Origin: Thioalkalivibrio halophilus
Lineage (GTDB): Bacteria; Pseudomonadota; Gammaproteobacteria; Ectothiorhodospirales; Ectothiorhodospiraceae
NCBI RefSeq assembly: GCF_001995255.1
Contig: NZ_MUZR01000013.1
Span: forward strand, 1 to 49,570
DNA: 49,570 nt
Direction of reading: 5' to 3'
Part shown: piece after piece, positions 1 to 49,570 of the stretch
How positions within the stretch are numbered: position 1 is the first letter of the stretch
Layout: each line of letters opens with the position of its first letter
Made by a program: the position numbers and the translations under genes
The notes under the pieces: model-generated
The model's database searches: none
What the model was told of the DNA's origin: nothing
The model's input: the letters and a program-made list of their open reading frames with translations, nothing else

Positions 1-130
1 TGCCCCCGGTGGGAGGCCAGCCTCTGGCCGATCCGGCACCTGCCGATCCCCCACAATCGGCCGGAGGGCCGGCCTCCCACCGGGGACAGGGTTCAACCTG
101 TGGGAGGCCAGCCCCCTGGCCGATCCGGCG
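1..130. repeat. REP-like palindromic repeat cluster
   Basis: Positions 4-32 and 56-85 form a long imperfect inverted repeat whose arms share the core GTGGGAGGCC...GGCCGAT. A third copy, in the same orientation as the first, lies at about 99-128. The units are GC-rich, non-coding and sit just past the end of the isc operon. This is the usual form and position of REP/BIME elements, which can act as mRNA 3'-end stabilisers or terminators. A role in ending the isc transcript is inferred; no T-tract is present. Confidence 0.6.
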
Positions 131-145
131 ATTCGGCGCCGCCGC

Positions 146-349
146 TCAGTCGTCGACGTCCGCCTCGTCCATCCAGGCGAGCTGGATCGCCTCCAGGATG
201 CGCTCGCCGGACCGTTCCGGATCGTCATCGAACTCCGGCAGTTCCACCACCCAGTTCCTCAGGTCAACGAAGTTGACGTTGCGCGGATCCACGTCCGGAT
301 GCTCATCCGCAAGCTGCATCGCGATTTCGCTGGTATCAGTCCATTTCAT
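146..349 (-). CDS. iscX: Fe-S assembly protein IscX
   Basis: Small acidic protein (67 aa) that ends the isc operon. In the family it binds IscS and iron and tunes cysteine desulfurase activity. The sequence begins MKWTDTSEIA and carries the family features: an FVDLRNWV segment, an acidic DDDP stretch and a C-terminal LEAIQLAWMDE helix. The start at 349 was chosen because it matches the usual IscX length of about 66 aa; the reading frame stays open upstream into fdx. It lies 19 bp after fdx and is the last gene before the REP-like repeats. Confidence 0.93.
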   Translation of the reverse strand: MKWTDTSEIAMQLADEHPDVDPRNVNFVDLRNWVVELPEFDDDPERSGERILEAIQLAWMDEADVDD

Positions 350-368
350 GACCGCACTCTCCCGCTGA

Positions 369-707
369 TCAGTGGTGCTCGGACACCTGGTTGATGGTGT
401 ACTTGGGCAGCTCCACCACCAGATCCGCATCGCTCACGACCGCCTGACAGGACAGGCGCGAATCGGGCTCGAGCCCCCAGGCCTTGTCGAGCATGTCCTC
501 TTCATCCTCGCTGGGCTCCTCGAGGCTGTCCATCCCTTCGCGCACATACACGTGGCAGGTCGTGCAGGCGCAGGACTTCTCGCAGGCGTGTTCGATCTCG
601 ATCCCGTTCTTCAGGGCGAGATCGCAGATGCTGATGCCCGGCTCGGCCTCGATGGAGGCGCCCTCCGGACAGATTTCCTGGTGCGGCAGAAAGATCACCT
701 GTGGCAT
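369..707 (-). CDS. fdx: ISC-type [2Fe-2S] ferredoxin
   Basis: Adrenodoxin-like ferredoxin (112 aa) that supplies electrons to Fe-S cluster assembly on IscU. The four ligands fit the ISC pattern: Cys42, Cys48, Cys51 and Cys87. An additional Cys46 lies between the first two ligands, as in other bacterial ISC ferredoxins. The length is typical. The gene sits 3 bp after hscA and before iscX, its conserved place in the operon. The protein is strongly acidic, which suits docking to IscS. Confidence 0.95.
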   Translation of the reverse strand: MPQVIFLPHQEICPEGASIEAEPGISICDLALKNGIEIEHACEKSCACTTCHVYVREGMDSLEEPSEDEEDMLDKAWGLEPDSRLSCQAVVSDADLVVELPKYTINQVSEHH

Positions 708-710
708 GGG

Positions 711-2600
711 TCAGTTCCCTGAGTCGTCGTATTCGGAGACGTTGTGCCCCGCCAGTGCGCGGCGAATGCTGTCGTTCATGCGGCGCGCGACGAAGGCCTC
801 GGATGCCTGCTCGACGCGCTTGCGCGCGGCTTCGATGGCGTCCGGATCCTCGCCCCGGCCGCGTTCTTCGGCCAGGGCGTCGCGGGCACTCTCGATGTTC
901 GCGCGTTCCTCGGCGTCCAGATAGCGGTCGCCGTCGGTTTCCAGGGCGGCGTTCAGCGCCTCCAGCACGCGATCGGCCTCCACCTGCTCCTCGCGCAGGC
1001 GGCGGGCCTCCATGTCGTCACGTGCCGCCGAGGCGGAATCACGCAACATCTGTTCGATCTCGGCATCGGTCAGGCCGTAGCTGGGCTTGACCTCCACGTG
1101 GGCCTCCACGCCCTGCGTCTGCTCCCGCGCGGTCACGCTCAGCAGGCCGTCGGCGTCCACCTGAAAACTCACGCGGATGCGCGCGGCCCCGGCGACCATC
1201 GGCGGGATCCCGGACAGGGTGAAGCGTGCCAGCGAACGGTTGGCGTCCACCACGTCGCGCTCGCCCTGCACCACGTGCACCGACATGGCGGTCTGGCCGT
1301 CCTTGAAGGTGGTGAATTCCTGCGCCCGACTGACCGGGATGGTGGTGTTGCGCGGGACAATGAACTCGACCAGCCCGCCCATGGTTTCCAGTCCCAGCGA
1401 CAGCGGGATCACGTCCAGCAGCACCAGCTCGGTGTCCGGCTTGTTGCCGGCGAGGATGTCGGCCTGTTGCGCCGCGCCGATCGCGACCACGCGATCCGGG
1501 TCGATACCGGCGCGCGGTTCGCGGCCATAGAACTCCTGCACGGCCTCGCGCACGGCGGGCATGCGGGTCGACCCCCCCACCAGAATCACCTCGTCGATGG
1601 CGTCGCGCTCCAGATCGGCGTCCGCCAGAACCTGCCGGCAGGACTCAAGGGTGCGGTCCAGCAGCGGGCGCGCCAGTTCCAGCAGGCCGGCGCGATCCAG
1701 CTGCCCCTGCCATTCACTGCCATCGGCGCGCGTCACCCGCACCCTGGTGGTGTCGGCCTCGGTCAGGGCCTCCTTGGCGCGGCGCGCCTCGAGGGTCACG
1801 CGGCGCAGGCGCTGCGGATCATTTTCCCCCTGCATCCCGGCCTGCTGCAGCAGCCACTCGGCCACGCTGCGGTCCACGTCGTCGCCCCCCAGCGCGGAGT
1901 CGCCGCCGGTGGCCAGCACCTCGAACACGCCGCGACGCAGCTGCAGGATGGAGATGTCGAAGGTTCCGCCGCCGAGGTCGTACACCGCGATGGTGCTTTC
2001 CTCACCCTGGTCCAGCCCGTAGGCGACCGCCGCGGCGGTCGGCTCGGAGATCAGGCGCAGGACATTCAGGCCCGCAAGCTGGGCGGCGTCACGAGTCGCC
2101 TGGCGCTGGGCGTCGTCAAAATACGCCGGCACGGTGATCACCACGCCTTCCAGCTCATCACCCAGGCTCTCCTCGGCGCGCGCCCGCAGGCTGCCGAGGA
2201 TATCCGCGGAGACCTCGACGGCGCTCTTGTCCCCGGCGGCGGTCTCGATGCGCGGCACGCTCGAACCGTCTCCGGTCTTCAGCCGGAACGGCAGCTCGCC
2301 CGAGAGCGTCGCCACGTCGGATGCCGCGCGGCCGATCAGGCGCTTGACCGATGCGATGGTGTTGTGCGGATCATCGCCGGCATGCTCCGCCGCCTCGTAT
2401 CCGACCTGCGCACCGTCCGCCGAATAGTGCACCACCGAGGGCAGGATATGGCGACCCTGTTCGTCCGGCAGGGTATCGGCCTCGCCGCTGCGGACCGTCG
2501 CCACCAGCGAGTGAGTGGTGCCCAGGTCGATGCCCGCGGCTAGGTGACGCTGGTGCGGGGCGGAATCAACGCCGGGTTCGGTGATCTGCAATAACGCCAT
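711..2600 (-). CDS. hscA: Fe-S cluster chaperone HscA (Hsp70 family)
   Basis: Specialised Hsp70 (629 aa) that, with HscB, uses ATP to promote cluster transfer from holo-IscU by binding its LPPVK loop. The N-terminal nucleotide-binding domain shows [12 protein letters not shown] near residue 24, [12 protein letters not shown] and a [12 protein letters not shown] motif. The substrate-binding domain follows with [14 protein letters not shown] and a C-terminal lid. The frame is open far upstream; the ATG at 2600 was chosen because AGGAG lies just before it and the length fits the family. It follows hscB by 55 bp and precedes fdx by 3 bp. Confidence 0.95.
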
Positions 2601-2655
2601 CGCGTTCGGCTCCTGATGAAGCTCTCGGTCGGGGGGAATCTTCCGCCGGCGTCGG

Positions 2656-3177
2656 TTACGACGCCAGCGACTGTCGGGTTCGCTGGAGCTCCTCCAGCAA
2701 ACGGTCGAAGAATCGCAGCTCGAGCACCCGATCACGGGCATCGTCCGCCGGTTTCTCCGGGTCGGCCAGGGCCGTGGCCACTTTCTCGCGTGCCTCGGCC
2801 CGCGCCCCATTCAGCTCGTCGGCCAGGGTATCCAGCGCCGCGGCATCGCCGGCACGTTCCGCATCTTCCAGGCGTTCCCGCCATTCGATCTGGGCCTCGA
2901 TGAACCCCATGTCCCGGCTGGTGTCGCGTTCGGGATCGAACTCGAACCCCGCCCGCTCCAGGATGTGCAGGGCGCGCCGATAGTCGTTCGCCAGGATATC
3001 GTGGGCCTCGTTCACGTCCGCCGCCATCGCCGCGGCCATGCGCCGCGCCTGATCGCCCTGACGCACGAAGCGGTCGGGATGAAGCTCCGCCTGCAGGCGC
3101 CGGAAACGTTCCTCCAGGGCATCGCGATCCACCTCGAAGGCGACCGGAAGATCGAACTGTTCAAACGGATCGTTCAT
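2656..3177 (-). CDS. hscB: Fe-S co-chaperone HscB (J-domain)
   Basis: J-protein (173 aa) that delivers IscU to HscA and stimulates its ATPase. An N-terminal J domain contains the HPD tripeptide in ELHPDRF (about residue 34), and the C-terminal half is a helical bundle with [13 protein letters not shown] at the end. The ATG at 3177 ([11 protein letters not shown]) gives the family length of about 171 aa. It is separated from iscA by 121 bp, an unusually large gap for this operon, and that gap holds a terminator-like hairpin. Confidence 0.93.
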
Positions 3178-3206
3178 CGGCCGACTGTCATCCCTTGTCC
3201 GTAGCG

Positions 3207-3228
3207 AAAACCGGGCCCGCAGGCCCGG
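3207..3228 (-). terminator. Terminator-like hairpin between iscA and hscB
   Basis: On the minus strand a perfect 7-bp stem (CCGGGCC / GGCCCGG) with a 4-nt loop TGCG is followed directly by TTTT. It lies in the 121-bp gap inside the isc operon and has the form of an intrinsic terminator or attenuator. It may separate expression of iscRSUA from hscBA-fdx-iscX. Function is inferred; the T-run is short. Confidence 0.55.
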
Positions 3229-3298
3229 CAAAGAAAAGGGGTGAGCGGGACACCCGTATCCGGACGATCCCGCCGCACCCCGCGCTGGCCCGGTACCT

Positions 3299-3622
3299 TC
3301 AGACGTTGAAGCTTTCACCGCAGCCGCAGCGGGCCTTCTCGTTCGGGTTGTTGAAACGAAAACCCTCGTTCAGGCCTTCCTTGCCGAAGTCGAGCTCGGT
3401 GCCGTCGAGGTACACCAGGGACTTGGGACTCACCACAAGCTTCACCCCGTCGACCTCGAACACCGTGTCCGTTTCCTCGACCTCGTCGGCGAACTCCACC
3501 ACGTAGGCCATGCCGGAGCAGCCGGTGGTCCTCACCCCGAGCCGCACGCCGACACCCTTGCCCCGCTGTTCGAGGAAGTGCCGGATGCGGTCGGCCGCGC
3601 TGTCGGTCAGTGTGATTGCCAT
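3299..3622 (-). CDS. iscA: A-type Fe-S carrier IscA
   Basis: A-type carrier (107 aa, the same length as E. coli IscA) that receives clusters or iron and passes them to target proteins. The three conserved ligands are Cys35 (TTGCSGMAY), Cys99 and Cys101 in the C-terminal CGCGESF motif. The ATG at 3622 ([10 protein letters not shown]) is preferred over the longer open frame because it matches the family start. It lies 7 bp after iscU. Confidence 0.95.
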
Positions 3623-3629
3623 ATCGTCT

Positions 3630-4037
3630 TCAGGCCGTCTTCTGTTCCGGTTCCTCGGCGCCGTGCTTCTCCTGATAGTCGGAGATCGCTGCCTTGATCG
3701 CATCTTCGGCCAGCACCGAGCAGTGGATCTTCACCGGCGGCAGCGCCAGTTCTTCCGCGATCTGCGTGTTCTTGATCTGGCTCGCTTCTTCCAGGCTCTT
3801 GCCGCGCACCCATTCGGTGAGCAGCGAGCTGGACGCGATCGCCGAACCGCAGCCGTAGGTCTTGAACTTGGCGTCCTCGATCACGCCATCGTCGTTTACC
3901 TTGATCTGCAGCTTCATCACGTCACCGCAGGCCGGCGCACCGACCATGCCGGTGCCTACCGATTCATCGCCCTTCTCGAAGCTGCCGACATTGCGCGGAT
4001 TTTCATAATGATCCATCACCTTGTCACTGTAAGCCAT
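3630..4037 (-). CDS. iscU: Fe-S scaffold protein IscU
   Basis: Scaffold (135 aa) on which IscS-derived sulfur and iron are built into [2Fe-2S] clusters. Cluster ligands Cys37, Cys63, His105 and Cys106 are all present, as is the LPPVK loop (residues 99-103) recognised by HscA. The C-terminus has a short acidic extension (EEPEQKTA) beyond the E. coli protein. It lies 48 bp after iscS and 7 bp before iscA. Confidence 0.96.
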
Positions 4038-4085
4038 GATGACTCTCCTGTTCGCGTACCCGTGGGTGGATGTTCCGGAACGGCC

Positions 4086-5309
4086 TCAGTGGGCCGCCCA
4101 TTCGATGCTCTTGAGATCGATCCCGTCCTGGTACATCTCCCAGAGCGGCGACAGTTCGCGCAGCTTGCCAACTGCCTTGTGCACGATGTCGATGGTGTGG
4201 TCGATCTCTTCGACCGTGGTGTAGCGGCCAATGGAGAAGCGGATCGAGCTGTGCGCCAGCTCGTCGTCGCGACCCAGGGCGCGCAGTACGTAAGAGGGCT
4301 CCAGGCTGGCCGAGGTACAGGCCGAACCGGAGGAAACCGCGATGTCGCGCAGCGACATGATCAGGCTCTCGCCCTCCACGAAGTTGAACGACACGTTCAG
4401 GTTATGGGCCACGCGGCGTTCCTTGTCGCCGTTGAGGTAGACCTCTTCCATGTCATCCAGGCCTTCCCACAGGCGGTCGCGCAGCATGCGGATACGTTCC
4501 AGCTCGCTGCCCATCTCTTCGCCGGCGATGCGGAAGGCCTCGCCCATGCCGACGATCTGGTGCGGCGCCAGCGTGCCGGAGCGCATGCCGCGCTCGTGGC
4601 CGCCGCCATGGATCTGCGCTTCGATACGCACGCGGGGCTTGCGCCGGACATACAGAGCGCCCACGCCCTTGGGCCCGTAAGTCTTGTGCGCGGAGAAGCT
4701 CATCAGGTCCACCGGCAGCTTCGTCAGGTCGACGGCCACCTTGCCGGTCGACTGCGCCGCGTCCACGTGGAACACGATGCCGCGTTCGCGACAGAGATTG
4801 CCGATCGCCTCGATGTCCTGAATGACGCCGATCTCGTTGTTTACGTGCATGACCGACACCACGATGGTGTCGTCACGCATGGCGTCTTGCAGTTCCTGCA
4901 GGTCGACCAGACCGTTCTCGTCGACCCCCAGATAGGTCACATCGAAGCCTTCGCGCTCCAGCTGGCGCGCCGGGTCCAGCACCGCCTTGTGTTCGGTCTT
5001 GACCGTGATGACGTGCTTGCCCTTGCGCTGATAGAAGTGCGCGGCACCCTTGAGGGCCAGGTTGTCGGCCTCGGTGGCCCCGCTGGTCCAGATGATCTCC
5101 TTGGGATCCGCACCCACCAGAGCGGCGACCTGTTCCCGCGCGTTCTCGACCGCCTTCTCGGCATCCCAGCCGAAGCTGTGACTCCGGGAGGCCGGGTTAC
5201 CGAAAAAACCGTCCCGCGTCAGGAACTTCTTCATTTCTTCGGCGACGCGCTCGTCCACCGGGGTGGTCGAGGAATAGTCGAGATAGATCGGCAGTTTCAG
5301 GTCACTCAT
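4086..5309 (-). CDS. iscS: Cysteine desulfurase IscS
   Basis: PLP enzyme (407 aa) that takes sulfur from L-cysteine and gives it to IscU and to tRNA thiolation proteins. The PLP lysine is Lys209 in [12 protein letters not shown] and the persulfide cysteine is Cys331 in [10 protein letters not shown]; His107 lies in the TEHKAV motif. The ATG at 5309 overlaps the iscR stop (TGATG), indicating translational coupling. An in-frame GTG one codon upstream is a possible alternative start. It is the second gene of the isc operon. Confidence 0.96.
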
Positions 5310-5827
5310 CACGCATTGCTCCTGTCCGCGGCCGCTACCGTGGCGCCCGCATGATCGTTTTCTTTTCCGTTCGAGCCGTGCACCGTCACCGGATGCTCTC
5401 CCTGTTCGCGCGCCTGCACGCTTGCCTCGTGGCGCTCCAGCACTTCCGCCAGCGAACGATTGCTGAGGAAATCATAAAGCTGATCGCTCAGGTCCGCCCA
5501 CAGATCGTGAGTCAGGCAGCGCGATTCCTTGTTGCAGTTGGCCTTGCCGCCACAGCGGGTCACATCGACCGGTTCATCCACCGCCACGATGATCTCGGCC
5601 ACACTGATCTCGGCCGCGTCGCGACTCAGCGCGTAACCGCCGCCAGGGCCGCGGCTGGAGACCACCAGCCCCTTCTTGCGCAGCCGCGAGAACAACTGCT
5701 CCAGATAGGACAGCGAAAGCTTCTGCCGCCCCGCCACCTCGGCCAGCGAGACCGGGCCCTCGCGGGTATGAGTCGCCACGTCGAGCATGGCGGTTACGGC
5801 GTAACGTCCTTTGGTCGTCAGTTTCAT
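5309..5827 (-). CDS. iscR: Fe-S regulator IscR (Rrf2 family)
   Basis: Transcription factor (172 aa) that senses Fe-S status through a [2Fe-2S] cluster and represses the isc operon when holo. The Rrf2 winged-helix domain covers roughly residues 1-80 ([16 protein letters not shown], then [12 protein letters not shown]). Cluster ligands Cys92, Cys98, Cys104 and His107 are all present. The C-terminal tail after about residue 135 is hydrophilic and looks disordered. It is the first isc gene, with a matching candidate operator 44-68 bp upstream. Confidence 0.95.
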
Positions 5828-5870
5828 GACTCGATGCGCCTTCTTGTTCAGGTTGCTCGAGAGCTTAGCA

Positions 5871-5895
5871 ATTCCTGAGCAAAACGGTCAACTAT
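5871..5895 (-). promoter_or_regulatory. Candidate iscR promoter with type-1 IscR site
   Basis: Read on the minus strand, positions 5895-5871 give ATAGTTGACC, GTTTTG, then CTCAGGAAT, which resembles the type-1 IscR operator. The TTGACC inside it is a good -35 element, with a weak -10 (CTAAGC/TAAGCT) 17-18 bp downstream. The cysE stop codon (5890-5888) lies within TTGACC, so the upstream gene ends inside the iscR promoter. Confidence 0.65.
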
Positions 5896-6694
5896 TACCC
5901 TGCTGTTTGCGTGGCGGGATTTCACAATCGTCCGGTTCCAGCCCCTCGAGGTCACAGGGCTCCAGCGGATGGCCGGTATCCTCGCCCATCGCCTCGCCCG
6001 GGTCGATCCCCGCGCGCTTTAGCGCCTGACAGGCCTTCTCCATACGGTCATCCAGCTCGTGGACGCGATCCACGATGCGATGCAGCGCATTGGCCACCGG
6101 ATCGGGCATGTCCCGGGTGACACCGTAGGCGTCGAAACCCATGCGACTGGCGGCCTGCTGAAAGCGTGGGTCCGGCTCCGGGCGCGGCCCCAGCACCCGC
6201 GCCGGAATCCCCACCGCCGTCGCGTCCGCGGGCACATCCTTGAGCACCACGGCATTGGAGCCCACCCGCGCATGGTCCCCTATATGGATCGGCCCCAGCA
6301 GCTTGGCCCCGGCCCCGATCACGACCTCGTTCCCCAAAGTCGGATGGCGCTTGCCGCCCTCCCAGCTGGTCCCCCCGAGGGTCACCTGGTGGTAGATCGT
6401 GCAGTCATCGCCGATCTCGGCCGTCTCGCCGATCACCACGCCCATGCCGTGGTCGATGAAGAACCGGCGTCCGATGGTGGCTCCGGGATGAATCTCGATC
6501 CCCGTCAGAAGCCGCGCAATATTGCCCAGGATGCGCCCCAGCCAGCGCATGCGATGATTCCACAGCCAGTGCGACGCGCGATGAAACCACAGCGCATGCA
6601 GACCCGGATACGCCGTCAGCACCTCGAAGGCATTGCGGGCAGCGGGATCGCGCGCAAATACGCAGCGGATATCCTCGCGCAGGGTCTTGAACAT
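5888..6694 (-). CDS. cysE: Serine O-acetyltransferase CysE
   Basis: Makes O-acetylserine from serine and acetyl-CoA, the step that commits serine to cysteine, which is the sulfur source of IscS. The protein has 268 aa: a helical N-terminal region, then a left-handed beta-helix of hexapeptide repeats ([48 protein letters not shown]). The catalytic histidines fall in DHGMG and IYHQV. The C-terminal tail beyond about residue 190 is longer than in short EpsC-type enzymes. The gene sits between trmJ and iscR on the same strand, as in other isc-linked cysE loci. Confidence 0.93.
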
Positions 6695-6750
6695 GATTCC
6701 GGTCTCAATCCTGAGTTATTCGGTAGGGTATCACAGCCGGGAATCCGCGC

Positions 6751-7536
6751 TCACCGGCCCCGCAGGGTGTGCGTCAATATGCCGCGCAGCAGCCGCACCT
6801 CCGAGGCCGTCGGTTCCGCGCGCAGGTACAGATGGCGCAACCGGCGCATGGTGTGGCGCGGATTCTCCGGATCGAGCACGTCGATGGCCTCCAGGGTCTT
6901 CTCGTAATGTTCGAACAGACCTTCCAGCTCCGCGTGGGTGGCCGCAGGATCCCGCTCCGCCGCCGAGGCCTGGCGCACCACGGCACCCGACTCCCCGACA
7001 TCGGCCAGTGCCGCCCGGCGCACCGCCCAGGTCATGATCTGGACGCTGCCGGCGAGATTGAGCGAGGAAAAATCGGGGTCGGTCGGGATGCGGACGAATG
7101 CGTGGCAATGGTCGAGCTCTTCGTTGGTCAGGCCGCTGTGCTCGCGGCCGAAGACCAATGCCACCGGCCCCTCGCCCGCCCCGCCGAGCACCCGCGACGC
7201 GGCACCGTCGGGCTCCAGCACCGGCACCGAATGGGTGCGCGTGCGGGCGCTGGTCCCCACCACCTGATGACAGTCGGCGACCGCCTCGGTCAGCGTGTCG
7301 ACCACCGTGGCCCCTGCCAGCACGTCGTCGGCACCGGACGCCAGCGCGGTGGCGTCGGCATGCGGGAAGCGCTCCGGCGCCACCAGCGCCAGGTCGCGCA
7401 TGCCCATCGCCTTCATGGCGCGGGCCGCGGATCCGATATTGCCCGGGTGGGTCGTTCCCACCAGCACGACCCGGACCCGGGCGGCGGCCCCCGGGCCCGG
7501 ATCGATCGGTCGATGCTCGTCTGTCCTGGATTCCAT
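6751..7536 (-). CDS. trmJ: tRNA (Cm32/Um32) methyltransferase TrmJ
   Basis: SPOUT-class methyltransferase (261 aa) that 2'-O-methylates position 32 of tRNA using SAM. The fold signatures are an N-terminal VLVGTTHPGNIGSAARAMK motif, LVFGREHSGLTNEE in the knot, and SSLNLAGSVQIMTW near the SAM site; a helical C-terminal extension follows. The ATG at 7536 was chosen to avoid a long low-complexity upstream extension. It is divergent from suhB and 56 bp upstream of cysE. Confidence 0.92.
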   Translation of the reverse strand: MESRTDEHRPIDPGPGAAARVRVVLVGTTHPGNIGSAARAMKAMGMRDLALVAPERFPHADATALASGADDVLAGATVVDTLTEAVADCHQVVGTSARTRTHSVPVLEPDGAASRVLGGAGEGPVALVFGREHSGLTNEELDHCHAFVRIPTDPDFSSLNLAGSVQIMTWAVRRAALADVGESGAVVRQASAAERDPAATHAELEGLFEHYEKTLEAIDVLDPENPRHTMRRLRHLYLRAEPTASEVRLLRGILTHTLRGR

Positions 7537-7696
7537 GGCGCCCCTGCCCGCTCGCATGCGGGCGCGATTGTACACCGCCGCGCCGCGGGAAGCCCGACCA
7601 CTTCCAAAGCCCCGATGCGTTGTGTATTGTTCGCGACCTTCGGGGGCGTCCGTGCGCCGGCCCCGATTCCTTCCCAAGCGATGTCGGAGAACCCTC

Positions 7697-8524
7697 ATGC
7701 ACCCCATGCTGAACACGGCGGTATCGGCGGCCCGCGCGGCCGGACGCATCACCACCCGCGCCTGGGGGCGACCGGACCGGGTCAACACTCGCGAGAAGGC
7801 CCGCAACGACTGGGTCAGCGATGTCGACGTCAACGCCGAGCAGGCGATCGTCCAGACGCTGAAGAAGGCCTACCCCGACCACGCGATCCTCGCGGAGGAG
7901 GGAGGCAACCAGCCCGGGGCCACCGGCGCCGAACACGAGTGGATCATCGACCCGCTGGACGGCACCACCAACTACCTGCGCGAGATCCCTCAGTACGCGG
8001 TGTCCATCGCCCTGCGGCAGAAGGGGCGCCTGGAACACGCGGTGGTCTACGACCCGATCAAGGAAGAACTCTTCACCGCCACGCGCGGCGGCGGCGCCTT
8101 CCTCAACAACCGGCGTATCCGCGTGGGGCAGCGCAAGGATCTGACAGGTGCGCTGCTGGGCACGGGCATCCCGTTTCGCGAGGGGCAGGACCTGGAACGT
8201 TATCTGCGCACCCTGCGCCACATGATCCCGGGCACGGCCGGCATTCGGCGGCCGGGTTCCGCGGCGCTGGATCTGGCGTGGGTCGCCTGCGGCCGTTTTG
8301 ACGGCTTCTGGGAGATGGGCCTGCAGCCCTGGGACATGGCAGCGGGACTGCTGCTGGTGCAGGAAGCCGGTGGCCTGACCAGTGACTGGCAGGGTGGCAA
8401 CGAGATCTTTCGCAAGGGCGATGTCGTGGCCGGGAACCCCAAGGTCCTGAAAACGATGCTGCAGCGTCTGCACGCTGCGGAGGTGGAGGGACGCAAGACC
8501 GGAAGCCCGCACGGCGAAGGCTGA
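7697..8524 (+). CDS. suhB: Inositol-1-monophosphatase SuhB
   Basis: Mg-dependent inositol monophosphatase family enzyme (275 aa). In E. coli the same protein also joins rRNA antitermination complexes. Metal-site motifs are present: AEEGG (about residue 73), DPLDGTTNYL (about 90) and QPWDMAAG (about 210). The ATG at 7697 begins MHPMLNTAVSAARAAG; the second Met three codons later is also possible. It is divergent from trmJ, with a 160-bp shared upstream region, and convergent with secF. Confidence 0.93.
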   Translation: MHPMLNTAVSAARAAGRITTRAWGRPDRVNTREKARNDWVSDVDVNAEQAIVQTLKKAYPDHAILAEEGGNQPGATGAEHEWIIDPLDGTTNYLREIPQYAVSIALRQKGRLEHAVVYDPIKEELFTATRGGGAFLNNRRIRVGQRKDLTGALLGTGIPFREGQDLERYLRTLRHMIPGTAGIRRPGSAALDLAWVACGRFDGFWEMGLQPWDMAAGLLLVQEAGGLTSDWQGGNEIFRKGDVVAGNPKVLKTMLQRLHAAEVEGRKTGSPHGEG

Positions 8525-8530
8525 ATCGCC

Positions 8531-8550
8531 CGGGGCGGTCATCGGCCCCG
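8531..8550 (+). terminator. Weak hairpin after suhB
   Basis: CGGGGC (8531-8536) pairs with GCCCCG (8545-8550), seven bases after the suhB stop, in the convergent gap before secF. No T-run follows, so it is only a possible 3'-end structure. Confidence 0.3.
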
Positions 8551-8634
8551 CTCTGCTCCCGCAGCCACGCCCTCATATCCCTGTGGGGGCGGGCTTCCTT
8601 GTCCGTCCCTGCCCTCCCCCGAATCAGGGCGTTC

Positions 8635-9585
8635 TCAGGGCGTCGCATCCTCCTCGTCCGCCCCTTCCTTCTTCACCGGCAGCAGCACCTGGCGGTCGAC
8701 CCCCAGCATCAGCGCCGCCGTGGCCGCGATGAAGATCGAGGAGTACGTCCCGACGATGACACCGATGATCAGCGCCACCGAGAAGTTCTGCAGAGCCGCC
8801 CCGCCGAGGAAGAACAGCGCGAACAGCACCAGCAGGGTCGTCATACTGGTCACGATGGTTCGTGCGAGGGTCTTGTTGACCGCATTGTTCATCACGAACT
8901 CGGTGCCCTGCTTGCGCAGGACCCGGAAGTTCTCGCGTATGCGGTCGTACACCACGATGGTGTCGTTGAGCGAGTAACCGATCACCGCCAGGACCGCCGC
9001 CAGCACCCCGAGGTCGAACTCGAGCTGCAGTGCCGAGAAGATCCCCAGCGTGATCACCACGTCATGTACCAGCGCCAGCACGGACCCCGCGGCGAAGCGC
9101 CACTCGAACCGCACGGCGACGTAGATCAGGATCCCTGCCAGGGCGTAGATCATCGCCAGACCGCCCTGCTCGCGCAGCTCCTCGCCCACCGACGGTCCGA
9201 CGAACTCCACCCGCCGCAGTTCGGCACCTTCCGGGCCACCGGCCTCCAGCAGCTGCATGACCTGATTGGACAGCGCCGCCTCGTCCGGCTCGTCCTCGCG
9301 CGGAGGCAGGCGGATCAGCACATCCCGCGCGGTACCGAAGGTCTGGACCTGCGCTCCCTGGAATCCGCCCTCGTTGATGGTTTCCCGGATCGGATCGAGC
9401 TCCACCGCTTCCGGGTAACCGACCTCCACAAGGGTTCCGCCCGTGAAGTCGATGCCGAAATTGATCCCGCGGGTGGCGAGCATCAGCACCGACAGCAGGA
9501 TCAGCACCACCGAGATCACCAGGGTGACCCGGCGCTTGCCCAGGAAGTCGAAGTTGGACTCGGCGAAGTTGAGATGCGGCAGCAT
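8635..9585 (-). CDS. secF: Protein translocase subunit SecF
   Basis: Inner-membrane RND-like subunit (316 aa) that with SecD uses the proton gradient to complete export through SecYEG. It has one N-terminal membrane helix (about 18-38), the GIDFTGGTLVEV motif, a periplasmic domain (about 45-140) and five more membrane helices, with GYSLNDTIVVYDRIREN in the conserved membrane block. The C-terminus is acidic (EGADEEDATP). It lies 16 bp after secD in the usual order. Confidence 0.95.
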   Translation of the reverse strand: MLPHLNFAESNFDFLGKRRVTLVISVVLILLSVLMLATRGINFGIDFTGGTLVEVGYPEAVELDPIRETINEGGFQGAQVQTFGTARDVLIRLPPREDEPDEAALSNQVMQLLEAGGPEGAELRRVEFVGPSVGEELREQGGLAMIYALAGILIYVAVRFEWRFAAGSVLALVHDVVITLGIFSALQLEFDLGVLAAVLAVIGYSLNDTIVVYDRIRENFRVLRKQGTEFVMNNAVNKTLARTIVTSMTTLLVLFALFFLGGAALQNFSVALIIGVIVGTYSSIFIAATAALMLGVDRQVLLPVKKEGADEEDATP

Positions 9586-9601
9586 TCCCCGGCTCCCGGA
9601 C

Positions 9602-11467
9602 TTAAATGGACAGACGGGCCAGCCGCGGCTGGCGTCCGTAGGTCAGATTGACGATGGCCCGAGTCACCACGATGGCGGTGAACATCGAGGCGACGATCCC
9701 GATCGACAGCGTGATGGCGAAGCCCTTGATCGGGCCGGTCCCGAAGATGAACAGCACCACGGCGGCGATCAGGGTCGTCACGTTGGCATCCGCGATGGTG
9801 GTCACGGCGCGGTCGTAGCCCGATGCGATCGCCGCCTGCGGCGACATGCCGTTGCGCAGCTCCTCGCGGATGCGCTCGAAGATCAGCACGTTGGCGTCCA
9901 CCGCCATGCCGACCGTCAGTACGATCCCGGCGATCCCCGGCAACGTCAGCGTGGCCTGCAGCATCGACAGCACCGACACGATGAACACCAGATTGAGCGC
10001 CAGCGCGACGTTGGCGATCACGCCGAACACCCGGTAGTACAGGATCATGAACAGCATCACCAGCACGAAGCCGATGATGACCGACTGGATCCCGCGGTCG
10101 ATGTTCTCCTGACCCAGGCTCGGGCCGACGGTGCGTTCCTCCACGATCGACATGGGTGCAGCCAGCGCGCCCGCCCGCAGCAGCAGCGCCAGATTGCGCG
10201 CTTCGGTGGTGGAATCCAGCCCGGTGATCTGGAAACGCCCGCCCAGCGGCTCGTTGATGCGCGCGACGTTGATCACTTCCTCGCTCTGCGAGCTGCGCAT
10301 CACGATTTCGCCGTCTTCTTCCTCGGTCTCGATCGTGGTCTCGATGAACACCGTGGCCATCAGCCGGCCGACGTTGTCCGAGGTCACGCGCGAGAAGATG
10401 CGGGCGCCCTGGCCGTCGAGATTGATGAAGACCGCCGGCCCGCCCGTGTCGTCAGCGATACCGGACGAGGCGTCCGTAATGAACTCCCCGGTGAGCATGA
10501 CCTGCCGCTGCAGCAGCACCGGGGTGCCGTCACGCTCTTCGTACAGCCGGGTCCCGGAAGGCACCTCGCCGGTCTCGCGGGCCTCCATGGGGTCCCCGCT
10601 TTCGGACACCAGGCGGAATTCCAGAGTCGCGGTCGCACCCAGCACTTCCTTGGCGCGCGCGGTGTCCTGCACGCCCGGCAGCTGCACCACGATGCGATGC
10701 TCGCCCTGCTGGGCGATCAGCGGCTCGGCCACGCCCAGCTCATCCACGCGGGTGCGCAGCGTGGAGATGTTCTGTTGCAGCGCCTGGCGGCGCAGTTCAG
10801 TCAGGTGCTCCTCCTCGAGAGTGCCGACCAGCAACCAGTCGTCGTCCTCCCGGCGCGGGGCCCACTCGAGCTCGCCGCGGTATTCACTGCTCAGCCAGCT
10901 CTCGGCCTCGTCGCGCTCGCCGTCACTGGCAAAGCGAATGCGCAACTCGTCACCGCCATCCTCGAGCGCGGAGAAACTCAGGCGTTCCTCGCGCAAACGG
11001 GGGCGCAGCTCGTTGGTGTAGCGTTCGATGGCCGTACCGATCACCGCATTGAGGTCGACTTCCATCAGGAAGTGCACCCCGCCCCGCAGATCGAGCCCGA
11101 GCGACATCGGCTGGCCATTGATGGCACGCAGCCAGTCGGGCGTGGCCGGCGCCATGTTGAGCGCGACCGTATGGTTGTCATCCAGCGAATTCCGCAGGAT
11201 TTCCGCGGCCCGGGACTGCTGGTCCGCGGTTTCGAACCGCAGCAGCAGCTGGCCGTCGCGGCGCTCGGCCCGCATCGGGGTCAGGCCCTGGGCACCGAGC
11301 ACGGTACCGATCACGCCCTCCATGTTCTCCTCGACTTCCCCCGCCATGGGGTTGTCGATCTGCACGGACGGATCTTCGGGGAACAGGTTGGGGGCGGCAT
11401 AAAGCAGCCCGATCGTCACGAGCACGACGATCAGGGCGTACACCCACACCGGATAGGAGTTGCGCAT
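9602..11467 (-). CDS. secD: Protein translocase subunit SecD
   Basis: Partner of SecF (621 aa). After a first membrane helix (about residues 8-26) come a large periplasmic domain with GLDLRGGVHFLMEV and the RTRVDELGVAEP region, then five membrane helices. The transmembrane block has TVGMAVDANVLIFERIREEL, the proton-relay motif, and FGTGPIKGFAITL. The length is normal. It is placed between yajC (13 bp upstream) and secF. Confidence 0.95.
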   Translation of the reverse strand: MRNSYPVWVYALIVVLVTIGLLYAAPNLFPEDPSVQIDNPMAGEVEENMEGVIGTVLGAQGLTPMRAERRDGQLLLRFETADQQSRAAEILRNSLDDNHTVALNMAPATPDWLRAINGQPMSLGLDLRGGVHFLMEVDLNAVIGTAIERYTNELRPRLREERLSFSALEDGGDELRIRFASDGERDEAESWLSSEYRGELEWAPRREDDDWLLVGTLEEEHLTELRRQALQQNISTLRTRVDELGVAEPLIAQQGEHRIVVQLPGVQDTARAKEVLGATATLEFRLVSESGDPMEARETGEVPSGTRLYEERDGTPVLLQRQVMLTGEFITDASSGIADDTGGPAVFINLDGQGARIFSRVTSDNVGRLMATVFIETTIETEEEDGEIVMRSSQSEEVINVARINEPLGGRFQITGLDSTTEARNLALLLRAGALAAPMSIVEERTVGPSLGQENIDRGIQSVIIGFVLVMLFMILYYRVFGVIANVALALNLVFIVSVLSMLQATLTLPGIAGIVLTVGMAVDANVLIFERIREELRNGMSPQAAIASGYDRAVTTIADANVTTLIAAVVLFIFGTGPIKGFAITLSIGIVASMFTAIVVTRAIVNLTYGRQPRLARLSI

Positions 11468-11480
11468 CGGCTACGGGCCT

Positions 11481-11810
11481 TCAGAGGTCTTTCAGGGAAC
11501 CCTTGGGCATGACGGACTGCACGGACTGCTTCTGCACGACGACGTTCACGCCATCGGCCACATCGACGTGAATGAAGTTTTCGCCGACTTCCGTGATCTT
11601 CCCGGCCATGCCGCCATTGGTCACGATCTCGTCACCCTTCGACAGGGACTCGACCATGGAGCGATGTTCCTTGGCCCGCTTGCTCTGCGGACGAATGATC
11701 AGGAAGTACATGATCGCAAAGAAGATCACGATCATGATCAGGAATTCGATCAGGCCACCACCGGCGGCCTGGCCTTCCTGCGCGTGGGCGGCGGAAATCA
11801 GGAAATCCAT
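11481..11810 (-). CDS. yajC: Preprotein translocase accessory subunit YajC
   Basis: Small inner-membrane protein (109 aa) of the SecDF-YajC complex. It has a single membrane helix (about residues 20-40, LIEFLIMIVIFFAIMYFLII) followed by the RPQSKRAKEH signature and a small cytoplasmic domain with GDEIVTNGGMAGKI. The order tgt-yajC-secD-secF is conserved in gammaproteobacteria. Confidence 0.95.
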   Translation of the reverse strand: MDFLISAAHAQEGQAAGGGLIEFLIMIVIFFAIMYFLIIRPQSKRAKEHRSMVESLSKGDEIVTNGGMAGKITEVGENFIHVDVADGVNVVVQKQSVQSVMPKGSLKDL

Positions 11811-11858
11811 GCAGCTTCTCCGTTCAGCAAATCGGTTCGGTCAAACAGGCGGCGCGAA

Positions 11859-14049
<2,191 letters not shown>

Positions 14050-14098
14050 GGCGCGCGATCCTACCATGCCCCGGCTCGCGGGATACCGCTCGGCCGTA

Positions 14099-14126
14099 TT
14101 GCCACACCCCCTGCGTGCGCTACACT
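14099..14126 (+). promoter_or_regulatory. Promoter of the tRNA-Leu/tRNA-Thr pair
   Basis: TTGCCA at 14099-14104 and TACACT at 14121-14126 are separated by 16 bp, a plausible sigma-70 -35/-10 pair. The expected start point is about 7 nt before the first base of tRNA-Leu. No other promoter-like sequence is visible between the two tRNAs, so they are probably co-transcribed. Confidence 0.6.
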
Positions 14127-14139
14127 ACGGACGCTGCAC

Positions 14140-14224
14140 GCCGGGATGGTGGAATTGGTATACACGGCGCACTCAAAATGCGCTGGCTTCGGCCTTGTGG
14201 GTTCGAGTCCCACTCCCGGCACCA
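14140..14224 (+). tRNA. tRNA-Leu (CAA)
   Basis: An 85-nt cloverleaf with an encoded CCA. The acceptor stem is GCCGGGA/TCCCGGC, the anticodon loop is CTCAAAA (anticodon CAA) on a GCGCA/TGCGC stem, a long class-II variable arm follows, and the T-arm is GTGGG TTCGAGT CCCAC. It is separated from tRNA-Thr by a single base. Confidence 0.96.
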
Positions 14225-14225
14225 G

Positions 14226-14301
14226 GCCGGTGTAGCTCAGCTGGTAGAGCGTCTGATTTGTAATCAGAGGGTCGCAGGTTCGACTCCTGTCACCGGCTCC
14301 A
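14226..14301 (+). tRNA. tRNA-Thr (TGT), integration target
   Basis: A 76-nt cloverleaf with encoded CCA: acceptor GCCGGTG/CACCGGC, anticodon loop TTTGTAA on a TCTGA/TCAGA stem, so anticodon TGT. Its last 25 bases, from the T-arm through CCA, are the left half of a 27-bp repeat that recurs at 19921-19947. The gene therefore stays intact while serving as attachment site for the element to its right. Confidence 0.96.
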
Positions 14302-14303
14302 TA
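14277..14303 (+). repeat. attL, 27-bp direct repeat
   Basis: The sequence from GGTTCGACTC to CCGGCTCCATA, covering the tRNA-Thr 3' end plus two bases, is identical to 19921-19947. It marks the left boundary of the integrated element. Confidence 0.92.
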
Positions 14304-14388
14304 TGACCCTCCAGGGGCATCCCGCCCCGTCCCTCAGTACCCGGAAAATCAGCGAGTTAGAGCCTTTCATGGTCCTAGCTTGTCCGGT

Positions 14389-14404
14389 GCTGTCTATGGA
14401 CAGC
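14389..14404. repeat. GCTGTC/GACAGC palindrome near attL
   Basis: A perfect 6-bp-arm inverted repeat with a 4-base centre (TATG), inside a longer imperfect one (CTAGCTTGTCC with GGACAGCCTAGC). It lies 86 bp inside attL and upstream of int. It is a candidate recombinase or excisionase site; no function is proven. Confidence 0.4.
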
Positions 14405-14415
14405 CTAGCATCGAC

Positions 14416-14434
14416 GGGGGTACTTTTGGGGGTA
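14416..14434 (+). repeat. Left GGGGGTA repeat (19 bp, shared with right end)
   Basis: GGGGGTACTTTTGGGGGTA here is identical to 19849-19867 near the other end. Three inverted TACCCC-type motifs follow at about 14437, 14453 and 14469, just before the int start. Repeats of this kind near both ends suit arm-type integrase binding sites and possible autoregulation of int. Confidence 0.6.
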
Positions 14435-14475
14435 GATACCCCGATTTGCCCTGTACCCCCTGCCGAGATACCCCC

Positions 14476-15690
14476 ATGCCCAAGCCAACGAACAAGCTGA
14501 CCGCCGCCGCACTGCGGGCCGCCAAGTACGAAGGCCGGCCCCACAAGATCGCAGACGGTGGCGGCCTCTACCTCCACGTCACGGCATCCGGGAAATACTG
14601 GCGGATGAAGTACCGGGCCGATGGCCGCGAAAAGCTGCTGTCGTTTGGCGTGTACCCCCGGGTGTCCCTTGCCGAGGCCCGCCAGGCCCGTGACGAAGCG
14701 AAAGCCCGGCTTGCCCGTGGCGAGGACCCGCAGGAGGCGAAGCGCGCCAGCCGGGAGACCCGGGCCGACACCTTCCGGGTGCTGGCGGAAGATTGGATGG
14801 AGCGGAAGCGCAGCGAGCTTGCCGAAGACACCCTGCGCCTGACCCGCAGCCGGCTAGAGACGTGGGTATTCCCGGAGATCGGGCAACGCCCTGTGCGGGA
14901 GATTGAGCCGCCGGACGTGTTGCGGTTGCTGCGGGTGCCGGAGTCCCGGGGCAAGCATGAGACGGCGCGCCGCCTGCGGCAGCGGATCGGGCAGATCTTC
15001 CGGTATGCCATCGCGACCGGGCGCGCGGACCGGGATCCGACCACAGACCTGAAGGGCGCACTCGCGAGTACCCCCACGAAGCACCGCGCGGCAATAACCA
15101 CCCCCAACGAAGTGGCGGACCTCCCGCGCGCAATCGACCACTACGATGGGCAACCCTCCACCTGGGCGGCCCTGCGAATGCTGGCGTTGACCTTTGTCCG
15201 GAGCGGAGAACTGCGGGGCGCCACCTGGGACGAAATCGACCTTGATGAAGGCACGTGGCGGATACCCGACGCCCGAATGAAGATGCGGCAACCGCATATC
15301 GTCCCGCTGAGCGAACAAGCCTGCGAATGCCTGCGGTGGCTTCACGCCCTGACCGGCCCCGACGGCCTGGTGTTCAAGGGACTGCGGCCGGGCAAGCCGA
15401 TCTCCGAAAACACCCTGCTGGCGTCGCTGCGGAATCTGGGGTATGCCTCCAGCGAGATGACGCCGCACGGCTTCCGGGCAACGGCTTCAACGCTGCTACA
15501 CGAACTGGGATGGCCGCCGGAGGTGATCGAACTCCAGCTTGCGCACGCGCAGCGGAGTCAGGTGGCCGCCGCGTACAACCGGAGTGCGCGCCTGCTGGAA
15601 CGCCGGGAGATGATGCAAGCATGGGCCGACCACCTGGACACCCTGCGCGAAGGCGACCAGGACAACGTGGTCCCGATCCGGAGCGCGTGA
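14476..15690 (+). CDS. int: P4-type tyrosine integrase
   Basis: Site-specific recombinase (404 aa) expected to integrate and excise the element at tRNA-Thr. An N-terminal DUF4102-type arm-binding domain (about 1-90: KIADGGGLYLHV, SFGVYPRVSLAEAR) is followed by a core-binding domain (about 95-190) and a catalytic domain. The catalytic residues are Arg242 (VRSGEL), His331/Arg334 (HGFRATAS), His357 (LAHAQ) and Tyr367 (AAYNRS), so it looks active. The ATG at 14476 (MPKPTNKLTA) matches family starts; upstream in-frame codons run through the repeat-rich left end. It is the first gene inside attL and reads inward. Confidence 0.95.
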   Translation: MPKPTNKLTAAALRAAKYEGRPHKIADGGGLYLHVTASGKYWRMKYRADGREKLLSFGVYPRVSLAEARQARDEAKARLARGEDPQEAKRASRETRADTFRVLAEDWMERKRSELAEDTLRLTRSRLETWVFPEIGQRPVREIEPPDVLRLLRVPESRGKHETARRLRQRIGQIFRYAIATGRADRDPTTDLKGALASTPTKHRAAITTPNEVADLPRAIDHYDGQPSTWAALRMLALTFVRSGELRGATWDEIDLDEGTWRIPDARMKMRQPHIVPLSEQACECLRWLHALTGPDGLVFKGLRPGKPISENTLLASLRNLGYASSEMTPHGFRATASTLLHELGWPPEVIELQLAHAQRSQVAAAYNRSARLLERREMMQAWADHLDTLREGDQDNVVPIRSA

Positions 15691-15705
15691 TGCCAATGTC
15701 AGAAA

Positions 15706-15721
15706 TGTGACCCAGATCACA
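15706..15721. promoter_or_regulatory. Consensus-like CRP/Vfr binding site
   Basis: TGTGACCCAGATCACA has perfect TGTGA-N6-TCACA half sites, and the preceding AAA extends the match to the CRP consensus. It lies 15 bp after the int stop. No clear -10 is visible at standard class I or II spacing, so which gene it would control is open. Confidence 0.55.
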
Positions 15722-15926
15722 CCCGCTTGATACCGGCCACAAGGCCGCTAACCACAAGGCGCCGAACGCTAAGCGTCAGAAATAACACGTCGGGGGTATG
15801 GATTTGCACATTTTTGGCCTCTTCCCGTAGTGGGAAAGCTCCGCGAGCCCCAACATGTTGGGTCTTCGCATGACGCGGGCGGACTATGTACGATGGCGGC
15901 GTGTCTGTAGGGACAGGCACAGAAAA

Positions 15927-15953
15927 GGGAGACCCCCGGCCGGGGGGGCTCCC
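15927..15953 (+). terminator. Strong GC hairpin upstream of alpA
   Basis: GGGAG, a one-base bulge and CCCCCGG pair with CCGGGGG and CTCCC. The stem is very stable but is followed by TTCAAG rather than a T-run. It could end transcripts from int or be a leader structure before alpA. A smaller hairpin (15901-15920) precedes it. Confidence 0.45.
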
Positions 15954-15992
15954 TTCAAGCAAACTGACCGATGCCAGCCGCCTTTTGTCAGT

Positions 15993-16026
15993 GTTTACAA
16001 TAGAGCTCAATGAGCACCATGTAAAC
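15993..16026. promoter_or_regulatory. GTTTACA/TGTAAAC operator overlapping a -10
   Basis: Perfect 7-bp inverted half sites at 15993-15999 and 16020-16026. The left half overlaps TACAAT (15996-16001), a 5/6 match to a -10 element, about 65 bp before the alpA start; an ATGCCA 19 bp upstream is a weak -35. The layout suits repression by a dimer, possibly AlpA itself. Confidence 0.4.
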
Positions 16027-16065
16027 CCCCGGCTGCCATCGGTCCTCAAGTCCGAGGAGGACGCG

Positions 16066-16266
16066 ATGTATAACGACACCGATACAGCAACACCCGAACG
16101 CCTGCTGCGCCTTCGCGACGTGCTGGACCGCACCAGCATGTCCCGCAGCGCATGGTATGCCCTGATCCAGCGAGGCGAGGCCCCCGCACCGGTCAAGGTG
16201 GGCGCGGCTGCCCGCTGGCCGGAGTCCGCCGTGGATGCCTGGATTCGCCGCCAGGTCGAAAGCTGA
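16066..16266 (+). CDS. alpA: AlpA-family regulator/excisionase
   Basis: A 66-aa helix-turn-helix protein of the AlpA/MerR-like excisionase type. The pattern RLRDVLDRTSMSRSAWYALI, then RGEAPAPVKVG and RWPESAVDAWIRR matches the family closely. In P4-like elements AlpA-type proteins activate integrase or act as excision factors. The ATG at 16066 has GAGGAGG six bases upstream, which favours it over the longer open frame. It begins the rightward cluster of the element. Confidence 0.88.
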   Translation: MYNDTDTATPERLLRLRDVLDRTSMSRSAWYALIQRGEAPAPVKVGAAARWPESAVDAWIRRQVES

Positions 16267-16277
16267 GGGGGTGAACC

Positions 16278-16685
16278 ATGCAGACGCAGAACACCCCGCG
16301 CCGGGGGAAGACCGGCAACGGGGCGGGGCTCGGTGCGCCCGTCTATCGTAACACCGGGCGGCGCTGGCCGCCCTACGCCCGCCAGCACGCGGACGCCCTG
16401 CGGAGGCCCGTCTGTACCGTCTGGGTAGCCGTCGGGGCGGATGCCTGGCGGTGGGCGCGCAGCCGTCCAAACCACCATGTTCTGGTCGCGCCGGAGGATA
16501 CCGACCCGGCTTCGCTCGACTGGCGCTGCTGCCGGGGGCATGACCCCGTGCTTTTGCAGCGTGTCGGTCACGTCGACGGCGAGCGCGTGGAGCGCCTGGT
16601 GCGTGCGCTGCTGCGGGACGGGGTGCAACGGGTCCTGACAGACACCGGGGACCGTTATCTAGCGGAGGGGGTGGACCATGGCTGA
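16278..16685 (+). CDS. Element protein of unknown function (135 aa)
   Basis: I do not recognise a family. The protein is basic at the N-terminus, rich in Arg, Trp and His, with a middle VWVAVGADAWRWARSRPNHH segment, a CC pair in DWRCCRGHD and a C-terminal helix VERLVRALLRDGVQRVL. No membrane segment or signal peptide is seen. GGGGGTG precedes its ATG, it starts 11 bp after alpA, and it overlaps the next gene by 8 bp, so it is part of the same operon. The context suggests a replication accessory or regulatory role; this is inference. Confidence 0.75.
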   Translation: MQTQNTPRRGKTGNGAGLGAPVYRNTGRRWPPYARQHADALRRPVCTVWVAVGADAWRWARSRPNHHVLVAPEDTDPASLDWRCCRGHDPVLLQRVGHVDGERVERLVRALLRDGVQRVLTDTGDRYLAEGVDHG

Positions 16686-18186
16686 CGTAGTGGTCGCACC
16701 CTTGCAGGACCCGGTTCCGGAGTGGCCGCCGGTCACGCCCCTGGACGCGCCGGAGCTGCCGCGCCTGAATGCCGACCTGCTGCCCCGGTTCGCCGGCGAT
16801 TTCGTGCGAGCGCTGTCCGCCAGCACGGAGACGCCCCCGGAGTTGCCGGCGGCTCTGGTGCTGGCGGTCTGTTCTGCTGCCGCTGCGCGCCGTCTGCGGG
16901 TACGGGTCGGGCCGGACTATTTCGAGCCCACGAACCTCTGGTTTGTCGCTGCCCTGAACCCCGGCAATCGCAAGTCTGCAGTACAGTCCGCCGCTACCGC
17001 CCCACTGATCGCCTGGGAACGCGACCAGGCCGCAGAGATCGAGCCGGAGATCGAACGGGCGCAGTCGTTGCGGAAGACGCTGGAGACCCGGGCCGCTGAG
17101 CTGCGCAAGAAAGCGGCGAAGCTGGATGACCCCAACGCCCGGGAGGATCTGACGCAGCAAGTCGCGCAGATTGAGGCGGACATGCCGGAGGTCCCCGTGG
17201 TCCCGCAGCTATGGACCAGCGACGCGACGCCGGAGCGCCTGGGCTCGATCCTGGCGGACCACGGCGAGCGGATGGCCTGGATGTCCAGCGAGGGCGGCGT
17301 GTTCGATCTGCTGGCGGGCCGGTACTCCGGTGGGGTGCCGAACCTGGATCTTGTCCTGAAGGCGCACTCCGGCGATTCCGAGCGGGTGGATCGGGGCAAC
17401 CGCCCGCCGGTGTATCTGCATCATCCGCTGCTGACGGTCGGGCTGAGCCCGCAGCCGTCGGTTCTGCGCGGGCTGGCGACAAAGCCCGGGTTCCGGGGGC
17501 GCGGGCTGCTGGGGCGATTCCTTTATCTGCTGCCGCCGGATCCGCTGGGGTTCCGCCAGTTGGAGGATGTAGCGATGCCGGAGGGCACCCGCACCGCCTA
17601 CGATGCTGGCATCCGCGCGATGCTGGACTGGCCGCCAGCCGAGGGTGAGCGCCCGCACGTGGTGCGCATGACCCCGGAGGCCACGACGGCATGGAAGGAA
17701 TACCAGCGGGCCATGGAGGCGATGATGCGCCCCGGTGGCGATGCGGAGCACGCGACCGACTGGGCTGCAAAGGCCCCTGGGGCAGCCGCCCGACTGGCCG
17801 CTGTACTGCATGCTGTCCAGCACGCACACAGCCGCCCGTGGGAGTCGGCTATCAGCGGCGAGACGATGGAGGCCGCCCTGGAGTTGATGGGCACCCTGAC
17901 CCAGCACAGTCTCGCCGCGATGGACCTGGTGGGCGCGGATCCGACGATAGACGGAGCCCGCAGGGTCTGGCGCTGGATCGAAGCGGGCCGGCATGAGCGG
18001 TTCAAGCTGCGCGATGCGCATTCTGCCCTGAGGGGGCGATTTGACCGGGTGAAGGATCTGCGCGAAGCCGTCGAGGTGCTGGAGGAAAGGGGGTACATCC
18101 GGGAGCTGGAGAACGAGCCCGACGGACCCGGCAGGCCGTCGACGTGGCTGGAGGTGAACCCCGCTGTCACGGGTGCGTGGTCATGA
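16678..18186 (+). CDS. DUF3987 replication-type ATPase
   Basis: A 502-aa protein of the DUF3987 family, common in prophage- and satellite-type elements and thought to act as a helicase or primase-associated ATPase. A Walker-A-like NPGNRKSA is at residues 94-101, a coiled-coil stretch at about 112-168, a Walker-B-like MAWMSSEGGVFD at about 199-210 and the conserved GRGLLGRFLYLLP at 274-286. A C-terminal winged-helix-like region spans about 430-490. The P-loop is degenerate (GNRKS), as in other family members. It overlaps the next gene by ATGA. It is probably the replication protein of the element; no zinc-binding primase domain is visible. Confidence 0.85.
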   Translation: MADVVVAPLQDPVPEWPPVTPLDAPELPRLNADLLPRFAGDFVRALSASTETPPELPAALVLAVCSAAAARRLRVRVGPDYFEPTNLWFVAALNPGNRKSAVQSAATAPLIAWERDQAAEIEPEIERAQSLRKTLETRAAELRKKAAKLDDPNAREDLTQQVAQIEADMPEVPVVPQLWTSDATPERLGSILADHGERMAWMSSEGGVFDLLAGRYSGGVPNLDLVLKAHSGDSERVDRGNRPPVYLHHPLLTVGLSPQPSVLRGLATKPGFRGRGLLGRFLYLLPPDPLGFRQLEDVAMPEGTRTAYDAGIRAMLDWPPAEGERPHVVRMTPEATTAWKEYQRAMEAMMRPGGDAEHATDWAAKAPGAAARLAAVLHAVQHAHSRPWESAISGETMEAALELMGTLTQHSLAAMDLVGADPTIDGARRVWRWIEAGRHERFKLRDAHSALRGRFDRVKDLREAVEVLEERGYIRELENEPDGPGRPSTWLEVNPAVTGAWS

Positions 18187-18776
18187 GCTGGCGGGAGGTG
18201 CTGGGGGTGGCTGAGGCCGCCCCTTCCAAACCGGAGCCCCCTGAACAAAATTCACAGTATCCACAAAAAGGGGGGTCGACCGGGGGTTTTGTGGATTTTG
18301 TGGATATTGTTCAGGGAGGTTCGGATTCAATTCCGCCGCCCGTCGACGCCGCCAGCATCATTACCGAGGCCGCCCGGTCGGCTGGCCTGCTGCCGGAGAC
18401 CCTGCACCAGACCCTGAGCACGGAGGACCTGGCGGACCTTGCCGACGGCACCCTTCCCCCGGAGGCTGTCACGGCTCACGCGCGCAGCGTGGCCGCCCGC
18501 TGGGGGGAGGACCGGGTGCTGGACGATGAAACGGAGCTGGCGGCTGCTGAGCGGGTGCGTCACGACCCACTGGTGGATCTGCCCCTGCTGCGCGAAGACC
18601 GGATGTTTATCGAGCGCTGCGTGGTCGGGCGTTCGGATCGGCATGACCTGCTGACCGAGTATCGGCGGCAGTGGCTGGCGGCAGCGGATGCCGAGGGGTC
18701 AGAGATCCGGCGGGACAACGCGGCGCGACGGGCGGCGAATGCGTGGCTGCGGTCCGCCGCTGCCTGTAGTGGATAG
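18183..18776 (+). CDS. 197-aa element protein containing an iteron-like DNA repeat
   Basis: No confident family. The start at 18183 gives an ATGA overlap with the DUF3987 gene. Residues about 12-48 form a Pro/Gln/Gly-rich linker with a FVDFVDIV motif; the DNA coding for it is a large inverted repeat (18239-18316). The rest is soluble and mainly helical (TLSTEDLADLADG, then a C-terminal Arg/Ala-rich helix). The position directly after the ATPase suggests a replication partner, for example an initiator or loader whose target lies inside its own gene. This is speculative. Confidence 0.75.
   Translation: MSWREVLGVAEAAPSKPEPPEQNSQYPQKGGSTGGFVDFVDIVQGGSDSIPPPVDAASIITEAARSAGLLPETLHQTLSTEDLADLADGTLPPEAVTAHARSVAARWGEDRVLDDETELAAAERVRHDPLVDLPLLREDRMFIERCVVGRSDRHDLLTEYRRQWLAAADAEGSEIRRDNAARRAANAWLRSAAACSG
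18239..18316. repeat. 78-bp inverted repeat of iteron-like 9-mers
   Basis: Arms 18239-18268 and 18287-18316 are 30 bp each and match at 26 of 30 positions; the 18-bp centre contains the palindrome GGTCGACC. The right arm reads TTTTGTGGA, TTTTGTGGA, TATTGTTCA; the left arm on the other strand reads TTTTGTGGA, TACTGTGAA, TTTTGTTCA, and each is followed by GGG. The repeated 9-base period and AT-richness inside a GC-rich gene resemble initiator-binding iterons. Confidence 0.7.
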
Positions 18777-18806
18777 AAGCCCCCTGATATGCTAGATGTA
18801 GTGGAT
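18765..18806 (+). repeat. TGTAGTGGAT direct repeat at terS start
   Basis: TGTAGTGGAT at 18765-18774 and again at 18797-18806, 32 bp apart. The first copy ends the 197-aa gene and the second runs into the ATG of the terminase-like gene. It may be an operator or a trace of a small duplication. Confidence 0.4.
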
Positions 18807-19233
18807 GGCTGGACGACCGACCAAGTACACCGAGGACATGCAAGCCCGCGCGGACGCCTATGTAGATGGCGGCTTCGGGGACTGCGGTGATGTAGTGCCG
18901 AGCCGGGCCGGCCTGGCGCTGGAACTCGGGGTGAGCCGGTCTACCTTGGCGCAATGGGAAAAGGCATACCCCGAATTTTCGGCCACGTTGGACCGGCTGA
19001 AGGCGGCGCAAGAGCGGCTGAGCCTGAACGGGGGCCTGCGGGGTGAACTCAATGCCCCTATCGTCAAGCTGCTGCTGGCCAACCACGGCTATGGGGACAA
19101 GGTGACCCAGGCCCACGTGAGCCCCGACGGCTCTATGCCCCCGCCGCCCCGCATTGACGCCAGCAAGCTGACGGATGAACAGCTTGAAGCCTTGACGGAG
19201 GCGCTGGAGATCCCCGGGGAGGAAATGCCCTGA
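18805..19233 (+). CDS. Probable phage terminase small subunit (TerS-like)
   Basis: A 142-aa protein resembling gp3-type small terminases. It begins MAGRPTKYTEDMQARADAYV and has a helix-turn-helix (LALELGVSRSTLAQWEKAYPEF, about 38-59), a helical oligomerisation region and the typical ending NAPIVKLLLANHGYGDKVTQ, DGSMPPPP and LTDEQLEALTEALE. Small terminases choose the DNA to be packaged and work with a large subunit. No large subunit is present, so the protein would have to work with a helper phage's TerL, as in PICI satellites. It is the last rightward gene of the element. Confidence 0.78.
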   Translation: MAGRPTKYTEDMQARADAYVDGGFGDCGDVVPSRAGLALELGVSRSTLAQWEKAYPEFSATLDRLKAAQERLSLNGGLRGELNAPIVKLLLANHGYGDKVTQAHVSPDGSMPPPPRIDASKLTDEQLEALTEALEIPGEEMP

Positions 19234-19365
19234 CCCGGGATTTTCCCGACTAGGCCGCCGCCGGAGTCCGCCGCACGACCGCCCGACCGGCATGCGCTGA
19301 CGCACCGCATAGGCCGGGAGCCGGTCCACCAGACAGGCCCCATGCCGAGTAGTGGACGCGGGCCG
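19234..19365. other. Convergent gap between terS and the orphan gene
   Basis: A 132-bp GC-rich gap with no gene and no clear T-tailed hairpin. TAGTGGA occurs once more here (about 19348), echoing the repeat at the terS start. Confidence 0.4.
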
Positions 19366-19803
19366 TCATGCCTGACCCGCCCGCTGGAAGGCTTGCCACG
19401 CATCCGCAGGCCGGGCGCTGGCGGCGCGGTCGAGCCAATACCGACGCTGCTGGCGGTCGAGACGGTTCCACCAGGCCACGCCCGCCGCGTCATCCTCGCC
19501 GCCGTGCCGGCCCGCCAGCGAGTCCGGGATCTGCCGGTTCTGGCGGTACTGCCCGAAGTCTGACCACGCTGCGGGATCGTCGGGGCTGTACCCGTAGTGG
19601 CCGCACCAGCGGATGAACTCGCCGCTCCACGTCGGGTGTCCGTGGTGGAGGCCGTGCGAGACCTGGCAATACTCGCCGCTGCGGTTGCGGGGCCAGACGC
19701 CCGCCGCGCGCAGGGTGTCCGCCTGCTGGGGTGTCAGGTTGATCGTGCTGCCGTTGGGCGCTTGCCAGGTGATGACCTGGCGGGGTTCGGTGATGGTTTG
19801 CAT
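19366..19803 (-). CDS. Orphan element gene, possible cargo (145 aa)
   Basis: I do not recognise it. It is the only leftward gene of the element, lying between terS and attR, the place where satellites often carry accessory or defence cargo. The 145-aa protein (from MQTITEPRQVITW) is soluble and rich in Trp, Gln, His and Arg: INLTPQQADTLRAAGVWPR, CQVSHGLHHGHPTW, FIRWCGHYGYSPDD, WWNRLDRQQRRYWLDRA. There are no transmembrane segments and no catalytic signature I can name. The Met at 19803 was chosen; one 12 codons upstream is also possible. It could be a regulator, an anti-phage factor or a modifier of the helper. Confidence 0.65.
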   Translation of the reverse strand: MQTITEPRQVITWQAPNGSTINLTPQQADTLRAAGVWPRNRSGEYCQVSHGLHHGHPTWSGEFIRWCGHYGYSPDDPAAWSDFGQYRQNRQIPDSLAGRHGGEDDAAGVAWWNRLDRQQRRYWLDRAASARPADAWQAFQRAGQA

Positions 19804-19848
19804 GGCTGCTGTCTCCGGTTGAAGTGACGAAGGCAGCACCGGGGTTGT

Positions 19849-19867
19849 GGGGGTACTTTTGGGGGTA
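19849..19867 (+). repeat. Right GGGGGTA repeat
   Basis: GGGGGTACTTTTGGGGGTA, identical to 14416-14434 at the left end and in the same orientation, 54 bp inside attR. Candidate arm-type integrase site. Confidence 0.6.
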
Positions 19868-19920
19868 CATTCATCGGAAGGGCGACCCTGAACCCCATCG
19901 AATCAACGCCTTGCGATCGG

Positions 19921-19947
19921 GGTTCGACTCCTGTCACCGGCTCCATA
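19921..19947 (+). repeat. attR, 27-bp direct repeat
   Basis: Identical to 14277-14303: the 3' part of tRNA-Thr through CCA and two more bases, without the rest of a tRNA. Just inside it, AACCCCATCG (19891-19900) pairs with CGATCGGGGTT (19914-19924), an inverted repeat touching the site. Confidence 0.92.
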
Positions 19948-19958
19948 AAATCAAGGGT

Positions 19959-19981
19959 TTGCGGCACATCACCCGCCGCAA
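19959..19981 (+). terminator. Hairpin after attR, possible original tRNA terminator
   Basis: TTGCGGC (19959-19965) pairs with GCCGCAA (19975-19981). Before insertion of the element this would have stood about 12 bases after tRNA-Thr. No T-run is present, so the assignment is weak. From here to 20141 I see no gene. Confidence 0.3.
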
Positions 19982-20141
19982 CACTCCCCGCCTTCCCCTC
20001 CGTGGTGCACATCGTGGCGCACAGAAACGGTAGCCAGTTTTTTTCGCCCTGCCTTTGGCGCTACGCTCCCAGCATCATCTTCCCCCAGATCCTGAATTCA
20101 ACCAATAAGTGCAACGCTACGTCATGCGGCGCGTGCCGATG

Positions 20142-20513
20142 TCAATCTTCCGCATCCTCCAGGCGGGCCTGTTCGATCAGGACCGGGTAGACGTAGCCGG
20201 CACCGAAATCCCTTTCGAGCACGTAGACCCCTTCCACCCGCACACGGTCACCCGGATCGGCGGTCTGCTGGCTGGTGAGGGTAATGAAGTCGCCGGGCTC
20301 GCCCGTGCCGTCCACCAGCCGCAGGAAATTGCGGCCCATGATGTCCTCGTTGACCTGCGCGATGATGCCTTCCAGGCGCACCGTCTCGCCCTCAAGCTCT
20401 TCCGGTGCCTGATTCAGGGCTTCCACGCTGTGTATCTCGTTCGCGGCAACGGCCGTGACCAGCAGGCCCGCAGCCAGCGGCAGGGCCAGCAGCATGTGGC
20501 GGATTCGGATCAT
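20142..20513 (-). CDS. Periplasmic OB-fold-like protein
   Basis: A 123-aa protein with an N-terminal signal peptide (MIRIRHMLLALPLAAGLLVTAVAA, cleaved near residue 24) and one small beta domain: GETVRLEGIIAQV, GRNFLRLVDGTG, DFITLTSQQ, GDRVRVEGVYVLERDFGAGY. This pattern is that of small exported OB-fold proteins. I cannot name a substrate. Its ATG overlaps the tadA stop by 4 bp, so it is the last gene of the mla-gpx-tadA operon. Confidence 0.7.
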   Translation of the reverse strand: MIRIRHMLLALPLAAGLLVTAVAANEIHSVEALNQAPEELEGETVRLEGIIAQVNEDIMGRNFLRLVDGTGEPGDFITLTSQQTADPGDRVRVEGVYVLERDFGAGYVYPVLIEQARLEDAED

Positions 20514-21037
20514 GAAGTTCTCCTTTGCGGATCGGGTTCGGGCGGCGCGCCATCTTCGTCCCCGGCGGCGGGCGTGTTGCGCCGACGGGCGCGGAAGAAG
20601 TCGCGCAGCTGGGTCGCGGCACGTTCGGCCAGCACCCCGCCGGTGACCGCCACGCGGTGGTTGTGGGCCGGATGATGGATCAGGTCGATGGCACTGCCGG
20701 TGGCCCCGGTGCGTGGATCGGCCGCGGCATACACCAGCCGTGCCACGCGGGCGTGGATGATGGCGCCGGCGCACATGGAACAGGGCTCCAGGGTCACGTA
20801 TAGCGTGGTGCCGGGGAGGCGGTAGTTGCCAACACGCTCCCCGGCCGCGCGCAGGGCGCGGATCTCGGCGTGCGCGGTGGCGTCACGGCTGGCGATGGGT
20901 GCGTTGTGGGTCGCCGCGAGGGCGTTGCCTTCGGCGTCCACCAGCACCGCGCCTACGGGCACCTCACCGGCTACGGCTGCGGCCTCGGCCTGTGCGAGCG
21001 CCTGTTCCATCCAGCGCACGTCATCCTGCTCGCTCAT
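20510..21037 (-). CDS. tadA: tRNA-specific adenosine deaminase TadA
   Basis: Converts A34 to inosine in tRNA-Arg(ACG). The 175-aa protein has the zinc deaminase motifs AHAEIRAL (catalytic Glu) and PCSMCAGAI, and the VPVGAVLV and NYRLPGTTLYVTLEP segments of the family. The C-terminal tail after about residue 150 (RARRRNTPAAGDED) is polar. The ATG at 21037 gives the normal start; it overlaps the gpx stop by 4 bp. Confidence 0.93.
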   Translation of the reverse strand: MSEQDDVRWMEQALAQAEAAAVAGEVPVGAVLVDAEGNALAATHNAPIASRDATAHAEIRALRAAGERVGNYRLPGTTLYVTLEPCSMCAGAIIHARVARLVYAAADPRTGATGSAIDLIHHPAHNHRVAVTGGVLAERAATQLRDFFRARRRNTPAAGDEDGAPPEPDPQRRTS

Positions 21038-21549
21038 GCGGCGCTGGCGGGCGCGAGCTCGTCCAGCGCCCGTTCGATGGCGCTGGCCAGATCCTGCGGG
21101 CGCCGCGTGGGGGCGAAGCGCCGGATGACGCGGCCGTCCCGCCCCACCAGAAACTTGGTAAAGTTCCATTTGATCCGCTGCGTGCCCAGGGCACCGGGGC
21201 CGGCCGTCTTGAGGTGGCGGAACAGCGGGTCGGCGCCCTCCCCGTTCACCTCGATGCGGGCGAACACCGGGAAGCTCACGCCAAAGCGCAGACCGCAGAC
21301 CCGGATGGAGTCGGCATCGCCCGGCTCCTGGCGACCGAACTGGTTGCAGGGAAACCCCAGCACCCGAAAGCCGCGTTCGCCGTAGCGGTCCTGCAGCGCC
21401 TGCAGCCCTTCGTACTGCGGGGTGAAGCCGCATTGCGAGGCGACGTTGACGATCAGCAGCACCTCGCCGCGGTACTCGTCGAGCCGCTGCCGCCGGCCGT
21501 CGGCGCGGGGCACTTCGAAGTCATACACCGTGGCTTGCGGGTCGGCCAT
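21034..21549 (-). CDS. Glutathione peroxidase (BtuE-like)
   Basis: Thioredoxin-fold peroxidase (171 aa) that reduces hydroperoxides, using glutathione or thioredoxin. The peroxidatic cysteine is Cys40 in NVASQCGFTPQY; FPCNQFGRQEPG and IKWNFTKFLV supply the other family motifs, including the Gln and Trp of the active site. No signal peptide is present, so it is cytoplasmic. Its start codon overlaps the stop of the upstream lipoprotein gene (TAATG). Confidence 0.92.
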   Translation of the reverse strand: MADPQATVYDFEVPRADGRRQRLDEYRGEVLLIVNVASQCGFTPQYEGLQALQDRYGERGFRVLGFPCNQFGRQEPGDADSIRVCGLRFGVSFPVFARIEVNGEGADPLFRHLKTAGPGALGTQRIKWNFTKFLVGRDGRVIRRFAPTRRPQDLASAIERALDELAPASAA

Positions 21550-22181
21550 TATCCGTCCGCCTCCTGTCGCGCGAAGGATTGGAGTTCCGCCTCGAGGTCC
21601 GTAAGGCTGGCCGCCATGCCGCGGGACAGGGCGGCCACCAGGGCCCGGGGCGAGCGTTGTTGCAGGGCTTCGGTGGCCTCGAAATGCGCCAGCTCGGTCC
21701 GGTCAGCACCACCCAGCCGGGTCCGCAGCCCCACGCGGGCGGCATCGCGGCCGCTGTTCGTATCCAGGTCACCGTACAGGGCCGTGACCAGCACGTGCAG
21801 TTCCACCACCGGTTGCCCGGCCGCCCGCGCGGCGCGGGCGTCGTCCACCAGAACCACGGCGCCGTCGCCACGGGTCCAGCGTTCGCGCAGCAGCTGTTCC
21901 ACCTGTTCCGCCGGACGCAGGAACCATTCGTTGTAGTAGTCCGCTTCGTACTCGTGCGGCCCCAGGCGGTACACCAGCCCCTTCTCGGCATAGGCGGGGG
22001 CCACGCGCACCGAGCCCAGCTCCACTGCCACGGGCACGCCGGCATCCGTTGCGGGCGGCCCGGTGTCTTCCGGCAGTTCCAGCAGGAACCACGCCCGCTC
22101 CACCGGTTCGCGTTCGGCCAGCAGGCCGCAGCCCCCCAGCAGGAATGCGGCCAGCACCGCCAGCAGTAGCGCGCGTGTCAT
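21549..22181 (-). CDS. ABC-type transport auxiliary lipoprotein (PqiC/DUF330-like)
   Basis: A 210-aa lipoprotein with a short signal and lipobox LLGGCG (Cys at about 18). The mature part has RAWFLLELP, then VAVELGSVRVAPAYAEKGLVYR and DYYNEWFLRPAEQVEQLL, the pattern of the PqiC/YmbA family. These are outer-membrane lipoproteins that work with MCE-domain transporters. Its place directly after the mlaD-like gene, with a one-base overlap, supports that role. Confidence 0.85.
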   Translation of the reverse strand: MTRALLLAVLAAFLLGGCGLLAEREPVERAWFLLELPEDTGPPATDAGVPVAVELGSVRVAPAYAEKGLVYRLGPHEYEADYYNEWFLRPAEQVEQLLRERWTRGDGAVVLVDDARAARAAGQPVVELHVLVTALYGDLDTNSGRDAARVGLRTRLGGADRTELAHFEATEALQQRSPRALVAALSRGMAASLTDLEAELQSFARQEADG

Positions 22182-23212
22182 CAGCGTTCCTCTCCCCGGT
22201 TGTCCCGGTCCATGATACTGCGCGGCGGCGGTGCCCCGAACAGGGTACCCGCCGGATTGCGCCGCACGTCTTCCGAAAGGCTGCGCAGGCTGCGCGTGGT
22301 GCTCTGCAGCTCTTCCAGGGTCTCCGCCAGTTTCGCCTCGTTCACTTCCACGCCACGATCCAGGCGTTCCACCATGCCCTCGATCCGGGCCACCAGCTCG
22401 CCAATCTCGGCCTGTTCCGCGGTGCGCCTCAGCTGACGCATGGTCTCGCGGGTCTCGCCCGGGAGGGCCTGCGTATCAGGATGGTCGAGGAGGTTCTCGA
22501 CGGATTCCATGATGCGCTCGGCACTGGTGGCCGTGGTCTCCAGTTCGCCGATCAGGTCGTCCGCCCGTCCGGCGATACCCTCCACGTCGATGCTCGAGAC
22601 GGTGTCGTCGAGATTGACCAGCAGGCTGTTGAGATTCCCCACCACGCCCTCGATATCGATATCGTCGATGCGTTCCAGCAGCTTCTCGGCATACTCAATG
22701 AACTGCATCGTGATGCTGGGCGCCGACGGCAGATAGGCGTACTCGGGATCCCAGGGGTGGTCCAGCGGCGGGTGTTCCGCGGGATCGGCGAAGTCCGCCT
22801 CCAGGTAGTTCATGCCGGTGATGCCCTGGGCCGCCATGCGCACCCGCAGCCCGGCCTCGACCAGCTGCTCCAGGACATCGTCCTCGAACAGGGCTTCCTG
22901 CGGCGTGGTCGCAAAACGGTCCGGCCACAGGCGCGCGCGCACCAGCACGTAGCGCTTGCGTTCCGCCGGGGGCACATCCTGTTCGTACTCCACCGAGGTG
23001 AAGCCCAGCCGGGTGACCTCGCCGATCTGGACACCGCGGAACTTCACCGGGGCGCCGACCTCCAGCCCCTGCACCGACGAATCCATGTAGGTCTCGATCA
23101 TCATCGACGGTCGGAAGAAATTCCCCGCCGTCGCAATCAACAGGATGATCACCAGCGATGCGAGCCCGCCGAGGATGAACAGGCCCAGCCGGAAATGCTG
23201 TCGGGCACTCAT
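22181..23212 (-). CDS. MCE-domain (MlaD-like) lipid transport protein
   Basis: A 343-aa periplasmic protein anchored by one N-terminal helix (about residues 9-29) and followed by an MCE domain (about 39-120: VQGLEVGAPVKFRGVQIGEVT). The long C-terminal half is helical (EYAEKLLERIDDID, several TxTSAERIMESVENLL-like heptads), as in MCE proteins that form tunnels across the periplasm. It is longer than E. coli MlaD (183 aa) and more like PqiB/Mce architectures. It overlaps mlaF by 4 bp. Confidence 0.88.
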   Translation of the reverse strand: MSARQHFRLGLFILGGLASLVIILLIATAGNFFRPSMMIETYMDSSVQGLEVGAPVKFRGVQIGEVTRLGFTSVEYEQDVPPAERKRYVLVRARLWPDRFATTPQEALFEDDVLEQLVEAGLRVRMAAQGITGMNYLEADFADPAEHPPLDHPWDPEYAYLPSAPSITMQFIEYAEKLLERIDDIDIEGVVGNLNSLLVNLDDTVSSIDVEGIAGRADDLIGELETTATSAERIMESVENLLDHPDTQALPGETRETMRQLRRTAEQAEIGELVARIEGMVERLDRGVEVNEAKLAETLEELQSTTRSLRSLSEDVRRNPAGTLFGAPPPRSIMDRDNRGEER

Positions 23213-24000
23213 GCGGAGGCCTCCTCGCCGTTGGCTGCTTCGTCGTGGTCACCGCCCAGAAAGCGCCGCACCCAGGGGTGTGCCGACTCCTCGCGCAGGC
23301 GTCGCGGATCCCCGTCGGCGACGATGCCCCGGGTTTCCTTGTCGAGCATAATCACGCGGTCGGCGATGGCAAAAATGCTCGCGAGCTCGTGGCTGACGAT
23401 CACGATGGTCATGCCCAGGCTGCGCGCGAGCCGCCGGATCAACCGGTCCAGCTCGCGCGAGGTAATCGGATCCAGCCCGGCCGAGGGTTCATCCAGGAAC
23501 AGCACCGAGGGGTCCAGCGCCATGGCCCGCGCGATGGCGGCACGTTTCTGCATGCCACCGGAGATCTCCGAGGGCATGAAATCCACGAACGCGCCCAGCC
23601 CCACCAGCTGCAGCTTCGCGCGGGCCACAGCGTCCATCGCCGAACGCGGCAGAGCGGTGTGAACCTCCAGCGGCAGGCGCACATTCTCCTGCAGGGTCAT
23701 GGACCCGAACAGCGCGCCCATCTGATACATCACCCCCATGCCCCGCAGGATGGCCTCGAAACGCTCGCCGTCGGCGTGGGCAATATCCGCGTCGCCGATC
23801 CAGATCCTTCCGGCCTGCGGGGTATACAGCCCGATCATGTGCTTGAGCAGCGTGCTCTTGCCGCTCCCGGAGCCGCCCAGGATCACGAAGATCTCGCCAC
23901 GGCGGACCTCGAAGTTCAGATCCCGCATCAGCACGAAATCGTCGAAGCCCATGGTCAGGCCTTCCACCCGGATCACCGGATCCGTATCGGACTGCGCCAT
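23209..24000 (-). CDS. MlaF-like ABC ATPase
   Basis: ATPase (263 aa) of an MCE-type phospholipid transporter. Walker A is GGSGSGKSTLLKH, the signature is EISGGMQKRAAIARAM, Walker B is VLFLDEPSAGLDPI and the switch histidine is in IVIVSHELAS. EVRRGEIFVILG and GMGVMYQMGALFG match the Mla/Ttg2A subfamily. It starts 3 bp after the permease gene. Confidence 0.92.
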   Translation of the reverse strand: MAQSDTDPVIRVEGLTMGFDDFVLMRDLNFEVRRGEIFVILGGSGSGKSTLLKHMIGLYTPQAGRIWIGDADIAHADGERFEAILRGMGVMYQMGALFGSMTLQENVRLPLEVHTALPRSAMDAVARAKLQLVGLGAFVDFMPSEISGGMQKRAAIARAMALDPSVLFLDEPSAGLDPITSRELDRLIRRLARSLGMTIVIVSHELASIFAIADRVIMLDKETRGIVADGDPRRLREESAHPWVRRFLGGDHDEAANGEEASA

Positions 24001-24003
24001 GCC

Positions 24004-25155
24004 TCACACCCCCAGGTGATAGAACAGGACCGCGAACAGGCCGTCGAACACCACGATCAGGATGATCGCCGTAACCACCGCACTGGTGGTGGAGCTGCCC
24101 ACGGCCGCCGCGCCGTTGCCGGTCTGCAGGCCGCGCAGGCAGCCAACGCTGGCCACCAGCAGGCCGAATACCCCGGCCTTGAACAATCCGGAGAACAGGT
24201 CCGAAAGCGACACCGCGCCGGTCACCTGGTTGAGAAACGCAACCCACGGGATGCCGAAGCCCTGCAGCACCAGGGCCGCACCCAGCAGGCCGATCAGGTT
24301 GGCGTACAGCGCCAGCAGCGGCGCGACCAGGGTGCCCGCCAGCACCTTGGGCACCACCAGGAAGCGCACCGGATCCAGGGCCATGGTCTGCAGGGCATTC
24401 ACCTCCTCGTTCACCTTCATGGTCCCGATCTCGGCGGCGAACGCCGCCCCCGAGCGCCCCGCCAGCAGGATCGCCATCATCAGCGGGCCCAGCTCGCGGA
24501 ACAGCGACACCGCGACCAGATCGGCCACGAAGATCTCCGCCCCGAACTGACGCATCGCGATCGCCGACTGGAACGCCAGGATCACGCCCATCAGGAAGGC
24601 GATCAAAGAGACAATCGGCAGGGCCCGGAACCCGGCAACCTCGGCCACGCGAAAGGTATCGCCCCAGCGCACCTGCCGCGGATGCCGCAGCGCCGCCCCC
24701 AGGGCACGGCCCAGTTCGCCGATGAACGCCATCTGCTCCCAGCCTGCGCGTCCCACCTGTCCGACCGCGTCCATCCAGCGGCTGCGCCAGTCACTGCGGC
24801 CCTCACCGCGCGCGGGCGTCACCGCATCCAGCTCACGATACGGAGCCAGCTGCTCCTCGACCATGCGCGTGGCGCCGACTAGCTCCAGCGTCACCCCCCC
24901 GGCCGCGGCATCCCGTTCCAGCGCGTGCAGCAGGGCGGCCCCGGCTCCGTCACAATAGCTCAGACCGGTGACATCCACGGGCAGAGTCCCGCCCCCCGCC
25001 TCGCGCGCCAGCAGGCGCACGCGATCGCGCAGCGGGCCCCAGGACCGTTCCACCGCAGCGGTGTCCAGGCTGCCCGACAGGCGCAGACCGGGGGACGGTC
25101 CGTCTGTGGCATCATGTTGGAAGGCTGGCCGCTGGGCCCCTGACGCTGTGTCCAT
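24004..25155 (-). CDS. STAS-MlaE fusion permease
   Basis: A 383-aa inner-membrane permease. Residues about 15-115 form a STAS domain (LRLSGSLDTAAVERSW, LPVDVTGLSYCDGAGAALL) normally supplied as the separate MlaB. Residues about 140-383 are the MlaE permease, with FRELGPLMMAILLAGRSGAAFAAE, MKVNEEVNALQTMALDP and five or six membrane segments. The ATG at 25155 was chosen because the STAS domain starts soon after; the frame stays open upstream across moxR as an artefact. It is the first gene of the operon and divergent from moxR. Confidence 0.9.
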   Translation of the reverse strand: MDTASGAQRPAFQHDATDGPSPGLRLSGSLDTAAVERSWGPLRDRVRLLAREAGGGTLPVDVTGLSYCDGAGAALLHALERDAAAGGVTLELVGATRMVEEQLAPYRELDAVTPARGEGRSDWRSRWMDAVGQVGRAGWEQMAFIGELGRALGAALRHPRQVRWGDTFRVAEVAGFRALPIVSLIAFLMGVILAFQSAIAMRQFGAEIFVADLVAVSLFRELGPLMMAILLAGRSGAAFAAEIGTMKVNEEVNALQTMALDPVRFLVVPKVLAGTLVAPLLALYANLIGLLGAALVLQGFGIPWVAFLNQVTGAVSLSDLFSGLFKAGVFGLLVASVGCLRGLQTGNGAAAVGSSTTSAVVTAIILIVVFDGLFAVLFYHLGV

Positions 25156-25281
25156 GCCGTTTTCCCGACTCGTGCGCGACCATGGTAGCCGCGCCGGAGC
25201 GCGGGGGACACTCTGCAGATACAGGGGAACCATCCGGCCGCTACAAACTCTTCTGCAACTCCCCCATAACGCGAGAATGCC

Positions 25282-26196
25282 ATGTCTTCGGGAACGGACG
25301 CCCTGCAGCGGGTGGAACAGGCCCTCAACCAGATCCTTCTCGGCAAGCCCCGCGCCATCCGTCTGGCGCTCACCTGCCTGCTGGCCAACGGCCATCTGCT
25401 GATCGAGGACCTGCCCGGCGTGGGCAAGACCACGCTGGCGCACGCACTGGCGCGCGCGATGAACCTGGACTACCGCCGGGTCCAGTTCACCAGCGACCTG
25501 CTCCCGGGTGACGTGCTGGGCGTATCGGTGTTCGAACAGGGCAGCGGCGAATTCCGCTTTCATCCCGGGCCGATCTTCACCCAGGTGCTGCTGGCCGACG
25601 AGGTCAACCGCGCACCACCGAAGACCCAGAGCGCCCTGCTGGAAGCCATGGAAGAACGCCAGGCCAGCGTGGAAGGCGCGACCCGCGACCTGCCCGAGCC
25701 GTTCTTCGTGATCGCCACCCAGAACCCCGAGGAGCAGGTCGGCACGCATCCGCTGCCGGAGTCGCAGCTGGACCGCTTTCTGATGCGCATCGAACTCGGC
25801 TACCCCGACCCAAGGGCCGAGCGCGCCCTGCTGGAACGCCGCGGGGACACCGGCCACCCGGCCCCGGACACCATGGCCACGCCGGAACAGCTGGCCGAGT
25901 GGCAGGCATCCGTGGATGCCGTGCACGCCGATTCCAAGGTGCTCGACTATCTCCAGGAGCTGGTGGCTGCCAGCCGCGATACCGCCCGCTTTGCCCACGG
26001 CCTGTCGCCGCGTGCCGGCGTGGGCCTGCTGCGCGCGGCACGTGCCCATGCGTTCCTGGATACGCGCGACTACATCACCCCCGACGACATCGCCCGGGTC
26101 CTGCCGGCGGTGGCCGGCCACCGCGTACGCGCCCGCGAGCCGCAGGATTCCGCCCGCACCGTGGAGGCCCTGCTGGAATGCGTGCCCAGCCGCTGA
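25282..26196 (+). CDS. MoxR-family AAA+ ATPase
   Basis: A 304-aa MoxR AAA+ chaperone-like ATPase. Walker A is DLPGVGKTTLAHALA, Walker B LLADEVNRAPPKTQSALLEAM, sensor 1 ATQNPEEQVGTHPLPESQLD, and the lid has HGLSPRAGVGLLRAARA. It heads the moxR-DUF58-tgpA cluster, a widespread gene trio in Proteobacteria whose shared role may concern envelope protein assembly or maturation. Confidence 0.93.
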   Translation: MSSGTDALQRVEQALNQILLGKPRAIRLALTCLLANGHLLIEDLPGVGKTTLAHALARAMNLDYRRVQFTSDLLPGDVLGVSVFEQGSGEFRFHPGPIFTQVLLADEVNRAPPKTQSALLEAMEERQASVEGATRDLPEPFFVIATQNPEEQVGTHPLPESQLDRFLMRIELGYPDPRAERALLERRGDTGHPAPDTMATPEQLAEWQASVDAVHADSKVLDYLQELVAASRDTARFAHGLSPRAGVGLLRAARAHAFLDTRDYITPDDIARVLPAVAGHRVRAREPQDSARTVEALLECVPSR

Positions 26197-27203
26197 ACCG
26201 CCGGCGACGCCTGCGCGGCACCTGGCAGCGCCTGCGCGACGACGCGATCCGCTGGATCAACCGCCGTCACGCGCACGACGGCGAGCATGCGCGGCTGGGC
26301 CGCGACCGCATCTACATCCTGCCCACCCGCGCCGGTTACACCCTGCTCGGGATTATCCTGATCATGCTGCTGGGCTCCATCAATTACGCCAACAACATGG
26401 CGTTCCTGCTGACCTTCCTGCTGGCCGGGATCGGGCACAACGCCATCTGGTACACCCATCGCAACCTGCTGGGACTGGAGATTCGCCCGCTGCCGATCGA
26501 CCCGGTGTTCGCCGGGAGCGCGCCCGAAGCGCAACTGCGACTCCATGAAACCGACGGCCGGGGACGCGAAGCCATTAACGTGCGGGTCGGTGCACACGCT
26601 TGCGAACCGGTCGCCATCCCCGCGGGTGGCCGGAGCGATGCCCGCATCGTGCTGCCGGCCGTGCCGCGCGGGGTCTACCGCCTGCCGCGCCAGCGCGTGG
26701 ACACGCGCTTCCCGCTGGGGGTCCTGGAGGCCTGGAGCTGGCTCAATCTGGACGCCGAGATCCTGGTCTATCCGTCGCCCGTGGACCCCGGCCGGGCCCT
26801 GGCCGGACACGGCGACGGCGACGAGGACACCGGCGCCCGCGGGCAATCCGAGGAACCGCCCGACCACATCCGGCCCTACCGCCCCGGCGACCCGCCCGGC
26901 CGCATCATCTGGAAGGCCTATGCCCGCAGCGGCAAGCTGCATGTGCGCGAAAGCCCCGGCGGGGTACAGGACGACCTCTGGTTCGACTACGACGCCCTGC
27001 CCCACGGCGACACCGAGACCCGCCTGTCGATGCTCTGCCATCAGGTGCTGGAGGCCCATGCGCAGGAGCGCGCCTGGGGCCTGCGTCTGCCGGGCCAGCG
27101 CATCGACCCCGGCCAGGGCCCGGAACATCGTGACCACTGCCTGCAGGCGCTGGCCCGTTTTCGCGCCGCCCCGGCACCCCTGCCGCTGGAGGACGGAGCA
27201 TGA
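26178..27203 (+). CDS. DUF58 domain membrane protein
   Basis: A 341-aa protein with two adjacent N-terminal membrane helices (about 52-92, TLLGIILIMLLGSINYANNM and FLLTFLLAGIGH) and a C-terminal DUF58/vWA-like domain, marked by EEPPDHIRPYRPGDPPGRI and WKAYARSGKLHVRE. It overlaps moxR by 19 bp and tgpA by 4 bp (ATGA), so the three are translationally coupled. DUF58 proteins accompany MoxR ATPases; a substrate is not known. Confidence 0.9.
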   Translation: MRAQPLNRRRRLRGTWQRLRDDAIRWINRRHAHDGEHARLGRDRIYILPTRAGYTLLGIILIMLLGSINYANNMAFLLTFLLAGIGHNAIWYTHRNLLGLEIRPLPIDPVFAGSAPEAQLRLHETDGRGREAINVRVGAHACEPVAIPAGGRSDARIVLPAVPRGVYRLPRQRVDTRFPLGVLEAWSWLNLDAEILVYPSPVDPGRALAGHGDGDEDTGARGQSEEPPDHIRPYRPGDPPGRIIWKAYARSGKLHVRESPGGVQDDLWFDYDALPHGDTETRLSMLCHQVLEAHAQERAWGLRLPGQRIDPGQGPEHRDHCLQALARFRAAPAPLPLEDGA

Positions 27204-29263
27204 GGGAGGGCTGGCTCACCCGCCCGGCCCCGCCGCGCGAGGAACTGCGCGGGCTGGGCATCGCGCTGATCGCCCTGCCCGTGGCCGCGCTGCCGCACGC
27301 CTGGTACCAGCCGGCCTGGGTGACCCTGCTGATGGCCCTGGCCGTGCTGCTGCGCGGCTGGGTGCACTGGCGCGGGACCCGCGCGCCCTCGCTGTGGGTG
27401 ATGAGCCTCCTCGCCCTGGGTGCCGGCGCCATGACCCTGGCACATTACGGCACCCTGTTCGGCCAGGAGGCCGGGAGCGCGCTGCTGCTGGTGATGATCG
27501 CGCTCAAGCTGCTGGAGGCGCGCAGCCGACGCGACGTGGTCATTGCGCTGTTTCTGGGTTATTTCGTCATCGTCACCACGTATTTCTTCGACCAGGCTTT
27601 CTGGATCGGGCTGTGGTCGCTGCTGGGGGCGCTGCTGCTGACCGCGGCCCTGGTGCAGCTGCACGCCGCCCGCCCGCTGTCGCCGCAGTTTCTCGGCCGG
27701 CGCGCCGGGGGCATGCTGGTGCATGCCCTGCCGTTCATGATCATCCTGTTCATCGTGTTCCCGCGCATCGAAGGGCCGCTGTGGGGCGAACGCGAGGATG
27801 CCGACGACACCGCGCAGACCGGGCTGTCGGACGAGATGAACCCCGGCGACATCGCCGAACTGCTGCAGGACGAAACCGTCGCCGCCCGGGTCGAATTCCA
27901 CGGCGAGATCCCGCCGACCCGCGCACAATACTGGCGGAGCATGGTGATGACCGACTTCGACGGCCGCCAATGGCGTGCCGATCGTGGAGATTCGTCGATC
28001 GAACCGCCCGCGGTGGAGGGCGATACCGTCGACTACACTGTCACGCTGGAACCCACGCGTTCCCGCTACCTGCCGGTTCTGGAATATCCCGCCCGCTTGC
28101 CCGACGATGCCGAGCTGCGCGCGAACCATCAGGTCATCCGCGACCAGCGCATCACCGGGCGCATCCAGTACACCGCCAGCGCCGATCTGACGCGCCCCCC
28201 GGGCAGCGACGCCGACGTCCCCACCCTGGACCCCGAGACCCGCGAGCGGGCCCTGGCGCTGCCCCCGGGCGCCGCGCCGCAGGCCCGCGCCCAGGCCGGG
28301 CTCTGGACGGCCACGCACGACGACCCGCGCGCCATCATTGAAACCGCCCTGGCGCGTTTCTCCGGCGAACCCTACCGCTACACCCTGCAGCCACCGCAGA
28401 CGACGGGCGATCACACCGATGCGTTCCTTTTCGATACCCACGCCGGCTACTGCGAACACTACGCCTCGGCGTTCGCGGTGCTGATGCGGGCGGCGGGCAT
28501 CCCCGCGCGGGTAGTCACCGGCTATCACGGAGGCGAGTGGCGCGAACGCGGTGGCTATCTGCGCCTGCGCAATGCCGACGCCCATGCCTGGAACGAGGTC
28601 TGGATCGATGGCGAGGGCTGGCGGCGGGTCGACCCCACCGCGGCGATCGCGCCCGAGCGTATCGAGCAGGGACTGCAGGGCCTGTCACCCTCCGAGGGCG
28701 AGCAGACGCCGGACTTCCTGCGCCGCGAGGGCCTCTCCTGGCTGCAGCAGGCGCGCTTCGAGCTGCAGGACTGGCGGGAGTTCATCGGCTTTCGCTGGGA
28801 GACCTGGGTGCTGGCGTTCACCCCCGAGCGTCAGCAACGGCTGTTCGAGCGCTTTGGCCTGGACCCGCGCGACTGGCGCAGCGTGCTGATCGCGCTGGGG
28901 GTCAGCTTCGGCACCCTGGCTGCCGGGGTCGCGCTGTGGCTGCTGCTGCGCGGACGCGAGCGCCGGGATCCGGCGCAGCGCGCCCTCCACCGGTTGTCCC
29001 GGCGCCTGCGCGGTGCGGGCCTGGCGCACCAGCCGCACGAGAGCGTGGATGCCTGGGTGCGGCGCGTGGCCGCGGCCCGGCCGCAGGACCGCGAAGCCCT
29101 GGAGGCCTTCGCCCGGCACTACAACGCCCTGCGCTTCGCGCCGCTGGACAGGCAGGGACGGCACGAACAGGGCCAGGCCCTGAAGGCCGCCCTCGCCCGC
29201 ATCCCGCGACGCCGGCCGACCACGGACACGGACGCGGAAACGCCTGCCGACACCCGGGCCTGA
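27200..29263 (+). CDS. tgpA: Transglutaminase-like membrane protein TgpA
   Basis: A 687-aa inner-membrane protein with about six N-terminal helices (to about residue 195, DUF3488), a large periplasmic transglutaminase-like core and a further helix near 560-585, followed by a DUF4129-type cytoplasmic tail. The catalytic triad is visible: Cys418 (HAGYCEHYASAFAVL), His462 (DAHAWNEVW) and Asp478 (WRRVDPTAA). The Pseudomonas homologue TgpA is essential in that species. It is the last gene of the moxR cluster and convergent with the nifU-domain gene. Confidence 0.93.
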   Translation: MREGWLTRPAPPREELRGLGIALIALPVAALPHAWYQPAWVTLLMALAVLLRGWVHWRGTRAPSLWVMSLLALGAGAMTLAHYGTLFGQEAGSALLLVMIALKLLEARSRRDVVIALFLGYFVIVTTYFFDQAFWIGLWSLLGALLLTAALVQLHAARPLSPQFLGRRAGGMLVHALPFMIILFIVFPRIEGPLWGEREDADDTAQTGLSDEMNPGDIAELLQDETVAARVEFHGEIPPTRAQYWRSMVMTDFDGRQWRADRGDSSIEPPAVEGDTVDYTVTLEPTRSRYLPVLEYPARLPDDAELRANHQVIRDQRITGRIQYTASADLTRPPGSDADVPTLDPETRERALALPPGAAPQARAQAGLWTATHDDPRAIIETALARFSGEPYRYTLQPPQTTGDHTDAFLFDTHAGYCEHYASAFAVLMRAAGIPARVVTGYHGGEWRERGGYLRLRNADAHAWNEVWIDGEGWRRVDPTAAIAPERIEQGLQGLSPSEGEQTPDFLRREGLSWLQQARFELQDWREFIGFRWETWVLAFTPERQQRLFERFGLDPRDWRSVLIALGVSFGTLAAGVALWLLLRGRERRDPAQRALHRLSRRLRGAGLAHQPHESVDAWVRRVAAARPQDREALEAFARHYNALRFAPLDRQGRHEQGQALKAALARIPRRRPTTDTDAETPADTRA

Positions 29264-29299
29264 GCGGGGCTCCGGGTCAGGAGCGGGGGGTCAGCGGGA

Positions 29300-29725
29300 T
29301 CAGAAGGTATTGGCCACCGAGGCCACGCCCGGCGCCCGCGAGCGCACCAGGCGTTCGACCACGTTCTTGAGATCCAGGGTGGAACGCGGGCAGCCGACGC
29401 AGGCCCCCTTCAGGCGCACGCGCACGGTGCGCCCGTCCAGCTCGACGAACTCGATGTCGCCGCCATCCTGCATCATGATGCGCCGCGCCTCCTCGATGGC
29501 CTCGCGCACCGCGTCCTCGTCGATGGGGCCGTCGGCCGGCACGTCGGCCTGTTCCCGCGCCGCATGGGTCTGGGCCCGGTCCAGCCGCAGGGCCAGCTCC
29601 GGATCGAGCTCCTCGATCGCGTCCAGCTCTTCCTCGCTGTAGACGTGATCCGGGTCGTCCTTCAGCAGGTGCGACACGTCCACCATGACCTGTGCGTTGT
29701 CGGGACGCGTTTGATCTCCCGCCAT
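29300..29725 (-). CDS. NifU C-terminal domain protein
   Basis: A 141-aa protein whose C-terminal half is a NifU/NfuA-type Fe-S domain: QDGGDIEFVELDG, VRVRLKGACVGCPRSTLDLK with the CxxC that binds an intersubunit cluster. The N-terminal 65 residues are acidic (YSEEELDAIEELDPEL) and look like a linker. The ATG at 29725 has GGAGG seven bases upstream and an extended -10 (TGCTATACT) at 29757-29765, which argues for independent expression. The frame upstream is continuous with ygfX without a stop, so a longer fused product is also possible. It probably donates clusters, for instance to SdhB. Confidence 0.8.
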   Translation of the reverse strand: MAGDQTRPDNAQVMVDVSHLLKDDPDHVYSEEELDAIEELDPELALRLDRAQTHAAREQADVPADGPIDEDAVREAIEEARRIMMQDGGDIEFVELDGRTVRVRLKGACVGCPRSTLDLKNVVERLVRSRAPGVASVANTF

Positions 29726-30265
29726 GATCCGGCCTCCGCTAGCTCGCAGTGCGGTCAGTATAGCAACGCCGCGCGCGATCACGTCGCGAGGCCTCACCGG
29801 CTCCCCGGATTCCGCCGGACCCGGCGCGGGCCAGCGCAGGCGCATGCGCAACCGGCGCAGGTCGTCCGCATCCACCCGCCCCGGGTACAGCCACAGGGTC
29901 CCCGGGCGCCCCCCACCCGCGGGGCGATAGCGCAGCACCACGCGGGTAGAGAACACCCGGGTGTCCGGCAGGATCTCGATATCGTGGATGCGTTCCTGGC
30001 GCAGGCCCTCGGCGGTGGCCAGCCACCAGCGCCCGTGCGCGGTGCAGCCCAGCCAGTCGAAGTGCGGCTGGCGGCCACGCCGGGACCAGCCGAACGCGGC
30101 CGCCACCAGGACGCCCGCCGCCGGCCATGTCCACCACACGCCGTAGACCAGCGCGTACAGCACGACCGCGGTGCTCAGCAGCACCTGACCGGCGAGAATC
30201 CGCCGCGCGAGCCGCGGGTCAGGGTGCAGGCGCAGCCGCAGCGGCGGCGCGGATGAGCGGGGCAA
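29726..30265 (-). CDS. ygfX: YgfX/CptA-like membrane protein, frame open into the NifU gene
   Basis: About 180 codons of a YgfX-type protein: two adjacent membrane helices (about residues 24-62, LSTAVVLYALVYGVWWTWPA) and a C-terminal RVVLRYRP, GTLWLYPGRVDADDLRRLRMRLRW segment. YgfX is normally encoded right after sdhE (ygfY), as here. Family members end near residue 135-150, but this frame has no stop and continues in frame into the NifU-domain protein, ending at 29300. The end given here is only the point where the NifU start begins. The start is uncertain: TTG at 30265 overlaps sdhE by 47 bp. Confidence 0.6.
29757..29765 (-). promoter_or_regulatory. Extended -10 promoter before nifU-domain gene
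   Basis: On the minus strand TGCTATACT is an extended -10 element, about 32 bases before the ATG at 29725. No good -35 is present, as is often so for extended -10 promoters. Confidence 0.45.
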
Positions 30266-30473
30266 GCCGGGCTATCCCGGCATCCGCGGTGGTCTGGCGG
30301 CCCATGACCACCTCGTAGAGCACGTTGTCGGGATAATCCAGCAGCCGTTCAAAGGCATCGCGACCCTCCTGGTCCAGTTGCGCATATCCCTGCGCGAGAA
30401 ACTCCCCGAGCAGCCAGTCGTTCTCCAGCATGCCCCGGCGGCAGCGCCAGCGAGTGCGGCTGTCGGGTTCCAT
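30219..30473 (-). CDS. sdhE: FAD assembly factor SdhE
   Basis: An 84-aa helical protein that promotes covalent flavinylation of SdhA. The hallmark RRGMLENDWLLGEFL (RGMxE motif, about residues 12-26) is present, followed by FERLLDYPDNVLYEVVMGR. The C-terminus is Ala/Pro-rich and a little longer than usual. The start overlaps the sdhB stop (ATGA), as expected for an sdhCDABE operon. Confidence 0.93.
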   Translation of the reverse strand: MEPDSRTRWRCRRGMLENDWLLGEFLAQGYAQLDQEGRDAFERLLDYPDNVLYEVVMGRQTTADAGIARLAPLIRAAAAAAPAP

Positions 30474-31174
30474 CACAGTGACCTCTTCAGCATGGTGCGG
30501 CGGATGTCGCTGATCGCCTTCGCCGGGTTGAGGCCCTTCGGGCACACCTGCGTGCAGTTCATGATGGTGTGACAGCGGTACAGCTTCCAGGCATCGTCCA
30601 GCCGCTCCAGCCGGTGCTCGGTCGCCTCGTCGCGGGTGTCCTTGATGAAGCGCGCGGCCTGCAGCAGCGCGGCGGGGCCGAGGAACTTGTCCGGGTTCCA
30701 CCAGTACGACGGGCAGGCCGCCGAACAGCAGCCGCACAGGATGCATTCGTACAGCCCGTCCAGCTCGTCGCGGTCGGCCGGATCCTGCTTGCGCTCTACC
30801 TCGGGCTCCGGGCTGTCGTTCACCAGCCAGGGCTCGGCGGCCCGGTACTGGTCCCAGAAGTTGGTCATGTCCACGATCAGGTCGCGGATCACCGGCATTC
30901 CCGGGAACGGGCGCAGGGTCACCGGGGTGTCGAGCTCCTCCAGCGGGGTCACGCAGGCCAGGCCGTTGGTGCCGTTGATGCTCATGCCGTCGGAGCCGCA
31001 GACCCCGTGCTGACAGGAACGCCGGAAACCCAGCGAGTCGTCCTGCTCCTTCAGCAGCAGCAGGGCATCCAGCAGCATCATCCCCGGCTCCACCTGCTCG
31101 TCGGGCAGGGTGAAACGCTGCATCTTCGGTAGCGTGTCGGTCTCCGGGTTGAAGCGGTAGATCGAGAATTCCAT
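30473..31174 (-). CDS. sdhB: Succinate dehydrogenase Fe-S subunit SdhB
   Basis: A 233-aa subunit carrying three clusters between SdhA and quinone. The [2Fe-2S] ligands lie in RRSCQHGVCGSDGM and LACVTP, the [4Fe-4S] in CILCGCCSAACP and the [3Fe-4S] with NCTQVCPKG, preceded by CHTIM. The length is close to that of E. coli (238). The start overlaps the sdhA stop by ATGA. Confidence 0.96.
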   Translation of the reverse strand: MEFSIYRFNPETDTLPKMQRFTLPDEQVEPGMMLLDALLLLKEQDDSLGFRRSCQHGVCGSDGMSINGTNGLACVTPLEELDTPVTLRPFPGMPVIRDLIVDMTNFWDQYRAAEPWLVNDSPEPEVERKQDPADRDELDGLYECILCGCCSAACPSYWWNPDKFLGPAALLQAARFIKDTRDEATEHRLERLDDAWKLYRCHTIMNCTQVCPKGLNPAKAISDIRRTMLKRSL

Positions 31175-32949
31175 CAGTAGGTGCGCTCCTTCGGCGGGAA
31201 CGAGGCCACGGTATTCGGCCGGGTCCGCACCGGCTTGTAGTCGAGGCTGTCGTCCTCCAGCGAATACAGGCTGTGGCGCAGCCAGCGCTGATCGTCGCGC
31301 TCGGGGAAATCGATGCGCGAATGCGCGCCCCGGCTCTCCTCGCGCCCCAGCGCGGAGCGGATGGTGGCGATCGCGCAGTCCATCAGGTTCTCCAGCTCCA
31401 TCGCTTCCACCCGCGCGGTGTTGAACGTGGGGGTGTGGTCATGGATCACCGCGTGGTCCAGGCGTCGGCGCAGCTCGCGCACCTTCTCCACGCCCTCGCG
31501 CATCACCTCGTCGGTGCGGAACACCGAACAGTGGTCCTCCATCACCTTGCGCAGTTCGCGCTTGAGCCCGTCCACCGACTCGGTTTCGCCGGTGCCCGAA
31601 TCCCGCCGATCCCAGCGGGCGAGCCGGGCCATGGCCGCCTCCACCGCGGATTCGTCCAGCGGACGGTGATAGCGGTTCTCCTCGAGGTATTCGAGGATGT
31701 GATTGGCCGCCGCGCGGCCGAACACCAGGATGTCCAGCAGCGAGTTACCCCCCAGCCGGTTCGCCCCGTGGACCGAGACACAGGCCGCCTCGCCGGCGGC
31801 ATACAGCCCCGGCACCGGGTCCTCGGGCGAGTCCTTGACCGGCGCGACCACCTGCCCGTCGCGGTTGGTGGGGATCCCGCCCATGCTGTAGTGACAGGTC
31901 GGAAACACCGGGATCGGCGCGTCGATCGGATCCACGTTGAGAAAGGTCTGGCTGGCCTCGCGGATGCCCGGCAGGCGCTGCATGATGGTGTCCGCCCCCA
32001 GATGGCGCAGGTCGAGGAACACGTGGTCGGCGTTGCGCCCGCAGCCGCGGCCCTCGCGCACCTCGGTGGCGATCGCGCGCGAGACCACGTCGCGCGAGGC
32101 CAGGTCCTTCGCGTTCGGCGCATAGCGCTCCATGAAACGCTCGCCGTCCGAATTGACCAGGTAGCCGCCCTCGCCGCGCGCACCCTCGGTGATCAGCATC
32201 CCGCGCCCGGCGATCCCGGTGGGGTGGAACTGTACGAACTCCATGTCCTCCAGCGGGATCCCCGCGCGCAGGGCCATCGCCATGCCGTCGCCGGTGTTGA
32301 TCAGCGCGTTAGTGGTGGTGCGGAACAGCTGCCCCGCCCCGCCGGTGGCGATCAGCGTGGTCTTGGCCTCGATCACGATCGGCTCGCCACTGAGGATCTC
32401 GAACGCCAGCACCCCCAGCACGTGCCCCTCGGCATCGCGCAGCAGGTCCACCGCGAAATATTCGTCGAAGAAATGCGTGCGTGCGCGCAGGTTCTGCTGG
32501 TACAGCGAGTGCAGGATCGCGTGGCCGGTGCGGTCGGCGGCGGCACAGGTGCGCGCGGCCTGGTCCTGGCCGAAGTTCTGGCTCTGCCCGCCGAACGCAC
32601 GCTGGTAGATGTTGCCGTTGTCCAGGCGCGAGAACGGCACGCCGAAGTGGTCCAGCTCGTAGACCACCTTGGAAGCGGCGCGGCACATGTATTCGATCGC
32701 GTCCTGGTCGCCCAGGTAGTCGGAACCCTTCACCGTGTCGAACATGTGCCAGTGCCAGGAATCGGGCAGCACGTTGGCCAGCGCGGCGTTCACCCCGCCC
32801 TGGGCCGCCACCGTGTGCGAGCGCGTGGGGAACACCTTGGACACCACGGCCACCTTGGCCTCGGCGTTGGACAGCTGCAGGGCCGCCCGCAGGCCGGCCC
32901 CGCCGGCCCCGATGATGAGGGCGTCGAACTTGCGCCGGGTCACGTTCAT
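31174..32949 (-). CDS. sdhA: Succinate dehydrogenase flavoprotein SdhA
   Basis: Oxidises succinate to fumarate in the TCA cycle, with covalent FAD (591 aa). The dinucleotide motif is [15 protein letters not shown], the FAD-linking His45 is in [11 protein letters not shown], and active-site segments include [20 protein letters not shown] and [13 protein letters not shown]. The ATG at 32949 overlaps the sdhD stop (ATGA) and is preferred to an in-frame ATG three codons upstream. Confidence 0.96.
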
Positions 32950-33284
32950 GAGAGCCATGCCTTGAACAGGATTGCGAAGGCCCACAGGCCAAGGACCAGC
33001 AGGCCGGTGGCCGACAGGATCAGCACCGTCAGGCGGATGCCGAAGGGATGGACGTAGTCCATGATCACGTCGCGCAGGCCGATCCAGGCGTGCAGCAGCA
33101 GGGCCAGCACGCCCAGTGCAGTCAGCAGCCCGACCACCGGATGCCCGACGAAGGCGATCCAGAGGGCATGATCGGCCGGCGGGAAAAAGACGAAATAACC
33201 CAGCATCAGCACGGTGAACACGCCCAGGTACACGGCCGTGATCCGCTGCAGCAGCCAGGCCCGCTGTCCGCTCAGGAGTCTCAC
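32946..33284 (-). CDS. sdhD: Succinate dehydrogenase membrane anchor SdhD
   Basis: A 112-aa membrane anchor with three helices (about residues 17-37, 52-75 and 84-108). [16 protein letters not shown] holds the conserved His/Arg/Asp/Tyr region near haem b and the quinone site. The start is GTG at 33284, overlapping the sdhC stop (GTGA); a longer upstream frame would read through sdhC and is rejected. Confidence 0.9.
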
Positions 33285-33664
33285 AGCCACAGTCCTCCCC
33301 AGACGATCAGGGTGGCGACGACCCCCGCGATCAGGGCCTGGCGCGCAGTGCGCAGCGAGCCCTCGCGGTCCTCGCCGATCCCGAATTCCATCGCCAGATA
33401 GCGGATGCCCGCGAAAAGATGATGCAGCAGCCACCACAGGACACCCAGCAGCACCAGCAAGCCCAGCGGGTGACCGACCCAGCCGGCCACGCGGGCGAAA
33501 CCCTCGGGCCCGGACAGCGAGAGCTGCAGCAGCCACAACAGCACGGGGATCGCGAGAATCAGCAGCACGCCGGTCACGCGGTGCAGGATGGAAACCACCG
33601 CGTTGAGCGGGAAGCGGATCCTGCGCAGATCCAGAAAGACGGGTCGAGCCGGCGGCCGGGCCAT
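33281..33664 (-). CDS. sdhC: Succinate dehydrogenase cytochrome b subunit SdhC
   Basis: A 127-aa anchor with three membrane helices. The N-terminal [24 protein letters not shown] matches the family box, including the Ser and Arg of the quinone site, and [16 protein letters not shown] contains the haem-ligand histidine. The ATG at 33664 was chosen over one eight codons upstream. It is the first gene of sdhCDABE. Confidence 0.92.
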
Positions 33665-33699
33665 GGAACCTCTCGCGCGGATGGGCGACATAAGGGATC

Positions 33700-33729
33700 C
33701 TGACACCCGACACGGCGTTCGTCTACTAT
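33700..33729 (+). promoter_or_regulatory. Candidate ygfZ promoter
   Basis: CTGACA (33700-33705) and TACTAT (33724-33729) with an 18-bp spacer, 46 bases before the ygfZ start, in the 111-bp divergent gap with sdhC. The match is moderate and no experimental support is available. Confidence 0.4.
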
Positions 33730-33775
33730 CGGGCCGCCAGGGAAATGCCGCCCCCGCGGCCACAGGAGATGCGTG

Positions 33776-34822
33776 ATGCGCGAAGACTGGAAGAAACACC
33801 TTGTCGATTCCGGTGCCGAATTCGAGGGCGACGAGCTCGTCCACTACGGCAACCCGGAGCGTGAACGGCAGATGGCCGTCAACGGCGATGTCATCTGCGA
33901 CCTTTCCCATCGCGGGCTGCTGGAGATCCGCGGTGCCGATGCCACCGAATTCCTCCAGGGCCAGTTCGGCAACGATATCCGGCAGGTGGACGAGCGGCAC
34001 GCCCAGCTGTCCAGTTACGCCAGCCCCAAGGGCCGCACCTATGCGGTGTTCCGTGTCCTGCGCACTCAGGACGGCTTTCTGCTGGAGATGCCGGCGGATC
34101 GCGTGGAGCCGGTCGCCAAACGACTGCAGATGTTCGTCCTGCGCTCCGACGTGATCATCGAGCAGGCCGGCGACAGCCGCATCCGCTTCGGCCTTTCCGG
34201 TCCGGATGCCGAGAAGGAGCTGCAGGACGCCCTGGGCGCCTGTCCCGCGGAGATCCACGAGGTCGTGGAAAAGGACGGGGTGACGGCGCTGCGCGTGCAG
34301 GGCGTGCACCCGCGTTTCGAACTGTTCGGCGGCTTCGACGCGATGCGCCGGCTGTGGGACGCCCTCAATGTGCGCGGCGCCCCGGTGGGCCCGCACGAAT
34401 GGCAGCTGCTGGACATCCTCGCCGGGATCCCGAGCGTGGTCGAGGCCACCACCGAGATGTTCGTGCCGCAGATGCTCAACCTGCACGCCCTGGGCGCGAT
34501 CAGCTTCGACAAGGGCTGCTATCCGGGGCAGGAGGTGGTCGCGCGCATGCACTACCTCGGCAAGCTCAAGCGGCGCATGTTCCGCCTCGCGATCCAGGAT
34601 GGCGAACCCCCGACACCGGGCATGCCGGTGTTTCGCGCCGATGGCAAACCCGACCAGGCCGATGGCGAACTGGTCGCCGTCGAACTGCACCCCGACGGCC
34701 AGTATTCCGCGCTGGCGGTGCTCAAGGTGGACGCGGCCGAGGCCGAACTGCGCTGCGGCGCCCCGGACGGTGCGCCGGTGACGCTGTGCGACCTCCCCTA
34801 CGACGTTCCCGAAGGGGCCTGA
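33776..34822 (+). CDS. ygfZ: Folate-binding Fe-S maintenance protein YgfZ
   Basis: A tetrahydrofolate-dependent protein (348 aa) needed for the activity of several Fe-S enzymes. The family signature KGCYPGQEVVARMHYLGKLKR is present in the second half, and the N-terminal half has the GcvT-like fold (FLQGQFGNDI, SSYASPKGRTYAVF). The ATG at 33776 sits eight bases after GGAG; an in-frame GTG one codon upstream is possible. It is divergent from the sdh operon, whose SdhB is a likely beneficiary. Confidence 0.93.
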   Translation: MREDWKKHLVDSGAEFEGDELVHYGNPERERQMAVNGDVICDLSHRGLLEIRGADATEFLQGQFGNDIRQVDERHAQLSSYASPKGRTYAVFRVLRTQDGFLLEMPADRVEPVAKRLQMFVLRSDVIIEQAGDSRIRFGLSGPDAEKELQDALGACPAEIHEVVEKDGVTALRVQGVHPRFELFGGFDAMRRLWDALNVRGAPVGPHEWQLLDILAGIPSVVEATTEMFVPQMLNLHALGAISFDKGCYPGQEVVARMHYLGKLKRRMFRLAIQDGEPPTPGMPVFRADGKPDQADGELVAVELHPDGQYSALAVLKVDAAEAELRCGAPDGAPVTLCDLPYDVPEGA

Positions 34823-34825
34823 CGC

Positions 34826-34990
34826 ATGCGCTTTCTGTTCTTTTTCTTCGTCCTGATCCTGCTGGCGCTGTGGGCGGCGTTCTTCAGCCGCCCCGACAAT
34901 CCGACCCTGTCCAACTGGCTGTACGCCCTGGCCGGCGTACTCGCAGTGTTGTTCCTGATCGGTTATCTCCGCCTCGACGGGGTGATCTGA
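34826..34990 (+). CDS. Small two-helix membrane protein (54 aa)
   Basis: A short frame 3 bp after ygfZ, starting MRFLFFFFVLILLALWAAFF and continuing through SRPDNPTLSNWLYALAG to a second hydrophobic segment, LAVLFLIGYLRLDGVI. Two membrane segments of about 18 residues are clear and codon use is normal. Tight spacing suggests co-translation with ygfZ. I do not recognise a family. Confidence 0.65.
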   Translation: MRFLFFFFVLILLALWAAFFSRPDNPTLSNWLYALAGVLAVLFLIGYLRLDGVI

Positions 34991-35055
34991 CCTCTCGGGC
35001 CACCGAGCCCCTCGTCCCCCCTGCGCTTTTTGGGGAAATAATTGGGTACACATAC

Positions 35056-35092
35056 AAAAGGCTCCGCCGGTTGCGACCGACGGGGCCTTTTT
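35056..35092 (+). terminator. Intrinsic terminator after ygfZ operon
   Basis: AAAAGGC-TCCG-CCGGT pairs with ACCGACGGGGCCTTTTT around a TGCG loop, with small mismatches, ending in a T5 run. It stands 65 bases after the 54-aa gene. Confidence 0.8.
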
Positions 35093-35095
35093 GCC

Positions 35096-35266
35096 CTGCT
35101 GGCGTTCTACGACTTCCCGGCCGCGCACAGGCAGTCGATCCGGACCACCAACCCGATCGAATCGACCTTCGCCACCGTGCGCCTGCGCACCGCCAAAACC
35201 CGAGGTTGCGTGACGCGTAACACCATTTCGAGCCTGACGTTCAAGCTCGACCGGAGTGCCGCCTGA
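35096..35266 (+). pseudogene. IS256/Mutator-family transposase remnant (C-terminal)
   Basis: About 55 codons matching the C-terminus of IS256-type transposases: LLAFYDFPAAHRQSIRTTNP, IESTFATVRLRTAKTRG, then a diverged end SLTFKLDRSAA. The N-terminal 80-90 percent, including the first catalytic aspartates, is missing. The bases after the stop (TTGACCATAACTC, 35288-35300) look like an IS256-type terminal repeat. It is a dead fragment that joins the ygfZ terminator to the accessory patch on its right. From here to 35468 I see no other gene. Confidence 0.75.
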
Positions 35267-35468
35267 TCCAGTCATCGCTCATCCACCAGACTTGACCATA
35301 ACTCCACCCGCGCAGCCGACCCCTTTGTGCGCCAACGTACAGATATCCAGGACCCCGCATCGTAGGGTGGCGCCACGGAATCGGCCGGAATCATCCCGGC
35401 TGTTCCCGTGCCCCCGCAGTACCGGTCGCATCCCGCGCCGGACGGGAAACAACCTGGAGAACGCACCA

Positions 35469-36020
35469 ATGAAAAGACTGATCGCGCTCACACTCTGTCT
35501 CGCCGGGACGCTCCCCTTCGCCGTCCAGGCCCAGCAAGCAGGCTCAACGGCGAACTTCGGACCCTCCATGGGCGACCGCGAGTTCTCGCTTTCCGGAAGC
35601 GGCAGCAGTAGCCGCAAATTCGACAACACCAACTTTGGCATCTCGGGCGATCTGGGCTGGTACCTGCGCGATCACATGATCGCCGGGGTCCGTCAGAGCA
35701 TCAACTACGCCGACCTCGAGGGCGAGTCCCTGATCGATGACTACTGGAACGGAGCCACCCGGGGCTACCTCAACTTCCAGACAACGGACGGAAGGCTGCG
35801 TCCCTTTGGTGGGGGCAGCCTGGGGTTCATCTACGGCGACGGGATTAAAAACAGCGCGTTCGCCGGTCTGGAAGGCGGCCTGAAGTATTACGTGCTGGAA
35901 AACACCTACGTCCTGGGCCGCATGGAATACCAGTGGTTCTTCAGCCGCTCCAGCGATGCAGAGGATGCTTTCCGCGATGGCGCGTTCGCCTACACCGTAG
36001 GCCTTGGCTACAACTTCTGA
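35469..36020 (+). CDS. Outer-membrane beta-barrel protein, paralogue 1
   Basis: A 183-aa exported protein. The signal peptide is MKRLIALTLCLAGTLPFAVQA (cleavage about residue 21-22). The mature chain alternates in short beta strands (GDREFSLSGSGSSS, NTNFGISGDLGWYL, HMIAGVRQSINY) and ends in YTVGLGYNF, with the C-terminal Phe typical of barrels inserted by BAM. The size suits an 8-stranded barrel. It is closely related to the gene at 36543, with about ten additional residues in one loop (WNGATRGYLN). The start has GGAG ten bases upstream. Function unknown. Confidence 0.82.
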   Translation: MKRLIALTLCLAGTLPFAVQAQQAGSTANFGPSMGDREFSLSGSGSSSRKFDNTNFGISGDLGWYLRDHMIAGVRQSINYADLEGESLIDDYWNGATRGYLNFQTTDGRLRPFGGGSLGFIYGDGIKNSAFAGLEGGLKYYVLENTYVLGRMEYQWFFSRSSDAEDAFRDGAFAYTVGLGYNF

Positions 36021-36031
36021 GCCTTCTTGCC

Positions 36032-36074
36032 CGGGGCAGGGTCAATCCGAAAGAACGCCTGCTGCCCTGCCCCG
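36032..36074. terminator. Inverted repeat after barrel gene 1
   Basis: CGGGGCAGGG (36032-36041) pairs perfectly with CCCTGCCCCG (36065-36074) across a 23-base loop, just after the stop codon. No T-run follows; it may be a 3'-end structure. Confidence 0.4.
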
Positions 36075-36374
36075 AGGCACACCACGATCAGGGGAGCAGC
36101 AGCCCCCCGCCACTATCCAGTCGGGCCAAAAAGTCGCTTCATAACGGGTCGAAGAGCCGGTTGACAGAAAACTGGGTCCGTCCACGATCCGGCCCCTTTC
36201 GTTCACGACCCAATGCACAGCGCCCTTGTCCTGGACGACATGGGGCGACCCCGCGAGAACACGCAAACGCGCTTCAACCAGCATCTCGCTGAAGATCCTT
36301 TTGAACACCTCATATGAAGTATCGAAAGAATCTTTAAGCACCTGTTCTCTTGCCTTTTTTCTGTCTCCTGTCAC
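36042..36374 (-). CDS. Possible small orphan gene between the barrel genes
   Basis: A minus-strand frame that is not simply a shadow, since no plus-strand gene covers it. From a GTG at 36374 it would give 110 aa with a protein-like start (REQVLKDSFDTSYEVFKRIF, SEMLVEARLRVLAGSPHVVQ) and a Trp-containing end. No good ribosome site is seen, and the left end overlaps the inverted repeat after barrel gene 1. It could be a degraded gene. The remaining bases up to 36542 hold only the leader of barrel gene 2. Confidence 0.25.
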   Translation of the reverse strand: MTGDRKKAREQVLKDSFDTSYEVFKRIFSEMLVEARLRVLAGSPHVVQDKGAVHWVVNERGRIVDGPSFLSTGSSTRYEATFWPDWIVAGGCCSPDRGVPRGRAAGVLSD

Positions 36375-36542
36375 CTGAAACCCAACACGCCCGGTGACGA
36401 ATGTGCGGCAACGAACAGATGCCCCCTCAGTTGCGACCCCAATCTGCCGTTTCGGATGCAAAGCGGGCCCTCCCGGTCGCAGTCGCACTCCAAAGGCTCT
36501 GCGCCAGGCCAACGCGGTGGGTAACGTTTCAGGAGGCACGTA

Positions 36543-37064
36543 ATGATGAAAAAGGTGATCGCAGTCATGCTCTGCCTGGCTGGACCATTCACCCTTTCCG
36601 TCCAGGCTCAACAAGGATCGGCCGCCAACTTTGGGCCCTCCATAGGCGACCGCGAATTCTCGCTTTCCGGGAGTGGCAGCAGTGACCGGAGTTTCGACAA
36701 CACCAACCTCGGCATCACGGGTGATATAGGCTGGTATCTGCGTGGCCACTTGGTCCTCGGCGTCCGCCAGGACATTCACTACGCCGACTTCGAGGGCGAC
36801 TTCCTGACCAATGACTTCTTTCAAAACACTGCCGGCCGCCTGCGTCCCTTCGCTGGCGGGAGCCTGGGCGCATTCTACGGCGACGGCGTCAACGACAGCG
36901 GGTTCGCCGGATTGGATGGGGGCTTGAAGTACTACGTCCTGGACGACACCTACGCCCTGGGTCGCATTGAATACCAGTGGTTCTTCAGCCGCGCGAACGA
37001 CGCAGAGAATGCGTTCCTCGATGGTGACGTTTCGTACACCGTCGGACTTGGCTACAACTTCTGA
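36543..37064 (+). CDS. Outer-membrane beta-barrel protein, paralogue 2
   Basis: A 173-aa protein with signal peptide MMKKVIAVMLCLAGPFTLSVQA and a mature chain very like that of 35469-36020: FGPSIGDREFSLSGSGSS, NTNLGITGDIGWYLRGH, GGLKYYVLDDTYALGRIEYQ and the same terminal YTVGLGYNF. A strong AGGAGG lies upstream. The two genes are tandem paralogues that have diverged at many positions, mostly in loops. Function is unknown; related small barrels include OmpA/OmpW-like porins without catalytic motifs. Confidence 0.82.
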   Translation: MMKKVIAVMLCLAGPFTLSVQAQQGSAANFGPSIGDREFSLSGSGSSDRSFDNTNLGITGDIGWYLRGHLVLGVRQDIHYADFEGDFLTNDFFQNTAGRLRPFAGGSLGAFYGDGVNDSGFAGLDGGLKYYVLDDTYALGRIEYQWFFSRANDAENAFLDGDVSYTVGLGYNF

Positions 37065-37124
37065 TTCTCGTCCAGGGCCGGGACCAGACACGCACGCAGG
37101 ATTTGCCTGTATCGCTCGTCGCTC

Positions 37125-38165
37125 TCACGGGCGCACCGGAGGCGTCTCCGCGTTCGCATGCTCGAAGGGGACCAGACGCCGACGCTCCTCGTCCCACAGG
37201 GCGAGTCGTGCGCAGTGGAGACTTTGCCGCAGCGTGAGACGACTAATCTCGCGAAGCTGCGGGAAATCCTTCAGCACCTCGGGCAACCGGTAGAACGGGA
37301 TGCGGCTGGCGAGATGATGGACGTGGTGTACCCCGATATTCGCGGTCATCCAGCGCAACGGAGCCGGCAGATCATAGCAGGAGCTCCCATAGAGCGCGGC
37401 TTCGCGGAAGGACCACTCCTCGTCGTGCGCCCAGCAAGTATTCTCGAACTGGTGCTGCACATAGAACAGCCAGACGCCGATGGAAGAAGCCAGAATCGCG
37501 ATCGGCAGGTGCACCAGAAGAAAGGTTCCCACCCCCACCAGCGACATCATCGCAATGACGACCAGCACGATGGCCGCATTCGTACCCATGGTGCTCAGCC
37601 ACGGCATCCATCCCGCACGCATGAACCCGACGGGTACGCGGTTCCGCAACATGAACAGGTAGACCGGACCCAGGCCGAACAGGATCAGCGGGTGGCGGTA
37701 CAGCCGGTAACGCAGCCGCTGCGCCCGCGGCAGGGCCTGGTATTCACGTACGCTCAAGGTGTCGATGCCCCCCTCGTCAGCGCGATCCAGATTGCCCGAG
37801 TGCGCGTGATGGAGGGCGTGGGTGTGGCGCCAGAGGTCGTAGGGCGTGAGCGTCAATACCCCCAGGGCCCGTCCCACCCAGTCGTTGGCGCGCCGGGACG
37901 GAAAAAACGACCCGTGCCCGCAGTCATGCTGGATCATGAACAGCCGCACGAGAAATCCAGCGGCGGGTATCACCAGCAACAGGCCGAGCCAGTAGCCCGC
38001 GCTCACGCTTGCCCAGGTCAAAAACCAGAAAAGGCCGAACGGGATCATCGTAACGAGCAGTTCGAAGACGCTGCGGGCGAGGCGCGGCGCACGATAAGCG
38101 GACAGTGCCCGCTGTAACGCTCGGGGATCACCGGTTGTTTCCTGGTGCAGTACTTCTGGATCCAT
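37125..38165 (-). CDS. Membrane fatty acid desaturase
   Basis: A 346-aa di-iron membrane desaturase, likely acting on acyl lipids. The three histidine boxes are HDCGH (about residue 80), HTHALHH (about 115) and HHVHH (about 285). Four or more membrane segments lie between them (LVTMIPFGLFWFLTW, YWLGLLLVIPAAGFLV, NAAIVLVVIAMMSLVGVG). The ATG at 38165 has GGAG seven bases upstream. It is convergent with barrel gene 2 and unlinked to other lipid genes. Such enzymes often adjust membrane fluidity in the cold. Confidence 0.9.
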   Translation of the reverse strand: MDPEVLHQETTGDPRALQRALSAYRAPRLARSVFELLVTMIPFGLFWFLTWASVSAGYWLGLLLVIPAAGFLVRLFMIQHDCGHGSFFPSRRANDWVGRALGVLTLTPYDLWRHTHALHHAHSGNLDRADEGGIDTLSVREYQALPRAQRLRYRLYRHPLILFGLGPVYLFMLRNRVPVGFMRAGWMPWLSTMGTNAAIVLVVIAMMSLVGVGTFLLVHLPIAILASSIGVWLFYVQHQFENTCWAHDEEWSFREAALYGSSCYDLPAPLRWMTANIGVHHVHHLASRIPFYRLPEVLKDFPQLREISRLTLRQSLHCARLALWDEERRRLVPFEHANAETPPVRP

Positions 38166-38400
38166 GTATGGACTCCGTAATAGGCTCGACCTCCAACCTA
38201 CGGGTTCGCAACCCATCGCCGGCGTGCCGGTTTCCGATACTGAGCCATCGCCCCGATACCGGTCACAATAGCCATTGCCTTTTAAGACATATTGGACCCA
38301 TGCGCGTTCACCGACTGTTTGACACCGCACACCGAACCCGCGATGCCGCTACCCCGCGCGGGCAGCCCCGGGGTGGGCTTCAAAAGCGCCAACTACGTTG
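38166..38400. other. Gap upstream of the desaturase
   Basis: A 235-bp stretch with moderate AT content (a CCTTTTAAGACATATTGG patch near 38279-38296). It should hold the desaturase promoter, but no clear -35/-10 pair stands out. No convincing gene is seen. Confidence 0.4.
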
Positions 38401-38631
38401 ACCGATAGGGGCGGCTTCGTTCTCTGGCTGGAGCTCCCGGAGGCCGTCGATGCGCTGGCCCTGTATCGCCGGGCCCTGGGCGAGGGGATCAGCATCGCAC
38501 CCGGCCCGCTCTTCTCGCCGACCGGCAAGTACCGTCATCACCTGCGCCTGAACTGCGCTCAGCCCTGGGGCGCGCGCCTCGAACGTGCACTGGCGCGCCT
38601 CGGCGCGATGGCCCGGGAAGCCGCTGCCTGA
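38401..38631 (+). pseudogene. Remnant of a MocR-type regulator (aminotransferase-like C-terminus)
   Basis: About 75 codons resembling the end of MocR/PdxR-type GntR regulators with an aminotransferase domain: GGFVLWLELPEAVDALALY, RRALGEGISIAPGPLFSPTG, KYRHHLRLNCAQPW and a final helix. The DNA-binding domain and most of the PLP domain, including the lysine, are missing upstream. The frame could only start at a TTG. It is a truncated relic. Confidence 0.7.
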
Positions 38632-38736
38632 ACCGGAATGCCCCCTCGGGATTCGTCTGGGCGTTCTCCACTTCGACTCGCGCCGGACATCGCGTCGCGG
38701 CCCGGCGTCCAATGGGGGCGCATCCGACGGGCGCAC

Positions 38737-38769
38737 AAAAAAGCCCCGCCAGTAATTTACCGGCGGGGC
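38737..38769 (-). terminator. Intrinsic terminator of tRNA-Ala
   Basis: On the minus strand GCCCCGCC and GGCGGGGC form a perfect 8-bp stem around an 11-base AT-rich loop, followed by TTTTTT. It stands about 80 bases after the tRNA-Ala 3' end. A strong rho-independent terminator. Confidence 0.85.
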
Positions 38770-38848
38770 CTACCGTTCCTAAGAATGGCAAACAGGATGG
38801 TATATATGGCGTTTTTTGCCCTATAACTTCCTGATTTTCTGGGGTGTT

Positions 38849-38924
38849 TGGTGGAGCGGAGGAGGATCGAACTCCCGACCTTCGCGTTGCGAACGCGACG
38901 CTCTCCCAGCTGAGCTACCGCCCC
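38849..38924 (-). tRNA. tRNA-Ala (CGC)
   Basis: A 76-nt cloverleaf with encoded CCA. The acceptor GGGGCGG/CCGCTCC contains the G3-U70 wobble pair, the alanine identity element. The anticodon loop is TTCGCAA on a TCGCG/CGCGA stem, giving CGC. A -10-like TAGAAT (38939-38944) lies 15 bases upstream. Confidence 0.95.
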
Positions 38925-39105
38925 TCGAGATGCTGCGCATTCTAGCAGGGACCCAAGGCCACGGGAACCCCGGCGGCCATCCGGTTGTTCCCGGGAACGG
39001 GTCGCATTTCGGTAACGGGTGCCACAATCCGTGCGCCGTTTCGCGTGCGGCATGACAGGCAGCCGCCTAGAATGAGCTTTCTGATCGAGTCATTTGCCAC
39101 AGCTC

Positions 39106-39939
39106 ATGAGCGCGCATCCTCACATTGATGACTGGCCCCATACCTCTTCGCCGGAGTCCGGAACGAGTCTCTCCGTGCGTATCCTGGGAGCCAGCGGCGG
39201 CATCGGGCCGGGTCGCCGAACGACCTCCATTCTGATCGACCGGGACATCCTGATCGACGCCGGCAGCGGCGTGGGCGACCTGGAACTCCCGGAGCTCCAG
39301 GCCATCCGGCACGTCTTCCTGACACACTCGCATCTGGACCACGTGGCGTTCCTGCCTTTCCTGATCGACACCGTGTTCCGGGTGGACGCCCCGCCGGTAA
39401 CCGTTCACGCGCTGCCCGACACCCTGGAAGCGCTGCAGCGCCACATCTTCAACTGGGTGATCTGGCCGGATTTCACCGCCCTTCCAACCCCGGAGCATCC
39501 CGCGCTGCGTTTTCGCGCTCTCGAACCCGGCGAACAGATCGACCTCGACGGACGCTGGATCACCGCCCTCCCCGCGAGACACACCGTTCCGGCGGTGGGC
39601 TATTCGGTCAGCCGCCCCGACATCGGGGCCTTCGCCTTCAGCGGGGATACCACCTCGACCCGGCACCTGTGGCGGACCCTCAATGAGCTGCCCCGCCTCG
39701 ACCTGCTGATGATCGAGACCGGGCTGCCGGACGAGATGGATCACCTCGCCGGCGCCACCCGCCACTACACCCCGTTGCAGCTGGTACGCGACCTCGACCA
39801 CCTGCGGCATCGGCCAAGAATCGCGATCACACACCTCAAACCCGGCTACGAGCAGACCATTCGCGAACAGCTGGCCACCCGCAACAACGGCGACATGATC
39901 GTCCTCTCCGGGAACGAGCGCTTCGAGCTGGTCGGCTGA
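39106..39939 (+). CDS. Metallo-beta-lactamase-fold phosphodiesterase-like hydrolase
   Basis: A 277-aa MBL-fold protein. The metal motif THSHLDHVAFLP (HxHxDH) is clear, with further ligands in PARHTVPAVGYS, FSGDTTST and the final ITHLKPGYE. This arrangement is that of class II 3',5'-cyclic nucleotide phosphodiesterases (CpdP type). The ATG at 39106 is preferred over a TTG four codons upstream. If it hydrolyses cAMP, it would affect CRP-type regulators; the substrate is unproven. It is followed by the glutaredoxin gene. Confidence 0.8.
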   Translation: MSAHPHIDDWPHTSSPESGTSLSVRILGASGGIGPGRRTTSILIDRDILIDAGSGVGDLELPELQAIRHVFLTHSHLDHVAFLPFLIDTVFRVDAPPVTVHALPDTLEALQRHIFNWVIWPDFTALPTPEHPALRFRALEPGEQIDLDGRWITALPARHTVPAVGYSVSRPDIGAFAFSGDTTSTRHLWRTLNELPRLDLLMIETGLPDEMDHLAGATRHYTPLQLVRDLDHLRHRPRIAITHLKPGYEQTIREQLATRNNGDMIVLSGNERFELVG

Positions 39940-40003
39940 CACAGAACACGGACCGGACAGCGCCGCGATTGGTCGCGCACCGGAGCTGTGGCATCCTTGG
40001 CGG

Positions 40004-40429
40004 ATGCGACCCCTGATCCGACTCTTTTTCCGCGGCGTGCGCCTGGTTCTCACGCCCTTCATGCTCGTGGGCGAGAAGGTGACCCGCCCGCGCGGAATCC
40101 AGCGTGATCCCGAAGAGCAGGCACGGGTGGACGAACAGACCCGCGCCCTCGCGCTCTACCACTTCCCCGCCTGTCCGTTCTGTATCAAGGCGCGCCGTGC
40201 CATGCAGCGCCTGTCGCTGGACATCGAACTGCGCAATGCCCAGCCGGCCGGCGAACACCGCGAGACCCTGCAGACGGAAGGCGGCAAGCTGCAGGTCCCC
40301 TGCCTGCGGATCGAGGAAGGAGGCGGCAGCGTGCGCTGGCTGTACGAGTCGGGCGCGATCATCGACTACCTCGAGTCGCGCTTTGATCCGGACCGGGCCG
40401 GAGCCGACCGCAATACCGAGGGCTCCTGA
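40004..40429 (+). CDS. Glutaredoxin-domain protein with N-terminal hydrophobic helix
   Basis: A 141-aa protein. Residues 1-22 are a hydrophobic, basic helix (MRPLIRLFFRGVRLVLTPFM) and residues about 50-130 a glutaredoxin fold with the redox motif CPFC (Cys57, Cys60), followed by LQVPCLRI with the cis-proline and a GAIIDYLESRF helix. The hydrophobic start suggests membrane attachment with the domain probably on the cytoplasmic side. Its likely role is reduction of protein or mixed glutathione disulfides. Confidence 0.88.
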   Translation: MRPLIRLFFRGVRLVLTPFMLVGEKVTRPRGIQRDPEEQARVDEQTRALALYHFPACPFCIKARRAMQRLSLDIELRNAQPAGEHRETLQTEGGKLQVPCLRIEEGGGSVRWLYESGAIIDYLESRFDPDRAGADRNTEGS

Positions 40430-40442
40430 ACCCGCAAATGAC

Positions 40443-40467
40443 AGGGGGCGGCACGTGGCCACCCCCT
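40443..40467. terminator. Hairpin between glutaredoxin and chemoreceptor genes
   Basis: AGGGGG pairs with CCCCCT and inner GG with CC around a short loop, in the 48-bp convergent gap. It has no clear T-run in either direction; perhaps a bidirectional 3'-end structure. Confidence 0.4.
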
Positions 40468-40477
40468 CGAGACCGGA

Positions 40478-42387
40478 TCAGACCCGGAAGTGTCCAACCC
40501 GCTGCTGCTGTTCGGAAGCCAGTTTCGACAGCTCCTCCGAGGCATTCGCGATCTCGCGCGAGCCACTGGCCGTCTCGTCCAGCACCTGGGTGATGTTGGA
40601 GATGTTGCGGTTGATCTCCTCGGCCACCGAGGACTGTTCCTCGGCCGCGCTGGCGATCTGCGTATTCATCTCCGAGATGGTGGTCACCGACTGCGTGATC
40701 GACTCCAGCGACTCGCCCGCCTCGTTCACCTTCTCGCGGCTGGAATGCGCCCGGTTCTTGCCTTCTTCCATCGCCTGAACCGCCTCGCGCGTGCCGTTCT
40801 GGACGCGTTCGATCATACCCTGGATCTCGTGAGTCGAATCCTGGGTCCGGCTCGCCAGGGTCCGCACCTCGTCGGCCACCACCGCGAAGCCGCGCCCCTG
40901 CTCACCGGCCCGGGCCGCCTCGATCGCCGCGTTAAGCGCCAGCAGATTGGTCTGATCGGCGATGTCCCCGATCACCTCCAGCACCTTGTTGATCTGCTCG
41001 GCGTCGGTCGACAGCCGCTCGATCACTTCGGCGGTGTTGTCCACCTGCGAGGTCAGATGGTTGATCGACTGCACCGTCTGCTGCACCAGCTCGCGCCCGG
41101 CGTTGGCATCCTGGTCGGTGGTCTGGGCCGCCGTGGCCGCGTCGGAGGCGTTGCGCGCGACCTCGGCCACCGTCGCGGTCATCTCGTTCATCGCGGTGGC
41201 CACCTGGTCGACCTCGTCCTTCTGCCGCGTGACCTGACCGTTGGTCTGTTCGCTGGTCGCGGACAGCTCGTTGGCCGCGGCCGCCACCTGGTCGCCACCG
41301 GCGGCGACTTCCTTGACCAGGTCCTGGATCTTGCCCACGAAGCGGTTGAACGCCGCCGCCAGATCCCCCAGCTCATTGTTGCCGTCGGCCTCCAGCCGGC
41401 GCGTCAGGTCACCATCGCCGGACGCGATGTCGTCCAGGCGCGTGACGGTCTGGCGCAGCGGCCGCACGATGCTGCGCGACAGCAGCCAGGCCAGCAGCAG
41501 GCCGAGACCAATGGCGACCACGCCCACCGCCACCACGGTGGTGGTGGCATTGCGGGCCATCGCCACGTAATCGCTGCGATCGACCATCAGCTCCAGCACG
41601 CCCACCGGCTCGCCGGAGAAATCCTCCACCGCGCGCCCGACCACGGCCATCGGGCGGCCGTCGTGGCGAACGTTGCGGATCATCTCCTCGCCGTCGAGGA
41701 TGCGCCGCATCTCCTCCCGACTGAAGGTCGACTCGCCATTGATGGTGCCGGCAAAGACCTCGAAACCGCCATCACGATCGAGGTGTACCGCCACGGGTGA
41801 TCCGGTTTCTTCGGTGAAGGACTCGAAGAATGCGTCATCGAAGGCCATGCCGAATTCCAGCGAGCCGATGTGCTCGTTCTGGTAGGACACCGGCACCATC
41901 CCGCGGATCCCGATGCCGAACGGGCCCTCTTCCAGCCCGGTAATCGGCTGCCGATTGCGGTTCACTTCCAGGATCGTCTGGCGCACGTCCGACAGGTCGT
42001 CGCCGTAGTTGTCGGGACTGTGGGTACGCAGGAAAGAGGTCGCCGGCGGCGTATGGAAGTGATACTGGCGCACGTCATGCTCGTCGCGCAGCTGGCCATA
42101 TCCCGGCTGGGTCAGTTCCAGCAGGCGCTCAGATCCCCCTCGGCGAACGCCTGCTGAATCACCGGAATCTCGGCGATGGCCCGCGCCATCGATTCGCCCC
42201 GTTCGGCTTCCTGCTCCAGCTGGCGGATCAGCAGCCCGCTCAGGTCGTTCAGTTCCCGTTGCTCCGCGCGGTCCGCCATGTTGCCGAGGCTGTTCATCAC
42301 CACCACCAGCGTGAGCACCACGACCGCCACCACAACGATGGTGACGCCGCCCATCAAGCGCGTTCCGATACGGATATTCCTGAGCAT
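40478..42387 (-). pseudogene. Frameshifted methyl-accepting chemotaxis protein
   Basis: A chemoreceptor gene in two frames. From ATG 42387 the first frame encodes the N-terminal membrane helix ([18 protein letters not shown]) and the start of the sensor, ending early after [11 protein letters not shown]. The second frame resumes near 42130 and contains the rest of a Cache-type periplasmic domain ([13 protein letters not shown]), a second helix, HAMP and a complete signalling hairpin. One added base near GAGGGGGATC (42131-42141) would restore the frame. It is closely similar to the intact copy at 42582-44492. It may be a true pseudogene or a sequencing error at the G5 run. Confidence 0.8.
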
Positions 42388-42581
42388 GGCTTTCCCTCTT
42401 TTGGTGTTACGGCATTCTGATCGATGCGCATTCTGCCGGGCCCTGCCCGGCCGGATGGCCAAATCAGCATACCCTCACATACTAACGGCGGCCGTCCGGA
42501 AACCTTGATCCGAATCGGCCGCCGTCGCGGAAAGCCACCTTCCGGCACGGGGCACAACACCCCGGCCGGCGGGACCCACGG

Positions 42582-44492
42582 TCAGACACGGAAGCGCCCG
42601 GTGCGCTCCTGCTGCGCCGAGGCCAGCTTCGACAGCTCCTCCGAGGCGTTGGCGATCTGCTGCGATCCGGCCACGGTCTCGTCCAGCACCTGGGTGATGT
42701 TGGAGACGTTGCGGTTGATCTCCTCGGCCACCGAGGACTGCTCTTCGGCCGCGCTGGCGATCTGCGTGTTCATGTCCGAGATGCTGCTGATGGACTGCGT
42801 GATCGACTGCAGCGACTGCCCCGCATCGTTCACCTGTTCCACGCTGGAATGCGCCTGCCGGCGTCCGTCCTCCATGGCCTTCACCGCGTCGCGCGTGCCG
42901 TTCTGCACCCGCTCGATCATCCCCTGGATCTCCTGGGTCGAATCCTGGGTCCGGCTCGCCAGAGTCCGCACTTCGTCGGCCACGACCGCAAAGCCGCGGC
43001 CCTGCTCGCCGGCCCGCGCCGCCTCGATGGCCGCGTTCAGCGCCAGCAGGTTGGTCTGATCGGCGATGTCCCCGATCACCTCCAGCACCTTGTTGATCTC
43101 CTCGGCATCGGTCGACAGCCGCTCGATCACCTGCGCGGTGTTCTCCACCTGGGTCGACAGGGTGTTGATCGCACTGACGGTCTGTTCCACCAGCTCCCGA
43201 CCGTGGGTCGCATCCTTGTCCGTGCTCTGTGCGGCTTCCGCCGCCTCGGTGGCGTTGCGGGCGACCTCGGCCACGGTCGCGGTCATCTCGTTCATGGCCG
43301 TGGCCACCTGGTCGATCTCGGACTGCTGGCGGCCGACCTGTTCGTTGGTCTGCTCGCTGGTCGCGGACAGCTCGTTGGCTGCGGCCGCCACCTGGTCGCC
43401 GCCGGCGGCAACTTCCTTCACCAGCTCGTGGATCTTGCCCACAAAACGGTTGAACGCCGCCGCCAGATCCCCCAGCTCGTTGTTGCCGTCGGCCTCCAGC
43501 CGGCGCGTCAGGTCCCCGTCGCCGGACGCGATGTCGTCCAGACGCTCGACCGTATCGCGCAGCGGCCGCACGATACTGCGCGACAGCAGCCAGGCCAGCA
43601 GGAGGCCAAGACCGATGGCGACCACGCCCACGCCCACCACGGTGGCCGTGGCATTGCGGGCCATCGCCACGTAATCGCTGCGATCGACCATCAGCTCCAG
43701 CACGCCCACCGGCTCGCCGGAGAAATCCTCCACCGGACGCCCGACCACCGCCATCGGGCGGCCGTCGTGCTCGGTCCGGCGCACCAGTTCCTCACCGCCG
43801 GCAATCCGCTCCATTTCCTCACGGTTGAAGGTGGAGTCGCCGTTGATGGTGCTGCCGAAGGCCTCGAAGGTCCCGTCGCGCTGCAGGTAGAGGGCCACCG
43901 GGGCTTCCGTATCCGCCGTGAAGTCCTCGAAGAAGGCATCGTCGAAGGCCATGCCGAATTCCAGCGACCCGATATGTTCACCCTCGTGGGAGACCGGGAC
44001 GATGCCGCGGATGCCCAGGCCGGCCACCCCTTCCTCGAGCCCGGAGATCGGCCGGCGGTCGCGGTTGGTATCGACCACGGTCTGGCGGAACCCGGAGAGG
44101 TCATCGTCGTAGCGATCCGGACGGTGTGCCCGCAGGAAGGACGTCGCCGGCGGCGTATGGAACTGATACTGACGTACGCCGTATTCCTCGTAGAGATGAT
44201 CAAAACCCGGGACCGTCATCTCGTGCAGCCGTTCGCGGTCGCGCCGGGCGAAGGCCTGTTGCACGTCCGGAATGGCGGCCACGGCCTGCGCCATCGCGGT
44301 CCCGCGATCGGCCTCCTGATCGAGCTGCCGGATCAGCAGTTCGCTCAGGTCGTTGAGTTCCCGTTGCTCCGCGCGGTCCGCCATGTTGCCGAGGCTGTTC
44401 ATCACCACCACCAGCGTGAGCACCACGACCGCGACCACCACGAGGGTGACGCCGCCCATCAGGCGGGTTCCGATCCGGATATTCCTGAGCAT
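42582..44492 (-). CDS. Methyl-accepting chemotaxis protein with Cache sensor
   Basis: A 636-aa receptor that reports an extracellular ligand to CheA. First membrane helix about residues 12-34; periplasmic Cache-type domain to about 290 ([39 protein letters not shown]); second helix ([19 protein letters not shown]); HAMP; and a methyl-accepting domain with the conserved tip [20 protein letters not shown]. There is no C-terminal pentapeptide for CheR/CheB tethering. The ATG at 44492 is preferred over a longer frame. The ligand is not predictable from sequence alone. Confidence 0.93.
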
Positions 44493-44618
44493 CTCTCTCT
44501 CCCTTGAAGCTTTCTTCGCGCCCGGGATTACGGGCGCCATGCTACGAGTCTCTCGCCCCCGCTAGCGGCCGGCCGCGGCCCGACTTGAGCCGCGCGGGTC
44601 ACACGCCTCCCCACGCAC

Positions 44619-46169
44619 TCAGCCCACGTGCCGCAGCAGCAACGGCTCGGCGAGCGCATACACCGCGAGGCTGACCAGCACGATGGCGACCACCGACAGC
44701 AGGGCCCCGCCGCGGATCATGTCCACCACGCGCAGGCGATTGGAGGCAAACACGATGGCGTTGGGCGGCGTGGCCACCGGCAACATGAACGCGACCGACG
44801 CGGCGAACGCCACCGGCAGGGTCATCAGTCCCACCGGCACATCCATGCGCAGCGCGAGAGCGGCCACCAGTGGCAGCAGGGTGGCGGCGGTAGCGGTATT
44901 GCTGGTCACGTGGCTGAGGGTCATGGTGACCAGCACCACCCCCGCGATCACCAGCAGCAGCGGCCACGCCTGCGCGCCCATCAGCGCCTCGGCGGTCAGT
45001 TCCGCCAGGCCCGAGGATTCAATGGCGGAACCGAGACTGAGACCGCCACCCACGAGCAGCAGCACCCCCCAGGGCAGCTCCCGCGTGTTGTCCCAGCACA
45101 GCAGCCGCCGCTGACCCGAGGCCCCGGAAGGGATCAGGAACAGCAGCCCCGCCCCGAGGATCGCGATCCCGGCGTCCGTCAGTTCCAGCGGCAGCCACGC
45201 CTCCAGCAGGGGACGAAACATCCAGGCCAGCGCCACCACCAGGAACACCGCCGCCACGCGCAACTCCGCATGGCTCCACGGCCCCAGATCGCCTACCTGC
45301 TCCTGCAGCATGCGGTCGAGCCCGTTGAGGCGGATGCGATGCACCGGGAACACCCAGCGGGTCAGCAGGAACCAGGCAATGACCAGCAGGGTCAGCGACA
45401 ACGGCAGGCCCAGCAGCATCCAGTCGATGAAACCGATCCCGAGCTCGTAGCGGTCATTGAGAAACGCGACGGTCAGCGCATTGGGCGGGGAACCGATGAT
45501 GGTGGCCATGCCACCGATGTTGGCCGCGAAAGCGATGCCCAGCAGCAGCGCCAGGGCCGGACTGCGGCTGTCCGGCGCCATGCCCTGCAGGCCCTGGCCC
45601 CCGTCGCGCTCCATCAGCCCCAGCACCGACAGCGCGATCGGCAACATCAGGGCCGCGGTGGCGGTATTGCTGACCCACATCGACAGCCCCGCGGTGGCCA
45701 GCATGAAGGCACCCACCAGGGTGTGCAGACCGCGGCCGGAACGCGACAGGATCGCCAGCGCCAGCCGCTGGTGCAGGCCCCAGCGCTGCACCGCCAGGGC
45801 GATCGCGAAACCGCCCATGAACAGGAAGATGGTGGGATTGGCGTAGGGTGCGGTAGCCTCGTCCATCGCCACCACGCCGGTCAGTGGCAGCAGGGCGATG
45901 GGCAGCAGGGCCGTGACCGGGATGGGCAGCGCCTCGCTGATCCACCACACGGCCATGAACAGGGTCAGGCCCAGGACCCGCCAGGCCTCCGGGGAGAAGG
46001 CCTCCGGCGGCGGGACCAGCAGGAAGGCCACGAAGACCAGCGGCCCGAGGAACAGGCCGATGCGCGCCCGCAGAGCGCTTCCGGCGGACGATCCGCCGTG
46101 ATCGTGTCCGGGACCGCCGCCGGCGCCCTGCGGCGGCGTTCGCTCCCCCTCCCCGGTGGTCTCCTGCAT
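44619..46169 (-). CDS. DASS-family (SLC13) sodium/anion symporter
   Basis: A 516-aa permease of the divalent-anion:sodium symporter family (dicarboxylates, sulfate or similar). Both sodium-site SNT motifs are present: WVSNTATAALMLP and HVTSNTATAATLLP. About 11-12 membrane segments are seen, with a 40-residue Gly/His-rich cytoplasmic start (GGGPGHDHGGSS). It begins 3 bp after argF, so it is co-transcribed with argDF. The substrate cannot be told from sequence. Confidence 0.88.
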   Translation of the reverse strand: MQETTGEGERTPPQGAGGGPGHDHGGSSAGSALRARIGLFLGPLVFVAFLLVPPPEAFSPEAWRVLGLTLFMAVWWISEALPIPVTALLPIALLPLTGVVAMDEATAPYANPTIFLFMGGFAIALAVQRWGLHQRLALAILSRSGRGLHTLVGAFMLATAGLSMWVSNTATAALMLPIALSVLGLMERDGGQGLQGMAPDSRSPALALLLGIAFAANIGGMATIIGSPPNALTVAFLNDRYELGIGFIDWMLLGLPLSLTLLVIAWFLLTRWVFPVHRIRLNGLDRMLQEQVGDLGPWSHAELRVAAVFLVVALAWMFRPLLEAWLPLELTDAGIAILGAGLLFLIPSGASGQRRLLCWDNTRELPWGVLLLVGGGLSLGSAIESSGLAELTAEALMGAQAWPLLLVIAGVVLVTMTLSHVTSNTATAATLLPLVAALALRMDVPVGLMTLPVAFAASVAFMLPVATPPNAIVFASNRLRVVDMIRGGALLSVVAIVLVSLAVYALAEPLLLRHVG

Positions 46170-46172
46170 ACG

Positions 46173-47083
46173 TCAGCCCGCCGCGCGCACCAGGAATTCC
46201 ATCAATGCCTTCTGCGCATGCAGGCGGTTTTCCGCCTCGTCCCACACCACGCTCTGCGGGCCCTCCAGCACGTCGGTGGCCACCTCTTCCTCGCGATGTG
46301 CCGGAAGGCAGTGCATGAACAGGGCATTCGGCTGCGCGCGATCCATCAGGGCCTGATCCACGAAGAACCCGGCAAACGCCTGGCGCCGCGCGCTCTTCTC
46401 CTGCTCCTGGCCCATGCTCGCCCACACGTCGGTCACGACCAGATCCGCACCCGCGGCCGCCTCGCCGGCATCACGGGTCACGGTCACGTGATCGCGGGTC
46501 GCCTCCAGCACGGAGGATTCGGGTTCGTAGTCTTCGGGGCAGGCCGCCATCAGCTCGAAGTCCAGCAGATGCGCGGCATACATGTAGCTGTGGCACATGT
46601 TGTTGCCGTCGCCGATCCACGCCACGCGCTTGCCGCGGATGTCGCCACGGTATTCGAAGAAGGTCTGCAGATCCGCCAGCAGCTGCGCCGGATGCTCCAG
46701 ATCGGTCAGCCCGTTGATCACCGGCACCGAGGAATGCCGCGCGAACAGCTCCACCTTCTCGTGCTCGTAGGTGCGGATCATCACGCAGTCCACCATGCGC
46801 GAAAGCACCCGTGCGGTGTCCTCGATCGGCTCGCCCCGCCCGAGCTGGGTATCCCGCGGCGACAGGAACAGCGCGTTGCCGCCGAGCTGCTGCATGCCCA
46901 CCTCGAAGGACACGCGGGTGCGGGTCGACGACTTCTCGAAGATCATTCCGAGGGTCTTGCCCCGCAGCAGGTCGTCATGGTGTTCGCCCGCCTTCAGCTG
47001 GCGTTTCAGCTCGATCGCGCGGTGCAGCACCGCGCGCGTCTCTTCGGCGGACAGATCGAGAAACGAAAGAAAATGGCGCGGAT

Positions 47084-47087
<4 letters not shown>
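46173..47087 (-). CDS. argF: Ornithine carbamoyltransferase
   Basis: Makes citrulline from ornithine and carbamoyl phosphate in arginine synthesis (304 aa). Motifs: [12 protein letters not shown] (carbamoyl phosphate), [22 protein letters not shown] and [11 protein letters not shown] (ornithine side). The ATG at 47087 overlaps the argD stop by 4 bp. The longer open frame upstream is a shadow of argD. Confidence 0.95.
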
Positions 47088-48280
<1,193 letters not shown>

Positions 48281-48300
48281 GTTCCGTTCTCCAAACGCGA

Positions 48301-48324
48301 AAGCCGGCGGGTGGCCGCCGGCTT
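48301..48324 (-). terminator. Terminator-like hairpin after sodB
   Basis: AAGCCGGCGG pairs perfectly with CCGCCGGCTT around GTGG (10-bp stem). On the minus strand it is followed by TTTCGCGTTT, a weak T-tract, between sodB and argD. Confidence 0.55.
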
Positions 48325-48391
48325 CCGGAATGCGGGTCGGACACCCGGCGCGGAACCCTCTTGCGGGAACCCGCCGGGCTCGTCGCCGATC

Positions 48392-48973
48392 TTACTGCAT
48401 CTGCCGGGCGACGAAGTCCCAGTTCACCACGCTCCAGAAGTTCTCGAGGTACTTCGGGCGCGCATTGCGATAATCGATGTAGTAGGCATGCTCCCACACG
48501 TCGCAGGTCAGCAGCGGGGTCTGGCCGTCGCGCATCGGGTTCGCGGCGTTCGAGGTATTGACGATCTCCAGCGAGCCGTCGCCGTTCTGCACCAGCCAGG
48601 TCCAGCCGGAACCGAAGTTGCCGACCGCCATCTCGTTGAACTTCTCCTTGAAGGCGTCGAACGAACCGAAGGCGCTGTTGATGGCGTCCGCCAGCTTGCC
48701 GGAGGGCTCGCCACCCGCATTCGGACCCATGCAGTTGAAGTAGAAGGTGTGGTTCCAGACCTGGGCGCCGTTGTTGAAGATGCCGCCGGCCGGGGCCTTC
48801 CTGATGATGTCCTCCAGCGAGGCATTCTCGAACTCGGAGCCCGGCAGCAGGCCGTTGAGCTTGGTCACGTAGGTCGCGTGGTGCTTGTCGTGGTGGTATT
48901 CCAGCGTCTCGGCGGAGATGTGGGGCTCCAGGGCGTCCTTCGCGTACGGCAGATCGGGCAGTTCGTAGGTCAT
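48392..48973 (-). CDS. sodB: Iron superoxide dismutase SodB
   Basis: Converts superoxide to oxygen and hydrogen peroxide (193 aa, the family length). Metal ligands fall in HHDKHHATYV (His at about 27), AQVWNHTFYFNCM and CDVWEHAYYIDYRN. The Gln in NNGAQVWNH and GSGWTWLVQ point to the iron type. AAGGAGG lies five bases before the ATG at 48973. Monocistronic and divergent from ppk. Confidence 0.95.
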   Translation of the reverse strand: MTYELPDLPYAKDALEPHISAETLEYHHDKHHATYVTKLNGLLPGSEFENASLEDIIRKAPAGGIFNNGAQVWNHTFYFNCMGPNAGGEPSGKLADAINSAFGSFDAFKEKFNEMAVGNFGSGWTWLVQNGDGSLEIVNTSNAANPMRDGQTPLLTCDVWEHAYYIDYRNARPKYLENFWSVVNWDFVARQMQ

Positions 48974-49189
48974 GGGACCTCCTTCTTCGCGTTCGTTCGT
49001 TATTCGTGGTGATGTCTCGCGGGGACCGCCCCTTCACGGGCGATCCCGAACCCGCTAACGATAGTCACCTTGGGCGGGCGATGCAATTCCCGAGTACACC
49101 ACTCGACCTTTGCCGGGCCGCCGGTGCGGGCGTCGTGATACCTTTTCTTCGCAACGTAACATCGCCGCTCTGGACTGGACGGATTCCGG

Positions 49190-49570
49190 ATGTACCCGTC
49201 CCCGATGCAGGATACCGACTTGGAAGCCAACGACCGTTTTCTCAACCGTGAACTCTCGCTGCTGGAATTCAACCGCCGGGTGCTGGAACTCGCGCGGGAA
49301 CCCGGCTTTCCTCTGCTGGAACGCCTGCGTTATCTCAGCATCTCCTCGACCAATCTCGACGAGTTCTTCGAGGTCCGCGTCGGTTCGCTGCTGCAGCAGG
49401 TCGAACTGAACGTCAGCGCGCCCGGCCCCGACGGCCTGTCCGCGCAGGAACAGCTGCGCCGCATCAGCCCGGCCGCGCACCAGCTGGTGGACGAGCAGTA
49501 CGCGATCCTCAACGACGAACTGATCCCGGCGCTGGCCGCCGAGGGCATCCACTTCGTGCGCCGCACCCAC
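49190..49570 (+). CDS. ppk: Polyphosphate kinase 1 (partial, N-terminal)
   Basis: The first 127 residues of PPK1, cut by the window end. The N-terminal helical domain shows the family pattern: FLNRELSLLEFNRRVLEL, PLLERLRYLSISSTNLDEFF, EVRVGSLLQQ. PPK1 polymerises ATP phosphate into polyphosphate at the membrane. ATG 49190 gives MYPSPMQDTDLEANDRF; the ATG at 49205 is an alternative start. Confidence 0.93.
   Translation, partial: MYPSPMQDTDLEANDRFLNRELSLLEFNRRVLELAREPGFPLLERLRYLSISSTNLDEFFEVRVGSLLQQVELNVSAPGPDGLSAQEQLRRISPAAHQLVDEQYAILNDELIPALAAEGIHFVRRTH

Follow-up and report, generated by a model that had tools for sequence, protein, structure and literature searches.

The genus Thioalkalivibrio oxidises sulfur, and in T. 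halophilus a 5.6-kb island sits at a tRNA-Thr gene. The question raised by this locus is whether so small an element can be a phage satellite and, if so, of which kind. The window that we analysed is a stretch of 49,570 nucleotides, in which the island lies between two copies of an attachment repeat with the gene order int, alpA, orf3, DUF3987, orf5, terS, orf7. We consider it probable that the island is a minimal phage satellite built on the functional plan of a PICI (int, alpA, replication gene, origin, terS), with a replication protein of PICMI type.

The island and its borders

The features are given by their positions in the window.

14226 to 14301, + strand: tRNA-Thr(TGT), the attachment gene, left intact (ARAGORN; Rfam tRNA, 3e-15)
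14277 to 14303, + strand: attL, 27-bp exact direct repeat (direct-repeat search)
14416 to 14437, + strand: left candidate integrase arm sites, a GGGGGTA pair 12 bp apart (14416, 14428), 21 of 22 nt identical to 19849-19870
14476 to 15690, + strand: int, tyrosine integrase, 404 aa (PF00589, 4e-23; PF13356; PF22022)
16066 to 16266, + strand: alpA, excisionase/regulator-like, 66 aa (PF05930, 8e-10; PF12728, 1e-6; phrog_66)
16278 to 16685, + strand: orf3, 135 aa, without family, its 3' end overlapping the DUF3987 start
16678 to 18186, + strand: DUF3987, predicted replication protein, 502 aa (PF13148, 1.9e-99; phrog_2373 'DNA helicase', 6e-59)
18183 to 18776, + strand: orf5, 197 aa, starting MSWREVLG (no Pfam family; weak phrog_31018 match, 1.6e-6)
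18228 to 18268, + strand: left arm of the candidate origin, inverted 9-bp iterons (inverted-repeat search, shuffles)
18287 to 18327, + strand: right arm of the candidate origin, TTTTGTGGA TTTTGTGGA TATTGTTCA (inverted-repeat search, shuffles)
18805 to 19233, + strand: terS, small terminase of P22 gp3 type, 142 aa (PF16677, GP3_package, 2.3e-24; phrog_309, 9e-14; alignment)
19366 to 19803, - strand: orf7, 145 aa, without convincing family, with a C-terminal homologue on contig C97 of the same genome
19849 to 19870, + strand: right candidate integrase arm sites, a GGGGGTA pair (19849 and 19861; repeat search)
19921 to 19947, + strand: attR, 27-bp exact direct repeat (direct-repeat search)

The original prediction had described 27-bp repeats enclosing seven genes at tRNA-Thr, with no structural phage genes among them, and the exact repeats and the family searches bear this out. 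The 27-mer is the top direct repeat listed for positions 13500-21000, its copies lie 5,644 bp apart, and its bases 1-25 are the 3' end of the tRNA-Thr, next to which ARAGORN places a tRNA-Leu(CAA) at 14140-14224. The interval between the repeats yielded no head, tail or TerL gene, and none of the seven proteins has a convincing match to capsid, portal, tail or TerL families in Pfam or PHROGs; a sub-threshold match of the DUF3987 protein to DUF4355 scaffolding (E 0.2) was taken as chance. GC3 is 0.74-0.87 across all seven genes (queA, 0.82). Neither the 22-nt repeat near both island ends nor the inverted repeat at 18228-18268 / 18287-18327 figured in the original prediction. Contig C97, which carries the relative of orf7, is small, and the ORF beside that relative was judged by eye to be a TrfA-like plasmid gene.

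On the basis of the gene families and of PICMI and PICI work, we infer that Int, assisted by AlpA, would excise the 5.6-kb island from the tRNA-Thr upon infection by, or induction of, a helper. The original prediction had called for a search for empty sites, and some were found: island-free tRNA-Leu/tRNA-Thr pairs with a conserved right flank occur in three of 29 relatives' loci (G002, G008 and G024), and the junction aligns in G010, whereas for 26 of the 29, including G012 with the most similar flank, the tRNA pair was not seen within the flank retrieved. The syntenic relative that had also been sought does exist in the genus: genome G009 keeps the order int-alpA-orf3-DUF3987-orf5 (DUF3987, 64%), with a TerS from another family (phrog_1206, 5e-11). 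Among the products of the G009 element are also a lysin-like protein (phrog_669, 4e-14) and one resembling a tail lysin or tape measure (phrog_1047, 1e-5), so the element is possibly not a satellite; a search for an att copy of its tRNA found none.

Beyond the repeats, both flanks are housekeeping, with YajC, Tgt and QueA on the left and a deaminase, GSHPx, ABC_trans_aux and MlaD on the right, and fis is absent among the identified flanking genes. It had been a concern that the TerS-like gene might belong to a degraded larger prophage; the att repeats and these flanks led us to reject such a prophage at the tRNA-Thr site. A looser version of this idea, in which a larger phage or phage-like element lost its other genes and left the island, with an ancestor that the G009 element could resemble, draws on the phage derivation of TerS and on the five-gene order shared with an element that has tail-lysin-like genes. 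We regard it as very improbable, given that the exact att repeats directly enclose the seven genes with chromosomal genes outside, that all seven frames are open, and that other small elements use the same replicon (6.6 kb in L047, 8.2 kb in L060).

The DUF3987 gene and the repeat behind it

The structure model of the DUF3987 protein (pLDDT 87.9) matches mostly MCM helicases in the PDB, weakly (best E 6.6e-4, TMq 0.37), and we read the helix-strand domain at the C-terminus of the model as a winged helix. Searches for DUF3987 matched 3 of 50,697 phage records, at no more than 32% identity, and 2 of 72,556 plasmid records. Homologues of orf3 precede DUF3987 in L026, L038 and L070, and homologues of orf5 sit behind it in several relatives. 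The orf3 product, perhaps a replication partner, gave a model with pLDDT 67.4 and no PDB match at E<=0.001, orf5 has no match in phage records at E<=0.01, and PADLOC defence families show no match at E<=0.1 to orf3, DUF3987, orf5 or orf7.

Directly 3' of the DUF3987 gene, in the 5' part of orf5, lies the strongest inverted repeat of the window (18228-18327), with a GC-rich spacer between its two sets of iterons. From its sequence and position we read this repeat as a candidate replication origin. Comparable repeats were scored behind DUF3987 in 58 loci, of which two were skipped (ORF <300 codons) and one was removed as a duplicate. In 33 of the resulting 55 distinct loci, a set made up of close relatives and a class sample rather than a random draw, in which near-copies (L052/L053, L045/L046) count separately and the ORF scored for L046 (727 aa) was probably not the right one, the repeat outscores all 100 shuffles. 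Twenty-nine of these 33 lie <=120 nt from the DUF3987 stop, counting as near L065, L069 and L104, where clear 9-bp units were not seen. In the remaining 22 of 55, including G005 and E. coli CP4-57, the repeat falls below significance. A 9-bp period is evident in the 19 near repeats with long arms (identity at lag 9, 0.61), and the iteron unit differs from element to element; an exact search for the iteron stretch of the window in viral_contigs gave no match. Judged from these comparisons, the candidate origin is common to many related islands.

Such an arrangement has parallels. SaPI origins lie directly downstream of the helicase gene, and both SaPI Rep and SCCmec Cch2 are reported to bind there through their C-terminal domains (PMC7581432, in the part used here). 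The island resembles these systems in having an initiator helicase gene with an iteron origin directly behind it, and differs in that its helicase family is DUF3987, with putative iteron binding; in the same part of that paper, Cch2 binding needed direct repeats, not inverted ones. DUF3987 would be a self-loading initiator helicase whose C-terminal domain would bind the 9-bp iterons behind its own gene, and the island circle would replicate into concatemers; here we infer the binding and the replication, and observe the recurrence of the repeat.

Alternatively, the repeat may form a hairpin that acts in RNA or in transcription control, or may reflect a tripeptide repeat of the orf5 protein, and not be an origin. 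It does lie in the orf5 reading frame, where 9 bp make three codons, and the arms pair at 0.83 in register compared with 0.57-0.61 when slid by 9, the former value being inflated because the repeats had been selected for pairing. However, the 9-bp periodicity of arms whose unit changes with each element suggests repeated protein-binding sites, and Rfam has no family at 18228-18327, so we think this alternative unlikely.

The small terminase and its role

The TerS-like gene is genuine, as proposed: its product is 60% identical to the TerS of Pseudomonas phage KLEP17-4. It matches 37 phage records (tblastn) and retains intact the 28 residues that are invariant across six aligned TerS proteins, while its C-terminal tail is unlike those of phage TerS in the alignment. 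In five of five phages inspected, an annotated TerL lies downstream of terS, at most one gene away. A gp3-type TerS HMM run over 9,002 ORFs of the collected loci recovered this island and phages, with weak matches in L005 and L006. The original prediction had singled out the pairing of DUF3987 with TerS; the replicon layout proves to be known, but among the loci searched no second element joins a gp3-type TerS to a DUF3987 replicon. A TerS-like ORF near a tRNA-Thr in G139 (E 8e-4; HMM 8e-8) was set aside, as no island was recognised on reading its contig.

If the island is a satellite of the kind that we favour, its TerS would replace or compete with helper TerS on helper TerL, and headful packaging would start on island concatemers, at about 7 to 8 units per 43-45-kb phage head. 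The gene may also hold its own recognition site, as in P22, where pac lies in gene 3. Searches revealed no helper: the TerL of KLEP17-4 matched in none of 58 genomes, the island's own included, in a search run without a positive control; the only match to phrog_2 TerL in the island's own genome is the TerL of another small island; and the 11 host CRISPR spacers on contig C29 have no match >=75% (15-base exact seed) in the collected sequences.

Three different TerS families accompany the replicon: gp3-type in this island, phrog_1206 in G009 and phrog_57 in L070. The last is an IMG/VR contig of 10.6 kb that has a 127-bp terminal repeat and encodes int, alpA, orf3, DUF3987, an orf5-like ORF, a capsid/protease gene and TerS (3.5e-18), with no match to portal or TerL in the ORFs scanned. 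L071 likewise has DUF3987, a phrog_57 TerS and head genes; head genes are found also in L060, L064 and L067; in all, capsid genes occur in five relatives. When the L070 capsid gene was used to bring in 79 further loci, a DUF3987 matching this profile (E<=1e-5) was present in none of them, so the capsid gene is not bound to the replicon.

Two other roles for TerS can be weighed against these data. First, the satellite might use TerS to block the phage by titrating phage TerL, while the machinery of the helper would package the island, as happens in PICMI. PICMI115 is indeed packaged without a terS homologue (PMC10803314, in the part used here), and the tail of the island TerS does differ from phage tails; yet the variety of TerS families found with one replicon, together with two relatives that have both TerS and capsid genes, fits packaging better, making a blocking role quite unlikely. 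Second, the island might be an integrative element moving by transformation, generalised transduction or a host plasmid, with terS a captured bystander. The 48 ORFs behind the replicon in 17 relatives yielded one TerS match among the best 25 of 42 families, as a bystander would predict, and the relative of orf7 on C97 sits beside that plasmid-like gene. Nevertheless, none of the seven genes matches a relaxase family in Pfam or PHROGs, terS is intact with a coding-like GC3, and TerS recurs in G009, L070 and L071, so we hold this to be distinctly improbable. We retain the satellite with a packaging TerS as our preferred reading.

Known satellites and a possible wider family

The layout had been thought to match no named family, a view that must be given up: int-alpA-[unknown]-DUF3987 is the core by which PICMI is defined (PMC10803314, as for all PICMI statements here in the part used), and E. 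coli CP4-57 also has int, alpA and DUF3987 in this order. Like PICMI, the island is of small size class (PICMI115, 6,110 bp), has int and alpA and lacks capsid genes; PICMI often has one unknown gene between alpA and the DUF3987/DUF5906 'primase', and the integrase, AlpA (PF05930 or PF12728) and DUF3987/DUF5906 primase that mark PICMI are all found in the island. However, PICMI resides at fis, a mandatory gene in the published model, in Vibrionaceae, whereas the island is at tRNA-Thr in Thioalkalivibrio, and no packaging gene (terS, sid, ppi) was identified in PICMI115, whereas the island has terS. Packaging of PICMI is as a concatemer, by a virulent helper. The words 'iteron', 'inverted repeat' and 'palindrome' are absent from the main text of PMC10803314. 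A Fis-family gene near DUF3987, sought as a PICMI sign in 21 genomes, was not among the matches listed. TerS and the tRNA-Thr site separate the island from PICMI.

Gram-negative PICIs such as EcCICFT073 have the functional order that is predicted for the island: int, alpA, a replication gene with an iteron origin behind it, and packaging genes, terS sometimes among them; in contrast, the island's replication protein is DUF3987, its size only 5.6 kb and its spacer GC-rich where that of PICIs is AT-rich (PMC6092414, in the part used here). The int and alpA genes with a specific att site, and the optional terS, of Gram-negative PICIs are present in the island, and where these PICIs have pri-rep and an ori with two iteron sets, it has DUF3987 followed by two inverted iteron sets. 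Such PICIs are further marked by induction, interference and transfer that depend on a phage. CP4-57 of E. coli K-12 (intA-yfjH-alpA-yfjI, the last DUF3987) has the same int-X-alpA-DUF3987 order but is 22 kb long and lies near smpB, at ssrA. The repeat behind yfjI is not significant, its score of 8.0 being attained in 42 of 100 shuffles. The capsid-forming PICIs (cf-PICIs) have their own capsid genes; L070 and L071, which pair capsid genes and TerS with the same replicon, resemble them, unlike the island, whose only PHROGs head-family match is terS. P4-like satellites carry Psu-, Sid- or Delta-like genes, and no such family is among the Pfam and PHROGs matches of the seven proteins. The island is an unusual, stripped-down combination of known parts.

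More tentatively, and with rather less than even confidence, we suggest a widespread, unnamed superfamily of tRNA-integrated satellites. Its members would share a self-loading DUF3987 helicase with an element-specific palindromic origin of 9-bp iterons, placed within the first part of the gene that follows. They would exchange packaging modules, some having none, others a TerS from one of at least three families, and others TerS together with capsid. Of the members seen here that have a TerS of their own, the present island would be the smallest, and it is smaller than PICMI115. If our reading of the island is correct, 5.6 kb suffices for integration, excision, replication and the selection of DNA to be packaged, and the island would serve well as a minimal model. 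The recurrent repeat of iterons gives DUF3987 replication proteins a candidate origin and could be used as a sequence signature in searches for related satellites, and the several TerS families on one replicon suggest that a switch of helper could need the exchange of one small gene.

Limits and gene content of the island

A 27-bp sequence present in two exact direct copies bounds the 5.6-kb island; the 3' end of tRNA-Thr(TGT) makes up 25 of its bases. Between the copies lie seven intact open genes: int, alpA, orf3, DUF3987, orf5, terS and, on the opposite strand, orf7. On these limits and this content the original prediction was borne out. The features that define the element in the window are as follows.

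14226-14301: tRNA-Thr(TGT)
14277-14303: left copy of the 27-bp direct repeat (attL)
14416 and 14428: left pair of GGGGGTA motifs, spacing 12 bp
18228-18268 and 18287-18327: arms of the inverted repeat behind the DUF3987 gene
19849 and 19861: right pair of GGGGGTA motifs, spacing 12 bp
19921-19947: right copy of the 27-bp direct repeat (attR)

The island is flanked on one side by yajC, tgt and queA, and on the other by a cytidine-deaminase-family gene, a glutathione peroxidase gene and MlaD-type transport genes; GC3 is 0.74-0.87 across all seven island genes and 0.82 in the adjoining queA. Structural phage genes had been noted as absent, and Pfam and PHROGs searches with the seven proteins gave no convincing match to head (TerS aside), tail or TerL families, so the island does not have the look of what is left of a bigger prophage.

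Near both ends lies a 22-nt repeat, identical at 21 of 22 positions and made up of the GGGGGTA pair; the 49.6-kb window has 12 GGGGGTA/TACCCCC sites, and the island accounts for 10. A relative with a syntenic element, G009, has a different motif in the same layout, with two copies 12 bp apart at each end. We infer that the paired end motifs are candidate integrase arm sites.

The right flank of the island is matched in all 30 genomes of the genus. The search for empty sites suggested with the original prediction found an uninterrupted site in three of the 29 relatives' loci (G002, G008 and G024), where the conserved flank block follows tRNA-Leu and tRNA-Thr after some 0.7-0.9 kb, too short a gap for an island. 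No tRNA was seen in the fetched flank (up to 1.5 kb) at 26 of the 29 loci, including that of G012, whose flank is 88% identical. In another genome, G010, the sequence right behind tRNA-Thr aligns with that right behind attR over only about the first 123 bases. This flank looks empty; some 9 kb off, another int-DUF3987-orf5 element adjoins a further tRNA-Thr copy of 37 bp (locus L036, 6437-6473 and 15515-15590). Among 13 loci with a tRNA near a DUF3987 replicon, seven (the window included) carry an exact tRNA-derived repeat of 27-52 bases at a distance of 5.6-12.4 kb, two have a repeat of 13-17 bases only, and four have none.

A candidate origin behind the DUF3987 gene

Behind the DUF3987 stop, in the first third of orf5, lies an inverted repeat with arms of 41 nt that is the best in the window, its score being equalled by none of 294 other 330-nt stretches. 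The feature recurs. Fifty-eight DUF3987 loci were submitted to a survey (two skipped, one duplicate, leaving 55 distinct), in which the top-scoring inverted repeat of the first 330 nt after each gene was set against 100 dinucleotide shuffles. At 33 of the 55 the repeat outscores all 100 shuffles, and 29 of these 33 start no more than 120 nt from the stop. Across 19 near loci with arms of at least 24, within-arm identity is 0.61 at a lag of 9 and 0.46 at 18, against 0.16-0.33 at the remaining lags tested between 3 and 19. Pairing between left and right arms at the same loci is 0.83 in register, a value inflated because the repeats were selected for pairing. A slide of 9 gives 0.57-0.61, and other shifts give 0.16-0.35; selection took no account of a 9-bp period. 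Each arm thus comprises about three 9-bp iterons, inverted between arms, with a unit particular to each element: it is, for instance, TTTTGTGGA in the window, of the TTGTCG type in L064 and L067, and of the TGCGGATAT type in L049 and L052. We recognised no earlier description of a DUF3987-linked iteron repeat among the open-licence papers listed. Separately, a Myxococcales and a gammaproteobacterial record (L061 and L063) share another, near-perfect palindrome of 28-29 nt, 204-223 nt behind the DUF3987 stop.

The structural model of the DUF3987 protein has a pLDDT of 87.9. Its PDB matches are mostly MCM helicases and weak, a single one among those listed having E<=0.001 (6.6e-4, TMq 0.37), and its C-terminal helix-strand domain looks like a winged helix. 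The PICI origin, with two iteron sets, is described as sitting behind the replication gene (PMC6092414). For SaPI Rep and SCCmec Cch2, PMC7581432 reports that the C-terminal domain binds sequence immediately downstream of its own gene; for Cch2, direct repeats mattered and inverted ones did not. From the position and period of the repeat, these parallels and the weak MCM matches of the model, DUF3987 can be read as a candidate self-loading initiator helicase and the inverted repeat as its candidate origin.

TerS and the relatives of the replicon

The island TerS is genuine. It matches PF16677 (GP3_package, 2.3e-24) and phrog_309 (9e-14), and tblastn found 37 matching phage records, the best being Pseudomonas phage KLEP17-4 (64% over 82% of the query). 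Six aligned TerS proteins share 28 invariant residues, the island protein having a longer C-terminal tail. In the phages, terS and terL overlap (KLEP17-4, Providencia phage PSTNGR2lys), are separated by 16 bp (APSE-2) or 82 bp (Vibrio phage V039C), or have one gene between them (Acinetobacter phage P115). The family is scarce in this setting: the island protein was matched in two of 144 related genomes, its own and one weakly, and PF16677 exceeds the cut-off in two of 369 genomes of the class, its own counted. Another genome of the class has a TerS-like ORF about 35 bp behind tRNA-Thr(TGT) (L005, G139:C255, 1375-1797).

DUF3987 protein matches are found in 14 of the 144 genomes (its own counted), at 25 distinct loci in genome_contigs and two in viral_contigs. 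The syntenic relative that had been sought is G009, which keeps the order int-alpA-orf3-DUF3987(64%)-orf5. Its element measures about 17 kb from tRNA-Ser to the far arm pair, and a search for an att copy of this tRNA gave nothing exceeding 12 bases. Near the far end it encodes a TerS (phrog_1206, 5e-11); a 709-aa protein is weakly similar to tail lysins/tape measures (phrog_1047, 1e-5) and another ORF is lysin-like (phrog_669, 4e-14). The other ORFs scanned, part of the ORF set, include no head gene. The element could thus be a satellite of larger size, what remains of a phage, or an element of another sort. It also encodes an SSB and a PDDEXK-like nuclease (L026 1-12592, L042 15190-19501).

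L070, an IMG/VR record of 10,617 bases with a 127-bp terminal repeat, encodes int, alpA, an orf3 homologue (32%), DUF3987 (60%), an MSWR-type orf5-like ORF, a protease/capsid gene (phrog_133, 7e-169) and TerS (phrog_57, 3.5e-18); its scanned ORFs gave no match to portal, TerL or tail families. L071 combines DUF3987 (39%) and TerS (phrog_57, 2.2e-20) with genes for a protease and a capsid protein, and capsid genes are also present in L060, L064 and L067. Behind the DUF3987 gene at 17 loci, one of 48 ORFs (a subset of the 81 listed) gave a TerS match among the best 25 of 42 families. One replicon is thus linked to TerS of three families in four elements (window, G009, L070, L071) and to capsid genes in five. 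Two small IMG/VR contigs carry a related capsid gene, L149 with int and an orf3-like ORF and L151 with a TerS like that of L071; DUF3987 of this profile is absent from both.

The host genome holds a second small island (G000:C3, L076 ~865-9000) that stops at the gene for tmRNA, where an end repeat was recognised by eye. It encodes int, a 160-aa protein whose gene overlaps int, an AlpA-like protein, a protein with RepB-primase and AAA_25 matches, and TerL (phrog_2, 8e-22), with no capsid match in its scanned ORFs. The host therefore has one TerS island and one TerL island. On a 3.3-kb contig (G000:C97, L033 1156-1677) a C-terminal orf7 homologue adjoins an ORF resembling, by eye, a TrfA-type plasmid replication gene. 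A CRISPR array near tRNA-Arg(CCT) (G000:C29, L032 1-2252; 12 repeats, 11 spacers extracted) has close by an integrase fragment 79% identical to the start of the island int.

Comparison with known satellites

The original prediction could match the layout to no named family, a view that does not stand: the island has the core genes and the size of a PICMI. PICMIs, however, occupy fis and lack terS, neither of which holds for the island, so it is not classed as one. According to PMC10803314, no satellite of characterised activity is smaller than PICMI115 (6,110 bp); the island, whose activity is putative, measures 5.6 kb. It follows the plan of PICIs with a different replication protein, its induction and transfer being putative. 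With E. coli CP4-57 it shares int-X-alpA-DUF3987, but CP4-57 lacks a significant repeat.

In the cycle we propose, AlpA would aid excision upon a helper signal, DUF3987 would drive replication to concatemers, and the island TerS would direct headful packaging via a helper TerL. A phage the size of KLEP17-4 (43.6 kb) would have room for about 7.7 copies of the 5,644-bp unit. The KLEP17-4 TerL, used as a helper probe, matched none of 58 genomes, and a phrog_2 TerL search of the host genome matched only the TerL of another island.

With its defined limits, intact genes, recurrent replicon with an iteron repeat, genuine TerS and some uninterrupted sites in relatives, the island is a real, compact phage satellite of a known kind, its parts newly combined, and is probably functional. 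The recurrent iteron repeat, as a candidate origin, is a more general finding than the island itself.
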